Assembly: GCA_023701435.1 (NCBI GenBank)
Contig: JAMPXB010000008.1
Coordinates: 62,001-126,000, forward strand
Direction: 5' to 3'
DNA: 64,000 nucleotides
Origin: Bacteriovoracaceae bacterium
GTDB taxonomy: Bacteria; Bdellovibrionota; Bacteriovoracia; Bacteriovoracales; Bacteriovoracaceae
Shown here: positions 1 to 64,000 of the stretch, piece after piece
Numbering within the stretch: the stretch's first letter is position 1
Layout of the letters: the number at the start of each line of letters is the position of its first letter
The notes under the pieces: generated by a model
Seen by the model: only the letters and a program-made list of their open reading frames with translations
Database searches by the model: none
Told to the model about the DNA's origin: nothing
Translations under genes and position numbers: made by a program

Positions 1-896
1 GCGGCAACGTTTCTTACAAAAATCTGTAAGTGATCTTTTTGCAATCGAAGCAGATCCTGGCCATTTAGTTCAACACTCGTTCCAACATGGCCGGTGTCTT
101 TTTTCTTATCCGATAAAAGGAAAACACCAAAGCCCGGTAGCGTATGGACTACTGCTGATCCGCCATGAACTTCCACGAAAGGAAATTTTTCTGTTTTTCC
201 AAGATAAGGAAATTCCAGTTCATCACTCTTGGTAAGAACACCTGAGATAAAGTATGTGGACTTTCCTTCAGAAAGGTAATCAACGCTAAAAACCTGATCC
301 TTAAACAAGATAATGACTTCCACCGCTTGTTTAGAAGCTTCATATTTAAAGATCGGATAGAGTTCGGCTTGATCTTCAAATATATACTCTGAAAACTCGG
401 CTTTAGGATCGGAGGCCAGTGGATAGACAATTGATGGCATTTCTGAAGAAACTGCGGGAGCCGATTTAGGCAATTTCTTTGGTGCTACCGGAAGCTCCGG
501 CATCGGAGGCATCATTACCGATGCGGCACCACGGGCCGGTTCCAATGTATCGAGTACTGGAGGAAGTGCCTCTTCCGGCACATAGACTTGAAATTCAAAT
601 TCCACGTCCGCCAGGCGAAAGAAATCTCCCTCATGGATTTCTTTAACAATGACTTTATCATCATTAACAAAAGTTCCATTGGTTGAGTTCATATCATAAA
701 TGATGGCCCGGTCATCAAAGATTTCCAGAACGGCATGAACCGCTGAGACGGAATCATTATTTACAATCAGATCACAGCTTTCAGTTCTTCCTAAAAGGTG
801 TCTTCCCTTTCTAAATACTCCTCCCTTAATTCTGGAATGAGCTTTAGTCGGGCGGAGCTCGAACATCTTCGGCTGCTTGTTTTTTTCTAATTCCAC
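1..896 (-). CDS. FHA-domain protein, GltG/PglI-like gliding protein (partial, C-terminus off window)
   Basis: The reading frame runs off the left edge, so only about 298 N-terminal residues are visible. An FHA phosphothreonine-binding domain is clear at about residues 20-100: GRTESCD (36-41), SAVHA (50-54) and NGTFVND (72-78), the usual FHA loop residues. A proline-rich linker (about 115-145) leads into a second beta-rich domain. The start is a GTG at 896, nine bases after the previous stop, with GGGG six bases upstream; there is no signal peptide, so the N-terminus is cytoplasmic. It is the last visible gene of an operon of TPR and barrel proteins in the order of the Myxococcus gltD-E-F-G genes, where GltG (PglI) carries an N-terminal FHA domain and a TonB-like tail. 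The GltG assignment is inference from domain and gene order; the tail cannot be seen. Confidence 0.75.
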   Translation of the reverse strand, partial: MELEKNKQPKMFELRPTKAHSRIKGGVFRKGRHLLGRTESCDLIVNNDSVSAVHAVLEIFDDRAIIYDMNSTNGTFVNDDKVIVKEIHEGDFFRLADVEFEFQVYVPEEALPPVLDTLEPARGAASVMMPPMPELPVAPKKLPKSAPAVSSEMPSIVYPLASDPKAEFSEYIFEDQAELYPIFKYEASKQAVEVIILFKDQVFSVDYLSEGKSTYFISGVLTKSDELEFPYLGKTEKFPFVEVHGGSAVVHTLPGFGVFLLSDKKKDTGHVGTSVELNGQDLLRLQKDHLQIFVRNVA

Positions 897-905
897 TGCT
901 ATCCC

Positions 906-1157
906 CTAGCGAATGCCTTCAATGGCTTTTTTCATTTCTTTATTAAAGTTCTTACGTTCCGGAAGTTTATTGGCAAATTCCTTACGCATACGCGGAGAGA
1001 TGGAAATATCGCCAGGTGAACCGGCTTCACCTTCTACACCGATCTCTTCAAAATCAAATTTTTCGAATTTTTTATATTCATAGCGCACATCCGGAGTTTT
1101 CTGAGCAAAGGCGCTGGTCATGAATAAAAATGAAAGAGTGATAGTTAAAATTTTCAT
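906..1157 (-). CDS. small periplasmic protein, possibly GltF-like
   Basis: An 83-residue protein with a clean signal peptide cut after AFA at about residue 18, leaving a mature chain of about 65 hydrophilic, charged residues. No cysteine or membrane segment is present in the mature part. It overlaps the lipoprotein gene upstream by four bases (ATGA), so the two are probably translationally coupled, and the FHA gene follows after nine bases. In Myxococcus the gene between gltE and gltG is gltF; position alone suggests equivalence. I do not recognise a domain. Confidence is high that it is a gene and low on its function. Confidence 0.75.
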   Translation of the reverse strand: MKILTITLSFLFMTSAFAQKTPDVRYEYKKFEKFDFEEIGVEGEAGSPGDISISPRMRKEFANKLPERKNFNKEMKKAIEGIR

Positions 1158-2044
1158 TTTGCATCTCCTAACTGAGACTTAATCGAGGCATAGTACTGCT
1201 TTAGATCGGCGGTCTTTGGAGAATCAATCCTCTCAAAGACTTGCCCAGCCTCTTTTACTTGACCCAGTTTTTTCAGGGTAATGGCGAGGTTAAGACCAAT
1301 CTCAGCTCGGCGCCACTGGCTTTGTGGTATTTTCTGATAAAAGCTCAGAGCACGACCATAGTCTGAAAGTAAAAAATAAGACGATCCCACAGCATTTAAT
1401 AAATCAACGTCCTGTGGAGTTTCATTTAATAGACTCTGAAAAATAGGCAACGCAGATTCTGCCAGACCATAGGTCAAATAAAGCTTGGCGAGATTGTAGC
1501 GTGGAGTTTTAGAAAACTTACCCTGCTTTTGGGCACGCTCAAAAGCGACTAATGCTTTCTGATCCTGGCCCTGACGTGCATACATGACACCGATGTTATT
1601 CAAGGTTGGAACGTAATTTGGCTGAACTTCCAATGCCTTGTTATAAAAGAGCAGTGCTTTACGTGAGGAGCCCTGGTTTAAGTGACAGTTGGCCACTAAG
1701 TTCCAATAAGGAGCTACTTTTTGATAACGATCAAAGCTTTTGGCGGCGACAGCAAAGGCGCCATCGAAATCCCGGCGGGCACATCGTACTGAGATGTCCA
1801 CTAAAGGATCACCTGAAGTATTGATCTTACTGAGCTCATCATTTGACAAGCGATCAAGGGTTTCATCTTGCAGGGCCGGACTCAAGGCTGCCGCATTTCC
1901 TTGATAAAAATCCTGAATCTGTGAACTACTTAATGGTCTTTCTTTTTTAAAAGACTCATTGGGGATCACTTCAGTTTCTTTTGGCTTGTCTTTGGTAGAA
2001 GAACAAGCGGCTAGAAATATAAGGGGCAATATTAGTGATTTCAT
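1154..2044 (-). CDS. TPR lipoprotein, GltE/AglT-like
   Basis: A 296-residue protein with a lipobox (LAAC, Cys14) after a short hydrophobic N-terminus, so it is probably lipid-anchored. The rest is a run of tetratricopeptide repeats: the stretch around residues 110-270 shows repeated A-Y/F-A-P patterns such as ALLFYNKALEVQPNYVP and ALSFYQKIPQ. Size, lipobox and TPR content match AglT/GltE, the outer-membrane TPR lipoprotein of the Myxococcus gliding complex, and the gene sits between a large TPR gene and a tiny periplasmic gene as gltE does between gltD and gltF. It overlaps both neighbours by four bases. TPR lipoprotein is seen directly; the gliding role is inferred from context. Confidence 0.8.
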   Translation of the reverse strand: MKSLILPLIFLAACSSTKDKPKETEVIPNESFKKERPLSSSQIQDFYQGNAAALSPALQDETLDRLSNDELSKINTSGDPLVDISVRCARRDFDGAFAVAAKSFDRYQKVAPYWNLVANCHLNQGSSRKALLFYNKALEVQPNYVPTLNNIGVMYARQGQDQKALVAFERAQKQGKFSKTPRYNLAKLYLTYGLAESALPIFQSLLNETPQDVDLLNAVGSSYFLLSDYGRALSFYQKIPQSQWRRAEIGLNLAITLKKLGQVKEAGQVFERIDSPKTADLKQYYASIKSQLGDAK

Positions 2045-4911
2045 CGTCGTCCTCCTCTTTCCATGAGGACTGCTTCTTTTTGAGTAAAGAAGCGCTTAAA
2101 GCTCTCAAGGCCAGAGTAAAGTACAGAAAAATTTGAATAAGATAGGATCTTGTTTTGGTAAACCAGTTTTTTAATTTCAGTGCGCTGCTTATGGGCGTTC
2201 TGCAAAATCGGCTGATGAACTTCCGCCATCGCTTTTTGGAAGCTTGCCACATATTCAGGCGACTTCCCTTCTGGTGCAAAGGCCTTAAGCTCATTACCAA
2301 AACTCTCGTAGGCCTCAATCACATGCTTATAGGCTTCAACAATTCCTTTACCTGAACCAACTTTCTGAATGGCATTCACATCACTGGTCATCTGATCAAG
2401 GATTTGGAGCTTCTGTTTAACTGCATTATTGAAAGTGGCTTCCGGGAATTGCAATTCCACCTGGGCCAAGCGCTGTTTTTTATCCAGAACATTGGCCAGC
2501 ATTCTCTCTGCCATCAGGTCCAGCGCCTCCACTGGAACATCCAGTTTTTGAGTCTTCGCAAGGTTATAGTAGCGATCCTGCTTCTGATAAACTTCCTGGG
2601 CATCCTGAGCACTGCCAATGGCGACGTACTGTTTTCTTAAATCCTCAAAGGGAGCAATCAACTGAGGAAAGTTTTTTGAATTTTTTTCCAGATCAGCAAT
2701 GGTTTTCTCATAGGCTTCCCAACGCCCGGCCCGGGAGAGGTCTTTAAGAATTTCAAAAGAAACTTCAGAAAGGGCCACATCCGGAATATGACAGTTACGG
2801 CCAAACTCCTTGACCTCAATCGCCTTATCTAGGTCATTATTGGCAAGGGCGATAAAGACTGCGTTCTTATAGGCGACAACTTTATTCGACGAATTTTCCT
2901 GACACAGTTTTGCCAGCATACGGTAAGACAAATCTGAGGACTGAGAAAATTGCTGTCTTAAGAAAAGACCAGCAGCGATACTTAGAAAAGAATCAGCAAA
3001 TTTTGTGACATCAGAGATTTCCATGTCTTTCAGCGCGGTGACTGACCACTGATAACTTTTACTGGTGTCCCCTAGTTCATAATAAAGGGCCGCAAGATTA
3101 TAGGAAGCATTAACTTTTGCCTTCGGTGTACTTTCCGGGGATTCATAAATCTGATGATATCCCTTGAGGGCCAGACCTTTTTCACCTTTATCCAAAGACT
3201 GCTGAACGCCCTCGATTTGAATCTTGGTCATTAGGCTTCTTAAAGCAGTGGCATATTTAGTAGAGACTCGAAATTCACCGTTATTAATACGGGCAACGTA
3301 CTGTTTAACGGTGCCGTAATCTTTTTTCTTGCGATAATGCTCCATCACTTTGGCCAGCATCGCTTCCTGGGTCTTAAAATCCTCTGGGAAAGACTTGGCA
3401 AAATCAGTCATTGTTTTTTCAGAACCAGCAATGTCACCGGTATCATATTGAGAGTTAAATAGTTTCTCGAAAATAGATTTGGCGCGGGCCGATTTAGCGT
3501 CGACTGACAAATAGCGGGAATAAACGGGAACATAATATTGTTCAGCTACTTTCTTATTCAAGTCAGACTGACCAAGGGCAGACAACATCCCTTCCAGTGA
3601 CTGGGTCATGATCTTTTTATCGTTGGTGGCCTTAGCGCTATCAAAAGCTGTGACATAAAGGCCCAGCGATTTAGCAAAAGAATTGGCCGCGTAGGCTGTT
3701 TCCGCCTGGAAGAAAGTTTTCTCAGCTTTCTGTCCCGGCGCCAATTGGGCCGCTAGTTCAAAATAGGCCATGGCCTGGGTGGACTTCTGTTTTCTGACTT
3801 TAGGTACACTTTTATAAACAGGTGAAGTCGTTGCCTTCTGTAATTCAGCGGCTTGACGGTTCACATGAAAAGAAAGCTGGTCATACTGGCCTTTTTCTAG
3901 TGGCGACTTCTTGTGAATGGCAACCAGCTCTCTGGAAGCGGACAGGTGTTCTTCAATCTTATTGAATTTATCAAAGATATTCAGCTGTGCGAGGAGGATT
4001 TCATTCCGACGGCCTTGGTCTTTCTCAATTTTCTTGACCTGATCCAGAAGTTTCTCGGCTTGTTCAAAGCGTCCTTGAGCAACAATGGAATTGGCAATTC
4101 TGATGAACTGTTCAGTATAATTAAGCTTCTGACTTTCATAGAACCTGATGGCGTCATCAATTCGCTTGGCATCTACATAGAAAATTCCAATATCTCTTTC
4201 GACACTGGAGCGCATGTCTACATATTTACCGCTGCCACTTTTCTGGTGCACTTCCCGCATGAGGGAAATGGCCTTATCAAAATTTCTGATACGGTAATAT
4301 GACCAGGCCAGATTGAAAGCATCTTTAGTCCACCACTTCTCGTCTAGTTTACCGACCGAAGATTCATAAAGAGGGATCGCCTCATTATACTTCTTATCAT
4401 TGTAGTAATAATCGGCGAGGGCCAACTTGGACTTAGCAAGTGTCTTGGGGTCTCGAGAGGTACGTGAAGCGAGACTAAAATACTTTTCAGCATTCCCATC
4501 ATTCCCTAGTTCTTTATAGTTGTAGGCCAGGATGTAATAAACATCACCGATACTGTTGTATTTAGGAAAACGCTTGGCCACCACTAAGGCGGCGTCGTTG
4601 GCATCTTCGAATAACTTGGATGACCTTTTAAAGAAATCGTTTTTATTAACGGTCTTACGCTGCTCTACTGGAATGGCAAGGTACTGCTCATTTTCCATTT
4701 CACGGTAGAGGCGAGCCTTTTCCAGATTAAGTTCGGCCATTCTAAACAGGGTGTCCGGAGATTTAAAGTTCTGCTGTTTTGCCAGACGAGAAACTTCCGC
4801 CAATTCCTGATCGACAATCGCGATAATCTTCCTTCGACGATCGTCGACTGTAAGTCTGGCGGCCAGAACAGATTGAATAACTATCAGGAAGAGTAGAAAA
4901 AACTTTAACAT
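2041..4911 (-). CDS. large periplasmic TPR protein, GltD/AgmU-like
   Basis: A 956-residue protein with a signal peptide (hydrophobic residues 3-17, cut near VLAA). Nearly the whole chain is alpha-helical TPR-like repeats, for example around residues 125-230 (YYILAYNYKELGNDGNAEKY, LALADYYYNDKKYNEAIPLY) and again in the middle and C-terminal thirds. There is no membrane segment after the signal peptide. It overlaps the gene before it by seven bases and the lipoprotein gene after it by four. Myxococcus GltD (AgmU) is a periplasmic TPR protein encoded immediately before gltE, and this gene has the same place and architecture. Another large TPR scaffold is possible; the exact orthology is inferred. 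Confidence 0.8.
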   Translation of the reverse strand: MLKFFLLFLIVIQSVLAARLTVDDRRRKIIAIVDQELAEVSRLAKQQNFKSPDTLFRMAELNLEKARLYREMENEQYLAIPVEQRKTVNKNDFFKRSSKLFEDANDAALVVAKRFPKYNSIGDVYYILAYNYKELGNDGNAEKYFSLASRTSRDPKTLAKSKLALADYYYNDKKYNEAIPLYESSVGKLDEKWWTKDAFNLAWSYYRIRNFDKAISLMREVHQKSGSGKYVDMRSSVERDIGIFYVDAKRIDDAIRFYESQKLNYTEQFIRIANSIVAQGRFEQAEKLLDQVKKIEKDQGRRNEILLAQLNIFDKFNKIEEHLSASRELVAIHKKSPLEKGQYDQLSFHVNRQAAELQKATTSPVYKSVPKVRKQKSTQAMAYFELAAQLAPGQKAEKTFFQAETAYAANSFAKSLGLYVTAFDSAKATNDKKIMTQSLEGMLSALGQSDLNKKVAEQYYVPVYSRYLSVDAKSARAKSIFEKLFNSQYDTGDIAGSEKTMTDFAKSFPEDFKTQEAMLAKVMEHYRKKKDYGTVKQYVARINNGEFRVSTKYATALRSLMTKIQIEGVQQSLDKGEKGLALKGYHQIYESPESTPKAKVNASYNLAALYYELGDTSKSYQWSVTALKDMEISDVTKFADSFLSIAAGLFLRQQFSQSSDLSYRMLAKLCQENSSNKVVAYKNAVFIALANNDLDKAIEVKEFGRNCHIPDVALSEVSFEILKDLSRAGRWEAYEKTIADLEKNSKNFPQLIAPFEDLRKQYVAIGSAQDAQEVYQKQDRYYNLAKTQKLDVPVEALDLMAERMLANVLDKKQRLAQVELQFPEATFNNAVKQKLQILDQMTSDVNAIQKVGSGKGIVEAYKHVIEAYESFGNELKAFAPEGKSPEYVASFQKAMAEVHQPILQNAHKQRTEIKKLVYQNKILSYSNFSVLYSGLESFKRFFTQKEAVLMERGGRR

Positions 4912-6314
4912 TCAGACCTCAAAGCAAATACATAATCCCCAAGCTCATCTGCCCAGAACTCTCCATTGAAAGTCCAGAAATACTGCTTATCGTTTCTTTC
5001 AATGTATTTAACATCTCCACGTTTCTTTCCGGAAATCACATCTGATTGATAAAGACGCTCTTTTCTTTGGGCCAATACTTCCAGTTTGATGTAACTCATT
5101 CCCTGGAAAGCAGAATAAAGCTCTGCATATTTAGAGACCATACCGGCTCGAACATAGGCACCCAGAGTAGTACGATACTCATCAGCAAGTGTGCGGACGT
5201 TCTTGATCAAGCTAGCTCGCATACTGCCATTGGGCTTTTTTCTAAGCTCATTATATTCATTAAGGGAAGCCATGAGAGCACTTTTCATTTCAATATAGGC
5301 AGCATCTTTTCTTACTGTTTTCAAAATACTGTCAATTATTGCAAGAGGAGCGGGCTTATTCTCTTCATGATCGGCCATAAGATTGTAGTAATAACGATAA
5401 TCTTTTTTGCGGGTCAAAATGAAGTTTCGTAGGTCACGGGAAGGTTTTAGAAGCTCATTGTAAAAACCATCAACAGTTTTATTGGCATCTTCATAAAGAC
5501 ACAGCTTCATGTAAGCCAGAGCCGTCAACACCTCTACTTCAGGCTTAAAGATAAAATCAAAAACCGGAGCCTTGTATGAAATAAGTTTTCCTAAGGTGCG
5601 GTTGTAATTTTTTAAATAGTAACTGGTCCAGGCTTCTTCAAACAGGATCTCCGGCCAGATAAATGAGTCCTTGGAAATATCCAGGTAAGTAAGCTCTGAT
5701 TTTTTAAATTCATTATGAGCAAACTGAACGCGGGCGGCTCCGGCGATACAATAATCACGGTTGGTGGCCAGCTGGTCTTTCTGGGTCGTCGAATCAACCT
5801 TCCCCATTCTGCGTTCCGAAGCGTTTACACAATCTTTAAACTGGGTTTCTGCTTCCTTAGGGTTATTCAGATGAGAGTAAAGAGTTGCTTTAAGATTAGC
5901 GACAAAAGGATAGGCCGAATGATCAGCGCTGATATTTGAAAGTTCATTCAAAGCTTCCTGATGTTTACCTTTTTTGAAGAGCCGTTTTGCCAGAATATAC
6001 TTAATATTTCCGGAGCGGGATCTGCGGAGGATATCTTCTGGAAGTGATTCAAAAGTTTTAACACCGGTGTGATACAAAATAGTATCTAAGGTTTCTTCCA
6101 TTTCAGAATCAAGAGATTTATTGTTTTTAACAATGTAATCCTTCATCCAGGGAACCACGGAATAATAATATCCACCATCGACTAACTGAATGATGGTCCG
6201 GCGATATCCACTAAGTGAGATTGATCCCTTTCCAAAATTGCGATCGGCCGTCTCGTAAGACGACCAGGCAGTAGGAACAATTATCAGAGAGGCCAATAAA
6301 ATTTTCGAGAACAT
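4905..6314 (-). CDS. exported TPR protein, GltC-like
   Basis: A 469-residue protein with a signal peptide (cut near AWS, about residue 18). The middle is TPR-like (about 110-290) with pairs such as KRLFKKGKHQEALNELSN. The C-terminus ends in an aromatic segment (YFWTFNGEFWADELGDYVF) followed by a terminal cysteine; this tail recalls the C-terminus of gliding proteins of the GltC type as I remember them, which I could not check. It lies 15 bases after a beta-barrel gene and overlaps the next TPR gene, so it is in the same operon. In Myxococcus, gltC follows two outer-membrane barrel genes. The periplasmic TPR call is firm; GltC is tentative. Confidence 0.72.
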   Translation of the reverse strand: MFSKILLASLIIVPTAWSSYETADRNFGKGSISLSGYRRTIIQLVDGGYYYSVVPWMKDYIVKNNKSLDSEMEETLDTILYHTGVKTFESLPEDILRRSRSGNIKYILAKRLFKKGKHQEALNELSNISADHSAYPFVANLKATLYSHLNNPKEAETQFKDCVNASERRMGKVDSTTQKDQLATNRDYCIAGAARVQFAHNEFKKSELTYLDISKDSFIWPEILFEEAWTSYYLKNYNRTLGKLISYKAPVFDFIFKPEVEVLTALAYMKLCLYEDANKTVDGFYNELLKPSRDLRNFILTRKKDYRYYYNLMADHEENKPAPLAIIDSILKTVRKDAAYIEMKSALMASLNEYNELRKKPNGSMRASLIKNVRTLADEYRTTLGAYVRAGMVSKYAELYSAFQGMSYIKLEVLAQRKERLYQSDVISGKKRGDVKYIERNDKQYFWTFNGEFWADELGDYVFALRSEC

Positions 6315-6329
6315 CCGTGTTCTCCTTTC

Positions 6330-7043
6330 TTAAAATGCGTAGTTTAGACCAAGACCAACATCGTAGTTATTAAAGAGCTTGGTAGCTTTGCTGGTTTCCG
6401 ATGCTGCCTGAGTTTTTTTTGTTTTGTCAGCGCTGTAAGTTTGACCAGTTAAATCCAGACGTAAACTCCAACTCTCATTAATATAAAAACGAAAGCCCGT
6501 GTTCCACAAAGCTCCGATGACACTTTCAGAAGTCAATGAATCCTGATTGGGAGCCGTTGTATCAAACTTATTGCGATTATCTTTAGTGGTAATGCTTCCT
6601 ACTCCCAGACCAAACATCCAGTCAAAGTAGAAAACTTTATTGAAAGTATTAATCTTTGAATAGAACGGAGACCACATCACCATGGCCCCAACAAAACTAT
6701 CAATGTCACGATAGAAAGGAACTGTTCCCTGCTCTTTTACACCCTTAGCGGTGTCATTCTCTTCACTGGTATTTTTTCCATAGAGAAACTCGAGTCCCCA
6801 ATCTTCCGTGAAGAAATAGCCAGCACGAATAGTCCCGCCATAAGCATCCAGAAATTCCTGGCTAAGGTTATATCCAAGGGTTCCCCCGATATAAATGCTG
6901 CCGTCTTTACGAAACTTTCGATTCTGAAGAACGTAAATTTCCTTGTCATTATCGAGCCAGGAAAAGTTGTAGAGCGATTTTTCATTAGCATAGACAAGTG
7001 TACTCATGATGAGTGACACCAGGATGAGAGTAATCTTTTTCAT
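6330..7043 (-). CDS. outer-membrane beta-barrel protein (GltA/GltB/GltH type)
   Basis: About 237 residues with a signal peptide (cut near VYA) and a mature part of alternating hydrophobic/polar strands ending in an aromatic residue (GLGLNYAF), as expected for a small outer-membrane beta-barrel. Strand-like stretches include the region around GTIRAGYFFTEDWGLEFLYG and the last 60 residues. An upstream in-frame GTG at 7049 is an alternative start; I chose the ATG at 7043. It is the first gene of the operon, preceded by an inverted repeat at 7057-7087, and is followed 15 bases later by the TPR gene. Barrels of this kind belong to the Myxococcus Glt complex and are thought to sit in the outer membrane above the periplasmic TPR proteins. 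Confidence 0.75.
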   Translation of the reverse strand: MKKITLILVSLIMSTLVYANEKSLYNFSWLDNDKEIYVLQNRKFRKDGSIYIGGTLGYNLSQEFLDAYGGTIRAGYFFTEDWGLEFLYGKNTSEENDTAKGVKEQGTVPFYRDIDSFVGAMVMWSPFYSKINTFNKVFYFDWMFGLGVGSITTKDNRNKFDTTAPNQDSLTSESVIGALWNTGFRFYINESWSLRLDLTGQTYSADKTKKTQAASETSKATKLFNNYDVGLGLNYAF

Positions 7044-7056
7044 TTTCACTTCACTT

Positions 7057-7087
7057 GTTAGAACTATAGTCTTTATAAAATTCTAAC
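7057..7087. promoter_or_regulatory. inverted repeat in promoter region of the Glt-like operon
   Basis: Seven-base perfect arms GTTAGAA and TTCTAAC are separated by 17 bases. Read on the minus strand the spacer contains -10-like hexamers (TATAAA, TATAGT) just upstream of the operon's first start codon. The layout suits an operator or promoter element, but this was judged by eye only. Confidence 0.35.
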
Positions 7088-7116
7088 ATGCTCTGTAGGA
7101 CACGCAAGTATTCGGA

Positions 7117-10100
7117 TTAACGAGGGCAAATGCTACCGTAAGAACATTGAGCGCAATGATCAAGATTTACTTTCCAAGGCTCATTCTGAGAACGCCAAAT
7201 TGGGTATAAATCGGACTCACATTGAGTAAATGATACTGTCTTGGTCAGGATTTTTTTCTCATCCACAAAGCACAGGACCAACTCCACGTCGCAGTTTTTA
7301 GCAACCTTACCCAGCTCAAACAGAGCGTACGCATAGGTGGAGAGCTGCAACCAGTAGTGGTTGAGATTATCCTGAGTGATTCTCCCGGTTTTAAAGTCCC
7401 AAACCTGAGCTTTCTGATTTCCTTTAGGCATCAGGAGCAGATCAGGAATCCCTGAGATCATGAAATTAAAAAATTTGAATTTTATTTGTTTTTCAGCAAC
7501 GAGCTCAAAGTCCTCTGTCTTGTTCTTTAAAAGCTCCAGCGCCCACCCTACCGGTTCTTGTTGTTCACTTCCAAAACTCTCCCGCGGCACCACAAAGTTT
7601 CTTTCAATACCTTTGGCAATCTGAGCATGAATATAGGACCCGCGATCGGCCGAGGAGCGAATAACTACGGCCAGCTCCTCCTCTTCATCATCCTCTTCCT
7701 CTTTTTGAGGTGTCGGCTTTTCATCTGGTTCATTTAACTTGAGGATGTTGCCGAGATAGAATTTGCGGGGACAATCCAGTAAGGCATTTAAACGGGTCAC
7801 ACTGAGTTCGGCCGCAATGGCCAGCTCGCTGTTACCCTCACCCTTAGTGAATATTCCAACCGAGTCATGGAAAAATAACGGCAACTGCGGCAATGACTGT
7901 CCTGCAAGAATACTACGCCAGTCAAAATCAGGAACCTTATTGACCTCGACGGCCTCATTACTCATGCCCTGCTCTACCCATTTGGTAAGACCATCAATCC
8001 AGCTGTTCTTGGGAATGTTGAAAAGTTCTTTATTTAAATGAAAATCTACCCAAAAGAGCTTTTTCTTGGACCGCGTACAGGCCACATAAAACAAGCGCTT
8101 TGATTCAGAAAAACTTTTGTATTTAGCAAGTTCCTGTTCATAAGTGTAATAAGGAGACTCTTGCTTTTGGCGAAGAGAGAGATCCATATACCACTTAAAG
8201 CTTCCCGGTAGGTTTCCAAACAAAGGTCCATCCGAGCGCTCCCGACCATTGGTATAAATGCCTCCGAGATAAACATTTTCAAACTCAAGTCCTTTCGAAG
8301 CATGAGCGGTCATGATTTGCACCATGTGAGAATTCTCACCTGATCTTAAATCAAGACTTATCCGTTGATTTTCACCGCGGGTAAGCTGAATCATAATCGA
8401 CTCAGGATCCTGGTGATAGAGTTCTGCGATAATCTCCAGTACTTGCATGTTGATATCGGAGTTCTCATTGGTCAGGTGCAGGTGATGCAAGAACTTTCGA
8501 TAAGCTTCCAGTAGTCCCCAGTATCTTACATTGGAGTCAAATTCTTCCAGCGTTTGCGAAGAAACCACTATTCCTATATCCAAAACCTTGAGATAACTCT
8601 GCAGAATGAAGAGTGGGTACCGGTCTTTGGTCGCCTCGTTTGAATCAAACTGTCTTCGCAGTAAGCAGACAAACATCCCAATGACCGGATCATCTAAGAG
8701 ATCAATTTTAAACTGGGCGGTAAATCCCACTTTACGATTCATCAGAGCACGAATGAGGTCGGCACTGGGACGCAATTTACTGTAGAGGACCGTACAGACA
8801 TCTGCTGGATTCGCTTTTCTTTGAGCTTTAATCGAGTCGGCAATCAGATGGGCCTCAAGACGATTAATCGCCTCGTTTGAAAACTTATCTTCCTCTTCCT
8901 CTATTTCTAATTGGGCCGAAATAATTTCAATCGCCCCTTTGGCCCCTGAACGTTCCACATCCATGGGCACGTTCTGATCTTCAGGTGTCACGGAAAAAGG
9001 ATCATGTCCGTCAAAGTCCTGGCCCAAAGGCAGAATCGTTCTGAATAAGGAGTTGTTAAACTCTATGACTTCCGGCAGGGAGCGGTAGTTATTTGCCAGG
9101 GTTCGCACCTGAGGCACGAGTTCTCCGCAGTCCTGAAAAACGGAAAGTTCTCCTCCACGGAAGCCATAAATGGCCTGCTTGGCATCACCCACGCAGAACA
9201 GGCGGGAGTAATCCTCACCGATTAACTGCTGAATAATTTTAAATTGCAGGGCCGAGGTATCTTGAAATTCATCGACAATAAAGTAACTATAGGTTTTCTG
9301 GATTCTTTCCCGATCTTCTTTCTGCTCCAGTCCCATCGCCACAAAGTAAGCAATGTCTCCAAAAGTCATTCCCTGATTGGGGTCAAGTCCCTGGTCAATC
9401 CAGTTAAAAAGCTCCTGGCAGATATTTAACCAGGGAAGAATTTTAACTTCATAATGAGTATTGTAATCCCGGCACACGACATACCAGTCACGGGCCCAGT
9501 CACGAAGGGTCTTTAATCCCTCCATGGCAGTATCATGAGCAGGAGATTTTTTGCTGGCCGTTCTTTCCGGATTTAACCGTTTTCCATCAAAAAGCTTAAA
9601 ATAAATTTCGAGCTTTTCCACATGATCCACTTCCGGAAGTCCGCTTGCCTGAACTTCGCCGACGAACTTTTCAAAGGCACTTCGTTCAGATTCAGCTGGC
9701 AGGTCCAAGGAGCCGATTTTTAAAAGTGCTTCCGAGACATTGTTTAATTTAAACGAATGAGCGAGCACCATACCTATGGTATCAGGGTGAGCATCATCAA
9801 GTGAGAATCTCTTCCAGGACAGACGCAGTCCCGGATCATTAAAAATATTACTAAGCGCTTTCAGGAGATCTTTCTTCTCCCGGATAACTATGTCCAGAAT
9901 GTCGGGCGAAACTTTATCTGATCGTTTTTCAAACCATTTTAAAAGAAGCTCCTTAACCTGATCAATTCTTTCAGTGTCAAAGATGATTTTCGCTTCAGTA
10001 GATAGATGAGGAAAATATCCGGCAGTAATGAGCTTGCGGCAGAATCCATCGATGGTGGTAACCATCAACATGGGAATCGCCTCATTGGCCATTGCCCAGT

Positions 10101-10398
10101 GTTCCTGGTTTTCCTCAGTCTGCGCTAGTTCAGCAAACTTTTCAGTCAAACGGATACTCATCTCCCCGGCAGCCTTTTTAGTAAAGGTCATCATCACCAC
10201 TTGGGAATATTTTTGGCGCAGAAAATCCTCAAAACTAAGTGCGGGTGAGGGAGAATACTCCTTCATCCATTTTCTAGTCAGATAAACAATATGCTCAACC
10301 AGTACGAAAGTTTTACCAGAACCGGCCCCCGCACGCAGTAGCACGCCACCTTGATGTTCAATTGCCAGTAGTTGTTCGGCATTGGGAGTTCTACTCAT
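7117..10398 (-). CDS. addA: AddA-like UvrD/RecB-family helicase-nuclease
   Basis: About 1,093 residues. Walker A AGAGSGKT lies at about 23-30, the superfamily I Walker B motif as VDEFQDTS near 390, motif IV-like NNYRSLPE, and late helicase motifs as MTAHASKGLEFENVY and YVACTRS. The last 200 residues form a PD-(D/E)XK nuclease: GIPDLLL, VWDFKTG and QLSTYAYAL. It carries four cysteines arranged as an iron-sulfur staple (CPRKFY early, then C-x2-C-x5-C at the very end). An acidic linker (EEEDDEEEE) precedes the nuclease. The ATG at 10398 lies inside the end of the partner gene; a GTG at 10410 is an alternative. AddA-type enzymes unwind and resect double-strand breaks for RecA-dependent repair. 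The partner is encoded directly upstream. Confidence 0.85.
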   Translation of the reverse strand: MSRTPNAEQLLAIEHQGGVLLRAGAGSGKTFVLVEHIVYLTRKWMKEYSPSPALSFEDFLRQKYSQVVMMTFTKKAAGEMSIRLTEKFAELAQTEENQEHWAMANEAIPMLMVTTIDGFCRKLITAGYFPHLSTEAKIIFDTERIDQVKELLLKWFEKRSDKVSPDILDIVIREKKDLLKALSNIFNDPGLRLSWKRFSLDDAHPDTIGMVLAHSFKLNNVSEALLKIGSLDLPAESERSAFEKFVGEVQASGLPEVDHVEKLEIYFKLFDGKRLNPERTASKKSPAHDTAMEGLKTLRDWARDWYVVCRDYNTHYEVKILPWLNICQELFNWIDQGLDPNQGMTFGDIAYFVAMGLEQKEDRERIQKTYSYFIVDEFQDTSALQFKIIQQLIGEDYSRLFCVGDAKQAIYGFRGGELSVFQDCGELVPQVRTLANNYRSLPEVIEFNNSLFRTILPLGQDFDGHDPFSVTPEDQNVPMDVERSGAKGAIEIISAQLEIEEEEDKFSNEAINRLEAHLIADSIKAQRKANPADVCTVLYSKLRPSADLIRALMNRKVGFTAQFKIDLLDDPVIGMFVCLLRRQFDSNEATKDRYPLFILQSYLKVLDIGIVVSSQTLEEFDSNVRYWGLLEAYRKFLHHLHLTNENSDINMQVLEIIAELYHQDPESIMIQLTRGENQRISLDLRSGENSHMVQIMTAHASKGLEFENVYLGGIYTNGRERSDGPLFGNLPGSFKWYMDLSLRQKQESPYYTYEQELAKYKSFSESKRLFYVACTRSKKKLFWVDFHLNKELFNIPKNSWIDGLTKWVEQGMSNEAVEVNKVPDFDWRSILAGQSLPQLPLFFHDSVGIFTKGEGNSELAIAAELSVTRLNALLDCPRKFYLGNILKLNEPDEKPTPQKEEEDDEEEELAVVIRSSADRGSYIHAQIAKGIERNFVVPRESFGSEQQEPVGWALELLKNKTEDFELVAEKQIKFKFFNFMISGIPDLLLMPKGNQKAQVWDFKTGRITQDNLNHYWLQLSTYAYALFELGKVAKNCDVELVLCFVDEKKILTKTVSFTQCESDLYPIWRSQNEPWKVNLDHCAQCSYGSICPR

Positions 10399-12766
10399 GC
10401 TTGATCTCACTTTTCACGCAAACTTTAGTCAGCTCGCAGAAACGGCAGGTCGTTGACTTACGGGGCAAGGCCGGAAAATCTTTTTCCGCCTGAATGGTCA
10501 GAACCAGGGATGCCATCTTTTCCTGGGCTTCCTGAAAAATTTCAGAGAAAGGACGTTCCAGGTATTTTTGTTTGCAGAATTTATTGGTCTTAACTTTGCT
10601 TGCCAGGTCTTCATCAGTAACCAGCAGATTAGATTCCACTGGTTTATCAAGGGAGACATAACCGAGTACGATGTTCTTTTGGGTGAAATCTTTTATCGTT
10701 TTGGAAGCTGCCTTGGCATAAGTCCAAAGCTGCAAACTCTCCATCTCTTCGACTTCGGAATTAGTGGAAGCAGCCGCGGCAGTGGATTTAAAATCCAATA
10801 ATATGATGGATCTTTCGCTGACACCCACACAGTCAATTTTACCTGTGAGCTTATAGTCTTCCGTCAGGGAGAATTCCTGCTCGATAGTCCATTCAATTTT
10901 TTCCCCCATAATTTCTTCAAACTGCTTTAAAAACTGAATCCCATTTAAGGCACGGTGATTAAAAACAATTTGATGCTGAAGATATGTCTCTCGGGGAAGA
11001 TGAAGTTTCTTTTCATCAATAAATTCCTGCATAACCTCTTTAGTCAGGGCCGGCAACTGATCTTCATTCAGCTTTCTTTTATGAAAGAGCTCAATGATCC
11101 GATGGGAAATGGTTCCTGAGACTAAGGAATCAAAATCCTTTTCCAGGGATACTTGAGGAAAAACTTTATCGACATAACTAAAATAAAACTTTCTGGGACA
11201 ATCAAGAAATGACTGAAACTTACTGGCCGAAAAACTGCCGGCAAAACTTTTGGTCTCCAGACTCTTAAAATGATCTTTGATCTTTTTCTCTGTAGGCTCC
11301 TTGTTATCGGATAACTTTTCCAGAGGAATATCCTGGAATAATCTCTTCCAGATAAGACTATGCTTCAAGGTTGATTCTGACATGAGAACCAGTACCTCGG
11401 CTTGAGAGAAAAGATCTTGAAACTCCCAACGCTTAAATAAAAGCTCCAATTCATTTCTTTTCAAGGGACCCAAAGCGGCCAGCGCCTTCTGAATGGCTTC
11501 CGTATAATTTTGTCCGAGACTTTGAATTTCTTCAAAACGGTCATCAACACAAAGGATGACCCGGCGATCCCTCTTCACATCCTCTAGGCTCGACATATCT
11601 TTCATGTCAATCGTGAGATCATGAGGGGCCATTGGAACATAGGAGGTTCTCGGCTGATTCAAGGTGACCACTTCATTTAATAATTTTAAAAAGAAGGGAT
11701 CCACAGCAATGTTTTCGTCAGTCATATCACTGATCAATTTGACTGCGTCCTGGTAAAGCTCAATGGCCTTAATGACTTTAAAGGAAGGTTTTTTAGCCAG
11801 ACAGTCAGCGAGGTATTTATCCAGTGCCAACAGGTCCCCGGCTTCACGGAATTGATCTTTAAGCTCTGTATAGAGTTCCGTTAGCTCAAACTGCACCAAT
11901 TGATTGGGAATCTTATAACTGACTTTCTGTGAAGGAATCATATCCAGATGCAAAGGAGACAGTTTAGATACTCCCAGGATCACCTGATCATGGTCTCGCA
12001 GTTGGCTACGAAGATTTAAGGCTAGCTCTCGGGAATTGACCGGCAGCCATGAAGCCTTCGGAGAGCGCTCCATCAGGGGAAGATCAACTTCCTTGACCCG
12101 TGCCTCTTTCAACCAGCTGGGCCAGTCGGAGCGTTTTAACTTTTCCTTGAGTGCCAGCGGAAAAGGTATAATCACTTCATAACGAATCGATAAAGCTTTC
12201 AGTAGATCGACCTGCTGGCCGTTTAAGTGCTGAAAGCCCCAAAAGATATGGTTTTTTTTAAGTTCTTCAATTTCCTCAGACGATCTGAGGGCCTCAGTAA
12301 TTTTCTGATAGGCCCCATGCTCATCCAGATCCCCAGTCAGCTCCAGCAACTGCCAGAAAAGTTTGACCGCCTGCCGGATTTCCTCTGGCTGCTCATCCAT
12401 AACTGAGGAGAGCGCCTCTTCATTTAATGTAAAACTGCGAAGGTCAGAAAATAGATTGTAGGCCTGAGTGAATTGTTCAAACCCTAATTCGGGAAGGTAT
12501 TTATTCTTCAAAATACCAAATATCAGCAAAAGTTCTGACTTTCTCTTGATGGACGGTTTTGTCTCGCCTTCCCATAGAAATTGCACCAAGTGAGAGGTGA
12601 ACTTAGCAATGGTAATGACATCATGATTGCCAGGATGATGAAGCAGTCTTTCACGCAGACCATCGGCTTTGGCCGGACTGGGGGTGATGAAGATCTTCTC
12701 ACCCGTATAGTTTCCTAATTCAGTTAAAAACTGCTCTTTTTGAGAGAAATAAACAATCTGCATCAT
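10391..12766 (-). CDS. AddB-like PD-(D/E)XK nuclease subunit without a recognisable Walker A
   Basis: About 791 residues from the ATG at 12766 (an ATG three bases on and a longer upstream reading are alternatives). The N-terminus, where AddB proteins keep a P-loop, reads TPSPAKADGLRERL, which lacks the GxGxGK[S/T] pattern, so ATP binding looks lost. The C-terminal quarter is a PD-(D/E)XK nuclease: CPRKFYFSYV, then GKIDCVGV, ILLDFKS and LQLWTYAKA, ending in C-x2-C-x5-C, the iron-sulfur staple of AddB-type nucleases. It overlaps the helicase gene by eight bases, consistent with a heterodimer. By context it is the AddB partner in double-strand-break processing; sequence divergence leaves the formal name open. 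Confidence 0.75.
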   Translation of the reverse strand: MMQIVYFSQKEQFLTELGNYTGEKIFITPSPAKADGLRERLLHHPGNHDVITIAKFTSHLVQFLWEGETKPSIKRKSELLLIFGILKNKYLPELGFEQFTQAYNLFSDLRSFTLNEEALSSVMDEQPEEIRQAVKLFWQLLELTGDLDEHGAYQKITEALRSSEEIEELKKNHIFWGFQHLNGQQVDLLKALSIRYEVIIPFPLALKEKLKRSDWPSWLKEARVKEVDLPLMERSPKASWLPVNSRELALNLRSQLRDHDQVILGVSKLSPLHLDMIPSQKVSYKIPNQLVQFELTELYTELKDQFREAGDLLALDKYLADCLAKKPSFKVIKAIELYQDAVKLISDMTDENIAVDPFFLKLLNEVVTLNQPRTSYVPMAPHDLTIDMKDMSSLEDVKRDRRVILCVDDRFEEIQSLGQNYTEAIQKALAALGPLKRNELELLFKRWEFQDLFSQAEVLVLMSESTLKHSLIWKRLFQDIPLEKLSDNKEPTEKKIKDHFKSLETKSFAGSFSASKFQSFLDCPRKFYFSYVDKVFPQVSLEKDFDSLVSGTISHRIIELFHKRKLNEDQLPALTKEVMQEFIDEKKLHLPRETYLQHQIVFNHRALNGIQFLKQFEEIMGEKIEWTIEQEFSLTEDYKLTGKIDCVGVSERSIILLDFKSTAAAASTNSEVEEMESLQLWTYAKAASKTIKDFTQKNIVLGYVSLDKPVESNLLVTDEDLASKVKTNKFCKQKYLERPFSEIFQEAQEKMASLVLTIQAEKDFPALPRKSTTCRFCELTKVCVKSEIKHE

Positions 12767-12860
12767 AAGTCTTTTGATTCTACCTTTCTCAAGGAGAAAG
12801 ATTAACAAAAAACAGAGGATGGGTTATAAATTATGAATCAAAGATATCAAGGAGAATCCA

Positions 12861-13688
12861 ATGCTCTCAGAGAGCCGCTTATATAGTTTTTTAGACCATA
12901 AAAATGGCTTCAACATTCATTTCCTTGAAGGTCAGAAACTGATTCATGATCTAGTCCTTCTGCACCCAATGCCGGCTTCAGGTTTCGCTTACTTCCGCGA
13001 TACTTTCCTGGGTTTGTTGCCAATAGTGTTTTTTCTTAAACCGGGGGAATCACTAGGGCTTTATATTGATTCGGAAGATCCCTATTTCAGACTTAAAATT
13101 GAAACCAACAGTGCTGGCCACACCCGGACACTTTTATTACCAGAAGAATTTAATCTCTTTCCGATGAAAATATCGGGCAAGGTGCGGGTCACTAAAATCT
13201 TTGGTCAGAAATCCCCCTACACTTCGGTCCTGGAACTAAAAAATGTTGAAACGAAGGATGTCATTAATAAAATTTTTAATGAATCCTACCAAACCAACTC
13301 TGAAGTAATTGTAGGAGATGTCAGTGATCAATCCATCATGGTAACAAAACTTCCTCCGATCAATGTGAACTCTAATATTGATGAAACTCTTTCCCGTAAA
13401 CAATTCATCAAAAAGAACGGCGACTTTTTCCATGAAGTTTTTGAAACTGCGACAGACGACATTGAAAAAATTGTGAAGCTTTTTGAAGACAAAGGTTTTT
13501 CTTATCTTGGCAGCCGCCAGATTTCATTCTTTTGTCCTTGCACCAGAGATAGAATGATCCTGAATCTGCGTGGTCTTTACGCAGGGGACATGGATGAGCT
13601 CTTTGATGAAAATGGCATGATTGAGATCAAGTGTGATTACTGCCGGAAAGTTTATAACATTAATAAGATTGAAGTTATTACTAACTAA
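12861..13688 (+). CDS. hslO: Hsp33-family redox-regulated chaperone
   Basis: A 275-residue cytoplasmic protein of the usual Hsp33 length. The C-terminal redox switch is visible: C-x-C in FFCPCTRDRM (about residue 225) and C-x2-C in CDYC (about 261), the four zinc-binding cysteines that form disulfides under oxidation. The N-terminal part matches the Hsp33 substrate-binding core in size but is divergent (no close copy of the usual N-terminal motifs). The ATG at 12861 has AAGGAGA five bases upstream. The gene is transcribed divergently from addAB. In known members, oxidation releases zinc and turns the protein into a holdase that protects unfolded proteins. Confidence 0.82.
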   Translation: MLSESRLYSFLDHKNGFNIHFLEGQKLIHDLVLLHPMPASGFAYFRDTFLGLLPIVFFLKPGESLGLYIDSEDPYFRLKIETNSAGHTRTLLLPEEFNLFPMKISGKVRVTKIFGQKSPYTSVLELKNVETKDVINKIFNESYQTNSEVIVGDVSDQSIMVTKLPPINVNSNIDETLSRKQFIKKNGDFFHEVFETATDDIEKIVKLFEDKGFSYLGSRQISFFCPCTRDRMILNLRGLYAGDMDELFDENGMIEIKCDYCRKVYNINKIEVITN

Positions 13689-13756
13689 GTGATGCATTTT
13701 TCCGGTGATTCATTAATGTGGGTCATCGGGAAGTGAAATAATAGAAGCTTGTTTTT

Positions 13757-13776
13757 GGCAGGACCTCTGCCCTTTT
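13757..13776 (+). terminator. weak terminator-like hairpin after hslO
   Basis: A five-base GC-rich stem (GGCAG / CTGCC) with a five-base loop is followed by CTTTT. It lies about 70 bases after the hslO stop and just before the convergent lipoprotein gene. The stem is short, so support is modest. Confidence 0.3.
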
Positions 13777-13788
13777 CAAGACAAACAC

Positions 13789-14799
13789 TTATTTAAATGG
13801 ATTAATGATCTTCAACTCCAGCCCTTGCTGTTTAGGACCGGAAAGAATGCGCTCAAAGACCTGAGCATCATCGTACATTCCACAAAAGTTTTCTGCCCGA
13901 GAGCCTGAGGCCAGCACCATATTAGTAAGTTTGGTTCTTTTCACTTTGATATTTTTATTTTCTTTCTCAAACTGATACCACTGCTTCCCCTGATCTGGCA
14001 TGTCCACAAAACGTGAGTCACCAGTTGTCAGCAGAACCAGGTAATTTGAGTCATCAGCGTAACTGAGGGCTTCGGCGTATGAGCGCTCGATGTCTACCAG
14101 GATTTCGCGGGCCTTCTTGAAGTCCCCCTTGTCGAGGGCCTTTAAATAAGAAAAATCGCGAACAATAATCAAATGTTTTTGGGAGACTTTTTTGAACTTT
14201 TCATAAACTGCTTTGAAGTCTTCCAAGATGGTCGATCCGCAGTCATTAGCGCCGCAAGTTCTGTCGTAGACAACCTGGTTGGGTTTGATTTGCATGTTTT
14301 CAGAATAGTGAAAAGTGGAAGCACCCGGTGCTGGCTCGTTTCTGATCCAGTAATAGAGTGAACTTAAAAATACCATACCCTGATCGCCGCATTTATTGAA
14401 ATTCACCAGACTTTGCTCAGCACTGGCACCACTTTCAAGAATACCAGTATTGTAACCATTACTGAAAATGTAATTCCAGATAGGTCGCAGCTGGGCATCT
14501 TCACAATTATTTTTAATATTCTTCTTACCGGTTATCTGGGAAAGGAAAGTTGATTCCGCAGAATTTCTTAAGTTGTAGAGGTTGTAGTTCCAGGTCTGAC
14601 CAACACAGATATTGTCTTCAAAGGAAGTTCTCTTTTCTCCCGTTTGCTGAAACCGGAGCATGGCAATTTGTTCTTCTTCCAGGCCTGCCACCTGAAACCA
14701 GATTATTTTAGTAGGAACTACCCCAAATTGGTGTTTTTTTAAATTAAGACTGGTGACCTGGGCACATCCCAGAAGAGAAAAAAGAATCAGCCACTTCAT
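13789..14799 (-). CDS. lipoprotein with possible alkaline-phosphatase-like tail
   Basis: A 336-residue protein with a lipobox (LLGC, Cys12), so it should be a lipoprotein. Ten or so cysteines are scattered along it. The C-terminal third reads VLLTTGDSRFVDMP and ASGSRAENFCGMYDD, which loosely resembles the end of alkaline-phosphatase-superfamily folds, but I cannot trace the metal ligands and do not claim an enzyme. The ATG overlaps the stop of the upstream membrane-protein gene by four bases (ATGA), implying coupled translation. Function unknown. Confidence 0.6.
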   Translation of the reverse strand: MKWLILFSLLGCAQVTSLNLKKHQFGVVPTKIIWFQVAGLEEEQIAMLRFQQTGEKRTSFEDNICVGQTWNYNLYNLRNSAESTFLSQITGKKNIKNNCEDAQLRPIWNYIFSNGYNTGILESGASAEQSLVNFNKCGDQGMVFLSSLYYWIRNEPAPGASTFHYSENMQIKPNQVVYDRTCGANDCGSTILEDFKAVYEKFKKVSQKHLIIVRDFSYLKALDKGDFKKAREILVDIERSYAEALSYADDSNYLVLLTTGDSRFVDMPDQGKQWYQFEKENKNIKVKRTKLTNMVLASGSRAENFCGMYDDAQVFERILSGPKQQGLELKIINPFK

Positions 14800-15425
14800 G
14801 CAACTACTCCTGGACCTTCGGATTGATAATCTTCAATCAGGGCGCTAATACCGAAAGTCTTTTGAAAGATGGAAAAATAAAATAGCGCAGGAAACAAAAA
14901 CAACTCGCCTGCAACATAGAGCCAATAATGATTAAACAAAGTCGATAATCCAAAAAGGCTCAGAAATAGTACCATTTTGAAGAACATCCGCTTTTGATAA
15001 CGGGCCTTCCCAACTGAAACGCTAAGGAATACCGCTGCGGCCAGGACGCAAAAACCAAAAAAGTAATTGGCCTTGGATGAAAACAGAGAATAGACAATGA
15101 CCGCGGCCAGCAGTGGAATGCGGGAAAAGACTTTTTGCTGGATAACGGTAAGTTGACCCAAGGTCGTGATGACCTGAAGAAGAAGGCCGATACTCCCTGC
15201 CACCAAAGGCAGGCTTTTCCATTGCATATAGTAAACAGGGGCAACTAAACCCAAACCAGTCAGCGCCTTCATGGTGAAAAAGACGGCTGCGCAAAGGGTG
15301 ACTAAATAGAGCGTAAAACGTGCCGGGTGGTTTGGTAATCCGAACTGAACCACCATTTTCAAGAAAATGAGCACGCCGTACAGACCCAAGAGAACATTTA
15401 TTGTTGTAAGAAAAGAACTACCCAT
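14796..15425 (-). CDS. polytopic inner-membrane protein, unknown
   Basis: A 209-residue protein made almost wholly of hydrophobic helices, about six to seven segments (for example 8-26, 36-53, 61-90, 100-135 and 145-190), with a short polar C-terminal tail (about 195-209). No catalytic motif is apparent. The ATG has GAAGG four bases upstream. It overlaps the lipoprotein gene that follows by four bases, so the two probably act together at the inner membrane and periplasm. It is divergent from the iron-sulfur oxidoreductase across a 104-base promoter region. I do not recognise the family. Confidence 0.65.
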   Translation of the reverse strand: MGSSFLTTINVLLGLYGVLIFLKMVVQFGLPNHPARFTLYLVTLCAAVFFTMKALTGLGLVAPVYYMQWKSLPLVAGSIGLLLQVITTLGQLTVIQQKVFSRIPLLAAVIVYSLFSSKANYFFGFCVLAAAVFLSVSVGKARYQKRMFFKMVLFLSLFGLSTLFNHYWLYVAGELFLFPALFYFSIFQKTFGISALIEDYQSEGPGVVA

Positions 15426-15463
15426 GAAGCCTTCTAACGCTTAAAATAATAGTCTTAGTATAA

Positions 15464-15481
15464 ACATTTTTACGTAAATGT
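15464..15481. promoter_or_regulatory. palindromic site in divergent promoter region
   Basis: ACATTT and AAATGT arms flank TTACGT, with a perfect ten-base core TTTACGTAAA. It lies between the membrane-protein gene and the iron-sulfur oxidoreductase gene, next to a TATACT -10-like hexamer on the minus strand. This is an operator candidate; no regulator is assigned. Confidence 0.35.
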
Positions 15482-15529
15482 CTTAAGATGTTTCGTGCAT
15501 AAATGATTCGGCGCAATTTAGGAGGCCAG

Positions 15530-17536
15530 ATGGAAAGTATGGAAGCTAGTCGACAGATCATGTGGATGATCCCGGTTTGGATGAAGGTCGCAATGTACCT
15601 CTCCCTAGTGGTCGCGACTTATTTCTTTGCCACAGGTCTTGTTGAGAAATACCGTTTTCTCATCGCCGGTGGAAAAAACATCAAAGACCTTCTTCCTAAG
15701 AAATTAAATTTTACAAATTTCTTAAGAACTATTTTCTTCCAGGGAAAGGTTCCCCGCGATTCTTTTGTAAACGTTTTTCACTCGATGATTTTCTGGGGAT
15801 TTTTAACCCTTTTTATTGCTACTGAATTAGTGGCCATCCATGCTGATACCCCTTTCAAGGTCTTCAAGGGCACAACTTATATTATTGTTTCCTTTTTGGC
15901 CGATGTCGGCGGTCTCTTTGTCCTTCTGGGTATTGGACTTGCCTACTACCGCCGTTACGTGGTGAAAAAGCAATTTCTTTCGGCCACAAAACCTAATCAA
16001 GAAAAATTCATGTACGGCATGCTGATCTCCTTGGTGGTAGTCGGTTACTTCCTGGAAGCCATCAGAATTTATGTTACTAATATGCCTGAAGGCGAGCGTT
16101 TCTGGTCTCCAGTTGGTTACGCTTTTGCTGCCGTTATTGGTTCCCTTGGTCTTTCTCAAGAATTTCTGGCCGGTGCTTATAAAACGCTATGGTTTCTGCA
16201 CATGCTCAATACCATGGGCTTTGTTGCCAGCCTGACCCATTCTAAGTTCTTCCATATCCTGGTTCTTCCCTTCAATGCACTCCTGACTCCTTATCGTCGT
16301 GGTGCCGTCCTTAATCCGATGAATTTTGAAGATGAAAATGCTGAAACTTTCGGTCTGGGTAAAACTTCCGAACTTTCGCTGAAGGAACGTCTCGATACTC
16401 TGGCCTGCGTGGAGTGTGGCCGTTGTACTCAAGTATGTCCCGCCAACCTGGCCGATAAACCACTTGACCCTAAACTGATCGTTACCAAAATGCGTGATGT
16501 GATGAATGCCAATCCTGGCCAGGATGTAGAACTGTGGGGAGAAAACCCAGTTTATGCTTCCAATGAACTTGATGCTTGTACGACTTGCGGTGCTTGTATG
16601 GAAGAGTGTCCAGCCAACATTGAGCATGTCCAGATGATCATGGATCTTAAGCGCTACAAAGGTCTAACTCTTGGAGATTTACCTCCAGCAGCGGCAGATG
16701 CAGTTAATAAAATCAAAAATAACGGAAATCCTTGGGGTATCTCTCAGGACGACCGCTTTGCCTGGGCCGATGGTGTTGATGTTCCGGTTATTGAGGCCGG
16801 CAAAAAAGTGGATTACCTCTACTATGTGGGTTGTGCTGGTTCTTATGATGCTTCCAACCAAAAAGTCGTAAAAGATACCGTTGCCCTTCTTAAAAAAGCA
16901 GGGGTTTCATTTGCAGTCATGGGGAAAACAGAGAAGTGTAACGGAGATCCGGTACGTCGTTTCGGGGATGAGTACTCATTCTATGAAATTGCCATCGAGA
17001 ACATCGCCAACATGAGACAATACACTTTTGATAAAGTCGTCACTCATTGTCCGCACTGTCTTCACACTATTGGTAAAGAATATGCCAAGTTTGATGACGG
17101 CGCTTTTGAGACTGTTCACCATACTGAGCTTCTTTCAGAGCTACTTCGTTCCGGCAAACTTAAGGCGCTTAAAGATGTGGCGGGAGAGCTTACTTTCCAC
17201 GATCCATGCTATCTTGGTCGTCACCATGGGGAATACAATGCTCCTCGTGACATTTTAACTTCAATTCCTGGTGTTAAGTTAATCGAGATGCACAAGAACA
17301 AGGATAAAGCTCTGTGTTGCGGAATGGGCGGAGGTAATATGTGGTATGAACTTCCTGAAGGGAAGCATCTTGCAGAAAATCGCCTTGAGCAAATCGGAGA
17401 TACTAAGACTCCAAAACTTGCAACATCGTGCTCATATTGTATGATTAACTTCAACTCCTCTAAAGGGACTGTTAAAACAACTGAGGAACTCCAAGTTGAA
17501 GATGTTGCCTCTATTCTTGCGAAATCGGTTTTATAA
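15530..17536 (+). CDS. membrane iron-sulfur oxidoreductase (GlpC/HdrD CCG-domain, ETF-quinone type)
   Basis: About 668 residues. The first 250 hold five or more membrane helices of the NarI/cytochrome-b type with scattered histidines. Then come two 4Fe-4S motifs, CVECGRCTQVCP at about 293-304 and CTTCGACMEECP at about 350-361, followed by two CCG domains (cysteines in VGCAGS and HCPHC; then HDPCYLG, ALCCGMGGGN and CSYC). This architecture is that of heterodisulfide-reductase-like membrane proteins that pass electrons from electron-transfer flavoprotein to quinone in fatty-acid oxidation. No etf genes lie in the window, so that role is inferred. The start is the ATG at 15530, with AGGAGG upstream; a longer frame from 15503 lacks such a site. 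Confidence 0.88.
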   Translation: MESMEASRQIMWMIPVWMKVAMYLSLVVATYFFATGLVEKYRFLIAGGKNIKDLLPKKLNFTNFLRTIFFQGKVPRDSFVNVFHSMIFWGFLTLFIATELVAIHADTPFKVFKGTTYIIVSFLADVGGLFVLLGIGLAYYRRYVVKKQFLSATKPNQEKFMYGMLISLVVVGYFLEAIRIYVTNMPEGERFWSPVGYAFAAVIGSLGLSQEFLAGAYKTLWFLHMLNTMGFVASLTHSKFFHILVLPFNALLTPYRRGAVLNPMNFEDENAETFGLGKTSELSLKERLDTLACVECGRCTQVCPANLADKPLDPKLIVTKMRDVMNANPGQDVELWGENPVYASNELDACTTCGACMEECPANIEHVQMIMDLKRYKGLTLGDLPPAAADAVNKIKNNGNPWGISQDDRFAWADGVDVPVIEAGKKVDYLYYVGCAGSYDASNQKVVKDTVALLKKAGVSFAVMGKTEKCNGDPVRRFGDEYSFYEIAIENIANMRQYTFDKVVTHCPHCLHTIGKEYAKFDDGAFETVHHTELLSELLRSGKLKALKDVAGELTFHDPCYLGRHHGEYNAPRDILTSIPGVKLIEMHKNKDKALCCGMGGGNMWYELPEGKHLAENRLEQIGDTKTPKLATSCSYCMINFNSSKGTVKTTEELQVEDVASILAKSVL

Positions 17537-19430
17537 AAAAATATTGGGCACAGTCCTCTTTAGCGGGCTGTGCCTATCTTCATTTGCTCAAACGACTCCC
17601 CTTCAGACTCCGCCTAAAACAGAATACCCCGGGATTATTCAGACTTTTGAAAAGTTAATTCAAATCGACTCTGAGAAATATACTAAGCGCAGTGATATTC
17701 TGCTTAAAAACGGACGGGTCTTCAATAGTGCGGCAAGCGTCCAGCAACTTGATCTTGAACCGGATTTCTTAAATTCCATTATCCTTCACTCTGACCCCGG
17801 TTATCTAAGGCTTGCCTCCGTGGACAAGTGCCGTTTTTACGAAGCGATTTTGACCGATCTTCTAAGAAGTGCAAAGGGCAAGATCACCAATGTCCTGATG
17901 ACTTATGTTGAAAAGGACGTAAGGCAATCGGCGATCATGGACAAAAAGGACTTTCTTACCAAAGTGGTGAATGAAGAATGTCCGGAAACCCAGAAAATGA
18001 TCCCCCTTTTTCAAGTCAAAACCATTGAAGGTACCCTTAAGGCTATCGATTTTGACATTCCGACAGGCATCGACCAGTGCCGGAATATTCATTTAAGCTG
18101 GGTTAATAATCCCAAGACCCCATTTCTTTGCCAGATTTATGAGTATATCAAAGAAGCCAAGGCGGGTGGCGGAAATCCTAAAGATTTACAGCAACGTCAG
18201 GCGGTCGCAAAAATTCTGGACGCCAAACAGACCCTGCTTCAAAAAGACTATATTGAAAATATCTGTAAGCACCTCGATGATGAGAAGCTTTTCTGTGAAG
18301 AGTTTTTAAACGTCTCTTTCTGGACCAAAGTAGCAGGCGGTTATCAGGACAAGATCTATGCAGAAGATATCTGTCAGAAGGTTATTTCCACTGGAAACCT
18401 GACAGATCCACAGTACTCAGCATGTCTGGCCCGCCTGAAAAAAGAGCAGGATCTCTGTCTTTATCCCGCAGACAATAATTCCGGTCTACGTCCACAACCC
18501 GACTGTGACCAACTCTCCACTGCTCTTAATCACTCATCACTGATGGCCAATTACAGGGACTGCCCGGGTAACTCTGATCAGATGATTGCCACCAACATGG
18601 GCCGGATTCTCAATCACTTTGGTCATGGTGAAGCCTTGCCGGCAAGCGGGCCTTGCTCTGCTATTTCTGCCGGTGTGACCTATAGTTTTAATAATAATTT
18701 CGACAATGATGAACAGTGGCAGCTACAAGCTTGTTACCATGACAAGCTAGTGGACCGTGAGATCTGCAATAAAACGTTTATCGGACAGTATGGTGTTTTT
18801 CCGGAATCTTATACTACGGTTGTCGCCGACATCCTTCAGAAGACAAGAGGTGCTGATCCTAGTGTTAAATGCCAGATGCTGGATTCAACAAAATACAATC
18901 CATTACTTCTTCAATACAAATCCGGTTGTTACATCATCTATGAAAGAGATAACTGTTTTATCTCCCAGTGTGAGCATAAGATTCTCTTTAACAACCGCCC
19001 AATTGATTTTATTAAATTAAAAAACAAGGCAACCCTTGATTATTTCCCGGTAACTGTTCGTGATGAGAGATCGTCGCAGCACTATTTGCTGACTCACGAT
19101 TTTAAAAAGAAAGGCAAAGCGCTGACTACCCTATCGGCAGTTCAAAACCATTTCAAGTCCACTAAAAATGGTATCATCCACGGTGTGGGCTGTGCCGAGG
19201 ATCTTCTGCCTAGTTTTTTTAAGTCATATGGAATGAATCAATGTACTCCGCTTCCTTTCATTATCAATGGCATTATCAATGATAAGGACAAGACGGTTTT
19301 CGTCGTCCGAACCGGAAGCGATTCAGTTCAGGCACCACGACTGATAAGCTGGAGCAATGTTTATTCTGGTGTGAAGAGCTATCAGCGCATGCACCCTTTA
19401 AAACTTTGGACAATGTATGCTTTGGATTAG
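17502..19430 (+). CDS. cysteine-rich exported protein, unknown
   Basis: About 642 residues, with a long positively charged N-terminus and a signal peptide ending at SSFAQ (about residue 30). The mature part carries about twenty cysteines, often in pairs spaced 20-40 residues apart, which suggests a disulfide-stabilised periplasmic or secreted protein; no known domain is visible. The start is uncertain: ATG at 17502, or TTG at 17496 with GAGGAA seven bases upstream. Either lies inside the end of the iron-sulfur gene. It overlaps the next gene by 14 bases and is the first of three consecutive exported unknowns, which probably form one functional unit. Confidence 0.7.
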   Translation: MLPLFLRNRFYKKILGTVLFSGLCLSSFAQTTPLQTPPKTEYPGIIQTFEKLIQIDSEKYTKRSDILLKNGRVFNSAASVQQLDLEPDFLNSIILHSDPGYLRLASVDKCRFYEAILTDLLRSAKGKITNVLMTYVEKDVRQSAIMDKKDFLTKVVNEECPETQKMIPLFQVKTIEGTLKAIDFDIPTGIDQCRNIHLSWVNNPKTPFLCQIYEYIKEAKAGGGNPKDLQQRQAVAKILDAKQTLLQKDYIENICKHLDDEKLFCEEFLNVSFWTKVAGGYQDKIYAEDICQKVISTGNLTDPQYSACLARLKKEQDLCLYPADNNSGLRPQPDCDQLSTALNHSSLMANYRDCPGNSDQMIATNMGRILNHFGHGEALPASGPCSAISAGVTYSFNNNFDNDEQWQLQACYHDKLVDREICNKTFIGQYGVFPESYTTVVADILQKTRGADPSVKCQMLDSTKYNPLLLQYKSGCYIIYERDNCFISQCEHKILFNNRPIDFIKLKNKATLDYFPVTVRDERSSQHYLLTHDFKKKGKALTTLSAVQNHFKSTKNGIIHGVGCAEDLLPSFFKSYGMNQCTPLPFIINGIINDKDKTVFVVRTGSDSVQAPRLISWSNVYSGVKSYQRMHPLKLWTMYALD

Positions 19431-20475
19431 TGTTTTATTCATGGCCTTCACAGTTAGTGCTCAGGAGCTGCCACGGTTTCTGACCAAGCACGCTTCCGAT
19501 ACTTTGCGGTTTATCAGCATGGATGGAAGATATGCCTACATCCAGAAAAAGCCTGGCGTTCTGGGCTTTGTCAGTAGTTTTAGAAGCATTGATTTCTTAA
19601 ACGAATCTCAGCAAAACGATTTCATCGTTAAGTCTTCCAATTACAAAAACAGAATCCTCATTGAGTCTGTTCCCAATACCCACACAGAAATGAGTTTAGT
19701 CAAAAAGCACCGCCTCTACGTTGTAGACTATGGGAATAGTTCTCCCCGTGAAATCGGCATGGGCCGGGGAGCGAAACTTCATCTGCGGGATGAATGGGTG
19801 ACTTTTTATGATCCCATTGAAAAAATCATTCACATCCAGAATCTTCTGACCAAGAAAGATTACAAAATCAAAGTCAGCAAGAAGGCCAATCCCTTTTTTA
19901 TCCCTGAAGTAGAAATGATCCATGCGGATCGTATTTATTATACAGATGTTAACGAGAGCGGTTATTCCGCCCTGGTTTCTTATCAGCTATCCACTCAAAA
20001 AAGTACTATCGTGTATAAAAGTTCCCAGTCGGCCACCCGTCTGGAATTGTGCCAGAGTGGAGACTATCTGGGCATGGGTGAATTCCCCTATGATGGTGTC
20101 GTCCGCGGCAGTCAAATCCAATACGCGACTATTTCCAGCCTCCTCGCCTCCGGTGGTTTCAATAGCGTTTACAATTCAGTCGAACAAGATATCGGCAACA
20201 TGGTTTGCCTGCCTGATTCCATTTATTTTGTAAAAACCATGAATCATGACCGCACAGTTAATTTTAAAGTCACTGAGGCGGTTAAGCTGACCCTTAAGGA
20301 CCAGAAAATTGAAGCCAAATCAAATCTGAAGTTTGTGACTCAATTGCTGAAGATGGATGGCAGGATTCTCGTTCCTATCAGGGGTGAATTTTTTGTTCTG
20401 GAGGGTACGGCCAATTTAGGAGAAGACATTCTAAAGTCAGCTCCTACCAGAGAGGAGTTACAGATTGATCTATAA
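19417..20475 (+). CDS. exported protein, possibly beta-propeller-like, unknown
   Basis: A 352-residue protein with a signal peptide (cut near VSAQE, about residue 15). The mature chain is mostly short beta-strand patterns repeated every 40-50 residues (LYVVDYGN, WVTFYDPIEKIIHIQNL, RIYYTDVNESGYSALVSY, SIYFVKTM), which suggests a propeller, but no signature motif is present. It starts inside the preceding gene and overlaps the next by 11 bases, so the three genes are probably translated as a unit. Function unknown. Confidence 0.65.
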   Translation: MLWISVLFMAFTVSAQELPRFLTKHASDTLRFISMDGRYAYIQKKPGVLGFVSSFRSIDFLNESQQNDFIVKSSNYKNRILIESVPNTHTEMSLVKKHRLYVVDYGNSSPREIGMGRGAKLHLRDEWVTFYDPIEKIIHIQNLLTKKDYKIKVSKKANPFFIPEVEMIHADRIYYTDVNESGYSALVSYQLSTQKSTIVYKSSQSATRLELCQSGDYLGMGEFPYDGVVRGSQIQYATISSLLASGGFNSVYNSVEQDIGNMVCLPDSIYFVKTMNHDRTVNFKVTEAVKLTLKDQKIEAKSNLKFVTQLLKMDGRILVPIRGEFFVLEGTANLGEDILKSAPTREELQIDL

Positions 20476-21325
20476 AATCCTTCTCATCCTTGCTTTCACT
20501 GGAAATGCCTGGAGTTTTGACAAAGACTTCAAGACCATCAATGATCGTGTTCCCTTGGAGTTCCATCATCTTTTTGAGTCCATGAAACTCAGTATCAAGA
20601 CACCTTCTGAAAAAATCCAGATGATCGGGATCTGCAAAGAACTCGATGAAAATCTGGGCTTTCTGGCCAAAGAACATATTTTCATGCTGATGAAGTCAGA
20701 AGTGATTAAAAACGTTCTTGAGTATAAATTTATCAAAGTCAGAAGCTTTGATGTGACGACATTCCTCCTGGAACGCCTGGAAGAGAGCTTCAAGAAAAAA
20801 GAAAAATATCTCACGCCTTTTTCCCAATGGCTCTGGCGTTCTATTCTCGCCGAACTTAATTACCGCAAATCCCTTGGCCTCATCACCACCAAGAGCTTTA
20901 ATCCAGCCCAATTCAGTGGAACCAAGCTGGCACAGGCCCAGCGTTTTGCCCGCTACCTCAACTATTTGCTTCCATGGATAGATAAAATGGACAGCCTGGA
21001 AACGACGGAATTTAACCAGCTCTCCAAAGAAGTTTCCTGGGTGATTCTTAAACGTCTAAACGAGAGATCTCTCCTCTTCAAGCGTTACGCTTCCACCGCT
21101 GAAACTGGCACTAAGATCAATATCTTCAATATTCCGGGAAGACTGCTGGAGCTCCATCCGGAAGATATTAAGCGGATGCAGCAAGACAATACTCCTCTGA
21201 CTCTTAAAGAAGAGTCGGAAAAAGAGAAAACCGAGGCCAAAGAGCAGCTTCAAGACATCACTCCCAATGATTTAAGCCCGCTCTCGGACGAACTCTCTAA
21301 AGAGTTGGAAGAGAAAGCACCATAA
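20465..21325 (+). CDS. exported helical protein, unknown (TTG start)
   Basis: A 286-residue protein with a signal peptide (cut near AWS, about residue 17), a helical mature part, and a charged C-terminal tail rich in Glu and Lys (about 235-286). The TTG at 20465 is well supported by AGGAG seven bases upstream, which lies within the end of the previous gene; no ATG fits. It closes the three-gene set of exported unknowns and is followed by a gap with a promoter-like TATAAT for hisS. I do not recognise the family. Confidence 0.65.
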   Translation: MIYKILLILAFTGNAWSFDKDFKTINDRVPLEFHHLFESMKLSIKTPSEKIQMIGICKELDENLGFLAKEHIFMLMKSEVIKNVLEYKFIKVRSFDVTTFLLERLEESFKKKEKYLTPFSQWLWRSILAELNYRKSLGLITTKSFNPAQFSGTKLAQAQRFARYLNYLLPWIDKMDSLETTEFNQLSKEVSWVILKRLNERSLLFKRYASTAETGTKINIFNIPGRLLELHPEDIKRMQQDNTPLTLKEESEKEKTEAKEQLQDITPNDLSPLSDELSKELEEKAP

Positions 21326-21353
21326 CACTATAAGTCATCGTATCCGAAAGTGT

Positions 21354-21359
21354 ATAATG
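21354..21359 (+). promoter_or_regulatory. -10 box candidate for hisS-valS
   Basis: A perfect TATAAT lies 32 bases before the hisS ATG, in the short gap after the preceding operon. A good -35 hexamer at 16-18 bases is not evident, so support is moderate. Confidence 0.4.
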
Positions 21360-21390
21360 AGTGCGCCTTCACCGCTCACAAAGGACATGT

Positions 21391-22674
21391 ATGGCACTCA
21401 ACAAATCCCCTTACCGTGGAACGCGGGATTTTTTCCCCAAAGAGATGCGGCTTAGAAATTTTATCTTTAAAAAAATGGCAGAAGTTTCTGAACTTTTTGC
21501 CTATGAACCTTATGATGGACCACTTTTAGAAGAAGTTGACCTCTATCTCGCCAAGTCTGGCGAAGAGCTTATCAATGAACAGATTTATTCCTTCATCGAC
21601 CGTGGTGAAAGAAAAGTTGCAATCCGTCCGGAAATGACTCCTACGGTAGCGAGAATGGTGGCCCAGATTCATCGTGAAGTGGCCAAACCCCTTCGTTGGT
21701 ATGCCATTCCCAATCTCATGCGCTATGAAAAACCGCAAAAAGGCCGACTTCGTGAGTTCTGGCAATTTAATGCCGACATCTTCGGTGCCGGTCAACATGG
21801 TGAAGTGGAAATCATCCAGCTCGCGGTAACTCTTTTGAGAAGCTTCGGCGCCACTCATGAGCACTTTGAAGTGCTGGTCAACGATCGCCGTTTTGTGGAT
21901 TTAGTTTTTGGTGAACTTATTGGACTCGATCCAGTATCTACTAAAAAACTTTATAAGTTAGTTGATGCTAAAAATAAAATGGTCCCGGAGAAATTCAGCA
22001 CGGAGGTCAGGGCTCTAACCAATGATGAAAATAAGGCCAAAGTCTTTGAAGCCTTTGTCTCCCTTAAATCAATTGATGAAGTAAAAGCCTTCGCCACTGC
22101 TCACTTAAAAGAAACTGAAAAGTTGCAAGCGCTCTATTCTCTCTTTGAGAAGCTTTACCAACAAGGACTCTCTGAATATGTGAAGTTTGATCCTTCCATT
22201 GTCCGGGGACTCGATTATTACACCGGTGTAGTTTTTGAAATTTTTGACAAACACCCGGAGAATCGCCGCGCGATTGCCGGTGGCGGGGCTTTCGCAAACC
22301 TGCTCCAGATCTTTAATGAACCAGCTCTGGAAGGGGTCGGTATTGGTCTGGGTGAAGTGCCGCTAACTGACTTCTTAAATGCTCACAACCTAATGCCCGA
22401 CCTCTCCCGACCTGCCCTTGATTACCTTATCGCCTATCTGGATACTGCCAGTGAAATCCAGGCGATGGAGCTAGCTCAGAAACTTCGGGAGCAGAATAAA
22501 AAAGTTGAACTTTATTTCGGTGAGGCCAAGCCTAAAAAAGTATTTAACTACTCAGACAAAAAAGACATTACTTTCATCATCTTTGTCTCTGAAACAGAGA
22601 TCAAACAAAGAGATGTGAAGGCCAGAACAGAAATCACCAGAACTTTTGAAGAAATCTTAGAAGGAACGAAATAA
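21391..22674 (+). CDS. hisS: histidine--tRNA ligase
   Basis: About 427 residues, normal for bacterial HisRS. The class II motifs are visible: motif 1 region at the N-terminus (YRGTRDFFPKEM), motif 2 (RYEKPQKGRLREFWQFNADIFG region, about 112-133), the histidine-specific RGLDYYTG (about 269) and motif 3 (GIGLGEVPL, about 313). A C-terminal anticodon-binding domain follows. The ATG at 21391 has AAAGGA upstream; an in-frame GTG at 21361 lacks a ribosome-binding site. The stop shares one base with the valS start (TAATG), so the two synthetases are co-translated. Confidence 0.95.
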   Translation: MALNKSPYRGTRDFFPKEMRLRNFIFKKMAEVSELFAYEPYDGPLLEEVDLYLAKSGEELINEQIYSFIDRGERKVAIRPEMTPTVARMVAQIHREVAKPLRWYAIPNLMRYEKPQKGRLREFWQFNADIFGAGQHGEVEIIQLAVTLLRSFGATHEHFEVLVNDRRFVDLVFGELIGLDPVSTKKLYKLVDAKNKMVPEKFSTEVRALTNDENKAKVFEAFVSLKSIDEVKAFATAHLKETEKLQALYSLFEKLYQQGLSEYVKFDPSIVRGLDYYTGVVFEIFDKHPENRRAIAGGGAFANLLQIFNEPALEGVGIGLGEVPLTDFLNAHNLMPDLSRPALDYLIAYLDTASEIQAMELAQKLREQNKKVELYFGEAKPKKVFNYSDKKDITFIIFVSETEIKQRDVKARTEITRTFEEILEGTK

Positions 22675-25340
22675 TGGAAATCGAAAACAATCTTCCTAAA
22701 ACATTTGATCCCAAAGCTGCTGAAGATAAATGGTATGCCAAATGGCTGGAGAATAAATGCTTCAAGCCTAAAGCAGGAAAGCAGAAGCGGACATTTACTG
22801 TGCTTATGCCTCCTCCCAATGTTACAGGTAAACTCCATATGGGTCATGCCCTGGATGCTACCACTCAAGATGCCCTGATCCGCTATAAGCGAATGAAAGG
22901 TTTTGAAACGCTATGGATCCCAGGCACCGATCACGCCGGTATCTCTACTCAAGCGGTAGTGGAAAAGCTTATCTGGAAAGAAGAAAAGAAAAATCGTCAT
23001 GACTTAGGCCGAGAAGAATTTCTCAAGCGCATCTGGGCATGGAAAGAACAGTATGGAACTGAAATCGTAAACCAACAGCAAAAGATGGGTGTCTCTTGTG
23101 ACTGGGATTATTCCACTTTCACTTTAGATGAAATTCCCAACAAGGCCGTTAAAAAATTCTTCGTCATGCTTTTCAATGAGGGTCTCATTTACCAATCTGA
23201 CTATATCGTCAACTGGGACCCGGTCTTACAAAGTGCTATCTCCGATGCGGAAGTTGAACACAAGGAAGTACGCGGTCACTTCTATCACCTAAAATATAAA
23301 GTGAAAGAAGACCCGACGATTGAGCTAGTCATCGCAACCACTCGTCCTGAGACTATTTTCGCGGACACTGCCGTTGCGGTTAATCCGAATGATGAGCGCT
23401 TCAAGGACCTGATTGGCAAAACTGCCATTATTCCAATCTGTAATCGTGAAATTCCGATTATTGGAGATGAGCACGTTGATATTGAAAAAGGAACCGGCTG
23501 TTTAAAAGTAACTCCGGGCCACGATTTTAATGACTTTGAAATCGGCAAACGAAATGGGCTTCCGATCATCAATATTTTGAATAAAGATGGAACTTTTAAT
23601 ACCAATGCTCCAGAGATCGAAGGTCTGAATCCAAAAGATGCCAGAGCGGAAGTTGAAAGAATTCTGATAGAGCTTGATGTGCTGGTAGAAAAGAAAGACC
23701 ACGTTCATCCCGTGGGCCATGGCCAGCGTTCTGATGAAATCGTCGAGCCAATGGTTTCCAAACAGTGGTTCTTAAATACCACGGCGATGAGCCAGGTAGC
23801 CGTTGAAGCCGTAGAAAATGGCGAGATGACCTTCTTCCCTAAAGGCTGGGAGAATACTTATTTTGCCTGGTTAAAAAGCCCGAAAGACTGGTGTATTTCA
23901 CGTCAGCTTTGGTGGGGTCACCAGATTCCGGTTTATTATTGCCGTCACTGTGATGCTAAATGGGCAGCTGAAGAAACTCCAAGTGAATGTATTGATTGTC
24001 GTGACACTGATATTTTCCAGGATCCAGACGTACTCGATACCTGGTTTTCTTCCGGACTGTGGCCGCTTTCAACTCTGGGCTGGCCTGATGAAAAGGCGAT
24101 GGAAGAAAAGGGCTTTGATAAATTTTATCCAAACTCTACGCTTATCACCGGCTTTGATATTATCTTCTTTTGGGTTGCCCGAATGATGATGATGGGAATG
24201 AAAGTTACCGGTAAGGCACCATTCAAGCATACTTATATTCATGCCATCGTCCGCGACAAGCAAGGACGCAAGATGAGTAAGTCTCTTGGGAACGGGATTG
24301 ATCCACTAGATATGGTCAGCAAGTATGGCGCTGATGCCATGAGATTTACCCTTGCCGCTGGCTCCGGTTATAACCGTGATTTGAATCTTGATCCGGAAAG
24401 AATCGAGGGTTACCGTAACTTCGTCAACAAGCTGTGGAACGCCTTCCGTTTCATCTATCCATATCTGGATAAGGCGCAGGATGAACTTCCTATTAAATCA
24501 GAGTGGCACTTGCATGATAAATGGATTCTTGCCGAGTTAAATACTGTGGCCAAGTCCATGAATGAGTCACTGGATGTTTACCGCTTTGATGATGCCAGCT
24601 CTGCTATTTATGCTTTCGTTTATGATAAATTTTGCTCATGGTACATCGAGCTCTCCAAGAACATTCTTTATGGAGAAGATGAGAAGGCGAAAATCGTCCG
24701 TGCCACAATGCTGAAGTATTGCTTCAGAAAGATTGTGGCCCTCCTCCATCCGATTGTTCCTTTCATCACGGAAGAAATCTGGTCATATCTTGAATCAGAC
24801 GAAACAAAACTTCTGGCCGTTCAGGACTATGTGGAGTTTGACCCAAGTCTTGAGAATGCAGAAGTTCAAGACATGATGAACAGATTCATTGAAGTTACTA
24901 CCGGTGTTCGTAATATCCGTTCTTCCGTAAACATGAAGCCGAAAGATGAAATCGATGTGAAACTCTTCACTGATGACAAGAAATTGGCCAAGTTCATCTA
25001 CGACTCCCGCCACTTCCTTAAGGATCTGGCCAATGTTAAATCGGGCACCATCCGTAACAAGACCCAGGAGCGACCAAAGAAATCTGCCTCGCTGGCGACC
25101 GTGCATACCGAAATCTTTATCCCACTTGAAGGGATTATTGATATTAATGAACAGGTCAACCGTATCAAGAAAGATATGGAAAAAACTCAGAACGAGTACA
25201 AGAAGGTTGAAGGAAAACTCAACAATCAAAACTTTATGAGTAATGCTCCGGAAGAAGTTCGGGCAGAAGTGCAAGAGAAAGCAAAAATGTTCCAGGACAA
25301 ACTGCAATCTCTAAATCAAATTCTAGAAAGTTTCTTGTAA
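22674..25340 (+). CDS. valS: valine--tRNA ligase
   Basis: An 888-residue class I synthetase of the usual ValRS length. The HIGH motif appears as HMGHA (about 57) after MPPPNVTGKL, the KMSKS motif as KMSKSLGNGIDPLDM (about 533), and the editing domain as ATTRPETIFADTAVAV with a downstream GTDH-type site. The C-terminus (about 820-888) is the coiled-coil arm that contacts tRNA. It charges tRNA-Val and edits mischarged threonine. It directly follows hisS, with the ATG overlapping the hisS stop. A hairpin after the stop may end the transcript. Confidence 0.96.
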   Translation: MEIENNLPKTFDPKAAEDKWYAKWLENKCFKPKAGKQKRTFTVLMPPPNVTGKLHMGHALDATTQDALIRYKRMKGFETLWIPGTDHAGISTQAVVEKLIWKEEKKNRHDLGREEFLKRIWAWKEQYGTEIVNQQQKMGVSCDWDYSTFTLDEIPNKAVKKFFVMLFNEGLIYQSDYIVNWDPVLQSAISDAEVEHKEVRGHFYHLKYKVKEDPTIELVIATTRPETIFADTAVAVNPNDERFKDLIGKTAIIPICNREIPIIGDEHVDIEKGTGCLKVTPGHDFNDFEIGKRNGLPIINILNKDGTFNTNAPEIEGLNPKDARAEVERILIELDVLVEKKDHVHPVGHGQRSDEIVEPMVSKQWFLNTTAMSQVAVEAVENGEMTFFPKGWENTYFAWLKSPKDWCISRQLWWGHQIPVYYCRHCDAKWAAEETPSECIDCRDTDIFQDPDVLDTWFSSGLWPLSTLGWPDEKAMEEKGFDKFYPNSTLITGFDIIFFWVARMMMMGMKVTGKAPFKHTYIHAIVRDKQGRKMSKSLGNGIDPLDMVSKYGADAMRFTLAAGSGYNRDLNLDPERIEGYRNFVNKLWNAFRFIYPYLDKAQDELPIKSEWHLHDKWILAELNTVAKSMNESLDVYRFDDASSAIYAFVYDKFCSWYIELSKNILYGEDEKAKIVRATMLKYCFRKIVALLHPIVPFITEEIWSYLESDETKLLAVQDYVEFDPSLENAEVQDMMNRFIEVTTGVRNIRSSVNMKPKDEIDVKLFTDDKKLAKFIYDSRHFLKDLANVKSGTIRNKTQERPKKSASLATVHTEIFIPLEGIIDINEQVNRIKKDMEKTQNEYKKVEGKLNNQNFMSNAPEEVRAEVQEKAKMFQDKLQSLNQILESFL

Positions 25341-25359
25341 CTGTCCAAAATTTTTTGAT

Positions 25360-25395
25360 CCCATTTTCTAGATAACCAACTTTCTAGGAAATGGG
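25360..25395 (+). repeat. inverted repeat after valS
   Basis: Twelve-base arms CCCATTTTCTAG and CTAGGAAATGGG pair with one G-T wobble around a 12-base loop. A T run precedes the stem, not follows it, so it is not a classic terminator for valS. It could be an mRNA-stabilising or processing hairpin. Confidence 0.4.
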
Positions 25396-25461
25396 TTCAT
25401 GGGCCAATGGTCCGAAGTTTGCTTCTTATTAGGTGAAGGTAACTTAATTTAAGGAGTTTTT

Positions 25462-25659
25462 ATGGCAATCCAACAAGGAAATCAGCAAAACACAGGCAAA
25501 CAAAACCCTAATCAGGGGAAAAATCAACCAGTACAAAATCCCAACCAAACTAGTGAACAGAAAGATTTTTCTGGTCAACAGGGGCAAAAAGGAAAGGTGA
25601 CAGGTACAGAGCAAGAACGCCAAGAGCAAAAAAAATCTGATAAAGAGCGTCGCCAGTAA
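25462..25659 (+). CDS. small Gln/Asn/Lys-rich hydrophilic protein
   Basis: A 65-residue protein made almost wholly of Q, N, K, G, E and S, with no hydrophobic segment, so it is probably disordered and cytoplasmic. AAGGAG lies seven bases before the ATG, which supports real translation. It has its own 120-base upstream region and a strong hairpin just after the stop, so it is likely monocistronic. Its composition resembles stress-related small disordered proteins, but I cannot assign a family. Confidence 0.7.
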   Translation: MAIQQGNQQNTGKQNPNQGKNQPVQNPNQTSEQKDFSGQQGQKGKVTGTEQERQEQKKSDKERRQ

Positions 25660-25665
25660 GGCTTT

Positions 25666-25696
25666 GTAGTTAGGAGGGATCATCCCTCCTAGCTAC
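25666..25696. terminator. strong symmetric hairpin after the small hydrophilic gene
   Basis: GTAGTTAGGAGGGA and TCCCTCCTAGCTAC pair with a single mismatch around a three-base loop. There is no T run on either side, so it may act as a transcript end through processing instead of intrinsic termination. It sits between convergent genes. Confidence 0.45.
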
Positions 25697-25763
25697 AGAT
25701 ATAGAACTTAACTAATGGAGGTCAAAAGGCGTCATTTTGCCAAAATGTTCTTTTCCCCAATTT

Positions 25764-26585
25764 TTATGGAGAAAGGCAGATTTCGACGAAAAAGTTTCCG
25801 GCAGCACTCTCAAAGGGAATGACCAGTGAAGTTCCCTGGTTAGAGGAAGACAAAGAATGATCTTTTCCGCTTACGACTGAAGGAAGGGCCATCTTTATTC
25901 CATAACCTTTTTCATTCAGAATTTGTTTTGCATATCCAAAAATCATATTTGTAATTTCACCCGCCCCATCGAGCAGTTCCTTATCCAGTGACTTGTACTC
26001 TTCTCCGAGCATTGAAGAAATTACTTTAAGGAAAGTGGTTTCAGGAAAACTGATCACTACCGTTCCATTAAAATGGTCACTAATGATTCCGATCACTCCT
26101 GAAACATCACCATGAAATTTATCATCTGATTTTTTTAAAAATATTTGTCCGGCGTGAGATTCAATATTGGCCTGGACTTTAAGTACATGCATCGTACCGG
26201 CCAGAAAAGGATTGGCGAAATCAGTGTTCAGTCTCTTTTTTGGAATATGATTGATCTCTTGAAAAGCGTCCTTGATGGTTCGTACACAAATGAAAGCTTT
26301 ATCCAAACCTTCTGTTCTTAATTTTCTTTGAACCACCTGGTTATTGATAATCCAGACCATCTTTTTTTCATTTTTTTTAAGCTTCACCTGCAAATCAATC
26401 ATATAGCGGAACCATTTTATAGGAATGTTGGCAGCCGCTTCACAGTTGATGAATATATGTAAATTTGAATTAATCAGTTCTTCAACACAACTCTCATAAG
26501 AATCATAATAGGCCTGGTCCATGTCATTCCTAATAGTAATAGTCAGGTATACTTTATCAGGGGAGACAATAAAAAACTTTTCCAT
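25764..26585 (-). CDS. CheX-like (CheC/CheX) domain protein with N-terminal STAS-like part
   Basis: A 273-residue cytoplasmic protein. Residues about 125-273 match the CheX-type fold: NPFLAGTMHVLKVQ, a GDVSGVIGI strand, and the helix ELLDGAGEITNMIFGYAK with the E..N pair typical of CheC/CheX aspartyl-phosphate phosphatases. The first 110 residues look like a STAS-type or receiver-like alpha/beta domain (IFINCEAAANIPIKW, KKMVWIINN). In known systems CheX dephosphorylates CheY~P. No other chemotaxis gene is nearby, so its partner is elsewhere; the N-terminal assignment is tentative. Confidence 0.75.
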   Translation of the reverse strand: MEKFFIVSPDKVYLTITIRNDMDQAYYDSYESCVEELINSNLHIFINCEAAANIPIKWFRYMIDLQVKLKKNEKKMVWIINNQVVQRKLRTEGLDKAFICVRTIKDAFQEINHIPKKRLNTDFANPFLAGTMHVLKVQANIESHAGQIFLKKSDDKFHGDVSGVIGIISDHFNGTVVISFPETTFLKVISSMLGEEYKSLDKELLDGAGEITNMIFGYAKQILNEKGYGIKMALPSVVSGKDHSLSSSNQGTSLVIPFESAAGNFFVEICLSP

Positions 26586-26775
26586 ACGCTCTCTTTAACC
26601 AGGAACTTCATCTTTTGAACAAGTTCGATTATTATTATTTCTGATCACTCTTAACGGCATTAATCTCCAAATACTCCATACATTTTTGGCGCCAAGTGTT
26701 GATTTTTGAAACATTATGTTGCTGTCACTTCAGTTCAAAGCTTAAATATTAAGCAACTATTAAAAAAGGTAATTT

Positions 26776-27165
26776 ATGCTTAAAGCACTTATCGCCACCT
26801 TAGGACTTTTTCTTGGATTAAGTGCTCAGGCTCAATCGCTTACCTGCCTAAATAAACTTTTACCTTACAATAAACATTCGGGTCTCCATCAGTTAACTCG
26901 GGACGAATGGAATGATGAGAAAGAGCAGCTTGATACCGAAGGGGCCCGGAGTGCTTTAACTTTTTTAGTGAATAGCCGCCTGCTTTGCAAGTCAGGTGAA
27001 GTGATCATTAAAATTGCCCCACACTGCTCTACCCTGCTGCCAGACGTTCCACAGTCACAAAGTTGTTTTGTTTTTACCAATATCGGCTATTTCATTCTTT
27101 CTAAAGACAATGGGCGGAATGTGAATTTTATATTTAGTAAGGATAGACGTTTTTCCGAACCTTAG
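26776..27165 (+). CDS. small exported cysteine-containing protein, unknown
   Basis: A 129-residue protein with a signal peptide cut near AQAQ (about residue 20) and four cysteines in the mature part, suggesting two disulfides. AAGG lies about seven bases before the ATG. It converges on the glycosyltransferase gene with a four-base overlap of 3' ends. No domain is recognised. Confidence 0.65.
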   Translation: MLKALIATLGLFLGLSAQAQSLTCLNKLLPYNKHSGLHQLTRDEWNDEKEQLDTEGARSALTFLVNSRLLCKSGEVIIKIAPHCSTLLPDVPQSQSCFVFTNIGYFILSKDNGRNVNFIFSKDRRFSEP

Positions 27166-28178
27166 ATTTTAAAGAACTCACTCGCCTTGGTGAATACCTG
27201 CAACATATCGAAAGTTTTTCGTTCTTTGAGAATTCCTGTATCAGCAGTGGAATTAACCAAAGTTGGATTATTCACACCCATCACTGCAACATCAGTTAGG
27301 AAATAAAATGGCCCGGTTCTCTGAGGATTCTCATTCTCGTACAAAATAATTGATCTCGTCCCAACATAAGCAGCTAAAGCTCCAGCGGCACCGGAATAAG
27401 TGATGACTCCTGCAGAAAAGGCCATCATCCGTCCCAGCTCAATCCAATCATGATAGACAAAATTCACATAAGTGTTCTTAGGAGAAAGTCGTGCCATCAA
27501 AGCATCCATCAGCATCTGAACTTTAACTGTTTCCTCAGAGGCGAAAAGGACGATCTTTTGTCCTTCAAAGTGAGAGATGAGTTCAATCCACTCATCTTCA
27601 ATGGTGGCATTTCGAAGTGGCGAAAGATTAATGGCAATATATGGAACTTCCTCTTTCTCAACATCAGACTTATTAATAATAGGCAAAAGATCACGGGTGT
27701 GAACTCTTAGCCTTTTATCGGCTGGTTCACCAACAGCTAGCTCAAAGAGCTTCATGAAATCTTCTACAACATGATGACCGACTGGACGGAGCATTGTTTG
27801 ATTCAACACCAGCGTCTTCCAATTATCAGCAAAGCCCACCCGCTTTTTTGCCCGAAGACCCAGCCCCAGACAGGCATCCACGAATGAATTGGTCAGCGAG
27901 ATAAAAAGATCGACATTATAGATACTGGCATTGGCACAGAAGCGGTGGACATCAAATACATTTTGGATCTCATCTTCGCTATAAAGATGGTAATAGGCCT
28001 TAAAAGGAAGAAGATTCAAGACCTCCACCTCATGCTTAGGCGTTATAAAATGCAAAACTGCTTTAGGGTAGTATTCACTGATGGCATGAAGAAAAGGAAA
28101 ACACAGAATGCGCTCCTGCAGATCAGAAGGCAGCTTAATGGTGATATTCTTTATTTCTGATTCATCCGGTTTTTCCAT
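27162..28178 (-). CDS. glycosyltransferase family 9 (heptosyltransferase-like)
   Basis: A 338-residue protein with the two-domain GT-B layout of family 9. The N-terminal domain has KLPSDLQERILCFPFLHAI and KRVGFADNW; the C-terminal, sugar-nucleotide-binding domain has INLSPLRNATIEDEWIELI, the GVITYSGAAGALAAYVGT loop (equivalent to the usual DTG..H region) and ILYENENPQRTGPF. Family 9 enzymes add heptose or related sugars to the lipopolysaccharide core on the inner membrane's cytoplasmic face. The usual D-T-G-x-x-H is altered here (TYSGAAGA), so activity or substrate may differ. It stands alone, divergent from a DUF5996 gene. Confidence 0.75.
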   Translation of the reverse strand: MEKPDESEIKNITIKLPSDLQERILCFPFLHAISEYYPKAVLHFITPKHEVEVLNLLPFKAYYHLYSEDEIQNVFDVHRFCANASIYNVDLFISLTNSFVDACLGLGLRAKKRVGFADNWKTLVLNQTMLRPVGHHVVEDFMKLFELAVGEPADKRLRVHTRDLLPIINKSDVEKEEVPYIAINLSPLRNATIEDEWIELISHFEGQKIVLFASEETVKVQMLMDALMARLSPKNTYVNFVYHDWIELGRMMAFSAGVITYSGAAGALAAYVGTRSIILYENENPQRTGPFYFLTDVAVMGVNNPTLVNSTADTGILKERKTFDMLQVFTKASEFFKI

Positions 28179-28278
28179 TTCATCATTATCATAAATTTAG
28201 ACGCAACTCTCAAGCCTCCTTGCACCTTTTTTTCCAGTGTGTCTGTTCTTAAGATTCATTACTGACTAAGGAAGCCTC

Positions 28279-29247
28279 ATGGAAACTTCATGGCCAAAAC
28301 TTGAGTATTTAGAATGGAAGTCCACTTATGATACCCTTCATCGCTGGTTGCAAATAGCCGGCAAGCTTAGGCTCTGTAAATCACCCTGGACCAATCATTC
28401 CTGGAACACCACCTTTTATATCACGGCCCACGGTCTCACCACCTCTGCGATCCCCTTGGGTGAGCGAACCATGACTCTGGATTTTGATTTTATTGATCAC
28501 AAGCTTTTATTGCAGGACAGTTTTGGGAAAAGTTTTGTCATTAATCTCCAAAGTGAAAGTGTCGCCTCTTTTTATTACAAGTTTCTGGAAGGACTAAAGC
28601 ATATGGAGGTGGAACCGACATTTGAGCCCACTCCCAATGAAGTCATTGATGCAATTCCTTTTGATCAAGATACAACTCATGCGACTTATGATCCCTTCCA
28701 GGCCCATCAATGCTTTCAAGTATTAGTAAGGGTGCACAATGTTCTGCAGGAATTTCGATCAAACTTTGTCGGTAAAAGCAGTCCTGTCCACTTTTTCTGG
28801 GGAAGTTTTGATCTCGCCGTCACCCGTTTCTCCGGACGAAGGGCCCCGGAACATCCAGGTGGAGTTCCTCATCTATCTAATGAAGTCGTAAGAGAAGCCT
28901 ACTCTCATGAAGTGATGAGCTGTGGTTTCTGGCCGGGAAATGAGCAGTTTCCCGAGGCGGCCTTCTATGCCTATGCTTATCCTGAACCAAATGGATTTTC
29001 CAAAGCGAGGGTCACTCCGACAGAAGCCTTTTATCATCAAGACCTTCACGAGTTTATTCTGCCCTATGAAGTGGTAAGAACATCTTCCGATCCGGCCGGA
29101 GTTTTAATGAGCTTTTTAGAGAGCAGCTATCGGGCGGCTGCAAATATTGGCGGCTGGGACCGGGATATACTGGAAGTAAGCCCTTATCTCTTTAGGCTTA
29201 AGGAGTTAAGTCGATCTTCTTTTGGCGATGGAGCCATAACACAGTAA
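28279..29247 (+). CDS. DUF5996 family protein
   Basis: A 322-residue soluble protein matching DUF5996: an opening WP.LEY.EWK.TYDTLHRW-like segment, the W-rich middle (SPWTNHSWNTTFYITAHGL) and the FFWGSFDLAVTRFSGRRAP and CGFWPGN segments. The ATG is preceded by AAGGA. The family has no established function; conserved Trp, His and Arg residues hint at an enzyme. It overlaps the convergent membrane gene by 50 bases at the 3' ends. Confidence 0.8.
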   Translation: METSWPKLEYLEWKSTYDTLHRWLQIAGKLRLCKSPWTNHSWNTTFYITAHGLTTSAIPLGERTMTLDFDFIDHKLLLQDSFGKSFVINLQSESVASFYYKFLEGLKHMEVEPTFEPTPNEVIDAIPFDQDTTHATYDPFQAHQCFQVLVRVHNVLQEFRSNFVGKSSPVHFFWGSFDLAVTRFSGRRAPEHPGGVPHLSNEVVREAYSHEVMSCGFWPGNEQFPEAAFYAYAYPEPNGFSKARVTPTEAFYHQDLHEFILPYEVVRTSSDPAGVLMSFLESSYRAAANIGGWDRDILEVSPYLFRLKELSRSSFGDGAITQ

Positions 29248-29938
29248 AGTAACTAGTTGCTAGGGCCGGCACAAAAGCATTTACCAAAGGAACCGCCACC
29301 ATCATCAAAAAGAGAATGCCCGCCATTGAATAGGGAATGATATTTTTAAGGGTATCCTTCACACAGGCGAGGAAGTGCATGTCATGCCGAGACCATGAGT
29401 AGTCAACAAATTGAACTGCCAACAAAGTGGCCACCAACAGGAAGCCAACTGGATAAAGCGGTGGAAATATATTCAACACGAAGGCCAGGGCCGCCATCAA
29501 AGCAATGACGATTAGTTTTTTAATTTCGTTCATGAAAGTATGGCCCATCCCCTTTTTAACTTCGGCGAGGGCCTTGGATTGATCTTCATCCATATAAATT
29601 TTCTGAACTAATTTGGTTTCAATGCGAGAGCTAAGCAGTGAATTAAAAGGAGCGGCAATAACTCCTACGACGATAATAAAAGTCCAACTCATCAAAAAGA
29701 AGAAGAAGATTATTAAAATGGCGGTAAGAATTTTCGCAAGGATGGTTGCCTGATCAGCAGTATAAATATAACCCCGAAAAAAAGTCACAAATTGATCTGA
29801 GTTTCGGTAAATGGTAACGACTGAAAAGATATAGAGTGCCAGAGCAATCAACGTTGGAACAATAGAAAGAACAAGGTTAACAGGATCGGTGAAAATCATT
29901 TTTACCGCAACAGGAAATGCTCTTAACATACCATTCAT
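29198..29938 (-). CDS. EI24/CysZ-like inner-membrane protein
   Basis: A 246-residue protein with an N-terminal amphipathic start followed by about five hydrophobic segments (near 20-42, 60-95, 140-180 and 200-232), the spacing of EI24/CysZ proteins. The central polar loop (SSRIETKLVQKIYMDEDQSK) matches the loop between helix pairs. CysZ imports sulfate, but no sulfate-assimilation gene is nearby, so only the family is claimed. The ATG overlaps the stop of the DUF309 gene by four bases, in an operon behind fabI. Confidence 0.65.
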   Translation of the reverse strand: MNGMLRAFPVAVKMIFTDPVNLVLSIVPTLIALALYIFSVVTIYRNSDQFVTFFRGYIYTADQATILAKILTAILIIFFFFLMSWTFIIVVGVIAAPFNSLLSSRIETKLVQKIYMDEDQSKALAEVKKGMGHTFMNEIKKLIVIALMAALAFVLNIFPPLYPVGFLLVATLLAVQFVDYSWSRHDMHFLACVKDTLKNIIPYSMAGILFLMMVAVPLVNAFVPALATSYFTVLWLHRQKKIDLTP

Positions 29939-30339
29939 AGTTTTTCGCCCACAGGATAATGTTTAAATTTGAATTTAAAGATATCAGCAAAATCCTCGAG
30001 CTGTGAATCTCTTCCATCCGGAACTTTCATCACCAGTTCTTCGAGTTCCTGCCAATCCAGATATTTAAAGGCCAAGTCAGTAAGGATGTGCTGGTCGCGG
30101 CAACGACGAAATTTTTCTTTGGCCTTCGTCAGCATGCCCTGAGCACCGATGAGATTTGCATCACGATAGTGAATGCACGCGGCGGCCACCTGAATGACCG
30201 CCCAATAAACATTGCGAACCGGATCCTGTCGATCTTCCATCCAAACATCTTCCAGAGCTTCGTGGCATTCCCAGTACTTTTGCTCATTGAAGAGGGCCAC
30301 GCCCTCTTCCATTTTTTTCAGATGTTCGGATGCAAACAC
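29935..30339 (-). CDS. DUF309 family protein
   Basis: About 134 residues from a GTG at 30339 that shares one base with the fabI stop (TAGTG); GGCGG lies seven bases upstream. The DUF309 signature is clear: GVALFNEQKYWECHEALEDV, then W, and the helical pair IQVAAACIHYRDANLIGA. The family is a small helical fold of unknown function. A longer frame reading from 30441 lies inside fabI and lacks a start signal. It sits between fabI and a membrane protein, probably co-transcribed. Confidence 0.78.
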   Translation of the reverse strand: MFASEHLKKMEEGVALFNEQKYWECHEALEDVWMEDRQDPVRNVYWAVIQVAAACIHYRDANLIGAQGMLTKAKEKFRRCRDQHILTDLAFKYLDWQELEELVMKVPDGRDSQLEDFADIFKFKFKHYPVGEKL

Positions 30340-31109
30340 TAGAATCCGCCGAGAATATTTAATCCTGAATCTACGTAAAGAATTTGTCCTGTCACGCCAC
30401 CAGAGAGGTTTGATGCCAGATAAACGGCCGCTCCACCACAATCTTCCGGTGTAACGTTTTTCTTCATCGGAGCAATTTCTTCTACCTGAGAAAGAAGAGT
30501 TCTGAATCCGGAGATACCAGAAGCAGCCAGAGTTTTAATTGGACCAGCAGAAATACAGTTTACTTTGATTCCACGAGGACCAAGATCATAAGCCAGATAA
30601 CGAGTTGAAGCTTCAAGAGCAGCTTTAGCAACGCCCATGACATTATAGTTCTTAACTACTTTTTGAGATCCATAATAAGTCATGCTGATAATAGAACCAT
30701 TATCATTCATTAGCTCCTGAAGAGCATCCGTGATTCCTACCAATGAGAAAGCCGAGATGTCACAGGCCATGGCAAAACCTTTACGGCTGGTATGAACGAA
30801 CTCACGAGAAAGATCGTCTTTATCAGCAAAGGCCAGGGAGTGAACGATGATATCAAACTTGCCCCAGTTTTTTTGAACAGTTTCTTTCATCGCTGGATAG
30901 TGATCATCATTAGTCACATCCATTTCAAAGATAAAATCAGCACCGATTTCGGCTGCCAACGGCTCAACACGTTTTTTAATTGCATCATTCATATAAGACA
31001 GGGCGATGGAAGCGCCTTGTTCTCTAAATGCTTTGGTGATACCCCAAGCAATTGAGCGATCATTTGCTAATCCAAGAATTAAAGCTTTTTTGCCTTCTAA
31101 TAATTTCAT
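30339..31109 (-). CDS. fabI: enoyl-[acyl-carrier-protein] reductase (NADH)
   Basis: A 256-residue SDR-fold enzyme of normal FabI length. The N-terminus (GKKALILGLANDRSIAWGI) is the FabI nucleotide-binding signature, SLAFADKDDL the cofactor loop, and the catalytic Y-x6-K is in YNVMGVAKAALEA (about 156-163), preceded by TYYGS. It reduces the double bond of trans-2-enoyl-ACP, the last step of each fatty-acid elongation cycle. GAGG lies about seven bases before the ATG. The DUF309 and CysZ-like genes follow. Confidence 0.95.
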   Translation of the reverse strand: MKLLEGKKALILGLANDRSIAWGITKAFREQGASIALSYMNDAIKKRVEPLAAEIGADFIFEMDVTNDDHYPAMKETVQKNWGKFDIIVHSLAFADKDDLSREFVHTSRKGFAMACDISAFSLVGITDALQELMNDNGSIISMTYYGSQKVVKNYNVMGVAKAALEASTRYLAYDLGPRGIKVNCISAGPIKTLAASGISGFRTLLSQVEEIAPMKKNVTPEDCGGAAVYLASNLSGGVTGQILYVDSGLNILGGF

Positions 31110-31189
31110 TATTGCCTCACTTTTTAAGTGGCATAACTTTACCCATCAGAGGCTAAACTTGGAAGCAAAAAGCCAATCTACACCACGCA

Positions 31190-31582
31190 TCAATGAGTAG
31201 TAGGGCAAAAGGTACTGGCAATATCTCTTAAAGCCGAGGAATAAGGGCCTTGCCGAATTTTTTTAGGGCTACCACAACCACCTGTAGCATAGATGAGTAA
31301 ATCATCGGCAGCCTTGATGACGGTCGCAGGCCCATCACATAAGTTATTATCCTGAAGAACAATTCTCTCACGGCGGGCAAGTTCAATCATTTCCCGGATG
31401 TCATCTTCACCTTCATAAGGGAATTGATAATGAACTTTTTTATGGGCATAAGTGCGGGTCAATAATACTTCCGTTTCAAAGACTTCGCATTTTTCTGAAC
31501 GGGCCCACTGCGGTGGTACAAATCCAGTGTTATTAATTTTTATGAGTAAGGGTGTCATGAGGGCGAGGGTGAGCATAGACAT
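31190..31582 (-). CDS. small exported protein, unknown
   Basis: A 130-residue protein with a short hydrophobic N-terminus (residues 3-15) that could be a signal peptide or anchor. It has four cysteines, and GGAGAACTACC precedes the ATG. No known domain is seen. It stands alone between fabI and a divergent metalloprotease gene. Confidence 0.55.
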   Translation of the reverse strand: MSMLTLALMTPLLIKINNTGFVPPQWARSEKCEVFETEVLLTRTYAHKKVHYQFPYEGEDDIREMIELARRERIVLQDNNLCDGPATVIKAADDLLIYATGGCGSPKKIRQGPYSSALRDIASTFCPTTH

Positions 31583-31708
31583 GGTAGTTCTCCAGGAGTT
31601 TTGATCTGATCCGGAGTTTTATTTTGAGGGGAACTTAACGTCAAACACATCAATATGAATCTTTCCCTAAGATTCGACAACAAGTGTCTTCAATCCTATA
31701 CTTTTTTA

Positions 31709-32545
31709 ATGATCAGAATATTCTTTGTCATAACATTATTCATCTCCGTTTCATCCCTCGCTTGTGATGAAGGAATGTTTAAATATTCTATTCATTCTTC
31801 TGAAACCAATGCTCTGACTGAAAAAGAATTCAGAGACACGATCAAAAATTTCCAACTTACTTTTTCTCCGGAAGTGAAGAAAAAGCATAAAGCAGATCTC
31901 TTAGTGTATGGGCAATGGTCATCAGATACCGTAAACGCCTATGCTGAACGTGATATGAACGCCTGGATAATTACCCTCTATGGAGGCATGGCCCGCCATA
32001 AGCAGTTAACAATGGACGGTTTAAAACTCATTCTCTGTCATGAGTTAGGTCACCACTTGGGAGGTTCACCCAAAAAAGGAACCAATAAGTGGTCAAGTGC
32101 AGAGGGCCAGGCCGATTACTTTGCGAGTATGAAGTGTTTAAGAAAATGGTGGAAAGAAGAAGTTTGGGAAGATCAAAATGTTCCAGACTATGTCATAAGT
32201 GAGTGTGCAGAGTCCTATTCACAGTCCCGTGATCAGCGCTTATGTCAAAGGATGGCCCTGGCAGGTCAATCAGTGGCCATGATGTTTCAAGAGTTGCATC
32301 AGGAACCACTCCCCCGCTTTGAAACACCCGATCCCTTAAGAGTCGTTCGAACCAATCCTCAACATTCAACAGCTCAATGTCGACTCGATACCTACTTTCA
32401 GGGAGCATTATGTTCGGTTTCAGAGGAAATTGATTTTACCTATACCGATGAAAGCGCCGGTGCCTGCCATAGCAGGCTGGGCGATTTCCGCGGAATCAGA
32501 CCTCACTGTTGGTATGCTTCAAATAATCTTTACGAAATTTTGTAA
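31709..32545 (+). CDS. exported HExxH zinc metalloprotease-like protein
   Basis: About 278 residues from the ATG at 31709, which gives a tidy signal peptide (cut near SLAC); a longer frame from 31655 adds a non-signal-like segment. The zinc-protease motif HELGHHLGG is at about 112-120, with E-G-Q-A-D-Y (EGQADYFASMKC) about 15 residues on, which supplies the third ligand region as in the M48-like gluzincins. Many cysteines suggest disulfides outside the cytoplasm. The substrate is unknown; in a predator it could process prey or self envelope proteins. It converges on the next gene with a 50-base overlap. Confidence 0.75.
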   Translation: MIRIFFVITLFISVSSLACDEGMFKYSIHSSETNALTEKEFRDTIKNFQLTFSPEVKKKHKADLLVYGQWSSDTVNAYAERDMNAWIITLYGGMARHKQLTMDGLKLILCHELGHHLGGSPKKGTNKWSSAEGQADYFASMKCLRKWWKEEVWEDQNVPDYVISECAESYSQSRDQRLCQRMALAGQSVAMMFQELHQEPLPRFETPDPLRVVRTNPQHSTAQCRLDTYFQGALCSVSEEIDFTYTDESAGACHSRLGDFRGIRPHCWYASNNLYEIL

Positions 32546-32840
32546 ATTTCTCAAGCTTGGCTGGATCGGGAATTTTTTCATTCAGCCAGCCTAGATGTGT
32601 TTTTTCCAGATCAGTGAGTTTTTTCATTCCCGTATCCAGAAATTGTGGATTCAGTTCTTTTCTAGCGGCTGCCAGATCTTTTAACAGGGTTCCTTCTGAA
32701 GAAATAAAACTAATCGCTAAATCCTCTGAGAGTTCTAGTTCTTTAACCATAAAATCATGAACCTTTAAGATCCAGTCATTTTGAAACTCTTCGTTATCCA
32801 TCATCTTCTGAAAGTCAGTGGTATAAAGAACGTTATCCAC
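32496..32840 (-). CDS. small helical protein, unknown
   Basis: A 114-residue soluble protein, acidic and helical, from a GTG at 32840 with AAGGA seven bases upstream. The start overlaps the end of a 34-codon frame that follows the MotB-like gene, so it is probably translated with it. No domain is recognised. It may be a cytoplasmic partner of the MotB-like protein, by position only. Confidence 0.6.
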   Translation of the reverse strand: MDNVLYTTDFQKMMDNEEFQNDWILKVHDFMVKELELSEDLAISFISSEGTLLKDLAAARKELNPQFLDTGMKKLTDLEKTHLGWLNEKIPDPAKLEKFTKFRKDYLKHTNSEV

Positions 32841-32937
32841 GTAAGTTTCCTTGTAACCAATAGTTTTTTCTGGAGTAAAAGCTTCGTCCGGTTACTTTCA
32901 CCAGCGGGAGCATGTCTTTCTGGTGTTGGTAGGTCAT
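32833..32937 (-). pseudogene. 34-codon frame continuing the OmpA domain of the MotB-like gene
   Basis: Begins with an ATG overlapping the upstream TGA (ATGA) and encodes TYQHQKDMLPLVKVTGRSF, which reads like the continuation of the MotB-like OmpA domain that stops abruptly just before. There is no ribosome-binding site ahead of the ATG, but an A6 run lies directly upstream in the longer gene. Either a -1 frameshift restores the domain, or this is a broken tail. The stop overlaps the GTG start of the next gene. Confidence 0.45.
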
Positions 32938-34658
32938 GCTTTTTTATCAAACATATAGGTAAAGATAGACTTTGCACGATTATATGAAAGATCCAGGTTA
33001 TAACTGACGGCTGCACGATCCTGGTCAGCTAAGCTTTGTGGATCTACATAACGACCTTTATAAGTAGGAGATGAAAACCCGATGATCTCTACGGAAGAAA
33101 TTTCTTGAGCAATTCTTTCGTCTTCCAGTAGCGATTTTGAATAAGTTGGAACGAATTTTTTCAAAATATTTTTCATATTCGGTTTTAGATCGGCCCGGCC
33201 GGTATCAAAATACTCATCTCCAAACTGAATGGTCACGTCACCCGTTTTCCCATCCACTCCTGCCTTAATTCCATTCTTTGCTAAATTGTCGGCAATCTTT
33301 TTGGCAAGTTTCTTTTTGGCATTGGCAACTTCCTGGGCACGCTTTAAATCGCCCGAAAGTCCCTGCTTATCCTTTTCCAACTGATCGATTGCTGCCAGGT
33401 AACGTCCATGTTCTTTTTGGGCATCTGCCAATTTACCCTTAAGCTGACTAGCCTCACCTTTAACTTTGCCGACCTCGTCTTTCAGACTGGCCAACTGTTT
33501 ATCCAAGGCATCCTTCTCAGCTGCCACTTTATTTTTAAAATCAGCCAAACGTTTGAGTTTTTCAGCCGCTGAAGCCTTCTCTCCTTCAAGTTGCTTTTCC
33601 AGTGCGCTTCTTTCAGTATTCATTCTGTCGTCAAAGTTCTTTCGCATCTCGGCCATTTTGGCTGCATGGGAAGCATTGGCGGCCATCATATCTGCTTCAA
33701 GCTTTTTCTTGAGGGCTTCCTGTTCAGCCATTTTTCCACGGGCATCATTTAACTGCCCTTCAGCGTCGGCCAGTTCACGGTTAATTTCTTCCACTGACTT
33801 CTGCATGGTTTTCGTTTGATTTTGAAGCTCTCCAATTTTTTTGGCATTCTGTAGTTTCATTATGGCAATTTTACGATTAAGTTCGGCCTTGGAAGTGTTG
33901 GCCTTTTGAGAGGTGGTCTCCAGCTCTTTGATCTTTTGATTCAGATCAGAATTGAGCACATTGATTTTTGATTGATTATTGGCAATCGTTTTGGCCTTCT
34001 CTTCAACCTGAGACTCTAGCATTGCCACCTGTTGTTTTTTCTGATCCAGCACCTGTTGCTTTTCAAAAATTTCTTTTTCCTGCTGTTCAATCTGTTTACG
34101 GTTCGAGGCAATCGTCTGTGCTTTTTCCTTAATATCTTGAGTCTGTGTCTGGATGGTATGATCCATGACCTTAATGGCGTCATTTTTCTTAACGATCAAT
34201 TCATTTCTGGTTTTAATTTTTTTATTAGACAACAAGTTGGTGTTAATAATGTTTCGAACCATTTGTTGATATTGATTAAGTGCTTTGGCCTTAGCCTCGT
34301 TTTCTTGTGCCTGAGCTTCGAGCTGACGTTTTTCTTCATGAGCTTCATCTTGCAATAAAGAAAGCTTACTCATCAGTTCTTCATACATTTTGGCCTCGTC
34401 AACCGAGGCTTCTTTTTCCAGATAATTATCCTTCAGGGCATTGTAGGCCTGGATCTGTTTTTTTAAGTCTTGCGACTCCGCCTTTAATTTTTGATGTTCG
34501 ATCATATTCTGGACTGAGGATGTTCCTGTTCTTAAAGAGCCCACGACATAAAGTAAAAGAAACACCACACTCAGTACCATGAACAAATCGGAGTACGAGG
34601 TCCAGAATGAACCTTCATCTTGATTCTTTTGTTTTAATTTCTGGTAATCCAAACTCAT
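32934..34658 (-). CDS. MotB-like protein: N-terminal TM, long coiled coil, OmpA-like domain (possibly frameshifted)
   Basis: A 574-residue protein. Residues about 17-42 (FWTSYSDLFMVLSVVFLLLYVV) match the MotB-type N-terminal membrane segment with an S-Y-x-D-L. About 400 residues of coiled coil rich in Lys, Glu, Gln and Ala follow, then an OmpA-type peptidoglycan-binding domain (DEYFDTGRADLKP, then SLADQDRAAVSYNLDLSYNRA). The chain stops within that domain, right after a run of six A bases. In MotB-type proteins the membrane Asp conducts ions and the OmpA domain anchors to peptidoglycan, but no motA/zorA-like gene is adjacent, and Zorya genes are absent. Position suggests the small gene after it is co-expressed. 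Confidence 0.75.
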   Translation of the reverse strand: MSLDYQKLKQKNQDEGSFWTSYSDLFMVLSVVFLLLYVVGSLRTGTSSVQNMIEHQKLKAESQDLKKQIQAYNALKDNYLEKEASVDEAKMYEELMSKLSLLQDEAHEEKRQLEAQAQENEAKAKALNQYQQMVRNIINTNLLSNKKIKTRNELIVKKNDAIKVMDHTIQTQTQDIKEKAQTIASNRKQIEQQEKEIFEKQQVLDQKKQQVAMLESQVEEKAKTIANNQSKINVLNSDLNQKIKELETTSQKANTSKAELNRKIAIMKLQNAKKIGELQNQTKTMQKSVEEINRELADAEGQLNDARGKMAEQEALKKKLEADMMAANASHAAKMAEMRKNFDDRMNTERSALEKQLEGEKASAAEKLKRLADFKNKVAAEKDALDKQLASLKDEVGKVKGEASQLKGKLADAQKEHGRYLAAIDQLEKDKQGLSGDLKRAQEVANAKKKLAKKIADNLAKNGIKAGVDGKTGDVTIQFGDEYFDTGRADLKPNMKNILKKFVPTYSKSLLEDERIAQEISSVEIIGFSSPTYKGRYVDPQSLADQDRAAVSYNLDLSYNRAKSIFTYMFDKKA

Positions 34659-34842
34659 AGATGATTCGCTTGTTAGATAAATTGAATGACTTGTGAATTT
34701 TGCTGCTGAACGAGATTAGCACCTAAAGACGGCCTAATATCATAAAATCAAAAAAGTGATTACTCTCGAAGACTTGGAGATTTTTCTTCTATCAATTAAA
34801 TGTGCCAGTGATTTTTTAGCTAGTGAGGAGTATTGTTGGCGG

Positions 34843-35376
34843 TTAATTACAACGAGCTGCTTTTATTGTGTTCTGCTCTTGGTGTGTGAGCTTCAGCCCA
34901 TATTTATTTTTAATTATTATCCAATCCTTAATATATTTACAGGCGTATTCCTGATGGACTGGTAACCATCCATCTACACCCTTGGAACCTTTTTTTCGAT
35001 TATAAGAACGATTTGTGATCACAAGGTTTTGCGGATCATTGGCAAAAGTTTCTTTTTCCTTTTTTGTCCAGTAAGCCCCCCCTGTATCATGAGCATTTTT
35101 TAACGGTACCACGTGATCAATATCTATTTTTTTGGGATTAGTATGCACCTCTGGATAGTAATAATCGGCCCATTTTCCAGCCGCGACTTTGCACCCTCTC
35201 TTATTCATTTTTACAGCCACAAGGGATCTGCTTTTTAATATTTCATTCCTGGTATCCAGACAATCCCGATCAGTATCTGTCCAATGCTTCCATTCTTTTC
35301 GATGATATGTCTTGGAGACAGAAGGTGGCTGTTGAGCACAAGAGAGGGCAAATAAAAGAATAAACAATTTGTTCAT
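34843..35376 (-). CDS. lipidated HNH endonuclease (DUF1524/GmrSD C-terminal type)
   Basis: A 177-residue protein. The N-terminus ends in a lipobox (ALSC, Cys14), so it is an exported lipoprotein. The nuclease core is clear: DTRNEIL, KKIDIDHVVPLKNAHDTGGAYW (the D-H-V-V-P-L catalytic histidine), then ANDPQNLVITNRSYNRKKGSKG with the conserved N and K/G residues. Exported DUF1524 nucleases are thought to degrade extracellular DNA, which would suit a predator that digests prey nucleic acid. The start codon lies inside a perfect 14-base inverted repeat. Function in this organism is inferred. Confidence 0.85.
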   Translation of the reverse strand: MNKLFILLFALSCAQQPPSVSKTYHRKEWKHWTDTDRDCLDTRNEILKSRSLVAVKMNKRGCKVAAGKWADYYYPEVHTNPKKIDIDHVVPLKNAHDTGGAYWTKKEKETFANDPQNLVITNRSYNRKKGSKGVDGWLPVHQEYACKYIKDWIIIKNKYGLKLTHQEQNTIKAARCN

Positions 35377-35407
35377 AGATAAAGGCTACCTTGTGAACAA
35401 ATTGTTT
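35362..35407. promoter_or_regulatory. perfect inverted repeat overlapping the nuclease start codon
   Basis: AAACAATTTGTTCA and TGAACAAATTGTTT are perfect 14-base arms around an 18-base loop. On the minus strand the second arm begins at the T of the nuclease gene's ATG and covers its first codons; AAGG, the only ribosome-binding site, is in the loop. It also follows the CBS gene and is trailed by T-rich codons, so it could end that transcript, restrain nuclease translation, or both. Confidence 0.6.
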
Positions 35408-35417
35408 GCAATATTTC

Positions 35418-35816
35418 TTAAGCGTCCGGCTGTTGATTCATTATTTCAACCAGGGCATTGAGAGCATCGGTGGTGGTGAAAATACCATAAAGGGACTCAT
35501 CATCATCCAAGACAATGGCCGATCCTACTTTCTGGGATGATAATTGGTAGGCAACATCTCCCAGCGTATCATTCAGATGAACACTCAGCAGATTGGTACT
35601 CATAACATCCCCAACTTTCATCATAGGGGTCCAGTTTTTTCCCACATGAAGAAGTAAGTCTCGTTCAGAGACAATGCCCAATACTTTCTCTTCCCGAACC
35701 ACGGGTAAATGGCGAATGCCATTTTCCTGCATCATATCCAGCGCCTCATCAAGCGTTGCTGACGGATCAATAGTGACCAGAATTGGACTTGTATATTCTT
35801 CGACGGAAACATTCAT
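35418..35816 (-). CDS. CBS-domain protein
   Basis: About 132 residues with two CBS motifs (about 7-60 and 72-130): VTIDPSATLDEALDMMQENGIRHLPVV and DVMSTNLLSVHLNDTLGDVAYQL with V-G-S-A-I-V-L. Paired CBS domains bind adenosine nucleotides and sense energy state. The ATG at 35816 is favoured over an earlier in-frame start (35957) because GAGGAGAAGG lies just before it and the extra N-terminus is not part of the fold. It stands alone ahead of the nuclease gene. Confidence 0.85.
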   Translation of the reverse strand: MNVSVEEYTSPILVTIDPSATLDEALDMMQENGIRHLPVVREEKVLGIVSERDLLLHVGKNWTPMMKVGDVMSTNLLSVHLNDTLGDVAYQLSSQKVGSAIVLDDDESLYGIFTTTDALNALVEIMNQQPDA

Positions 35817-36019
35817 AACCTTCTCCTCTTTATGGGTAAAGGCTAGCATGCTGAAACTTGAATTGAACTGATGTAGATTAGTTTTTTTGATGAGCTTTGG
35901 CCCGTTACTTTTTTCCTCCTCACCATTTAAATCAGGCTTATAAGCTTGGGGATTCACTCACTTCAGAATAGATTAAGTCAGTTACTTATTAAATCAGTGA
36001 CCTATGAGTTGAACCGCTA

Positions 36020-36025
36020 TATAAT
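36020..36025 (+). promoter_or_regulatory. -10 box candidate for the following small gene
   Basis: A perfect TATAAT with GTGACC about 16 bases upstream as a weak -35. It lies about 70 bases before a small gene with AAGGA and followed by a strong terminator. Confidence 0.35.
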
Positions 36026-36095
36026 GAAATCTCTCGTCACGTTTCTGTATACAGTCTCCCTATTATTAATCTGCTCTCAACTCTAAGGAATGATC

Positions 36096-36356
36096 ATGAA
36101 AATTTCATCGGATGATAACAAATTTTTGATCGCTCATGTTGAGCTAGACAAAGCTCGCTTCACGCATGGCGAAGATATGGGAATTGATTTTCAAAACGAA
36201 ATTGATGCCTGGACGAAGATGGAAGTGGTTTTCCGTCAGCAGATCAAGCTTCTAAAAGAGTGTAAGACACTTAATCGAGTGCAAACAAAACGGCCTAAGA
36301 AGAACAAAGCCGATTTAAAGCCCTTGGTTTACTCTTTTAGAGAAAAGTTAGAATAG
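36096..36356 (+). CDS. small basic protein, unknown
   Basis: About 86 residues, soluble, helical, with a basic C-terminal part (TKRPKKNKADLK). AAGGA lies six bases before the ATG at 36096; an ATG at 36090 is closer to that site and less likely. No domain is recognised. A strong terminator follows directly, and a TATAAT precedes it, so it is a single-gene unit. Confidence 0.65.
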   Translation: MKISSDDNKFLIAHVELDKARFTHGEDMGIDFQNEIDAWTKMEVVFRQQIKLLKECKTLNRVQTKRPKKNKADLKPLVYSFREKLE

Positions 36357-36365
36357 TCCCACCAG

Positions 36366-36407
36366 CCCTTCGTAAGGAGTTTATAACTCTTTTACGAAGG
36401 GTTTTTT
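36366..36407 (+). terminator. rho-independent terminator
   Basis: CCCTTCGTAA and TTACGAAGGG are perfect ten-base arms (the last base of the second arm is the G at 36401), followed by TTTTTT. The loop is 16 bases. This is a textbook intrinsic terminator for the small gene before it. Confidence 0.88.
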
Positions 36408-36515
36408 ATAAAGAGACATCTTTTCGTGTCTGCATTCATATACAGGAACCCTCTCGAAGTCCTTAATAATGCTGCAAATTACCTTCGTCTACCTTCTTCT
36501 CATCCATATCCATTG

Positions 36516-36562
36516 TATAATCATCCTATGTTCAATGTTTGTTAACCCTTAAGAATTCTTAA
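36516..36562 (+). promoter_or_regulatory. -10 box and palindrome upstream of the TPR-like gene
   Basis: The 196-base gap holds TATAAT at 36516-36521 and a perfect 14-base palindrome (TTAAGAATTCTTAA) at 36549-36562. The arrangement fits a promoter followed by an operator-like site, with a leader of roughly 80 bases. No further feature was seen in this gap. Confidence 0.3.
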
Positions 36563-36606
36563 AGCCATTAAGCAGCATATGAGCATCGCCGATAAAATTA
36601 ATACTT

Positions 36607-37167
36607 ATGAGCTTAATAAAGATAAATGAAGCCTTAGAGCAAACCAGACTGGGCAATTTTGCGAAGGCGATCAACCTTTTCATGGAAGTAAGGCCAGATG
36701 AACCACTCAACATGGATATTCATCGGTCTCTAGCGAAATTGTTTTATCTTAACCGCCAGTATGAAAAATCAATTCAAGCTTATCTTATCTCTCTTCACTT
36801 ATACGCCAGTGCTCATTTCCGATCAACACCAGTGACCACTGAGACAAAGCAAGAGTTCTTAGACAGAATGTCCTTCTCCATCCACATAGGTTGCTCTCAA
36901 TTAGCTCTTAATCAAAATACTTTAAGGCCCAAGCTGGACCACTTTTTTGATATCGATTCAAATCTTGAGGCCTATAGACTAAGTTTAATCAATAAACCAG
37001 GCAAACCCTGCGAAGAATATTTACTCTTTTGTAAGAGCATTGGTGATCATCTTTTTGAAAGTGCTATCAATTGGAACAATCTTGAACTCAAAAACACAAA
37101 TGATGTCCGGGCGATGATTCGGTACTATGAATCCATGTACTCAGATGAAAACAGTTCTGCCGCCTAA
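36607..37167 (+). CDS. TPR-like protein, unknown
   Basis: A 186-residue cytoplasmic protein. The first 65 residues have two TPR-like helix pairs (ALEQTRLGNFAKAINLF, LAKLFYLNRQYEKSIQAY). The rest is helical without a known motif. No strong ribosome-binding site is seen, so the start could be later. It converges with a small lipoprotein gene. Function unknown. Confidence 0.6.
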   Translation: MSLIKINEALEQTRLGNFAKAINLFMEVRPDEPLNMDIHRSLAKLFYLNRQYEKSIQAYLISLHLYASAHFRSTPVTTETKQEFLDRMSFSIHIGCSQLALNQNTLRPKLDHFFDIDSNLEAYRLSLINKPGKPCEEYLLFCKSIGDHLFESAINWNNLELKNTNDVRAMIRYYESMYSDENSSAA

Positions 37168-37391
37168 TCAATTGGACATTCGATTTTTTTAAATACTGCT
37201 ATATCGTCTATTAAATGCACTGGCTTGCCCTCTCTGACCGGAAACTGGGCAAACAAGAACTTTCCCTCATCTTCTCTTAATAGCTGCCAGACCTCCATAT
37301 TCTGCCCCACCACACAGTCACCAACATTCATATCGGGGGTCTTCACTGGAGTACAAGAGAATATTAAAGTTATTATAATAAAGAGCTTCAT
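37164..37391 (-). CDS. small lipoprotein, unknown
   Basis: About 75 residues from the ATG at 37391. Residues 1-13 are hydrophobic and end in IFSC, a lipobox, so it is probably lipid-anchored. The mature part is short and has two further cysteines. A longer frame from 37421 adds a polar N-terminus that would spoil the signal. No domain is seen. Confidence 0.55.
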   Translation of the reverse strand: MKLFIIITLIFSCTPVKTPDMNVGDCVVGQNMEVWQLLREDEGKFLFAQFPVREGKPVHLIDDIAVFKKIECPID

Positions 37392-37520
37392 CTTGACATC
37401 ATTGCCTCTAAATACTGTCATTTCAGCAAAATCTTTCTTCGTTTAACCAGCCTATGTCATGCAATTCATATTCCGGCTCTTCTGGTGATACCATACTTTT
37501 GTGCCTCAAGGAGGGCCGGT

Positions 37521-37661
37521 ATGAGTGATCCAAAGGAAGTAAAGGATTGGGATCTAAAATTTGAAGACCCTGAAGACGACAAGGCTGAAGTTCCTGCTGA
37601 AAAATCCGAAGACCCAACTAAAACTAGGCTGCCTTCAGAGAAGGTGAGCGCTGCGGCCTGA
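37521..37661 (+). CDS. small acidic protein with strong ribosome-binding site
   Basis: A 46-residue acidic, hydrophilic chain beginning MSDPKEVKDWDLKFEDPEDD. AAGGAGGG lies a few bases before the ATG, the strongest Shine-Dalgarno in this stretch, so translation is likely. Its 3' third overlaps the end of the SDR gene on the other strand. Too short for any family to be recognised. Confidence 0.5.
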   Translation: MSDPKEVKDWDLKFEDPEDDKAEVPAEKSEDPTKTRLPSEKVSAAA

Positions 37662-38346
37662 TGGTGATATCAGTGGGACAAGAAGTACCCGGAATCTTCA
37701 AAGCCCAATTAACAGCACTTGCAATATCCTCCGGCTGAATCATTTTTTCTGGATCTAACCTATCTCCAGAATTCATACTGGTATTCACATAACCTGGATA
37801 AATGGTCGTGACCTTAATTCCTCGTTCTCGTACATCTTCATACAAACAACCGGCATAACTCTTTAAGGCTGCTTTGGAAGCATTATAGATTTCTCCCCCA
37901 CCGGTAGTGGTCAGGCCGGAAATAGAAGAGATATTTATGACAGCTGCTTCAGAATCTTCAGGAAAGATTTTAAGCACTTCCTGAGTCAGGTGATAAATCG
38001 CTTTAAAATTTAGATCAAGCGTCTCATCCCAAATTCTTAAATCACTCGCAATGGGATCACCTTCGACATAGCGACCGGCATCGTTAATCAAGATATGAGC
38101 TACCCTAAAGTCCTTTTTAATCTGCCTGACAAGATCGGGGATCTTATCAATTTGGGTCAGATCGAAAGGATAAAACTTCGCCGTAACCCCATACTGTTCA
38201 CAGGCAAAAGCTGTCGCTGCAAGCTCACGCTCACTGCGAGCGATCAGTGCAACGTGCGTCCCCTCTTGGGCAAGATTAAGAGCAATAGTTTTGCCTATAC
38301 CCCGACTGGCACCTGTGACAATGGCCACTTTGTTTTCTAGTTTCAT
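37624..38346 (-). CDS. short-chain dehydrogenase/reductase
   Basis: A 240-residue SDR: TGASRGIG at 12-19 binds the cofactor, NDAG is the N-A-G motif (slightly altered), ISSIS contains the catalytic Ser and YNASK the Tyr and Lys. Its length suits classical SDRs; the substrate cannot be told. The start at 38346 has GAGGGG upstream, trapped in a perfect hairpin (38354-38378). It lies downstream of a methyltransferase lipoprotein gene on the same strand. Confidence 0.82.
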   Translation of the reverse strand: MKLENKVAIVTGASRGIGKTIALNLAQEGTHVALIARSERELAATAFACEQYGVTAKFYPFDLTQIDKIPDLVRQIKKDFRVAHILINDAGRYVEGDPIASDLRIWDETLDLNFKAIYHLTQEVLKIFPEDSEAAVINISSISGLTTTGGGEIYNASKAALKSYAGCLYEDVRERGIKVTTIYPGYVNTSMNSGDRLDPEKMIQPEDIASAVNWALKIPGTSCPTDITIRPQRSPSLKAA

Positions 38347-38353
38347 AAAGCAC

Positions 38354-38378
38354 CCCTCGCTTTCTAGGATAGCGAGGG
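38354..38378. promoter_or_regulatory. hairpin trapping the SDR ribosome-binding site
   Basis: CCCTCGCT and AGCGAGGG form a GC-rich eight-base stem with a nine-base loop. On the minus strand the second arm contains the GAGGGG ribosome-binding site, just upstream of the SDR ATG, so the stem would hide it. No T run follows, so it is not a simple terminator of the upstream methyltransferase gene. Confidence 0.5.
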
Positions 38379-38442
38379 ATGAAGTGGAGATGAATTATTT
38401 TAAACTGAATACTTAATGAAGAAGCCTGACCAATTATTTTTA

Positions 38443-39246
38443 CTAATTTTTAGGTTTCATGAACTTGAGAGTCATACGGTCACTCTCGCCGATAGTAAGG
38501 TATTTGTCGCGGTCTTGTTCACCAAGTTTTAATGAAGGAGGAAGGGTCCACACGCCAGCTGGATGATCCTTGGTATCTTTAGGATTGGCATTAATTTCAG
38601 AAGTTGCCACTAAACTAAACCCGGCCTGCGCAGCCATTTCCATAATATCGGATTCACGGACATAACCACTTTTAGCAAATTTGTCTTCCTGCGAAGGAAG
38701 AGCTCTATGCTCAACCACCCCTAGTATTCCTCCAGGCTTTAATACTTTATAAAAGGCAGCAAAGGCGGCTTTTTCACCATCGTTTGCCATCCAATTATGG
38801 ACGTTTCTAAAAGTCAGGACCATGTCGGCGCTGCCAGCCTTCGGAAATTGAATATTCCCTGGCGGAGAAAAAACAGCATTTTCAATTTTAACCATAGGAA
38901 ATTTTTCTTTCCATGTATTGATCTTCTCTTCCATCGCTTTAAAATAGGGTTTGTCGGCCACAGGTGCGGCCATAATATAATGCCCATTTTCTCTCAGAAG
39001 TGGTGCAAGGATCTCAGTGTACCAACCGGCTCCAGGCGAAACTTCTACAATGGTCATCTCGGGTGTTACTCCGAAGAACTCTAATGTCTCCTGGGGATGG
39101 CGATAAATATCACGCTTCATATTTTCAGGAGACCGAAAGGGACTCTGAACAGCTTCTTCAATTGATTCCGGTAATTCCGGAAGATCATTCTGAGAGGAGC
39201 AGGCACCTAATATAAGGAATGCAGCAACAAGCAAATATTTCATCAT
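38443..39246 (-). CDS. SAM-dependent methyltransferase with lipoprotein signal
   Basis: A 267-residue protein. A lipobox (LGAC, Cys16) ends the hydrophobic N-terminus. The rest is a class I methyltransferase: IVEVSPGAGWYTEIL is motif I (binding SAM), followed by ADMVLTFRNVHNWM (the D/E-x-V-L acid loop) and LKPGGILGVVEHRAL. This matches predicted methyltransferases of the COG4798 type. A SAM enzyme with an export signal is odd, since SAM is cytoplasmic; either it acts where SAM reaches it, or the domain has another role. It is divergent from an MFS gene. Confidence 0.8.
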   Translation of the reverse strand: MMKYLLVAAFLILGACSSQNDLPELPESIEEAVQSPFRSPENMKRDIYRHPQETLEFFGVTPEMTIVEVSPGAGWYTEILAPLLRENGHYIMAAPVADKPYFKAMEEKINTWKEKFPMVKIENAVFSPPGNIQFPKAGSADMVLTFRNVHNWMANDGEKAAFAAFYKVLKPGGILGVVEHRALPSQEDKFAKSGYVRESDIMEMAAQAGFSLVATSEINANPKDTKDHPAGVWTLPPSLKLGEQDRDKYLTIGESDRMTLKFMKPKN

Positions 39247-39286
39247 TAGTCCTTTGTTTCGTTTAATTATATGGTAAATTTCCTAC

Positions 39287-40516
39287 ATGCCTACCGATTT
39301 TAAAAAACTCATGATTGCCCGATTTTTCTTTACCTTCGCTGTTCAGATGCAGGCCATTGTTTTAGGTTGGCGCATGTATGAGTTAACCAAAGATGCTCTC
39401 TATTTGGGTCTCATTGGACTGACCGAAGCGATTCCCGCGCTGGGCCTGGCACTGTTTGCAGGTTATATTGTAGATCGTAGTCGCCCGCTGATTGTCTATC
39501 GACGTTTAGTATTAGTGAGTCTTACTTCTGGTTTCATGATGTTATTTTCACAGTTGCCCTATTTTGGAATTCCTGAAGCGACACAAATTTCTCTCCTCTT
39601 CGTTTCCTCTTTTTTGACCGGTTGTGCCCGAGCCTTCTCACAGCCATCAATGTATTCTATCGTCCCCAAAATCATTCCACGTTTTCTGCTGCCTCGCTCA
39701 TCTGCCTGGATGTCTTCGGCAATGCAAACAGCACGTATGTCCGGACCGGCAGCCGGAGGAATTCTTTTTGGAGTCATAGGTGTTTCTGGAACGGCTTCTA
39801 TTGTTTGTCTCTTTCTTGCCATCACCAGTTTGTTTTTATGGTTAATGGAATTTAAAGCACCGGCGAATATTCCAGAAAAAGGTAAGTCGATTAAGGAAGA
39901 TCTCTTTTCTGGGGCCAAGTTTGTCTTTCGCCATCCGATTCTTTTTCCTGCCATGACCTTGGATATGGTTTCAGTTTTATTTGGCGGAGTCACCGCTCTC
40001 TTGCCTGTTTATGCGGCAGAGATTTTGTTTATCGGACCAACCGGATTGGGCCTACTACGAGCTTCTCCAGCACTTGGGGCTTTTATGATGAGCACCTGGA
40101 TGATCAAAGGAGAAATTAAAAAGAACGCCGGCAAAAAGCTTTTCTGGGCAGTAGCCGGTTTCGGTGGCTGCATTCTGGTCTTTGCCTTGAGCCGAAATTA
40201 CATCCTCTCATTCGTGGCTCTTGTGGCCAGCGGAGCATTTGACAGCATCAGCATGCTCATTAGAACTTCGGCAGTTCAATTAGTTTCTCCAGAAAACATG
40301 CGCGGAAGAATAGCCGCTGTAAATTCTATTTTTATTGGTTCTTCCAATGAATTGGGAGAATTTGAATCTGGTTTAGCCGCCAAGATCCTGGGAGTTATGC
40401 CCGCCGCGGTTTTCGGAGGAGTGATGTGCCTTTTCTCAGTTGGATTCATTTCCTGGCTGTCACCTAACCTTCGTAAACTAGATTTAGAGGAGCTCGAAAA
40501 CTCCTCTAGATCCTAA
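39287..40516 (+). CDS. MFS transporter (EntS/MFS_3-like)
   Basis: A 409-residue membrane protein of normal MFS length, with about twelve hydrophobic helices. Family signals include the loop RSRPLIVYRR between helices 2 and 3 (a D-x-x-x-R-K/R-type loop) and a central polar loop (MEFKAPANIPEKGKSIKEDL). It is closest in layout to MFS_3 exporters such as EntS, which pump siderophores or drugs out. The substrate is unknown. It converges with the next gene with a three-base gap. Confidence 0.78.
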   Translation: MPTDFKKLMIARFFFTFAVQMQAIVLGWRMYELTKDALYLGLIGLTEAIPALGLALFAGYIVDRSRPLIVYRRLVLVSLTSGFMMLFSQLPYFGIPEATQISLLFVSSFLTGCARAFSQPSMYSIVPKIIPRFLLPRSSAWMSSAMQTARMSGPAAGGILFGVIGVSGTASIVCLFLAITSLFLWLMEFKAPANIPEKGKSIKEDLFSGAKFVFRHPILFPAMTLDMVSVLFGGVTALLPVYAAEILFIGPTGLGLLRASPALGAFMMSTWMIKGEIKKNAGKKLFWAVAGFGGCILVFALSRNYILSFVALVASGAFDSISMLIRTSAVQLVSPENMRGRIAAVNSIFIGSSNELGEFESGLAAKILGVMPAAVFGGVMCLFSVGFISWLSPNLRKLDLEELENSSRS

Positions 40517-40519
40517 ATT

Positions 40520-40780
40520 TTATTCTTCAGAGGGCATTTCTTTTACTTCCTCTTCCATTGCCTGTTTTTTAGTTTTTTTCATATCTTCATACATATCGTA
40601 CTTACAGGCCTTAAACTTATCGACGGTAGTTGCGGCATTGATACAGGTTTTGGCTTCCTGTAAACTTGCCATCTTTTTATCCAGCTTCGTATTCGCTTTC
40701 TGTTTCATTGAATCCAGATCATTCTGAGCGAGCGCACCGAGTGAGGTAAGTGCAATCGTTAAAGCTAAGAAAAATCTCAT
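40520..40780 (-). CDS. small exported protein, unknown
   Basis: An 86-residue protein with a signal peptide (cut near LAQ, about residue 19) and a helical, charged mature part with two cysteines. The ATG has AAGGAG five bases upstream, inside a nine-base inverted repeat (40786-40830). It is monocistronic. No family is recognised. Confidence 0.6.
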   Translation of the reverse strand: MRFFLALTIALTSLGALAQNDLDSMKQKANTKLDKKMASLQEAKTCINAATTVDKFKACKYDMYEDMKKTKKQAMEEEVKEMPSEE

Positions 40781-40785
40781 AAGAA

Positions 40786-40830
40786 CTCCTTGGTTGTAGT
40801 CTTAAAGAAACATTCAAAACCACCAAGGAG
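40786..40830. promoter_or_regulatory. inverted repeat trapping a ribosome-binding site
   Basis: CTCCTTGGT and ACCAAGGAG are perfect nine-base arms 27 bases apart. On the minus strand the arm next to the ATG contains the AAGGAG of the small exported protein gene, so the other arm can mask it. The arms lie wholly in the untranslated leader. Confidence 0.5.
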
Positions 40831-40860
40831 CACCGGTAAATGTGCACCGAAGACTGATCT

Positions 40861-41190
40861 TTATAAAATACTATCGTAAATCTCAGTGTCTTTTGGAACA
40901 GTTTTCGTTTCACCAAGTGTTGCAGTTGTTGGATCAATTATTGTGTCCACTTGTGAAATTTGATCAACCGGCAAACCCGAGATTCTGCCGTGCTCCCGCA
41001 AGATATTTTCATCCTCAGCAATATACACACTGTATATTTTATCATTTGAAATAAATGATTCATGCCACTCAATCCCTGAACCCAACTGTTCAATTGCCTT
41101 ATTTGATTTTTCGGCAAGCTCCCTCAGCTCACCGCTTGAACTTAAACCGATATCAGCAATATTTCTTTCAACAATATATTTTTTCAACAT
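40861..41190 (-). CDS. DUF4242 / nickel-binding SCO4226-like protein
   Basis: About 109 residues from the ATG at 41190, which has GGAGGG four bases upstream; a longer frame from 41214 does not. The fold opens with a short ferredoxin-like strand and helix (KKYIVERNIADIG), then IEWHESFISNDKIYSVYIAED, typical of DUF4242 with its W-x-x-S-F/Y and E-D pattern. The family includes a nickel-binding protein; binding here is unproven. It is divergent from the DoxX gene. Confidence 0.75.
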   Translation of the reverse strand: MLKKYIVERNIADIGLSSSGELRELAEKSNKAIEQLGSGIEWHESFISNDKIYSVYIAEDENILREHGRISGLPVDQISQVDTIIDPTTATLGETKTVPKDTEIYDSIL

Positions 41191-41339
41191 ATTTCCCTCC
41201 TTATCAGGGCCCATGTCATTTTTTCATTCATCTCATCTCTAACACAACTCAATACTTCCCATGTTAAAACCAACTTAGATGGTGAGTTGGCAAAGACTGT
41301 TTTCCAGAGAGAAAATGAAATTTGGAAAAGGAGGACAAT

Positions 41340-41822
41340 ATGGCAAATGTTTTTCATCCCCAGTCATACATGTCTACCGATCTTAACCGAACTAAGGCCA
41401 AAACCAGTTTGTGGGCTGTTCCCTTAGGGAGGTTTTTGTTCTCAATCATCTTCATCATGTCGGGTCTTAATCATTTTACCAGTGGAAGCGTCAGCTATGC
41501 TGCCAGTCAAGGGATTCCGATGGCAGATATCCTAGTACCTGTTTCTGGTCTCCTCGCTTTAATTGGTGGAGTGAGTGTTCTTTTGGGTTTTCATGCTCGG
41601 GTAGGGGCCGGATTATTGCTGATATTTTTAGTACCAGTAACAATTTTAATGCATAACTTTTGGGCCTACACCGATCCAGAAACAGCGCAGGTGCAGATGA
41701 TTCATTTCATGAAAAATCTGGCGATGATCGGTGGTGCAATACTTATTGCTTTTTATGGCGCCGGGCCAATTAGTTTAGATCATCGGCTTGGGAAACATAC
41801 AAAAAGACAAACTAAAGAGTGA
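41340..41822 (+). CDS. DoxX-family membrane protein
   Basis: A 160-residue protein with four hydrophobic helices (about 27-45, 62-82, 88-106 and 120-145), the DoxX layout. The first helix region has GRFLFSIIFIMSGLNHF, the usual R...F...G.. motif. AAGGAGG lies five bases before the ATG at 41340; an earlier frame from 41322 has no such site. DoxX proteins are linked to membrane redox and thiol stress. It is divergent from the DUF4242 gene. Confidence 0.82.
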   Translation: MANVFHPQSYMSTDLNRTKAKTSLWAVPLGRFLFSIIFIMSGLNHFTSGSVSYAASQGIPMADILVPVSGLLALIGGVSVLLGFHARVGAGLLLIFLVPVTILMHNFWAYTDPETAQVQMIHFMKNLAMIGGAILIAFYGAGPISLDHRLGKHTKRQTKE

Positions 41823-41880
41823 AAATCTTTAGATTAACTTTGTTATGAGTAGACGCGCAGAAGAGATATAGTCCGGTCCG

Positions 41881-42351
41881 ATGAGATGGCCAAGTTTAGT
41901 TTTAATTATATTTATCATGATACTTTCATCTTGCGGGAAGAAGAGTGATGGCTCCAGAACTGGAGATTCTCCTCTTCCTCCCGCGCCTGTTATAGTCGTT
42001 GAAGAACCCCCTGTTGTTAATCAACAAGAACCAGACATTCTCGAACAGCTTCCCGTAGATGAACCAAGTGGGGAAATCAGCAAATATCCCTTTCCTGATC
42101 TTAAAGATCGTGGAATGCGGATTGAACCACCTGTTGTGATTTGTTTTAACAATCAAGTGCTCAACCATGAGAAAGCAACCGATTTAAAAAACCTTCTTGA
42201 ATTGATTTATAAAGACTTGTTAATACTTCCCTATCATGAAGAGCCTCTGGTCAATCTGTTGAAAACGGCAATACAAAGCCTGGAACAAGCTGATCCCGAC
42301 TCCCGGTTCTGTCCCAAAATTTATCTCGCTATTGGCCAGGATTTCATTTAA
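41881..42351 (+). CDS. lipoprotein, unknown
   Basis: A 156-residue protein with a hydrophobic N-terminus ending in LSSC (Cys19), a lipobox. A proline-rich, negatively charged stretch (about 33-65) follows, then a helical C-terminus with two cysteines. No domain is recognised. The UPF0178 gene begins 11 bases after its stop. Confidence 0.6.
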   Translation: MRWPSLVLIIFIMILSSCGKKSDGSRTGDSPLPPAPVIVVEEPPVVNQQEPDILEQLPVDEPSGEISKYPFPDLKDRGMRIEPPVVICFNNQVLNHEKATDLKNLLELIYKDLLILPYHEEPLVNLLKTAIQSLEQADPDSRFCPKIYLAIGQDFI

Positions 42352-42362
42352 TACTATTTAGT

Positions 42363-42848
42363 ATGACTAAGCCTATTATCTGGATTGATGCCGACGCCTG
42401 TCCCAAGGTGATCAAAGATGTTATTTATACGATTTCCGGTCGATTGCAACTGGAGGTCGTGTTGGTGGCCAATAGCTCTATGTTCGTACCAATCACCCCT
42501 TTCATCAAATTGATTAAGGTCAATGCCGGAGCCGATGTAGCTGATAGCTATATCGTGGAACACGTCAGTCAAAATGATATCGTCATTACCGCCGACATTC
42601 CGCTGGCAGCGTTCATTGTTGAAAAGAATGCCATTGCCTTGAATGTGCGTGGTGAGGTTTATACCGAAGAAAATGTACGGGAACGACTCTCCATGAGGGA
42701 TTTTATGAAAGATCTCAGAGATAATACCGGTATGAATATTGGTGGACCTGAAAGCTTTGGGCCGAAAGATAAAGAAAAATTCACAAACTCTATAAACCGG
42801 ATCCTGGAGAAGAAACTTTCTGCTTCAAAGCGTCCTGTTCAAAAATAA
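42363..42848 (+). CDS. UPF0178 (YaiI/YqxD) PIN-like protein
   Basis: A 161-residue protein matching YaiI/YqxD: WIDADACPKVIKDVI at the N-terminus, NAGADVADSYIVEHV, then DIVITADIPLAAFIVEKNAIALNVRGE and a helical C-terminus. The acidic residues resemble a PIN-type nuclease site, but activity is not established. It follows a lipoprotein gene and overlaps the convergent exported gene by 59 bases at the 3' ends. Confidence 0.88.
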   Translation: MTKPIIWIDADACPKVIKDVIYTISGRLQLEVVLVANSSMFVPITPFIKLIKVNAGADVADSYIVEHVSQNDIVITADIPLAAFIVEKNAIALNVRGEVYTEENVRERLSMRDFMKDLRDNTGMNIGGPESFGPKDKEKFTNSINRILEKKLSASKRPVQK

Positions 42849-43233
42849 AGATTCCAACACAGACTTTATTTTCAGAAGCGGATTCGAAAGAGGCAAACTT
42901 TTTTCCAATCAAGAATTTTATTTTTTTTCCGGATTTTTCTACTAACAATGCTTCACCTAGCTCACTGCCCCCGCTAAAAATATCCTGGCCGAGCTTCTTA
43001 TTTGAGGCGGTGTCGAAAATATCACACTTAAAGGCCATCTGATCATCAATTGTCTTTCGGCAATGTAAATCAAATGAGGGTGCAAGGGACTCCTGCAAAG
43101 TACCCTTCTTGAGGTCAACCGAGAGGGTCTTACAACGCTCAAAAGCAAAGAGGATATTGTCTTTTATGGGCATGACTCCCGCTTGAGCAGAAGTCATGAA
43201 CAAAGAAATAAGTAAAAATCTAACGAGCAGCAA
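42790..43233 (-). CDS. exported protein, unknown (TTG start)
   Basis: About 147 residues. The TTG at 43233 has GGAGAG a few bases upstream, which overlaps the end of the glutathione peroxidase gene, and gives a clean signal peptide (cut near AQAG); a GTG at 43251 is the alternative. The mature part has four cysteines and a central strand-rich region. No family is recognised. It may be co-transcribed behind the peroxidase. Confidence 0.6.
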   Translation of the reverse strand: MLLVRFLLISLFMTSAQAGVMPIKDNILFAFERCKTLSVDLKKGTLQESLAPSFDLHCRKTIDDQMAFKCDIFDTASNKKLGQDIFSGGSELGEALLVEKSGKKIKFLIGKKFASFESASENKVCVGIFIFEQDALKQKVSSPGSGL

Positions 43234-43774
43234 GTTCTCTCTCCACAGCACTAATAATTAGAGGGTCCATAGGATCGATATCTGGAGAGAATCTATCCAC
43301 GACTTCACCTTTCTTATTCACCAGAAATTTTTCAAAGTTCCATTTAATATCATTTTCCTTGCCCGTTAAAAGACCTTTTTCTTTTAACCTTGGAAGAAGT
43401 TTGCTATCGGTCTTCAATTTAGCATCTGGTTTAGCTTCAGTGAGAAATTGATATAACGGATGCTGGCCTTCGCCTTTAACAATGATTTTTTCAAACATGG
43501 GAAAGCCGACTCCATAATTTATGCGGCAGAATTCCTGGATTTCATCATTGGTTCCTGGTTCTTGTCCGGCAAATTCATTGGCAGGAAAGCCTAAAACGGC
43601 CAGACCCTGGTTTTGGTATTCGCGATATAATTTTTCCAATCCTTCATACTGAGGAGTCAGGCCGCATTTTGAAGCGACATTGACTAATAGTAGGACCTGT
43701 CCTTGAAGATCTTTCAGGTTATAGTTGGTACCGTCGATTTTTTTAACATTAAAATTATGAACGTTTTGTAACAT
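43220..43774 (-). CDS. glutathione peroxidase family protein (cysteine type)
   Basis: About 184 residues. VNVASKCGLTPQYEGLEKLY holds the catalytic cysteine, FPANEFAGQEPG the glutamine region, and WNFEKFLV the tryptophan motif. The active Cys replaces the selenocysteine of animal enzymes. These enzymes reduce peroxides using glutathione or thioredoxin. The ATG at 43774 has GGAG six bases upstream; an earlier ATG (43786) shares a base with the histidine kinase stop. It sits in a run behind the kinase. Confidence 0.9.
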   Translation of the reverse strand: MLQNVHNFNVKKIDGTNYNLKDLQGQVLLLVNVASKCGLTPQYEGLEKLYREYQNQGLAVLGFPANEFAGQEPGTNDEIQEFCRINYGVGFPMFEKIIVKGEGQHPLYQFLTEAKPDAKLKTDSKLLPRLKEKGLLTGKENDIKWNFEKFLVNKKGEVVDRFSPDIDPMDPLIISAVERELAAR

Positions 43775-43785
43775 ATGATGCTCCA

Positions 43786-46371
43786 TTATTTTTTTAAAGG
43801 GAGTTCGATGAAAAAGGTAGAACCTTTATCAATTTCACTATCGACCCAAATTTTTCCTTCATGAGTTTCCACGATTTCTTTGGAAATGAACAGACCCAAT
43901 CCCAATCCACTGACTTCAGAGGAATTAATCGCCCGTTCAAATCGGCCAAATATTCTTGTCAGATCTTTTTGGGCAATACCATATCCATGATCGGTGACCG
44001 TTAAGAGTGCCTTATCATCATTCTTTCTAAGCTTGATTTCAATAGGCTTGCCTCTTCCATAACGGATGGCATTGGTCAAAAGATTTCCAATTACTTGTTC
44101 TAGACGGAACCGATCCCAGTCACCAATTAATTTTTCAGGGGCATCAATGCTTGGCAATTTTAATTGTGCAGCCTCAAAGAGTAAACTCATCCGCAGAACT
44201 ACTTCTCGGACTATATTTCCCAATTCCTGCTCACTCTTATCCAATTGAAGTTTGCCGCTTTTAATCCTTGAGACATCCAGCATATCATCAATTAAACGGG
44301 TCAATCTTCCTATGAGATCACTCGTTTGGTGGGCCATGGCGATTTGTCGCTCATTTGATATCTCTTTCCCAAGTTGCAGGGAACGTAAAGTTAACTGGGC
44401 TTGCAATTTAAGGGATGTGAGTGGTGTTTTTAATTCGTGAGAAGCTATTGATAAGAACTGATCGCGGGCAATGAGCGCTTCTTCCAGCCTTCGCTCTTTT
44501 TGTTTCATCTCAGTCAAGTCACGGGAGACGGTAGCATAACCGGTGAACTCTCCGGTTTTCTCATCATGGGTAATAAAGGAATTAAAATGAACCCAGCGTT
44601 CTTCTCCTGTTTTAACATGACGAAATCTAAAATCACCTACCCATTTACCTTCTTTACGGGTGGTAGGAAGGATCACTTCTCGCACATACGCCTTATCTTC
44701 TTCAAAATAGAGATCCGTTATTTCTATATTTCTAATATCTTCCTTGTCATCAAAACCAATCATTTCTCGACCAGCACTGTTTATATAAACAACTTTTTGA
44801 TCAGCATCGGCCATGCCCACAAAATCGGAAGAGCTGTCGAGAACCTGCAATAATCGGGCTTGAACAGCCTCAATCTCTTTTTGATCCTGAATATCAGTGT
44901 TGGTTCCAACCCATTGAGTGATCTTTCCTTTTGAATCACGCAATGGAATCGCCCGGCTTAAATGCCAGCGATAAATCCCTTCTTTACTTCGGAGTCGTGC
45001 TTCAACATCAAAAGGTTCTCCAGTGGCTATTGAATGCTGCCAGCTCGCCATAGCCGCTTTAAAATCTTCCGGATGATAGACCGTCTCCAATTTCCAATCT
45101 TTACCGGCAAATTCATACCAGCGCTGATTTAAATAAGTTACTTCCCCCTGAGGATTGGCAATGAAGGCTATTTGAGGCATTGATTCAGCATATGTTCTGA
45201 AAAGTTCTTCACTCTGCTCCGCACGCTTCAGGGCCCTTACTTGCTCCGAAACATCCACGGCCATATTTAGAATACCAGTGGTAAGTCCATTGCTATCCTT
45301 GAGCGGTTCATAAAAAATATCAAAATAATGCTCAGTTAGTGTTCCATCATCTTGCTTCATTTTTACCAATCTGGATTTGAAGGATTTTCCTTCACCGGAA
45401 TGATAGATTTCATCTAATGACTGAAGAAGATCCATGCTTTCTGTATCAGAAAGTGCATTTCTTAGAGGTTCGCCGGTAATATCTCTTCCCTGAAAGTACT
45501 TCTGTCCAGCCGGATTGATCAGCTCCACATGATGATCGGGCCCTTTAAAAACTAAAATAACTAAAGGGGACTGCATGAACAAAGAGTAAATTCTTTTTCT
45601 TTCAGCAACAGCAACATCTTTCGCATTTTTCTGAGCTTCGATATCAGTGGTAGTTCCCACCCAACGTTCAATTTCATTTTTATCGTTCTTAATGGGAATT
45701 GCCCGGGCCATATGCCAGCGAAAAGAGCCGTCCTTCATCTTAATTCTGTATTCAACTTCATAGGTCTTGCCCGATTGAAGAGAATCGTGCCAGTTCAGAA
45801 GTGTTGCAGCTCTGTCTTCATGATGAATAGTATTGATCCAGCCGTGACCAAGGTTATCTTCTAATTTAGTGCCAGTTAACCGTGGCCAGTTATTATTAAT
45901 GAAAATGACTCTACCATCGGCATTTGCCAACCACACGAGCTGAGGCATGACTTCCGTTAAGCTTCTAAAACGGGCTTCAATATCCAGGGCATTTTTTTCT
46001 ATCCGTCTTTGTTCAGTAATGTCATAGCCCATGGCCATTAAACCAATCACCCGGCCCTCATCATCGAAATCAGGCCGATAAATTTGCTCCAATATTCGCG
46101 GTCCTAATTTCTGATGAAAAACTTCAACTGCATACTTGACCGTTTCACCTTGAAAGGCACGTTGAAGCTTGTCTAAACGATTTTTATATACTCCATCTCC
46201 CAAAACTTCTGACACAGTCTTGCCTAAGGAAGTCTCGAGCTCGATCCCATAACAGTTACGGTAATTTTCATTCATGTATTGGTAGCGGTAATTAACATCG
46301 AGGTAAGCAATGAGGCCCGGAAAGGTATCTGAGATTAAAGTTAAGAGGTGTTGTGCCGATAATGAAACCAT
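43786..46371 (-). CDS. multi-PAS sensor histidine kinase
   Basis: An 861-residue cytoplasmic hybrid-free kinase. Five PAS/PAC repeats span about 10-630 (for example LDVNYRYQYMNENYRNCYGI, then repeated VVWLANADG... and W-V-G-T-x-T-D-I-x-x-Q segments). HisKA has IASHELKTPLTSLKLQ (catalytic His about 650), and the ATPase domain has LLTNAIRYGRG (N box), VTDHGYGI (G1) and GLGLGLFISKEIVETHEG (G2). No membrane segment or receiver domain is seen, so it senses an internal signal, perhaps redox or light-like ligands. A partner regulator is not adjacent. It is divergent from the giant lipoprotein locus. Confidence 0.9.
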   Translation of the reverse strand: MVSLSAQHLLTLISDTFPGLIAYLDVNYRYQYMNENYRNCYGIELETSLGKTVSEVLGDGVYKNRLDKLQRAFQGETVKYAVEVFHQKLGPRILEQIYRPDFDDEGRVIGLMAMGYDITEQRRIEKNALDIEARFRSLTEVMPQLVWLANADGRVIFINNNWPRLTGTKLEDNLGHGWINTIHHEDRAATLLNWHDSLQSGKTYEVEYRIKMKDGSFRWHMARAIPIKNDKNEIERWVGTTTDIEAQKNAKDVAVAERKRIYSLFMQSPLVILVFKGPDHHVELINPAGQKYFQGRDITGEPLRNALSDTESMDLLQSLDEIYHSGEGKSFKSRLVKMKQDDGTLTEHYFDIFYEPLKDSNGLTTGILNMAVDVSEQVRALKRAEQSEELFRTYAESMPQIAFIANPQGEVTYLNQRWYEFAGKDWKLETVYHPEDFKAAMASWQHSIATGEPFDVEARLRSKEGIYRWHLSRAIPLRDSKGKITQWVGTNTDIQDQKEIEAVQARLLQVLDSSSDFVGMADADQKVVYINSAGREMIGFDDKEDIRNIEITDLYFEEDKAYVREVILPTTRKEGKWVGDFRFRHVKTGEERWVHFNSFITHDEKTGEFTGYATVSRDLTEMKQKERRLEEALIARDQFLSIASHELKTPLTSLKLQAQLTLRSLQLGKEISNERQIAMAHQTSDLIGRLTRLIDDMLDVSRIKSGKLQLDKSEQELGNIVREVVLRMSLLFEAAQLKLPSIDAPEKLIGDWDRFRLEQVIGNLLTNAIRYGRGKPIEIKLRKNDDKALLTVTDHGYGIAQKDLTRIFGRFERAINSSEVSGLGLGLFISKEIVETHEGKIWVDSEIDKGSTFFIELPLKK

Positions 46372-46450
46372 GAACTTAGATTAGCACTTGCCAAGGTTAA
46401 TTGCCATAGCCAACCAAATAGCTTTTGTTTATCTCAAGGTTCCAACCGTT

Positions 46451-46494
46451 TAGACAGGTAAATTTGTCTATATTTGGGGAGGACTTAAAGTCCT
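46451..46494. promoter_or_regulatory. two inverted repeats between the PAS kinase and the giant lipoprotein gene
   Basis: TAGACA and TGTCTA (46451-46470) flank eight bases, and AGGACTT A AAGTCCT (46480-46494) is a palindrome around a central A. They sit in the divergent gap in front of the giant lipoprotein gene, so they could be operator sites controlling that locus or the kinase. The VV-type gene lacks a clear ribosome-binding site near its ATG. Confidence 0.4.
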
Positions 46495-46508
46495 TTAATA
46501 TATTAGTC

Positions 46509-49500
46509 ATGAAAGAACGCACCCATTCCATCCTGTTCATGTTGTTTTTCCTTCTCGCAAGTTGTGTTGGTACTGTGGAAGAGACGGTACCACCTTCAAG
46601 TTTGAAGCTCGAAAATCCACCGACGACTTTTAATTTCCCGGGGATTGTAACGGCAAGAGCTATTTCACATAATAAAGTTGAATTGGAGTTTTTTCCGGCG
46701 AGTGGAGGAGCTGATATCACTTACCAATTGTACGTGAACAATTCCAGCTTACCTATTACTGTTGATCCCAAGGCTTTGCTCTCCATCAATGGGGGGAAAT
46801 TACTCTACACGGTGGACGATTTGTTGGCCGATCGTGAGTATCAATTTAAACTTACCGCCCATAATATTCGTACCAACGCCATCTCTCAAAATGAGAATGA
46901 AACCTATGCACGCACTTTTGATAACGTGGTAGCCGACTTTAATGGAGTTTCAAAATTAAGTTTAGTTCCGGGAAATACTTCAGGGGCCATTCGTGTGGAC
47001 TGGATTGCGCCGGCCATGTCAGGCGTTTTCTCGGCAGGTCCTTTTGACCCTGTTCATTACGAAGTAACCGTTATCAGTGAGATTGGTGGAGTCGCGAATT
47101 TAAACAATCCCACTTATAACGGAACTGATAAAAAAATGGTGTTGGTACCGACTCCTCCAAGTCGTGCTAATCCCTTAAATAATCCTCAGACTATTAATAT
47201 TGATGGTCTTGCAGCAGGCAGACGTTATTACGTTCAAGTCAGGGCGATCAATACTCTCTATCAAAATTATGACGAAGATCCTGCTGTTTCAGTTATTCCT
47301 GTTTCCCGTGAAATTAACACCAAGGCTATATCAATCGTAACAGAACAAGGTGGAACTCTTTTTGATTTCCGTCAGGATAACGTCGTTCTTGCTAACGCTC
47401 CTTCTATTGATGCTTTCGATAAGATTGACATTTTCTGGCAAGCAGGAACCGGAAGCTTTACTGGGTATCGCATTTTTGTACGCAAGTATGATGGTACCGG
47501 TGATCCGGAAGCTGATGACAAATTAACTGAAGCTGTTCTTCATGGCATGAATACCACCATGGATTATAAAGAAATGGATCCGACAGATACCACTTACCGT
47601 AAAAGTGGTCTGGAGCTTTATTCTCATTACCAGGTTAAGGTAGCCCTTTGTAAAACGACCAGCTGTCCCGTCCAGGCAACAGATCCTAATGCGGCAATCA
47701 TCTCTGATCTTAAAACAATTCAGGTCGTTCCGACTTTGGCACCTTTTAGCGGTATCAACAATGTTGAGCCACCAGGCCAATATAGTGAAAGGGACATGGT
47801 TAAACTGAGATTCGATGCTCCGTTAATCGGCTCAGGTTATGCCAATATTGTTGAATTTTATTGTGTAGATCCAGCCGATCATTCAAATATGGCGCTGATG
47901 CAGGAGGGAATCCCTCTCGCGGGTTCAAGTATCAGTCGTTGCAATGGTCTCTATCTTGATGGAACAGCACCGGCTATCTCTACTTATACTTCTCAAAAAG
48001 TTAAAGGGATGATGACTGATGGTAGTACTGAATATTGTTTTGCTGCTACTCCCGCCATTAGTGGGATTGGTGGTGTGGATATTCGTCTCAATGTGGGTGA
48101 AAGGATTGTGAGGTGTTCTTTCCCGGAAGTTCGCCCGCCGAGTATCGCTCAATTTCCAGGTCTTAATGACTCCTGCTCTATCTCAGGTGTTGATGCCTCA
48201 GTCAGTTGGAATCTTCCGACCGGCGGTATCTATTCCGGATTTAAAGTTTTCTGGAAAGAAAAATCAAGTGCTGCGAAGTTCTCCTTTGCTAATGCAATTG
48301 GAGGCTCCTCTGGTTACAGCAGCAGTTTGGATTTAACAGCCAATACTCAGGACTTCACTGTTAACAACTTAATACCAGGTAAGTCTTATCAAATGGGAGT
48401 CCTCGCCGTTGTTGACATGGATCCCTATGATGACCTGTATAGTGAATACAATTTAAAAATTGTGGAATGTAATGTTCCACTCCCTATACCAACCTTTAAA
48501 GGTTTCACCAGAATATTTGCCGTGGGTCCCAAAATGGATGGCAGAATTCCTAATGACTCCACCAAGATGCCGGCCATCACTGGTGCTAACAACTCATTAA
48601 TTTATGAAGCTCTCGACAGTAAGGGAATTCCTTATGAAGTGGCTATGGATAGCGCGAATTCTCCCAACACAACTCTCAATTTCACTGCCCCTCCAGGACG
48701 TGATTATGGAGTGAGTTTTACTGGTGCGTTCGATGGAATCTCTGAGACCACCTTCAACTATGCCATGAGCCGACAAGGGATTGTTTCTTTGGGCTGGCAA
48801 GATGTACAAATGGACTATGCCGCAGCTGACTCTATCTTTACCAGCAACCAGCCAGCAGCTCCAGCTTCCAGGTCAGATCGTAAATGGGGTTATAAAGTTT
48901 ATCGTTCATCGGATAATAAGCTTACCTGGGTAGATCTGACTCAACAAAATGGTCCTGTGTACTCTGAAGATTTCACTTATTATAAAAGAGCTAATGTCAC
49001 CGCCACCATTCAACGCATGGCCTTTTTCACGGATTATTCCGTTAAGGCAATGTATGAAACTCATAATGCTACTACCGGACAAGACATTGAGAGGGCGCGA
49101 ACCTATTATTATAAAATAGTTCCCATCTTTGATGGCAAAGAACTCACTTACGATAGTGGTAAACATCATATCGTTCAAGTGACCCTGCCACCGCCAAATA
49201 TGGCGCTTGTTCACCGCTGGATGGCTAACCGAGCTCGCTGCCTTGAATTGGGTAAGGAGCCAGTTATTGGGAACAACTATAATTGTTCTTACAACGGCAT
49301 TGGCGCAAAACCACAATCCATCCCCCACCAAGTGGGTCAAACTGCTTTGGACCAGGGAGGAGATCTCTTAGTGGATCGTCAGGAATTAGGATGTCGTTAT
49401 ACCCGTGGGGCGAAAACCGCCAATCCGGAAGTAGAAGTTTCCATGTTTAAATTACCTGATGGCACGATCCGTCCCAGCAGTAATGATGACAATCATTTCC

Positions 49501-51902
49501 CTATGTTCAGAGGCTGGCGTACCGCTGGCGGCATAGAAGACACCACCACTGCCTTCCGTGGTTGTACCGGAGAAGATCTTTCAAATCTAGGGAATCAACT
49601 CGACAGCGATTACCCTGCGGGTTTTGTCGCCGAATATCAGCGCTATCTTCAAGGGGACTGCACAGGACCACATCTTCAGCGCCTGGCCTATGATGTTTGT
49701 ACCAGTGATCAGTTTCTGGAAGGCTCTTACGCTAGTTACTACATCAGCACGCCTGGGGTAAGTAATTATAACACGACTCCATATGACTGCTCTGCCAGTA
49801 ACCCAACGAATCCCAGCACAATCACTGAGCGTTTATTGAGTACATGGGCCCCTAATGCGATTATGCAATCAGAATTTCTAGCAGTCTTTTATAACAGCAA
49901 TCCGGCAGGTCTGACTTCTAGTGATAAACACGTGCCGATTCAAGGACCAAGTACCGCCAGTCTAACTGCTAGCCGGGAGTTAAATAGAAGTTGGGCAAAT
50001 GAACCAGGATCCGCTTCATGTTCCATTAACCTGGCCTCCATTGGAAGTGATGGTTTCATGAAACCCCGCTGGCTTTCCATCAATGAGCTAAGCCTTGAGA
50101 ACATCCGCTTTAAGGGTGCATATCCTAATTTACTGAATAAAACCGTCAATGAGATTACCGAAGTCGCCACCACCACCAATGAAGCAGATTTAACCTTCTA
50201 TAATGGAACAGCAGGAGATGGTAACAATGCCGCCTTCACCTTACCAGAAACTACCTTGCGCTCGAGTAACCGTTTCCGCAACACTACACGGATCGCCAAG
50301 ATACTGGCTTCCAATTCGGCTAAGCTTCCTCCTATCGGGCGCTTAAGCTCAAGTGTAGCCGAAGCCTTATGTGAGAGTTTCTTTGTGCAACCAGGAATCG
50401 CTAATGATAGTGGTTCTTTTGTGGCAACGGCGCCGGTTCAAAGTAAACGCAGTCTGCGAAGAATTGAATCAATCGCCGCCAGCGCCTGGTCGGAGACCTA
50501 TAATACGGCTGCCATTCAGAATATCGAAGCCAGTACCAGTGCAGGCAGTTGTGTCAATGCCATAAAAGATGTGAATGAATATATGCCGGTTAAAGGTGGT
50601 CTTCTCCGCAATCACATGACGGTAGGAGGAAGACCCATGATGGACATTCCTTTGATAACCGGCAGCTCTCGTTACAATGGTCTCGCAAGTTACACAGAAC
50701 CTTTTCACTCTGCTAATTGTATCAGCCGTTACGGAATCCAGGATATGGTTGGAAACGTAAGTGAAGATAATAGTGAACGAATTTTTTGTGATTATACCAA
50801 AGATAAAATCCATCTGGGCCCCGTCTCTGGAACCTGGGGAGGCGGACTCAGCGCTCAAAACACTGGGGCCGGCGGCCCTGACTATGATTTTTTTAATACC
50901 AATGAGCAAAAATATAACTGGTCCGTTCTCAGGAGTGGGGATGTCACAGGTCTAGGCTCGACTGGCTTTGAAATTCGCTTCCGCGATGGTTCACCTGCCG
51001 TTACCGATGCCAAGCCTTGGGTTGAAGTCAGTACTGATTCTGGCTACTGCTCTTTTGTAGATAATCTACCGGCAAGACGCTCTGGTGATGGAAACGTCTT
51101 TCGAGACGTTTCCACCAACATCTGGTCTCCTCTCTTTTTACCAGGAGGAGTCATTAATAATGGTATTGTTAATAAGCAGCAAGCTGATCAGGAATCTGTT
51201 CTTACCTGGCGAAATGGTGATGGCCGCTTCATGGACTTTGGACCTCAAGGTCTAGGGCCAGCACTTAAAGAAAAAGATTCACTTGCCCTTTCCGGGGTTA
51301 CAGCTCTTAGTAAGTATTTTAATCCAGTGGTAGGATTGCCTCTCAAGTGTAACTTAAACGGCGGCGCCAGCAGCTGTAATGATAGTTCTCTCTCAAATCC
51401 AAACGATAACACCTCCGTCACCATTGCCAGTCTGGAAGCGAATATTGTTCCAGAAACGGATGACATACCGGCCATTAACAATTTTCCAATAGGAAATTCT
51501 GCCATTACTAACCCTGGTGTGGCCGACTACACCTTTGATGCTCTTGGATACACTCAGACCACAGTGCCAATTTCTGGAGGCTACAGCTCCGCTCATAATG
51601 GACCGATACTGATTGCAGTAGAAGTGGATAATCCGACAACTATGGGAAATCCAGTGGAAATCACCCGAACTTTCCCACAAGACTTCGTTCCAGGTTCGCA
51701 AGCGCAGTACTATAGAGTGATATGGGATCTGGAGCGAGGCACCGATCTGGGCTTAATCTCAGGAGGAGGCTCCAATCAAAGCACCACTGGTCGATTCACC
51801 GCCTCGCTCTCTAAGGTAAGTGTGGGAGATAGCCCACTCGGAACCGGTTCTCATGAGTTTACCCGTGGAACTCGTTGTGCAGTGATGATTAACCAGGATT
51901 AG
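46509..51902 (+). CDS. giant lipoprotein with fibronectin type III repeats and FGE-like end
   Basis: About 1,797 residues. The N-terminus ends in LASC, a lipobox, so it is lipid-anchored, probably on the outer membrane. The first 700 residues hold several fibronectin type III modules (strands ending in Y-x-V-x-V-x-A patterns, such as YYVQVRAIN). The C-terminal half carries a formylglycine-generating-enzyme-like fold (about residues 900-1,550), with YGIQDMVGNVSE as its typical G..DM.GNV motif, but I see no clear catalytic pair. It is followed four bases later by a second giant lipoprotein, in the same direction. The start was chosen at the ATG that gives the lipobox. A role in cell-surface adhesion or motility is inferred. 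Confidence 0.8.
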   Translation: MKERTHSILFMLFFLLASCVGTVEETVPPSSLKLENPPTTFNFPGIVTARAISHNKVELEFFPASGGADITYQLYVNNSSLPITVDPKALLSINGGKLLYTVDDLLADREYQFKLTAHNIRTNAISQNENETYARTFDNVVADFNGVSKLSLVPGNTSGAIRVDWIAPAMSGVFSAGPFDPVHYEVTVISEIGGVANLNNPTYNGTDKKMVLVPTPPSRANPLNNPQTINIDGLAAGRRYYVQVRAINTLYQNYDEDPAVSVIPVSREINTKAISIVTEQGGTLFDFRQDNVVLANAPSIDAFDKIDIFWQAGTGSFTGYRIFVRKYDGTGDPEADDKLTEAVLHGMNTTMDYKEMDPTDTTYRKSGLELYSHYQVKVALCKTTSCPVQATDPNAAIISDLKTIQVVPTLAPFSGINNVEPPGQYSERDMVKLRFDAPLIGSGYANIVEFYCVDPADHSNMALMQEGIPLAGSSISRCNGLYLDGTAPAISTYTSQKVKGMMTDGSTEYCFAATPAISGIGGVDIRLNVGERIVRCSFPEVRPPSIAQFPGLNDSCSISGVDASVSWNLPTGGIYSGFKVFWKEKSSAAKFSFANAIGGSSGYSSSLDLTANTQDFTVNNLIPGKSYQMGVLAVVDMDPYDDLYSEYNLKIVECNVPLPIPTFKGFTRIFAVGPKMDGRIPNDSTKMPAITGANNSLIYEALDSKGIPYEVAMDSANSPNTTLNFTAPPGRDYGVSFTGAFDGISETTFNYAMSRQGIVSLGWQDVQMDYAAADSIFTSNQPAAPASRSDRKWGYKVYRSSDNKLTWVDLTQQNGPVYSEDFTYYKRANVTATIQRMAFFTDYSVKAMYETHNATTGQDIERARTYYYKIVPIFDGKELTYDSGKHHIVQVTLPPPNMALVHRWMANRARCLELGKEPVIGNNYNCSYNGIGAKPQSIPHQVGQTALDQGGDLLVDRQELGCRYTRGAKTANPEVEVSMFKLPDGTIRPSSNDDNHFPMFRGWRTAGGIEDTTTAFRGCTGEDLSNLGNQLDSDYPAGFVAEYQRYLQGDCTGPHLQRLAYDVCTSDQFLEGSYASYYISTPGVSNYNTTPYDCSASNPTNPSTITERLLSTWAPNAIMQSEFLAVFYNSNPAGLTSSDKHVPIQGPSTASLTASRELNRSWANEPGSASCSINLASIGSDGFMKPRWLSINELSLENIRFKGAYPNLLNKTVNEITEVATTTNEADLTFYNGTAGDGNNAAFTLPETTLRSSNRFRNTTRIAKILASNSAKLPPIGRLSSSVAEALCESFFVQPGIANDSGSFVATAPVQSKRSLRRIESIAASAWSETYNTAAIQNIEASTSAGSCVNAIKDVNEYMPVKGGLLRNHMTVGGRPMMDIPLITGSSRYNGLASYTEPFHSANCISRYGIQDMVGNVSEDNSERIFCDYTKDKIHLGPVSGTWGGGLSAQNTGAGGPDYDFFNTNEQKYNWSVLRSGDVTGLGSTGFEIRFRDGSPAVTDAKPWVEVSTDSGYCSFVDNLPARRSGDGNVFRDVSTNIWSPLFLPGGVINNGIVNKQQADQESVLTWRNGDGRFMDFGPQGLGPALKEKDSLALSGVTALSKYFNPVVGLPLKCNLNGGASSCNDSSLSNPNDNTSVTIASLEANIVPETDDIPAINNFPIGNSAITNPGVADYTFDALGYTQTTVPISGGYSSAHNGPILIAVEVDNPTTMGNPVEITRTFPQDFVPGSQAQYYRVIWDLERGTDLGLISGGGSNQSTTGRFTASLSKVSVGDSPLGTGSHEFTRGTRCAVMINQD

Positions 51903-51906
51903 GATC

Positions 51907-54900
51907 ATGTTGAAGCAGTTAATGTTCCTGTCATTTATGTTTTTAATGGGCTGTAATCCCGGCAGTAGTGTCAAAGTGCAAACTGCAGGAATTTATTCTC
52001 CTGTGCTCTATTCCATTAATGACAAGGATGCCTCCGGACAGACGATTGATCTCGGTGAGCACATTCTGACTGATGATCCCATTGCTCTGGTTGTTAAGGT
52101 TTATAATAAGACTGAATATTCTTACACCGATCTGGAAATGGAACTGACTGCGGGGGAAGATCAATCTCCTTCGATTACTTTCATGCCTACTCCCGAAGGA
52201 GAATTGGCTTTTCCGGGACATCAAGGAACTTGCGGAAAAATTCTTCCCTCCAAAAAGACCTGCGAAATCCGACTGGTTTTCTCTCCTCGTGAAGGCCGGG
52301 AATATTTGGAAAAAGCTATTCTCAAATTTAAAAACTATGTGGATCCGGAAGAACATGTTGCTGAACTAAAACTGTTGGCTGGCTTACCAGCTTCACTAAC
52401 ATTCACCAATGATAAAACGCAGTACACATTCGGGGAACTCGTCGGTGTCACTTCCCTTCCCGTCGTGGAGCGAGAAGATAATACCGTTTATTCAGAAGAA
52501 CTGGAAATCATCAACGCCGGAGGACTACCGGCCAAGACTCTAACAGTAACAATGGTAGAAACATGTGCATCAACCACTACCAATGTTTGTCCTACTGGTA
52601 TGTTTGGCGCATACACCATGATTAACCAATGCCCGCTGCAGCTTATGCCCGGTGAGAAATGTAAGGTCAGCGTCAGCTATCTTCCTAAAAATCAGGATCT
52701 GGTCCCTGGACCTACTCCTGAGGAGATGAAAGAAATCAATTACCGCTCAACGGTTAAATTTGATTATGTCAAAGATCCAACGGGAGCCAGCGGTGCCTTG
52801 AACGGTTATTTTAATTCGATTTCATCTAACATTGAGGCACGCTTCAAAGTTTCAATGAGTACCATGAATTTCGAAACCCCTATTGTCTCAGGGAACCGTG
52901 AAACACGTGCTTTCCGAATCAATAACCTCGGTTACCGTGAAGGTGAAATTAAAGGTATTGCCATGCGGGACGTGGATGGCTCTTTAATTGCTTCTTGTAG
53001 TGCCAAAGCTGGCTCCAGTTATCTGGACTGTTTTGATAGCTCTAACAATCTTTTATCGCTGGCCGGTTTTCCCTTTATTTTTAAAGACCGCAATGCCTGC
53101 CTGGCCCCAACTGGACAAACTGGCACGCTGGTCTCGGTCGGCTCGGGTTGTATCTTTGATATTACCTTTCAGCCATCGGTTACCTATCTGACCAATATGC
53201 CTACGCAGTTTCAAAACCTGCAACCCGAGGTAGTCTTTGATTCACGCTGGAAAGGAGCAGAAAAAATTGTCACAAAAAAAATATTCAATCTTTCCGCCTC
53301 TTCGATAGCGGCAGGCCGCTTAGTGCCCTCTAAGTTTCAATTCAATGGCATTGATTATCCAATTACCGGCGAAGCTCCGGGTGAAATTGATCTGGGCAGA
53401 CTGGCCCTGCAATCCCCTGGTTTCTATAAACGTAAACAAATGGTCCTATCTTTTAAAAATATCGGTAATGAGAAAGTTACCAATTTGAATATTAAGGACG
53501 GTTCAGGAAAAACGATACCGGTCGGAGGAACTCCAGTCAATTTAGGTGCTTATGCAAATTACTACTATGTCTCAGTGTCTGCGACAGAAAGTACCTGTAC
53601 CGTCATTAACCCTAATGAAACATGTTCCATCAGTTTGTCTTTTGCTCCTATTGGAAGAGACACCAATGCGGAAGAGACGGCCAATATGTTTGATGCCGTT
53701 GATGAGAACTTAATACCCTACAAGAGCATCATCATTAATTATGACAGTGGGGCCAAGTATACTGATACAAACATTGATGGAGAAACAGACTATACTATCG
53801 CTCCTGCCGAAGCGAGATTTCGGGCCCAGCTCATCCGTAAGGGGATGATGATGGAACTCTCCGATGATAACCGCAACGTAAGTGGCATTGGTCAAAGCAT
53901 CAATGTCATTGGTGACACCTCTATTACTCACATCTATCTTCGAAACATTGGAACTGGTCCAGTTCCCTATATCCGTTATCTGAATCCACCTTCAAGTGCC
54001 ACCGCCAGCATGGTGATTGAAGATACCCCTTCACCAGCATCATTGGGTGCCGAGCATGACTGTCTGGACCTGGTGGATACTACCAGCACCGCCCCAGCCG
54101 GTGCGACTCCGGATCAGCGTATCGGCTTCTACGCCTCTCTGCCTAAAGATGAGTCTTGTGTTTACACCATAAGATATAAAACTCATTCAAGCACAAAGCG
54201 AATCAATGCCACCAACACCTGTAACAATAACTTACCCACTGCTACCAGCATCGAAGAAGGAAGCCGCTTTTATAACCGCGAACTAACCGGTGAGGATATG
54301 TGGGAATACTGCAAAAATCATACACAAAGCCAATTTTTAAACATAAATCTAGACTACTATGATGGAGATGCAAGTGATCCCAACTTGCCTGCCGGATCCA
54401 CCTATGGAACACGATTTTCCATGAATGGTTATAACTACCAATTTAACCAATACATGCCGGCCAGGATTATTCCACATACCTTTACCCCTGCGCTAACGGC
54501 GACCCTCTATCGTCCGTCGATTTCTTATCCAGCACTGAGTGTGGCGCAACCTGCCATCACCGTTGCCGAAAAATGGTTCTATGGACTAGCCTCGGCATTT
54601 TTTTATGACAATGCTGATCCGTCAAATGCCTTTATTAAAGGCAATACATCGGCGAGTTTTGTACCAGGACTCGTGGCCTATGCTAACCGGGCCAATTATG
54701 ATTACATCTTATACTTAGGCAGCTTTCCTCAGGATAGTCCCAATATTGACTTCCCAGTGATGATGGGTAATTTGGGACAAAAGGGAGCCTACATCCAATC
54801 TTTCAATATCACACCTGATGCAAGCTTCACTGTATTGGATTCGCCAACTATACCAATGGTGATAAATGCTAATCAGGATGTAACACCGCTCAATTTTAGA

Positions 54901-57105
54901 TTCACTCCAACTGTGCCTGGTGAGCATCAAATGCTTTTGGAGTTTAGTTATGAGAACGGACGTCACCTCTCTCCTTTGATTTATAAAAGCTCCATGACTC
55001 CAGAGAATCTCGGTACTGCCGGACTAGAAGTCATTAATGCAAAAATTTTAGTGGTCGCCCATGTTCAGGCAACTGGCACTTACCCCTATATTTCCATGAC
55101 CGCCGAAGACTATGAGGTACTAGAAAATCCAGGCACGACTCCTACTGAAACTCTGGGTGCTCCTTATAACGTAAATTTATCCTGGAACAACTCAGCGACC
55201 CAACAGAGTTTAACTTTTGATACTATCAAATTGACGGCCACAGCGACCGCCAACGATGTTTATGCCAAAAAAATTCTAACCTACACTAATAATACCGGCT
55301 ATAGCCTTCAGGATTTTAGAATACTCTATAAAACCGATACCAGTGGTACTACTTCTAAAACGATCACTACCACCTTCGTCACAATGACCGCTGGAACAAC
55401 TTGTACCACTGGCATGACTCTCGCTGCTGGTGCCAGTTGTAAACTAGTCCTGCGCTATCAACCAGGGGCTACCGACACTTCTGATAATTTTGTCATGGCC
55501 CTGATGTACCGTATGGGAGTTGGCCAATATGTTATGCAAAATGTTGGTATCTCCCTATTACCTCGCTCTCCTGGGCAATTAGCCGCAGCAGGCTTGACGG
55601 CTGAAAGTATTAACTACAAAGTCAGTGCAGGCAGCAGTACTATTACCCGCTTTTCCTATCCATTAAGTTTTGGAACATCGACTCTGAATGTGGTTCCTAA
55701 AACTTTTGTTTTTGATCAGTTAGCAGGTGCCTATAAAAAAATTCAATTCACGAACACGCAGTCGACCAAGGCTTCTTTATTGCTGTCTTATCAAAAGTAT
55801 CTGAATACTCATTCTTTACGGGGCTATTCAGTCTCTACCCCTGCTCCAACCTCAGTGGTTCCAGAAGCAGCAGAGTACCGAATTGCTGGTGATGGGAATG
55901 AATACGTCACCATTCATCAAGTCAATTACACCGACAGCGCCACTCGAGTGAAAGTAGAGGGAACGAGAGGATGTCTTTTTGGAGACGATGAAAACAATGC
56001 CGCCATTCCGGCCCACCAAAAAGGTTTTAATAATACCACCAGTACCCCTTGCTATATAATCGTTACCTTTAATGCCAACTTTGAATATTTACGCGAAATC
56101 ATTCAAGTAAATAATGGAGATGATATGCGTGGTACCGCCAGTGAACTCTGGTACTACTCAGTCAACCGAAGTTCGACAGCCTCGGTGTGGGTCCATATTA
56201 AGGGAACAATTAACCCGGACGTTTCTGTCGCCTCTGGTTCTTATAGCAATGTCTCTGCAACGGATAACAAAAGAGCCAGCTTCTATGTTCCTTCCATGAC
56301 TCCGGCCAATGCTTCTATGGGAAGCATTGTGGGAATAAGAGTCTTGATGGCCCAAAGTGCCAGCGGTCTTAACGACCCATATAACACGACTTTAAAGTAT
56401 GTTGATATTCGTCCAGGTTATTACGACCCGATGAACACATATATGGCAGAATTTATCTCTGATCTAACCAATGGGCAGTATCACTGGTTTAGAACCGTGG
56501 CTATCCGTAAAGATGCTCGTTTCCTGGATAATACGATTCCTAAACGTTTTGTGGGTTTGAATGCCAATGAATACTTGTCGGCAACATCTTCTACCACAAC
56601 TCTACAGCTAGTTGTTCCACCGACAGGAAACTACTATTTCCATACCCAAAAATTAATTGTGGAAAAAAGTCTTTACGGTGGTGTGACCTACGACACCTAC
56701 GCAACTGCTTCCGGTCGTTGTACCGGGCGCACCAAGATGACTTTAAAAAATCCAAGTAACGTTTCTTATTCTTATAAACTAATTAATACTACGGCTTGGG
56801 GACTACTATTAAACACTCCTGCAGCCACCAGTTATACCAACATGACCCAGATCTCGCACTGGACATCGGACAACACCGTCAGTATTGATACTAAAGCAGG
56901 CTCTCTGCCAGGTTTTGTACCTAACTCAGCTTCTCAACAACTTGATTCAAGTGGAGTGTTTTACGTCAGAAATAGCTCCAATCCAGCGGCCAATGTTAAC
57001 TGGGCGGTGGGCGGCGTACCAGGAACTACCGTAAGTGACTATGATTCTTACGTCGATGGAACCATTCCTTTTGCTTCTTCCCGCTGTATGGTCGCCTTGC
57101 CCTAG
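51907..57105 (+). CDS. giant lipoprotein with repeated hydin/ASPM-type (choice-of-anchor D) modules
   Basis: A 1,732-residue protein with a lipobox (MGC, Cys16). It is built from about six to eight beta-sandwich modules, each with C-x-I/V-x-x-x-F-x-P near its end: CEIRLVFSP, CKVSVSYLP, CIFDITFQP, CSISLSFAP, CVYTIRYK, CKLVLRYQP and CYIIVTFNA. The paired cysteines (for example CGKILPSKKTC) suggest one disulfide per module. These resemble the ASPM/SPD-2/hydin and choice-of-anchor D domains of large bacterial surface lipoproteins. GGAT lies just before the ATG. It follows the first giant lipoprotein by four bases, so the two are probably made together as surface structures. Confidence 0.82.
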   Translation: MLKQLMFLSFMFLMGCNPGSSVKVQTAGIYSPVLYSINDKDASGQTIDLGEHILTDDPIALVVKVYNKTEYSYTDLEMELTAGEDQSPSITFMPTPEGELAFPGHQGTCGKILPSKKTCEIRLVFSPREGREYLEKAILKFKNYVDPEEHVAELKLLAGLPASLTFTNDKTQYTFGELVGVTSLPVVEREDNTVYSEELEIINAGGLPAKTLTVTMVETCASTTTNVCPTGMFGAYTMINQCPLQLMPGEKCKVSVSYLPKNQDLVPGPTPEEMKEINYRSTVKFDYVKDPTGASGALNGYFNSISSNIEARFKVSMSTMNFETPIVSGNRETRAFRINNLGYREGEIKGIAMRDVDGSLIASCSAKAGSSYLDCFDSSNNLLSLAGFPFIFKDRNACLAPTGQTGTLVSVGSGCIFDITFQPSVTYLTNMPTQFQNLQPEVVFDSRWKGAEKIVTKKIFNLSASSIAAGRLVPSKFQFNGIDYPITGEAPGEIDLGRLALQSPGFYKRKQMVLSFKNIGNEKVTNLNIKDGSGKTIPVGGTPVNLGAYANYYYVSVSATESTCTVINPNETCSISLSFAPIGRDTNAEETANMFDAVDENLIPYKSIIINYDSGAKYTDTNIDGETDYTIAPAEARFRAQLIRKGMMMELSDDNRNVSGIGQSINVIGDTSITHIYLRNIGTGPVPYIRYLNPPSSATASMVIEDTPSPASLGAEHDCLDLVDTTSTAPAGATPDQRIGFYASLPKDESCVYTIRYKTHSSTKRINATNTCNNNLPTATSIEEGSRFYNRELTGEDMWEYCKNHTQSQFLNINLDYYDGDASDPNLPAGSTYGTRFSMNGYNYQFNQYMPARIIPHTFTPALTATLYRPSISYPALSVAQPAITVAEKWFYGLASAFFYDNADPSNAFIKGNTSASFVPGLVAYANRANYDYILYLGSFPQDSPNIDFPVMMGNLGQKGAYIQSFNITPDASFTVLDSPTIPMVINANQDVTPLNFRFTPTVPGEHQMLLEFSYENGRHLSPLIYKSSMTPENLGTAGLEVINAKILVVAHVQATGTYPYISMTAEDYEVLENPGTTPTETLGAPYNVNLSWNNSATQQSLTFDTIKLTATATANDVYAKKILTYTNNTGYSLQDFRILYKTDTSGTTSKTITTTFVTMTAGTTCTTGMTLAAGASCKLVLRYQPGATDTSDNFVMALMYRMGVGQYVMQNVGISLLPRSPGQLAAAGLTAESINYKVSAGSSTITRFSYPLSFGTSTLNVVPKTFVFDQLAGAYKKIQFTNTQSTKASLLLSYQKYLNTHSLRGYSVSTPAPTSVVPEAAEYRIAGDGNEYVTIHQVNYTDSATRVKVEGTRGCLFGDDENNAAIPAHQKGFNNTTSTPCYIIVTFNANFEYLREIIQVNNGDDMRGTASELWYYSVNRSSTASVWVHIKGTINPDVSVASGSYSNVSATDNKRASFYVPSMTPANASMGSIVGIRVLMAQSASGLNDPYNTTLKYVDIRPGYYDPMNTYMAEFISDLTNGQYHWFRTVAIRKDARFLDNTIPKRFVGLNANEYLSATSSTTTLQLVVPPTGNYYFHTQKLIVEKSLYGGVTYDTYATASGRCTGRTKMTLKNPSNVSYSYKLINTTAWGLLLNTPAATSYTNMTQISHWTSDNTVSIDTKAGSLPGFVPNSASQQLDSSGVFYVRNSSNPAANVNWAVGGVPGTTVSDYDSYVDGTIPFASSRCMVALP

Positions 57106-57133
57106 ATAAAATATGCCCCGTTGTAATTAACCC

Positions 57134-57171
57134 TATTCATCTTTAACATTTCAATATGTTAAAGATGAATA
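57134..57171. promoter_or_regulatory. perfect 16-base hairpin covering the start of the next gene
   Basis: TATTCATCTTTAACAT and ATGTTAAAGATGAATA pair perfectly around a six-base loop (TTCAAT). The second arm contains both candidate ATG codons (57156 and 57165) of the barrel gene, and no ribosome-binding site is visible ahead of it. It may hide the start codons until melted, or end transcription after the giant lipoproteins. Confidence 0.65.
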
Positions 57172-58490
57172 AATATTCTCTATTCTTTCTTGTTCTTCTA
57201 CCCCTCCTAGTTTTTGGGGCCGATGAAAAAAAATTGGCGCTCGTACGCCGTATTCAGGGCCTAGAACAATTACCACCTCATCTCTCACGCCAATTACAGA
57301 CACTCACCTTACAAGTGGTCACCAAACAACCGGATTATGAGCTGTTGTTATCAGGTACAGACAGCCCCAATGCCAGCGTCGTTGAATTAGTGGCGGTGGA
57401 ATCAGAAGTTGCCAAACAAGGTGATTACTACCGCATAGAAGCACGCTTACTTAATTTAAAAACAAAAAAACTCATCACTCGCGCCGCTCGTGATGATATT
57501 CGGGAAGAAGATTTAATCCGCCTTTTTCAAGGAGCATTGGAATCGCTCTTTGTGCCTGATATTGAAAAGGAAGCTGCGAAGGAAAAACCTCCTGTTTCAC
57601 CAAAAGAGGTTTCAGTACCTCGCCAAAGTCCACCACCCCCAAGCATGCAGGTTAAGCAGCCGGATCTGCCCACTTTGGATTTCAAGCAACGAGTACGTGA
57701 CTTACAAATTGCAGCCGACAAGGCCATTGTTAAAACAGTTGAGCAAAAAAAAGAACAGGCAGACTCAAAAAAAAACTCTCCAACTGTTAGCCTTCAGGCT
57801 TCTCGCCATGCAGGCATAACTTCGGAAATGGAAGTTCCTTTTAAAAAAGAACCTGCTCCCAAGATTTATCCCCAACGAATGGTTTTAATGGCCGGTTATG
57901 ATTCGCGCCAAGTTGAAAGTGATTACTACCTCATCACCACAACTAAGGCCCAGTTGCTAACTCTTCAATTTGCCGGAGATTATCCGTTCTCTTTAATGGA
58001 TGGCAGAATCGCTACCAGTTATGAGCTCGCCTATAGTCGTGCTGTCTCTGCCCCGGTAGAAGTGCCAAGCCTCTACCAGCTAGGTTTATATGCTTCATGG
58101 CTAGGCACACACTGGAGCACTTCACTGGGCCTTAAACGTGATGCCTCTTTCTTTGTAAACTTACCTGCTCCCGGAGAAGGGATACAATCACAGTCAATCA
58201 CCACCACCTGGCTAAACGCTAAAGCAGATCTTCTGTTTGAGATGTGGGGCCCTTGGCGTATCAACGCCATGTATGGTGTCCCTCTGCAGGTTGAAACCAA
58301 TTATTCCCCTCTCGTCAGCGCTAAACAGTGGCAAGGTACAAATATTCATCTTGCCATCACTCCCCCGCTTAACTTCAAGGGATGGGAGACCAACCTAAGC
58401 CTCGATCAAATTAATCTCACGACACAAGGAGAGAGACCATTTACTCTAAACGAATCGCGTATTGCCTTATCAGTCAGGCGATCGCTTTAA
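57156..58490 (+). CDS. exported protein with proline-rich linker and barrel-like C-terminus
   Basis: A 444-residue protein with a signal peptide (cut near VFGA, about residue 22). Residues 23-135 look like a compact alpha/beta domain resembling a TolB/CsgG-type N-terminus. A Pro/Lys-rich linker (about 140-230) follows. From 240 on there are alternating strands ending with an aromatic-poor SVRRSL, consistent with an outer-membrane barrel. The start codons (ATG at 57156 or 57165) are inside a perfect hairpin. The gene ends 52 bases after the start of the next, so they are translated in tandem. Function unknown; by context, part of the surface locus. Confidence 0.72.
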   Translation: MLKMNKYSLFFLVLLPLLVFGADEKKLALVRRIQGLEQLPPHLSRQLQTLTLQVVTKQPDYELLLSGTDSPNASVVELVAVESEVAKQGDYYRIEARLLNLKTKKLITRAARDDIREEDLIRLFQGALESLFVPDIEKEAAKEKPPVSPKEVSVPRQSPPPPSMQVKQPDLPTLDFKQRVRDLQIAADKAIVKTVEQKKEQADSKKNSPTVSLQASRHAGITSEMEVPFKKEPAPKIYPQRMVLMAGYDSRQVESDYYLITTTKAQLLTLQFAGDYPFSLMDGRIATSYELAYSRAVSAPVEVPSLYQLGLYASWLGTHWSTSLGLKRDASFFVNLPAPGEGIQSQSITTTWLNAKADLLFEMWGPWRINAMYGVPLQVETNYSPLVSAKQWQGTNIHLAITPPLNFKGWETNLSLDQINLTTQGERPFTLNESRIALSVRRSL

Positions 58491-59074
58491 CCTTATCTAC
58501 GAGTGCCTTCGCTTATGAAATGATTTCTTCGGGCCTGAAAAAGTCCAATGAATTTTCATTCTTAATCGGTATGGCGAATATTGGTTTTACTGAAAATCAA
58601 AGTACACTATCTGGTCCAAACATGTCCGAAGCCGCTTCCGGTTCCGTTGCTAGTATTAGTGGCATGCTCCACTACCGCTTCCGCACAGATGAGAAGATTG
58701 CCTGGTATGGCCAGTTTACTTTTCCCTTGATGGCAAGCGAAGGTACCTACCTCGCAGGCGGTGGTGGGATGGAATATTATTTTGGTAAAGCACCGGCAAA
58801 AATCATACTTCAAGACTCAACCACTTCCTTCACCCTCACACCGGTCACCCGTTATTTTCTAATGGCAGGGATCAACATGGGCTACATCTCTTACGTGACA
58901 GAAACGGCGAAGAAAAATGACACCCTACTTGAGATTGATCTGGGCGGAGGCATGAGTCACCGTTTTGAAAAATGGACCTTACGGGCCCAGGCGGGGATGG
59001 CCCGCGGTGTAGGAGTTGCTACAACCACGATGGGAATGAAGGCCATGGTGGGGGGAATTTTTTTCCTCGATTAA
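58439..59074 (+). CDS. outer-membrane barrel-like protein with likely ATT start
   Basis: About 211 residues if the start is the ATT at 58439. Reading from there gives an N-terminus with basic residues, then a hydrophobic run ending in STSAFA, a normal signal peptide, which the ATG at 58520 would cut off. AAGGAG sits seven bases before the ATT, and the only other start codons in the open frame are later. The mature part has many beta-strand stretches (LIGMANIGF, VASISGMLHYRF, YFLMAGINMGYIS) and ends GGIFFLD, as in outer-membrane barrels. Rare ATT starts exist (for example infC in Escherichia coli). It overlaps the previous gene by 52 bases. Confidence 0.65.
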   Translation: MYSKRIAYCLISQAIALTLSTSAFAYEMISSGLKKSNEFSFLIGMANIGFTENQSTLSGPNMSEAASGSVASISGMLHYRFRTDEKIAWYGQFTFPLMASEGTYLAGGGGMEYYFGKAPAKIILQDSTTSFTLTPVTRYFLMAGINMGYISYVTETAKKNDTLLEIDLGGGMSHRFEKWTLRAQAGMARGVGVATTTMGMKAMVGGIFFLD

Positions 59075-59133
59075 GTTTTTGCTATGGTTATCTGTTTAAT
59101 CCTCCGACAAGTTGGGCAGGAGTTGAAAAAGTT

Positions 59134-59733
59134 ATGAACAGATTATTGATTATCACCGTTTTAAGTTTGGTCGCATCCTCTGCCTGGGCCGCCAAACTTG
59201 TGATCAAAAGCCAGCCAGAAGGTGCCGAAATTTTTATCACAACCAATGGCAAACCAGTCCGCTTGGGGGTTACACCTTACGAGGCCAATTTAACGGAAGT
59301 GATGAGCACTTATGTTAAGTCCAGCAGCTTTATGTTGGAACTTAAAAAGCAGGGACATAACCCTTACCGGGTGCTTTTGGCGAAAACCGATGACGTTGAC
59401 CTGGAATTAACTGCGAACCTTGCCTTAGATCAGGCCGTATCCAACATTAAAGAACACGACGCTCTTATGAACCAGCTCTTTGACGTGCAAAAGCTGGTAC
59501 GTGGAAAAAACTTTCGTGATGCAATTATGAAGCTCGATGAGCTGGAAAAAAAGCATCCCGCTCTTTCAATCATTCCTGAATTGAAAGCGACTGCCTACTA
59601 CATGAATAAAGAAGTGGAAAATGCGCTCAGTTATTACCGTCGTGCGTTTGCACTCAATCCCGATAATCATGATGCTTATCGGATGAAAGTATACCTGGAG
59701 AAGAAAATGGGTATCGACTCGGAGGTTCAGTAA
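59134..59733 (+). CDS. exported PEGA-domain and TPR protein
   Basis: About 199 residues with a signal peptide (cut near AWAA). A PEGA domain follows at about 21-90: SQPEGAEIFITTNGKPVRLGVTPYEANL, the P-E-G-A-x-I/V signature, with VDLELTANL. The C-terminal 90 residues contain TPR-like pairs (RDAIMKLDELEKKHP, ALSYYRRAFALNPDNHDA). PEGA domains occur in cell-surface and gliding proteins. The ATG at 59134 is the first that makes a signal peptide; a longer frame lies over the previous gene. Its stop overlaps the next ATG by one base (TAATG), so it is co-translated with the FliF/FliG-like gene. Confidence 0.8.
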   Translation: MNRLLIITVLSLVASSAWAAKLVIKSQPEGAEIFITTNGKPVRLGVTPYEANLTEVMSTYVKSSSFMLELKKQGHNPYRVLLAKTDDVDLELTANLALDQAVSNIKEHDALMNQLFDVQKLVRGKNFRDAIMKLDELEKKHPALSIIPELKATAYYMNKEVENALSYYRRAFALNPDNHDAYRMKVYLEKKMGIDSEVQ

Positions 59734-61691
59734 TGAAAATTTTTCTGAGCTTAATACTTATGCTTCAAGTAACGTCAGCCTTTTCATTTGGTGGCGGAAC
59801 ATCTCTTACATGGCAAAAACTTGCTTTGGAAGAAAAAGTTCAGCGAAAATTCAACAATACGCTGTCTACTCTTTTAAAAGATAACCAGTACATGGTGGAA
59901 GTTGAGACTGAAATTTCTGAACCGCCTGCTCCGAACTTTGGCCCCAATGGTCACCAATCCGGCTCACGTGTTTCAGACATCAGCCTATCTGAATCTCGCG
60001 GAGATTATATTGCCTTTTCAAAGATGGGTCTGGAAGTTCCGGTATTGGAAAAATTCCTGGATGAAGATCGCACAAAACTGATGAATCTTTACCGCTTCAA
60101 TGAAGCCTATGATCTATTTAAAAATATTTCTGAACTTAAGGTGACAGTTTATTTGAGCGATAAAATCCCTCAAGACCTGGCCGACATTGTTAAAAAAGCT
60201 GTTCAGAATTCTAAGCTTACGGTTTCAGGAATTAAACCAACTGTAAAATTCGAAAGCCTTGCTCTTGAATGGATTGATCCGGCCATTCAGAAAAAACTGG
60301 ATGAAGAAAAAGCAGCTAAAGCAAAAGCCGAAAAAGAAAAGCTCAACCAGAAGAAAACCCAGGAAGAGCCAAAAATCTGGACAAAAGATTGGTATGAATG
60401 GGCTTCCCGCTGGGGTAATGCCTTCGGTCTGATCTTTGGAGCCCTGATTGTCGGTATCATTGCTCTTACTCTCTTCAAGCAATGGAAAGCCTTTATGGAA
60501 AAATTTGCGGCTCTTCAAGCGGCAGCCAATAAGCCCGCCGAGGAAAAAGAAGAAGAGAAAGAAGAAAATGCGGCCATGCAAATGGCACAACCAAACGAAG
60601 TTAATAAGCAGGAGGATGATGTGGCCATTTCACAGGGATTTGATCGATTCCAACAGTGTCTGGAGCAGCATACTGAAGAAGCAGTCAATATGGTTCGTAG
60701 CTGGTTAAATGAAGGCGAAGAACATGATCTGCTTGCCCTACGTGGTATTGCCCAAATGGCAAATGCTGAGCAGATGGAAATATTAATGAATGGATTGACT
60801 GAGACTCAAAGAGATAAATGGAAGGGCCTCCTTGGTAACCATCTGGAGACTGCCGAAATCAATGCGGCCAACAAGCATATTTTCCAGGAAGTGGTTAAAT
60901 CCTTTCTGGTTCCTTCTCGAGTTAAGGATGGAGAACTTCTGAACCTTATCATGGAACTGAGTTCGAAAACGACTTGTGAGTTCTTTGATGCTTACGAGAG
61001 TCAAGTTGGAATTCTGATGAATCTCCTTTCACCAACCGTTATTGGAAAAATCCTGGCCGAGGTTGATGATGCAACAGCTGATTCATGGCTTAATGCTGGT
61101 TCTGATTTTTCTATGAAGCACATGGAAGAAATGTTGCCAGCTTTAAAACAAGCTCTTATTTCCTTTAAAGCGGCAAACTCACCTTCTCCTTTTGCCCACA
61201 GAATTATGTCGATGATTCCGACTGCTACTCCAGCCCGTGAAGGAACACTTTACCGTGCTCTTGCGAAGGCCGGAAATGCAGGGATGGTTTTTGAAATTGC
61301 CAAGAAAAGCTTCCCGAGTGAACTGGTTCTGGATCTACCAGCGCCATTCTTAAAAGAAGTTCTTCAATCATATCCTGTAAGCAAAAGAGTTGAGTTTCTC
61401 TATTCAAGACCTGAAGACGTCCGTGAATCATTACTGGACATGATTGCTGAAGCCGGTTCACCTGCCCGCGATATGATGGACATGGAATTGGAAAACCTAA
61501 GCCGGGATTCGGCCCGTGGTGCAGCGATTGAAGGACGAGCTGAAGATATCTGGCAGGAATTTGTGAAGAACTCACGTATGGGCCTTGCCAAAAATGCCTC
61601 TTACGCAGGTCTGGCCGAGCAACTTATTAAACAGTGGGGCGAAAAGCTCTCTGGCGGTCTCCATGCCATTAAAGGTGGAAAAGCAGCTTAA
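59733..61691 (+). CDS. FliF-like/FliG-like inner-membrane protein
   Basis: A 652-residue protein. A signal peptide (about 1-17) is followed by a periplasmic part (18-225) with segments like the FliF C-terminal region: EEKVQRKFNNTLSTLL, then LKVTVYLSDKIPQDLADIVKKAV. A charged linker leads to a single membrane helix at about 229-250, and the cytoplasmic part (about 290-652) resembles FliG, with repeated helical ARM-like motifs such as ILMNLLSPTVIGKILAEVD and a final domain (about 560-640) holding FLYSRPEDVRESLLDMIAEAG. The resemblance to flagellar MS-ring and switch proteins is by pattern only. It could be a motor-switch part of a gliding machine. The gene follows a PEGA/TPR gene and precedes a terminator. 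Confidence 0.7.
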   Translation: MKIFLSLILMLQVTSAFSFGGGTSLTWQKLALEEKVQRKFNNTLSTLLKDNQYMVEVETEISEPPAPNFGPNGHQSGSRVSDISLSESRGDYIAFSKMGLEVPVLEKFLDEDRTKLMNLYRFNEAYDLFKNISELKVTVYLSDKIPQDLADIVKKAVQNSKLTVSGIKPTVKFESLALEWIDPAIQKKLDEEKAAKAKAEKEKLNQKKTQEEPKIWTKDWYEWASRWGNAFGLIFGALIVGIIALTLFKQWKAFMEKFAALQAAANKPAEEKEEEKEENAAMQMAQPNEVNKQEDDVAISQGFDRFQQCLEQHTEEAVNMVRSWLNEGEEHDLLALRGIAQMANAEQMEILMNGLTETQRDKWKGLLGNHLETAEINAANKHIFQEVVKSFLVPSRVKDGELLNLIMELSSKTTCEFFDAYESQVGILMNLLSPTVIGKILAEVDDATADSWLNAGSDFSMKHMEEMLPALKQALISFKAANSPSPFAHRIMSMIPTATPAREGTLYRALAKAGNAGMVFEIAKKSFPSELVLDLPAPFLKEVLQSYPVSKRVEFLYSRPEDVRESLLDMIAEAGSPARDMMDMELENLSRDSARGAAIEGRAEDIWQEFVKNSRMGLAKNASYAGLAEQLIKQWGEKLSGGLHAIKGGKAA

Positions 61692-61717
61692 TCTAGGAAA
61701 ATTTTTCCTCGAAATAA

Positions 61718-61764
61718 AATCCCATCCAGTCCTCTTTTGAGTGATATGGATGGGATTCTTATTT
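61718..61764 (+). terminator. terminator-like hairpin after the FliF/FliG-like gene
   Basis: AATCCCATCC and GGATGGGATT are perfect ten-base arms around a 20-base loop, followed by CTTATTT. It probably ends the operon that starts with the giant lipoproteins. The loop is long, so strength is moderate. Confidence 0.55.
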
Positions 61765-61853
61765 AGACGGGGAAAACAATTCCAATCTATTAAATGTTTC
61801 TTTATTCCCTTAATCTTTATTAATGAAATAACTCACCTTTGACAGGAGGTCAT

Positions 61854-62357
61854 GTGAGCGATTTTGACAAAGAGCTGCCTCGTATTCCAGAGACTTCAGA
61901 GAGGTCGAATTCAGCTGTTATTCCTTCCGAAGAACTCACCCTAAACTGGAAGAGCGCTCTATCTCTTGCCCTCTGTAAAACTGAAAGTTTACAGGCCACC
62001 GAGAGAGCATGGTCACAATTATGTTCATCCATCCGCGATCTGTGTCCTGAAACGACCTGGATCACAATTGCTGAGAGTCATGAGATTCATAATCTTCAAT
62101 CAGTTAAATCATTTCAAACCTGGCTTGAGGCATTGATAGCTACACCAGAATGGCCTTTTCCCAAGCAGGTTATCATCACTACTTCAGGTGACAAAAATCA
62201 TTCCTGGAAAATTTTATTTGAAAAAAGTATTTCCAAAATACCATTCACAACTCCGCCCAAGGGTTTAAGTATTTCGCCTTGGAAGGATAAGCACAATAGT
62301 GGTTGGAAAGTTATGGCAGTTGATACCTTCAATGTGAATAAAGCGGGTGAAGCATGA
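61854..62357 (+). CDS. soluble protein, unknown (GTG start)
   Basis: About 167 residues, cytoplasmic, without signal peptide or membrane helix. AGGAGG lies about five bases before the GTG at 61854; a TTG at 61839 is the only other choice and overlaps that site. It opens with an acidic, probably disordered stretch (1-25), then has a helical and beta-strand core with two tryptophans near the end. It overlaps the next gene by four bases (ATGA), so the two are co-translated. No family is recognised. Confidence 0.65.
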   Translation: MSDFDKELPRIPETSERSNSAVIPSEELTLNWKSALSLALCKTESLQATERAWSQLCSSIRDLCPETTWITIAESHEIHNLQSVKSFQTWLEALIATPEWPFPKQVIITTSGDKNHSWKILFEKSISKIPFTTPPKGLSISPWKDKHNSGWKVMAVDTFNVNKAGEA

Positions 62358-63655
62358 AATTTTTCTCTTTATGTCTAATGAGCGTTCTTTATACGGCACC
62401 AGTACTCGCCTCCACAGACTATGCCTCAATGCTTAACAAGCTGGATCAAAAGATTGCCCAGCTAGAAAATCAAAAGCACACTCATACTCCTGACAGAGTC
62501 GTAACTGTTCCATGGAGTGTTGTAGATAAACGTGAAGGAAATTTGTGGTCTGCCATTACTCAGAGCTATGATTTCCTAAGAAGCTATTATGTCTCTGAGA
62601 GATACAATTATCTTTATGAAGGAATGAAAGCTAATTCTTTGGGCCATCCGCAACGGATTAATTCATTAAAAACGTGGATCCAGAAAGAAAACAAGCTCTT
62701 GCTCTCAAAGAGATTAAATCCCAAATTTTATAATGAGTGGAATGGGCATGTCTCAAAAATCAAATCCGCTATCGATGAAATCGCCAAGCCTCGCCCGGAA
62801 GTCAGATCAGTCGTGGCCGGTAAAGACTTGCAAAATGAACAATATCTTTTTTTAAAAGAAGTTAAAAAAGAACTCCAAGCTCTGGAAAAATCCACCAAGC
62901 CACAAGTTATCACCGTGTTGGATAAACACCCCGAGGTCATGGAGACAGCACCCACTTTTATGGAAACGCTGGGAAGTAACAACGGCTTGATGATCCTTGG
63001 AGGCCTTAACGTTCTGACACTTGGATTTTTCTTATTCGGCAGAAAAAATAACAAGAAAAAAGTAAGAAGAGTAAATACCAGAACAGTACCTTCAAATCCT
63101 GTTTATGATCTGCCTCCTCTCCCCATTGAAGCGATGGAAGCCAGTTCATTAGATAATGCCATGGATCTCGAGATGGACAGCACTGAAACAATCCATCCAG
63201 GGATTAGCCTTGAAGAAGAATGTATCAAGGTTATTGAAGAGAATGATCATCTTTTAAAGATTGCCGATATTAAGGTTTATCCTGTTAATCGTAGTCCCTT
63301 TAAGACCAATGTTCATGTTCCTCAAGAAAAGGTCACAGAGGCCCTTGGGTGGCTTTTAAAGGGCACTATTGCCATTGCCAACACAACAGGCTCTAAAATT
63401 TCACACATGGAATGGAATTGCCGGGAAAATGGCGGAAGAGTTTCGCTAGACCTGGTTTTACACGGCCTAGAGTGTGATTATAAATCACTTTATCTCAACG
63501 CTCTGGTTGAAGGTGATGGCTCCGCTCCTGCTCACTTTGGCAGAACAGAAATGGCCTTGGACGGGCATTTACCTTCAGTGATGTTCAAGAAGGGAAATAA
63601 AAAGACCACTATTTCTCTGGGTGTTGATTCTCACGGTCATTCACTAAGTCACTAA
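62354..63655 (+). CDS. signal-peptide and single-TM protein with cytoplasmic domain, unknown
   Basis: A 433-residue protein with a signal peptide (cut near VLAS, about residue 19), a periplasmic helical part (20-205) with heptad-like spacing near the start, one membrane helix at about 210-232 (MILGGLNVLTLGFFLFG) followed by basic residues, and a cytoplasmic part (about 280-433) with a GHGH-rich end. The orientation is the same as the FliF/FliG-like protein (periplasm first, then cytoplasm), which suggests they share a complex. I could not match the cytoplasmic domain to a family. Confidence 0.65.
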   Translation: MKFFSLCLMSVLYTAPVLASTDYASMLNKLDQKIAQLENQKHTHTPDRVVTVPWSVVDKREGNLWSAITQSYDFLRSYYVSERYNYLYEGMKANSLGHPQRINSLKTWIQKENKLLLSKRLNPKFYNEWNGHVSKIKSAIDEIAKPRPEVRSVVAGKDLQNEQYLFLKEVKKELQALEKSTKPQVITVLDKHPEVMETAPTFMETLGSNNGLMILGGLNVLTLGFFLFGRKNNKKKVRRVNTRTVPSNPVYDLPPLPIEAMEASSLDNAMDLEMDSTETIHPGISLEEECIKVIEENDHLLKIADIKVYPVNRSPFKTNVHVPQEKVTEALGWLLKGTIAIANTTGSKISHMEWNCRENGGRVSLDLVLHGLECDYKSLYLNALVEGDGSAPAHFGRTEMALDGHLPSVMFKKGNKKTTISLGVDSHGHSLSH

Positions 63656-63670
63656 ACAACAGATCAAAAT

Positions 63671-63699
63671 AAAAAAACCGCCCGAGGGCGGTTTTTTTT
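63671..63699. terminator. bidirectional rho-independent terminator
   Basis: CCGCCC and GGGCGG with a short loop are flanked by A7 on the left and T8 on the right, so both strands carry a stem followed by a T run. It ends the surface-locus transcript and the convergent gene at the right edge. Confidence 0.9.
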
Positions 63700-64000
63700 A
63701 TTTCTTTTCCTGAACTTCAGTTGCTTCAACTTCTTTAAACAATGCTGTATCCGATGCTGGCGGTGCTCCTTCGGCATCCTGGAACAGAACCCCTACTCGA
63801 ACATTGGCCTTTTTATTGCCAACTGGTTCCAGTACTCTGATCACTGCTCTTCTATTGAGCTTGGCGATCTCACGAGGTGGCACACCGTTTTTGGCCTTAG
63901 CCTTATACTCAGAGACCGGTTCGCGGTCGCCTTTGGCCACAGCTGCCATGTACTCACCTTTAAAGCCAAAATACTCAAAACGAGCTGCCACCGTAGCCGA
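63698..64000 (-). CDS. hypothetical protein (partial, N-terminus off window)
   Basis: The open frame continues past the right edge; a GTG at 63991 could be the start, but no ribosome-binding site can be judged in the eight bases beyond it. The visible 97-100 residues are soluble and charged, with a strand-rich centre (RAVIRVLEPVGNKKANVRVGVLF) and a Glu/Lys tail ending at EKK. No family is recognised. It ends inside the bidirectional terminator. Confidence 0.55.
   Translation of the reverse strand, partial: SATVAARFEYFGFKGEYMAAVAKGDREPVSEYKAKAKNGVPPREIAKLNRRAVIRVLEPVGNKKANVRVGVLFQDAEGAPPASDTALFKEVEATEVQEKK

Follow-up and report, generated by a model that had tools for sequence, protein, structure and literature searches.

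A fused FliF/FliG-like protein of Bdellovibrionota as the candidate rotor of a MotAB-driven envelope motor

The window analysed here, a 64,000-nucleotide stretch of a Bacteriovoracaceae genome, encodes a protein in which a periplasmic domain, a membrane helix and a FliG-like cytoplasmic part are joined in a single chain, and this raises the question of whether such a protein serves the flagellum or another machine. It is probably the rotor subunit of an undescribed, dedicated ion-driven motor of the cell envelope that is separate from the flagellum (a probability of about two in three, on computational evidence), because many of its relatives adjoin ion-driven motor genes of their own, even in a draft genome (G105) without detected flagellar genes.

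Layout and neighbourhood of the fused protein

The features of the locus are as follows, the four segments of the fused protein standing directly below it.

46425..51902, + strand: giant putative lipoprotein, 1825 aa from TTG, lipobox-like ASC
51907..57105, + strand: giant putative lipoprotein, 1732 aa, lipobox-like MGC
57156..58490, + strand: 444-aa probable barrel protein (barrel inferred) with an N-terminal periplasmic domain; cluster C5, in 18/42 loci
58520..59074, + strand: small probable outer-membrane beta-barrel protein, 184 aa, start uncertain; cluster C2, barrel inferred from sequence
59134..59733, + strand: PEGA/TPR periplasmic protein, 199 aa from an internal ATG, overlapping the rotor start codon
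59733..61691, + strand: fused rotor-like protein, 652 aa, with signal peptide, periplasmic ring-building-like domain, transmembrane helix and FliG-like cytoplasmic part
59802..60260, + strand: periplasmic alpha/beta domain, FliF RBM3-like, residues 24-176 (AlphaFold2, profile against the PDB, hhalign, Foldseek)
60417..60476, + strand: single transmembrane helix, about residues 229-248 (hydropathy; AlphaFold2 helix)
60594..61652, + strand: FliG-like cytoplasmic helical part, residues 288-640 (AlphaFold2, Foldseek, hhalign, profile against the PDB)
61353..61493, + strand: charged helical segment aligned with the FliG torque helix, residues 541-587 (residue counts, FliG alignment)
61839..62357, + strand: 172-aa protein; cluster C15, in 3/42 loci (only the window and two others)
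62354..63655, + strand: 433-aa protein with, by eye, a signal peptide-like N-terminus, one transmembrane helix and a cytoplasmic part; cluster C16, in 3/42 loci (only the window and two others)
63698..64000, - strand: MotB C-terminal part (peptidoglycan-binding side), cut by the window end

The open reading frame of the fused protein (the rotor protein below) and its layout are confirmed as real, and the signal peptide, periplasmic part, one membrane helix and long helical cytoplasmic part described in the initial annotation agree with hydropathy and with AlphaFold2. Two hydrophobic stretches are present (residues 1-21 and about 226-255), the second followed directly by three K/R and one D/E, and the predicted structure (11 homologues; mean pLDDT 72.6, pTM 0.38) folds residues 24-176 as alpha-beta...beta-alpha-beta, places a membrane helix in the range 218-265 and shows helices across 288-640. 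Because the FliG-like arms come after the internal transmembrane helix, they should be cytoplasmic.

The start codon of the rotor gene shares one base with the stop codon of the PEGA/TPR gene (TAATG); in the product of the latter, TPR_14 lies above the Pfam cut-off and PEGA below it (E 0.087). Neither probable barrel protein has a Pfam match. The MotB gene at the window end is complete in the contig and encodes 260 aa with an SYADLMSL motif; the genome's own MotB is on contig C41 and its MotA at the start of contig C25, and a normal fliF-fliG pair is encoded on contig C4. Of the larger open reading frames of the window, ten were scanned with Pfam; they belong to TPR, barrel, helicase, nuclease, Fe-S, tRNA ligase and histidine kinase families, one having no match, and no gliding gene cluster was recognised among them. 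The giant lipoproteins had been taken as a pointer to a surface machine, which is weakened by the finding of their families (C6 and C7) in only 9/42 and 8/42 loci, respectively.

Likeness to FliG and FliF

The likeness of the cytoplasmic part to flagellar FliG goes beyond chance and reflects homology. When profile A1 was compared with 177,635 distinct PDB sequences, the three best matches were FliG (E 5.5e-7 to 3e-5), which bears out the resemblance first noted by inspection; FliG also came first with profile A3 (E 1e-25, MgtE following only at 0.33) and with profile A6, built from 8 rotor proteins picked by likeness (E 1.1e-28). Ranks 1-12 of a Foldseek search were FliG or C-ring chains of FliG length (probability 0.92-1.00), of which 8wiw_3 and 8wo5_B5 were assigned to FliG by length; the best E was 2.5e-3, and no match lay below E 0.001. 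In Pfam, FliG_C and/or FliG_M exceeded the cut-off in 15 of the 21 rotor proteins scanned, some of them from loci outside the counted set; relatives of the window protein have FliG_M and then FliG_C, in FliG order, and the probable homologue of Bdellovibrio bacteriovorus HD100 (577 aa; G146:C1:2913423-2915153, minus strand) has FliG_C at 4.6e-10. The window protein itself shows this likeness by profile and fold and not by Pfam, where it has no FliG match and only MgtE_N below the cut-off (1.2e-4) together with weaker unrelated matches; three C1 relatives scanned with Pfam have diverged from the FliG models in the same way. Nothing significant was found by BLASTP of the rotor protein against the FliG of the same genome or by phmmer of the same single protein against the PDB. 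By hhalign in local mode, the C1 family reached 22.4% against FliG, and for L151 the target C5 (26.5%) was ahead of FliG (11.9%).

In the segment aligned with the torque helix, 46 C1-family proteins, some of them close relatives, have an acidic residue at 585 in every case, K/R at 541 in 40/46 and R at 579 in 29/46; their correspondence to E. coli FliG positions is tentative, as it depends on a weak alignment (22.4%). The FliM-binding motif of FliG, EHPQ, is not kept in the window protein, in which the segment aligned by eye is AYESQVGIL, and the 'switch' function proposed in the initial annotation is not upheld for this protein. Nor is it a separate soluble FliG from a flagellar operon, being membrane-anchored, 652 aa long and not beside fliF.

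For the periplasmic part, homology to the RBM3-type domain of FliF is suggested by three comparisons in which FliF ranks first and is never individually significant; the initial report of FliF-like segments stands to that extent. Profile A5, comprising 41 of 42 non-redundant periplasmic parts (L086 was left out), gave FliF as its three best PDB matches (E 0.12-0.29), with a ribosomal protein next at 0.32. In hhalign, FliF ranks first among 35 targets (E 0.0068), and does so with both periplasmic profiles. In Foldseek the periplasm-only model retrieves FliF/YscJ-type proteins mixed among similarly scoring OsmC/Ohr folds (best E 0.04), and both FliF and YscJ/PrgK-type proteins are among its matches. 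With the C1 family, local hhalign, which is preferred here over the end-to-end mode, gave 2.8% against FliF; the end-to-end values were 67.2% for C1 (E 6.7e-6; best decoy 0.4%), 0.6% for C33 and 0.2% for L149. Up to E 10, profile A6 retrieved from the PDB no plain FliF chain, FliF being present only within the 8z4d fusion; in the periplasmic part, the unrelated chain 4opw (E 0.011) was a better match than plain FliF of any kind. No FliF Pfam family is listed for any of the 21 rotor proteins, and the window protein has no PF08345 match. Profile comparison had been expected to return FliF and then FliG, and the order and the FliG homology came out as expected, but the FliF half was not significant.

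FliF is built of RBM1/RBM2 and further parts with two transmembrane helices. The rotor protein lacks RBM1/RBM2 and the first transmembrane helix, having one periplasmic domain and one internal transmembrane helix.

Conserved partners, linked stator genes and distribution

Relatives of the rotor protein lie with three conserved partners, a finding new to this analysis. A PEGA/TPR protein is encoded near the rotor in 54/59 loci, a small probable outer-membrane barrel protein in 39/59, and MotA together with MotB in 38/59 (30 of the 40 loci that have at least 6 kb on each side); the two stator genes were not both found within the fetched stretch in the remaining 21/59. These counts refer to 62 loci minus three: L027 is a duplicate, L038 lies at a contig end and L184 lost its rotor during ORF picking. 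The partner profiles were built from the same loci as were counted, and near relatives, like loci that share a genome (L074/L169, L069/L171 and L022/L084 among others), are counted separately. No rod, hook or export genes were recognised in the clusters, whose neighbours outside the core families were mostly unscanned.

The linked stator genes are of the flagellar type. In the one pair scanned with Pfam (L022), MotA_ExbB (PF01618, 5.6e-17), MotB_plug (4.8e-10) and OmpA (9.3e-12) domains are present, and the channel Asp motif is found in 26/26 linked MotBs longer than 180 aa. In the MotA tree, from which L027 and rows under 201 aa were left out, one clade of 44 rows (support 95/97) holds 41/43 linked MotAs, the window genome's own MotA being counted as linked by inference, and 3/17 others, four of these 17 unlinked rows (L217, L224, L226 and L229) looking ExbB/TolQ-like; the clade is separate from Bdellovibrio MotA1 and MotA3. 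The association with MotAB-like genes, proposed at the outset as a test, is found in the majority of loci, mostly with one stator lineage.

The window rotor is matched in 10/38 near relatives, a patchy distribution that fits a universal motility motor poorly. Beyond Bdellovibrionota, the search for the rotor consisted of one contig scan with a single nine-residue pattern, which gave 18 loci, in Bdellovibrionota-type or unassigned Proteobacteria/Deltaproteobacteria MAGs. The genome tallies of 75/368 and 72/368 include matches to flagellar FliG and were not summed. Flagellar FliF is present in 55 of 57 genomes tested, nearly all of them rotor-positive (G144 and G176 owe their match to the rotor profile solely to frames of FliG size), so the independence of the rotor from the flagellum rests on one draft MAG, G105. 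This genome (94% complete) encodes the rotor twice, both times with MotAB, and of the flagellar families sought there (FliF/FliF_C, FlhA and rod proteins) none is matched. Eight PF01618 proteins are encoded in it, and a MotA-type score together with an adjoining MotB is confined to the two that are rotor-linked; the tree that forms part of this evidence left out six long-branch rows.

A proposed envelope motor and competing readings

In the proposed model, the periplasmic RBM3-like domain would join copies of the rotor protein into a ring in the inner membrane, much as in FliF, with a second ring of FliG-like arms on the cytoplasmic side; because these arms are covalently part of the same chain, MS-ring and C-ring would be one protein. 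MotA/MotB complexes encoded nearby, with their peptidoglycan anchor, would draw on the ion gradient to exert force on the charged FliG_C-like helix and so set the ring turning. This motion may be carried or held across the envelope by the periplasmic PEGA/TPR protein together with the small outer-membrane barrel, and in the window species it might be passed to the giant surface lipoproteins. The initial suggestion of a rotor module in a non-flagellar machine thus gains support from the FliG homology, the MotAB linkage, the MotA clade and G105.

An auxiliary part of the flagellar motor, such as an additional ring, an alternative C-ring or a scaffold recruiting its own type of stator in the manner of E-ring or disc proteins, is an unlikely explanation, although flagellar FliF is present in nearly every genome tested. 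MgtE_N/ARM-type domains also build E-rings, one of which is seen in the B. bacteriovorus motor, according to parts of PMC13023049, and the title of one study assigns all three B. bacteriovorus motAB pairs to the single flagellum; one of these is probably the rotor-linked pair, which counts against stators exclusive to the rotor. However, the distinct clade of linked MotAs, the lack of recognised rod, hook and export genes among the partly scanned neighbours and the retention of two rotor and MotAB sets in G105 argue against a flagellar role. The E-ring proteins FlgY, FlbB and MotE resemble the rotor in their MgtE_N/ARM-type domain and their association with stators, but in PMC13023049 they are 172-264 aa long with a periplasmic ARM domain after an N-terminal transmembrane helix, whereas the ARM-like part of the rotor is C-terminal to an internal one, on the predicted cytoplasmic side. 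With this topology and with FliG_C in relatives, an identity as an E-ring/MotE protein is rejected.

It is quite improbable that the protein forms a ring or scaffold that does not rotate, for instance a YscJ-like basal ring for secretion or adhesion, in which MotAB would supply energy in the manner of ExbBD/TolQR and the FliG-like arms would serve assembly only. The match of YscJ/PrgK-type proteins, alongside FliF, to the periplasmic model, the divergence of the window protein and its three C1 relatives from the FliG models, and the presence nearby of a probable barrel of the outer membrane, joined in some loci by giant lipoproteins, are consistent with it; the MotB plug and peptidoglycan-binding OmpA domain of the L022 pair and the invariant acidic residue of the torque-helix segment speak against it. 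That the resemblance to FliG is generic ARM/MgtE_N helical similarity in a cluster unrelated to motors, as the best Pfam signal of the window protein might indicate, is made very improbable by the wide lead of FliG over MgtE in the PDB search, the ordered FliG domains of relatives and the linkage to MotAB.

The proposed motor resembles the flagellar one in its perhaps RBM3-like periplasmic domain, transmembrane helix and FliG_M/FliG_C-like cytoplasmic part, and in the adjoining MotA/MotB with channel Asp and OmpA-type anchor. It differs in that FliF and FliG are two chains and the rotor is one, and in the FliM-binding, rod, hook and export features noted above. To our knowledge, MotAB acts on FliG only in flagella, and a literature search found no such system outside them. 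If a second machine with the same rotor-stator logic operates without a flagellum, the core of the flagellar motor can be, or once was, used alone. The Agl/Glt gliding machine of Myxococcus (AglRQS) is similar in coupling an ion-driven stator-type motor to envelope and outer-membrane proteins; we know of no FliF/FliG-like rotor in it. PMC12505986 places AglRS in the generic clade, together with ExbBD/TolQR.

The output of the proposed motor may be surface movement, gliding included. According to section 8 of a 2026 review (PMC13104615), the Bdellovibrio gliding machinery 'remains unidentified' and the search for its motor is 'a major open challenge'; the envelope machine could possibly be this motor. 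Tentatively, an ion-driven rotary machine that combines a naturally single-chain MS-ring/C-ring protein with a MotAB clade of its own and outer-membrane parts, and that has no rod, hook, filament or export gate, might be the missing gliding motor of Bdellovibrionota, represented in B. bacteriovorus HD100 by the motA2/motB2 cluster. Because the rotor cluster is apparently present in HD100, it offers a concrete candidate that is open to knock-out.

One-chain MS/C rings are feasible, as indicated by the 8z4d FliF/FliG chain and by an engineered full-frame FliF-FliG fusion of Salmonella, which assembles rings according to PMC6079021. Those fusions were made by design from FliF and FliG, whereas the family described here occurs naturally, is shorter and has stator genes of its own close by. 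Within this family, the rotor proteins of L149, L150, L172 and L173 apparently have, by eye, two tandem periplasmic domains.

Architecture of the probable rotor protein

The rotor ORF (59733-61691, plus strand) encodes 652 aa. The first base of its start codon doubles as the final base of the PEGA/TPR stop codon (TAATG), an overlap that suggests translational coupling. Hydropathy indicates a hydrophobic, signal peptide-like N-terminus and a single internal hydrophobic helix followed by K/R residues, and an AlphaFold2 model built with 11 homologues (mean pLDDT 72.6, pTM 0.38) places a periplasmic alpha-beta-beta-alpha-beta domain before the membrane helix and about 350 helical residues after it, confirming the ORF and layout of the initial annotation.

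The description of the cytoplasmic part as FliG-like is borne out by structural and profile comparisons. In a Foldseek search of the PDB with the rotor model, ranks 1-12 were all FliG or FliG-sized C-ring chains (probability 0.92-1.00; best E 2.5e-3, none below 0.001), with low query TM-scores of 0.12-0.22, as expected for jointed domains. The rotor family profile (A1) matched FliG first among all PDB sequences (E 5.5e-7) and picked flagellar FliG ORFs from 5154 fetched ORFs (E 3.6e-6 to 4.2e-4). In Pfam, the window rotor gave only matches below the cut-off, the best being MgtE_N, and none to a FliG family; PMC13023049 likens MgtE_N-type head domains of the E-ring to the ARM-like motifs of FliG. 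FliG_C and/or FliG_M exceeded the cut-off in 15 of the 21 rotor proteins scanned, the window rotor not among them:

Above cut-off, first batch (5 of 7): L149, L150, L151, L081, L082
Above cut-off, second batch: 10 of 10, including L165, the homologue probably from Bdellovibrio bacteriovorus HD100
Not above cut-off: P0001 (the window rotor), L013, L014, L015, L074, L080

On sequence comparison, remoter relatives of the same layout bridge the gap between the window rotor and FliG: hhalign linked the window's family (C1) to the rotor of L151 at 96.3% over 499 columns and to FliG directly at only 22.4%, and two other rotor profiles, A3 and A6, matched FliG in the PDB at E 1e-25 and 1.1e-28.

The FliF-like character proposed for the periplasmic part is sustained by rank, but no search yielded a match to the FliF Pfam family, and this half is not proven. 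A profile of 41 periplasmic parts (A5) placed FliF in the top three positions among 177,635 PDB sequences (E 0.12-0.29); a ribosomal protein followed at E 0.32. In hhalign against 35 targets, FliF ranked first for the periplasmic profiles of both A6 (E 0.001; runner-up 0.02) and A5 (E 0.0068; runner-up 0.17). The A3 profile matched the RBM3 segment of FliF 6scn at E 0.012, and A1 aligned its membrane helix and tail region with the same chain at E 0.12. The A6 profile found no plain FliF chain in the PDB up to E 10, and the unrelated chain 4opw matched its periplasmic part at E 0.011. A periplasm-only model (pLDDT 83.2) matched FliF and YscJ-type proteins at E of at least 0.04, intermingled with OsmC/Ohr proteins. 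The periplasmic part is thus probably RBM3-like.

Neighbouring genes and linked stators

ORFs were clustered over the window and 41 fetched loci, and HMM matches were then counted across 59 rotor loci. These loci share a conserved set of neighbours: a PEGA/TPR protein lies near the rotor in 54 of them (same strand and within 500 bp in 47) and a small barrel protein occurs in 39. The MotAB-like neighbours that the initial annotation suggested looking for are frequent: MotA and MotB are each found in 40 of the 59 loci and both in 38. Both are present in 30 of the 40 loci whose flanks reach 6 kb or more on each side. Chance would place a MotA within 10 kb in only a few percent of loci (a rough estimate assuming 3-5 genes of MotA type in a genome of roughly 3.6 Mb). 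The window itself ends within a minus-strand MotB gene, whose full 260-aa frame is present in the contig, and a 266-aa MotA lies right at the beginning of contig C25 of the same genome; the MotAB set has therefore probably been split by an assembly gap.

Pfam recognizes MotA_ExbB, MotB_plug and OmpA domains in the linked pair of L022, and the Asp motif is present in all 26 cluster MotBs that exceed 180 aa. A tree was built from 60 MotA-like proteins (43 rotor-linked, 17 not linked). One clade (bootstrap 95, SH-aLRT 97) holds 41 linked and three unlinked rows, the latter sharing a contig with a rotor 18-27 kb distant. Two linked rows, L172_14 and L178, are placed elsewhere, and several rows sit on long branches. 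HD100 has three motAB pairs, according to PMC11323537. In the genome probably belonging to this strain, MotA1 and MotA3 lie outside the rotor-linked clade, and the third MotA lies inside it, in the rotor cluster (2919.3-2920.2 kb). The same paper reports binding of FliL (Bd1076) to MotB3 and no detected interaction of FliL with MotA3, MotA2 or MotB2, a pattern that fits, without proving, a separate role for MotAB2. A study cited there states in its title that all three pairs contribute to motility of the single flagellum.

Two loci (L216 and L232) have a PEGA/TPR gene beside motA/motB and no rotor gene within the fetched 5 kb or so. In the window, 62354-63655 encodes a 433-aa protein with a signal peptide-like start and one membrane helix, whose cytoplasmic part may, by eye, be a degenerate ATPase-like domain (3 of 42 loci), and a multi-PAS histidine kinase (43786-46371, minus strand) lies directly upstream of the giant lipoprotein genes.

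Possible independence from the flagellum and a proposed machine

FliF_C was present in 55 of 57 genomes drawn from the A1 match list, of which two (G144 and G176) had FliG-sized matches only. One genome without it (G079, 83% complete) nevertheless has FlhA and six rod matches. In the other, G105 (94% complete, 2% contamination), searches for FliF_C, FlhA and the rod families gave no match; FlhA was found in all six comparison genomes, with six or seven matches to rod families apiece. G105 carries two rotor copies, each adjoined by a MotA and then a MotB. Of its eight MotA/ExbB-family proteins only these two score as MotA, matching the linked-MotA profile at E 4e-104 and 8e-114 (the other six at 4e-8, more weakly or not at all). 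Although G105 is a single draft genome, missing contigs would not easily explain the absence of several unlinked flagellar loci beside two retained rotor-stator sets.

Read most economically, the rotor protein would form an MS/C ring from one chain, dedicated MotAB units would turn it, and the PEGA/TPR protein and barrel would span the envelope. Engineered Salmonella FliF-FliG fusions assemble rings, as described in PMC6079021, so that a one-chain ring is mechanically plausible. The observation of the initial annotation thus holds, and its reading as a non-flagellar motor is supported in a stronger form than originally put, with a periplasmic half that is probably FliF-like. PMC13104615 describes the gliding machinery of Bdellovibrio as unidentified. 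A literature search by title and start of abstract (FliG-like, non-flagellar rotor, Bdellovibrio, Bd3016-Bd3021), with most subscription papers and preprints outside its coverage, found no account of the rotor protein or cluster.

Distribution and variants

Of 368 Bdellovibrionota genomes, 75 have a match to the A1 profile and 72 to the A4 profile, both tallies including some flagellar FliG. The window rotor matched 10 of 38 relatives; nine of the ten belong to the 24 entries assigned to its own genome or genus, and its presence is patchy even in close kin. Several subtypes occur: C1, to which the window rotor belongs, C33, a type resembling that of HD100 at about 580 aa, and larger rotors of about 740-800 aa (L149, L150, L172 and L173) that by eye seem to have two tandem periplasmic ring-like domains ahead of the membrane helix. 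Soluble homologues of the cytoplasmic part only, about 360 aa long (L016:1390-2499, L017:1501-2589, L018:1390-2460), adjoin a frame of 470-505 aa in genomes that also have a full rotor; two of these frames gave no Pfam family above the cut-off. A 342-aa protein clustering with the rotor (L151:6217-7242), with a similar periplasmic domain and membrane helix by eye and no FliG part, directly precedes the full rotor (7242-9125), and the two may possibly form a mixed ring. Besides flagellar FliG, FliG_C or FliG_M also matched four short frames of 144-265 aa in the window's own genome (L002, L003, L004 and G000:C3:53799-54008).
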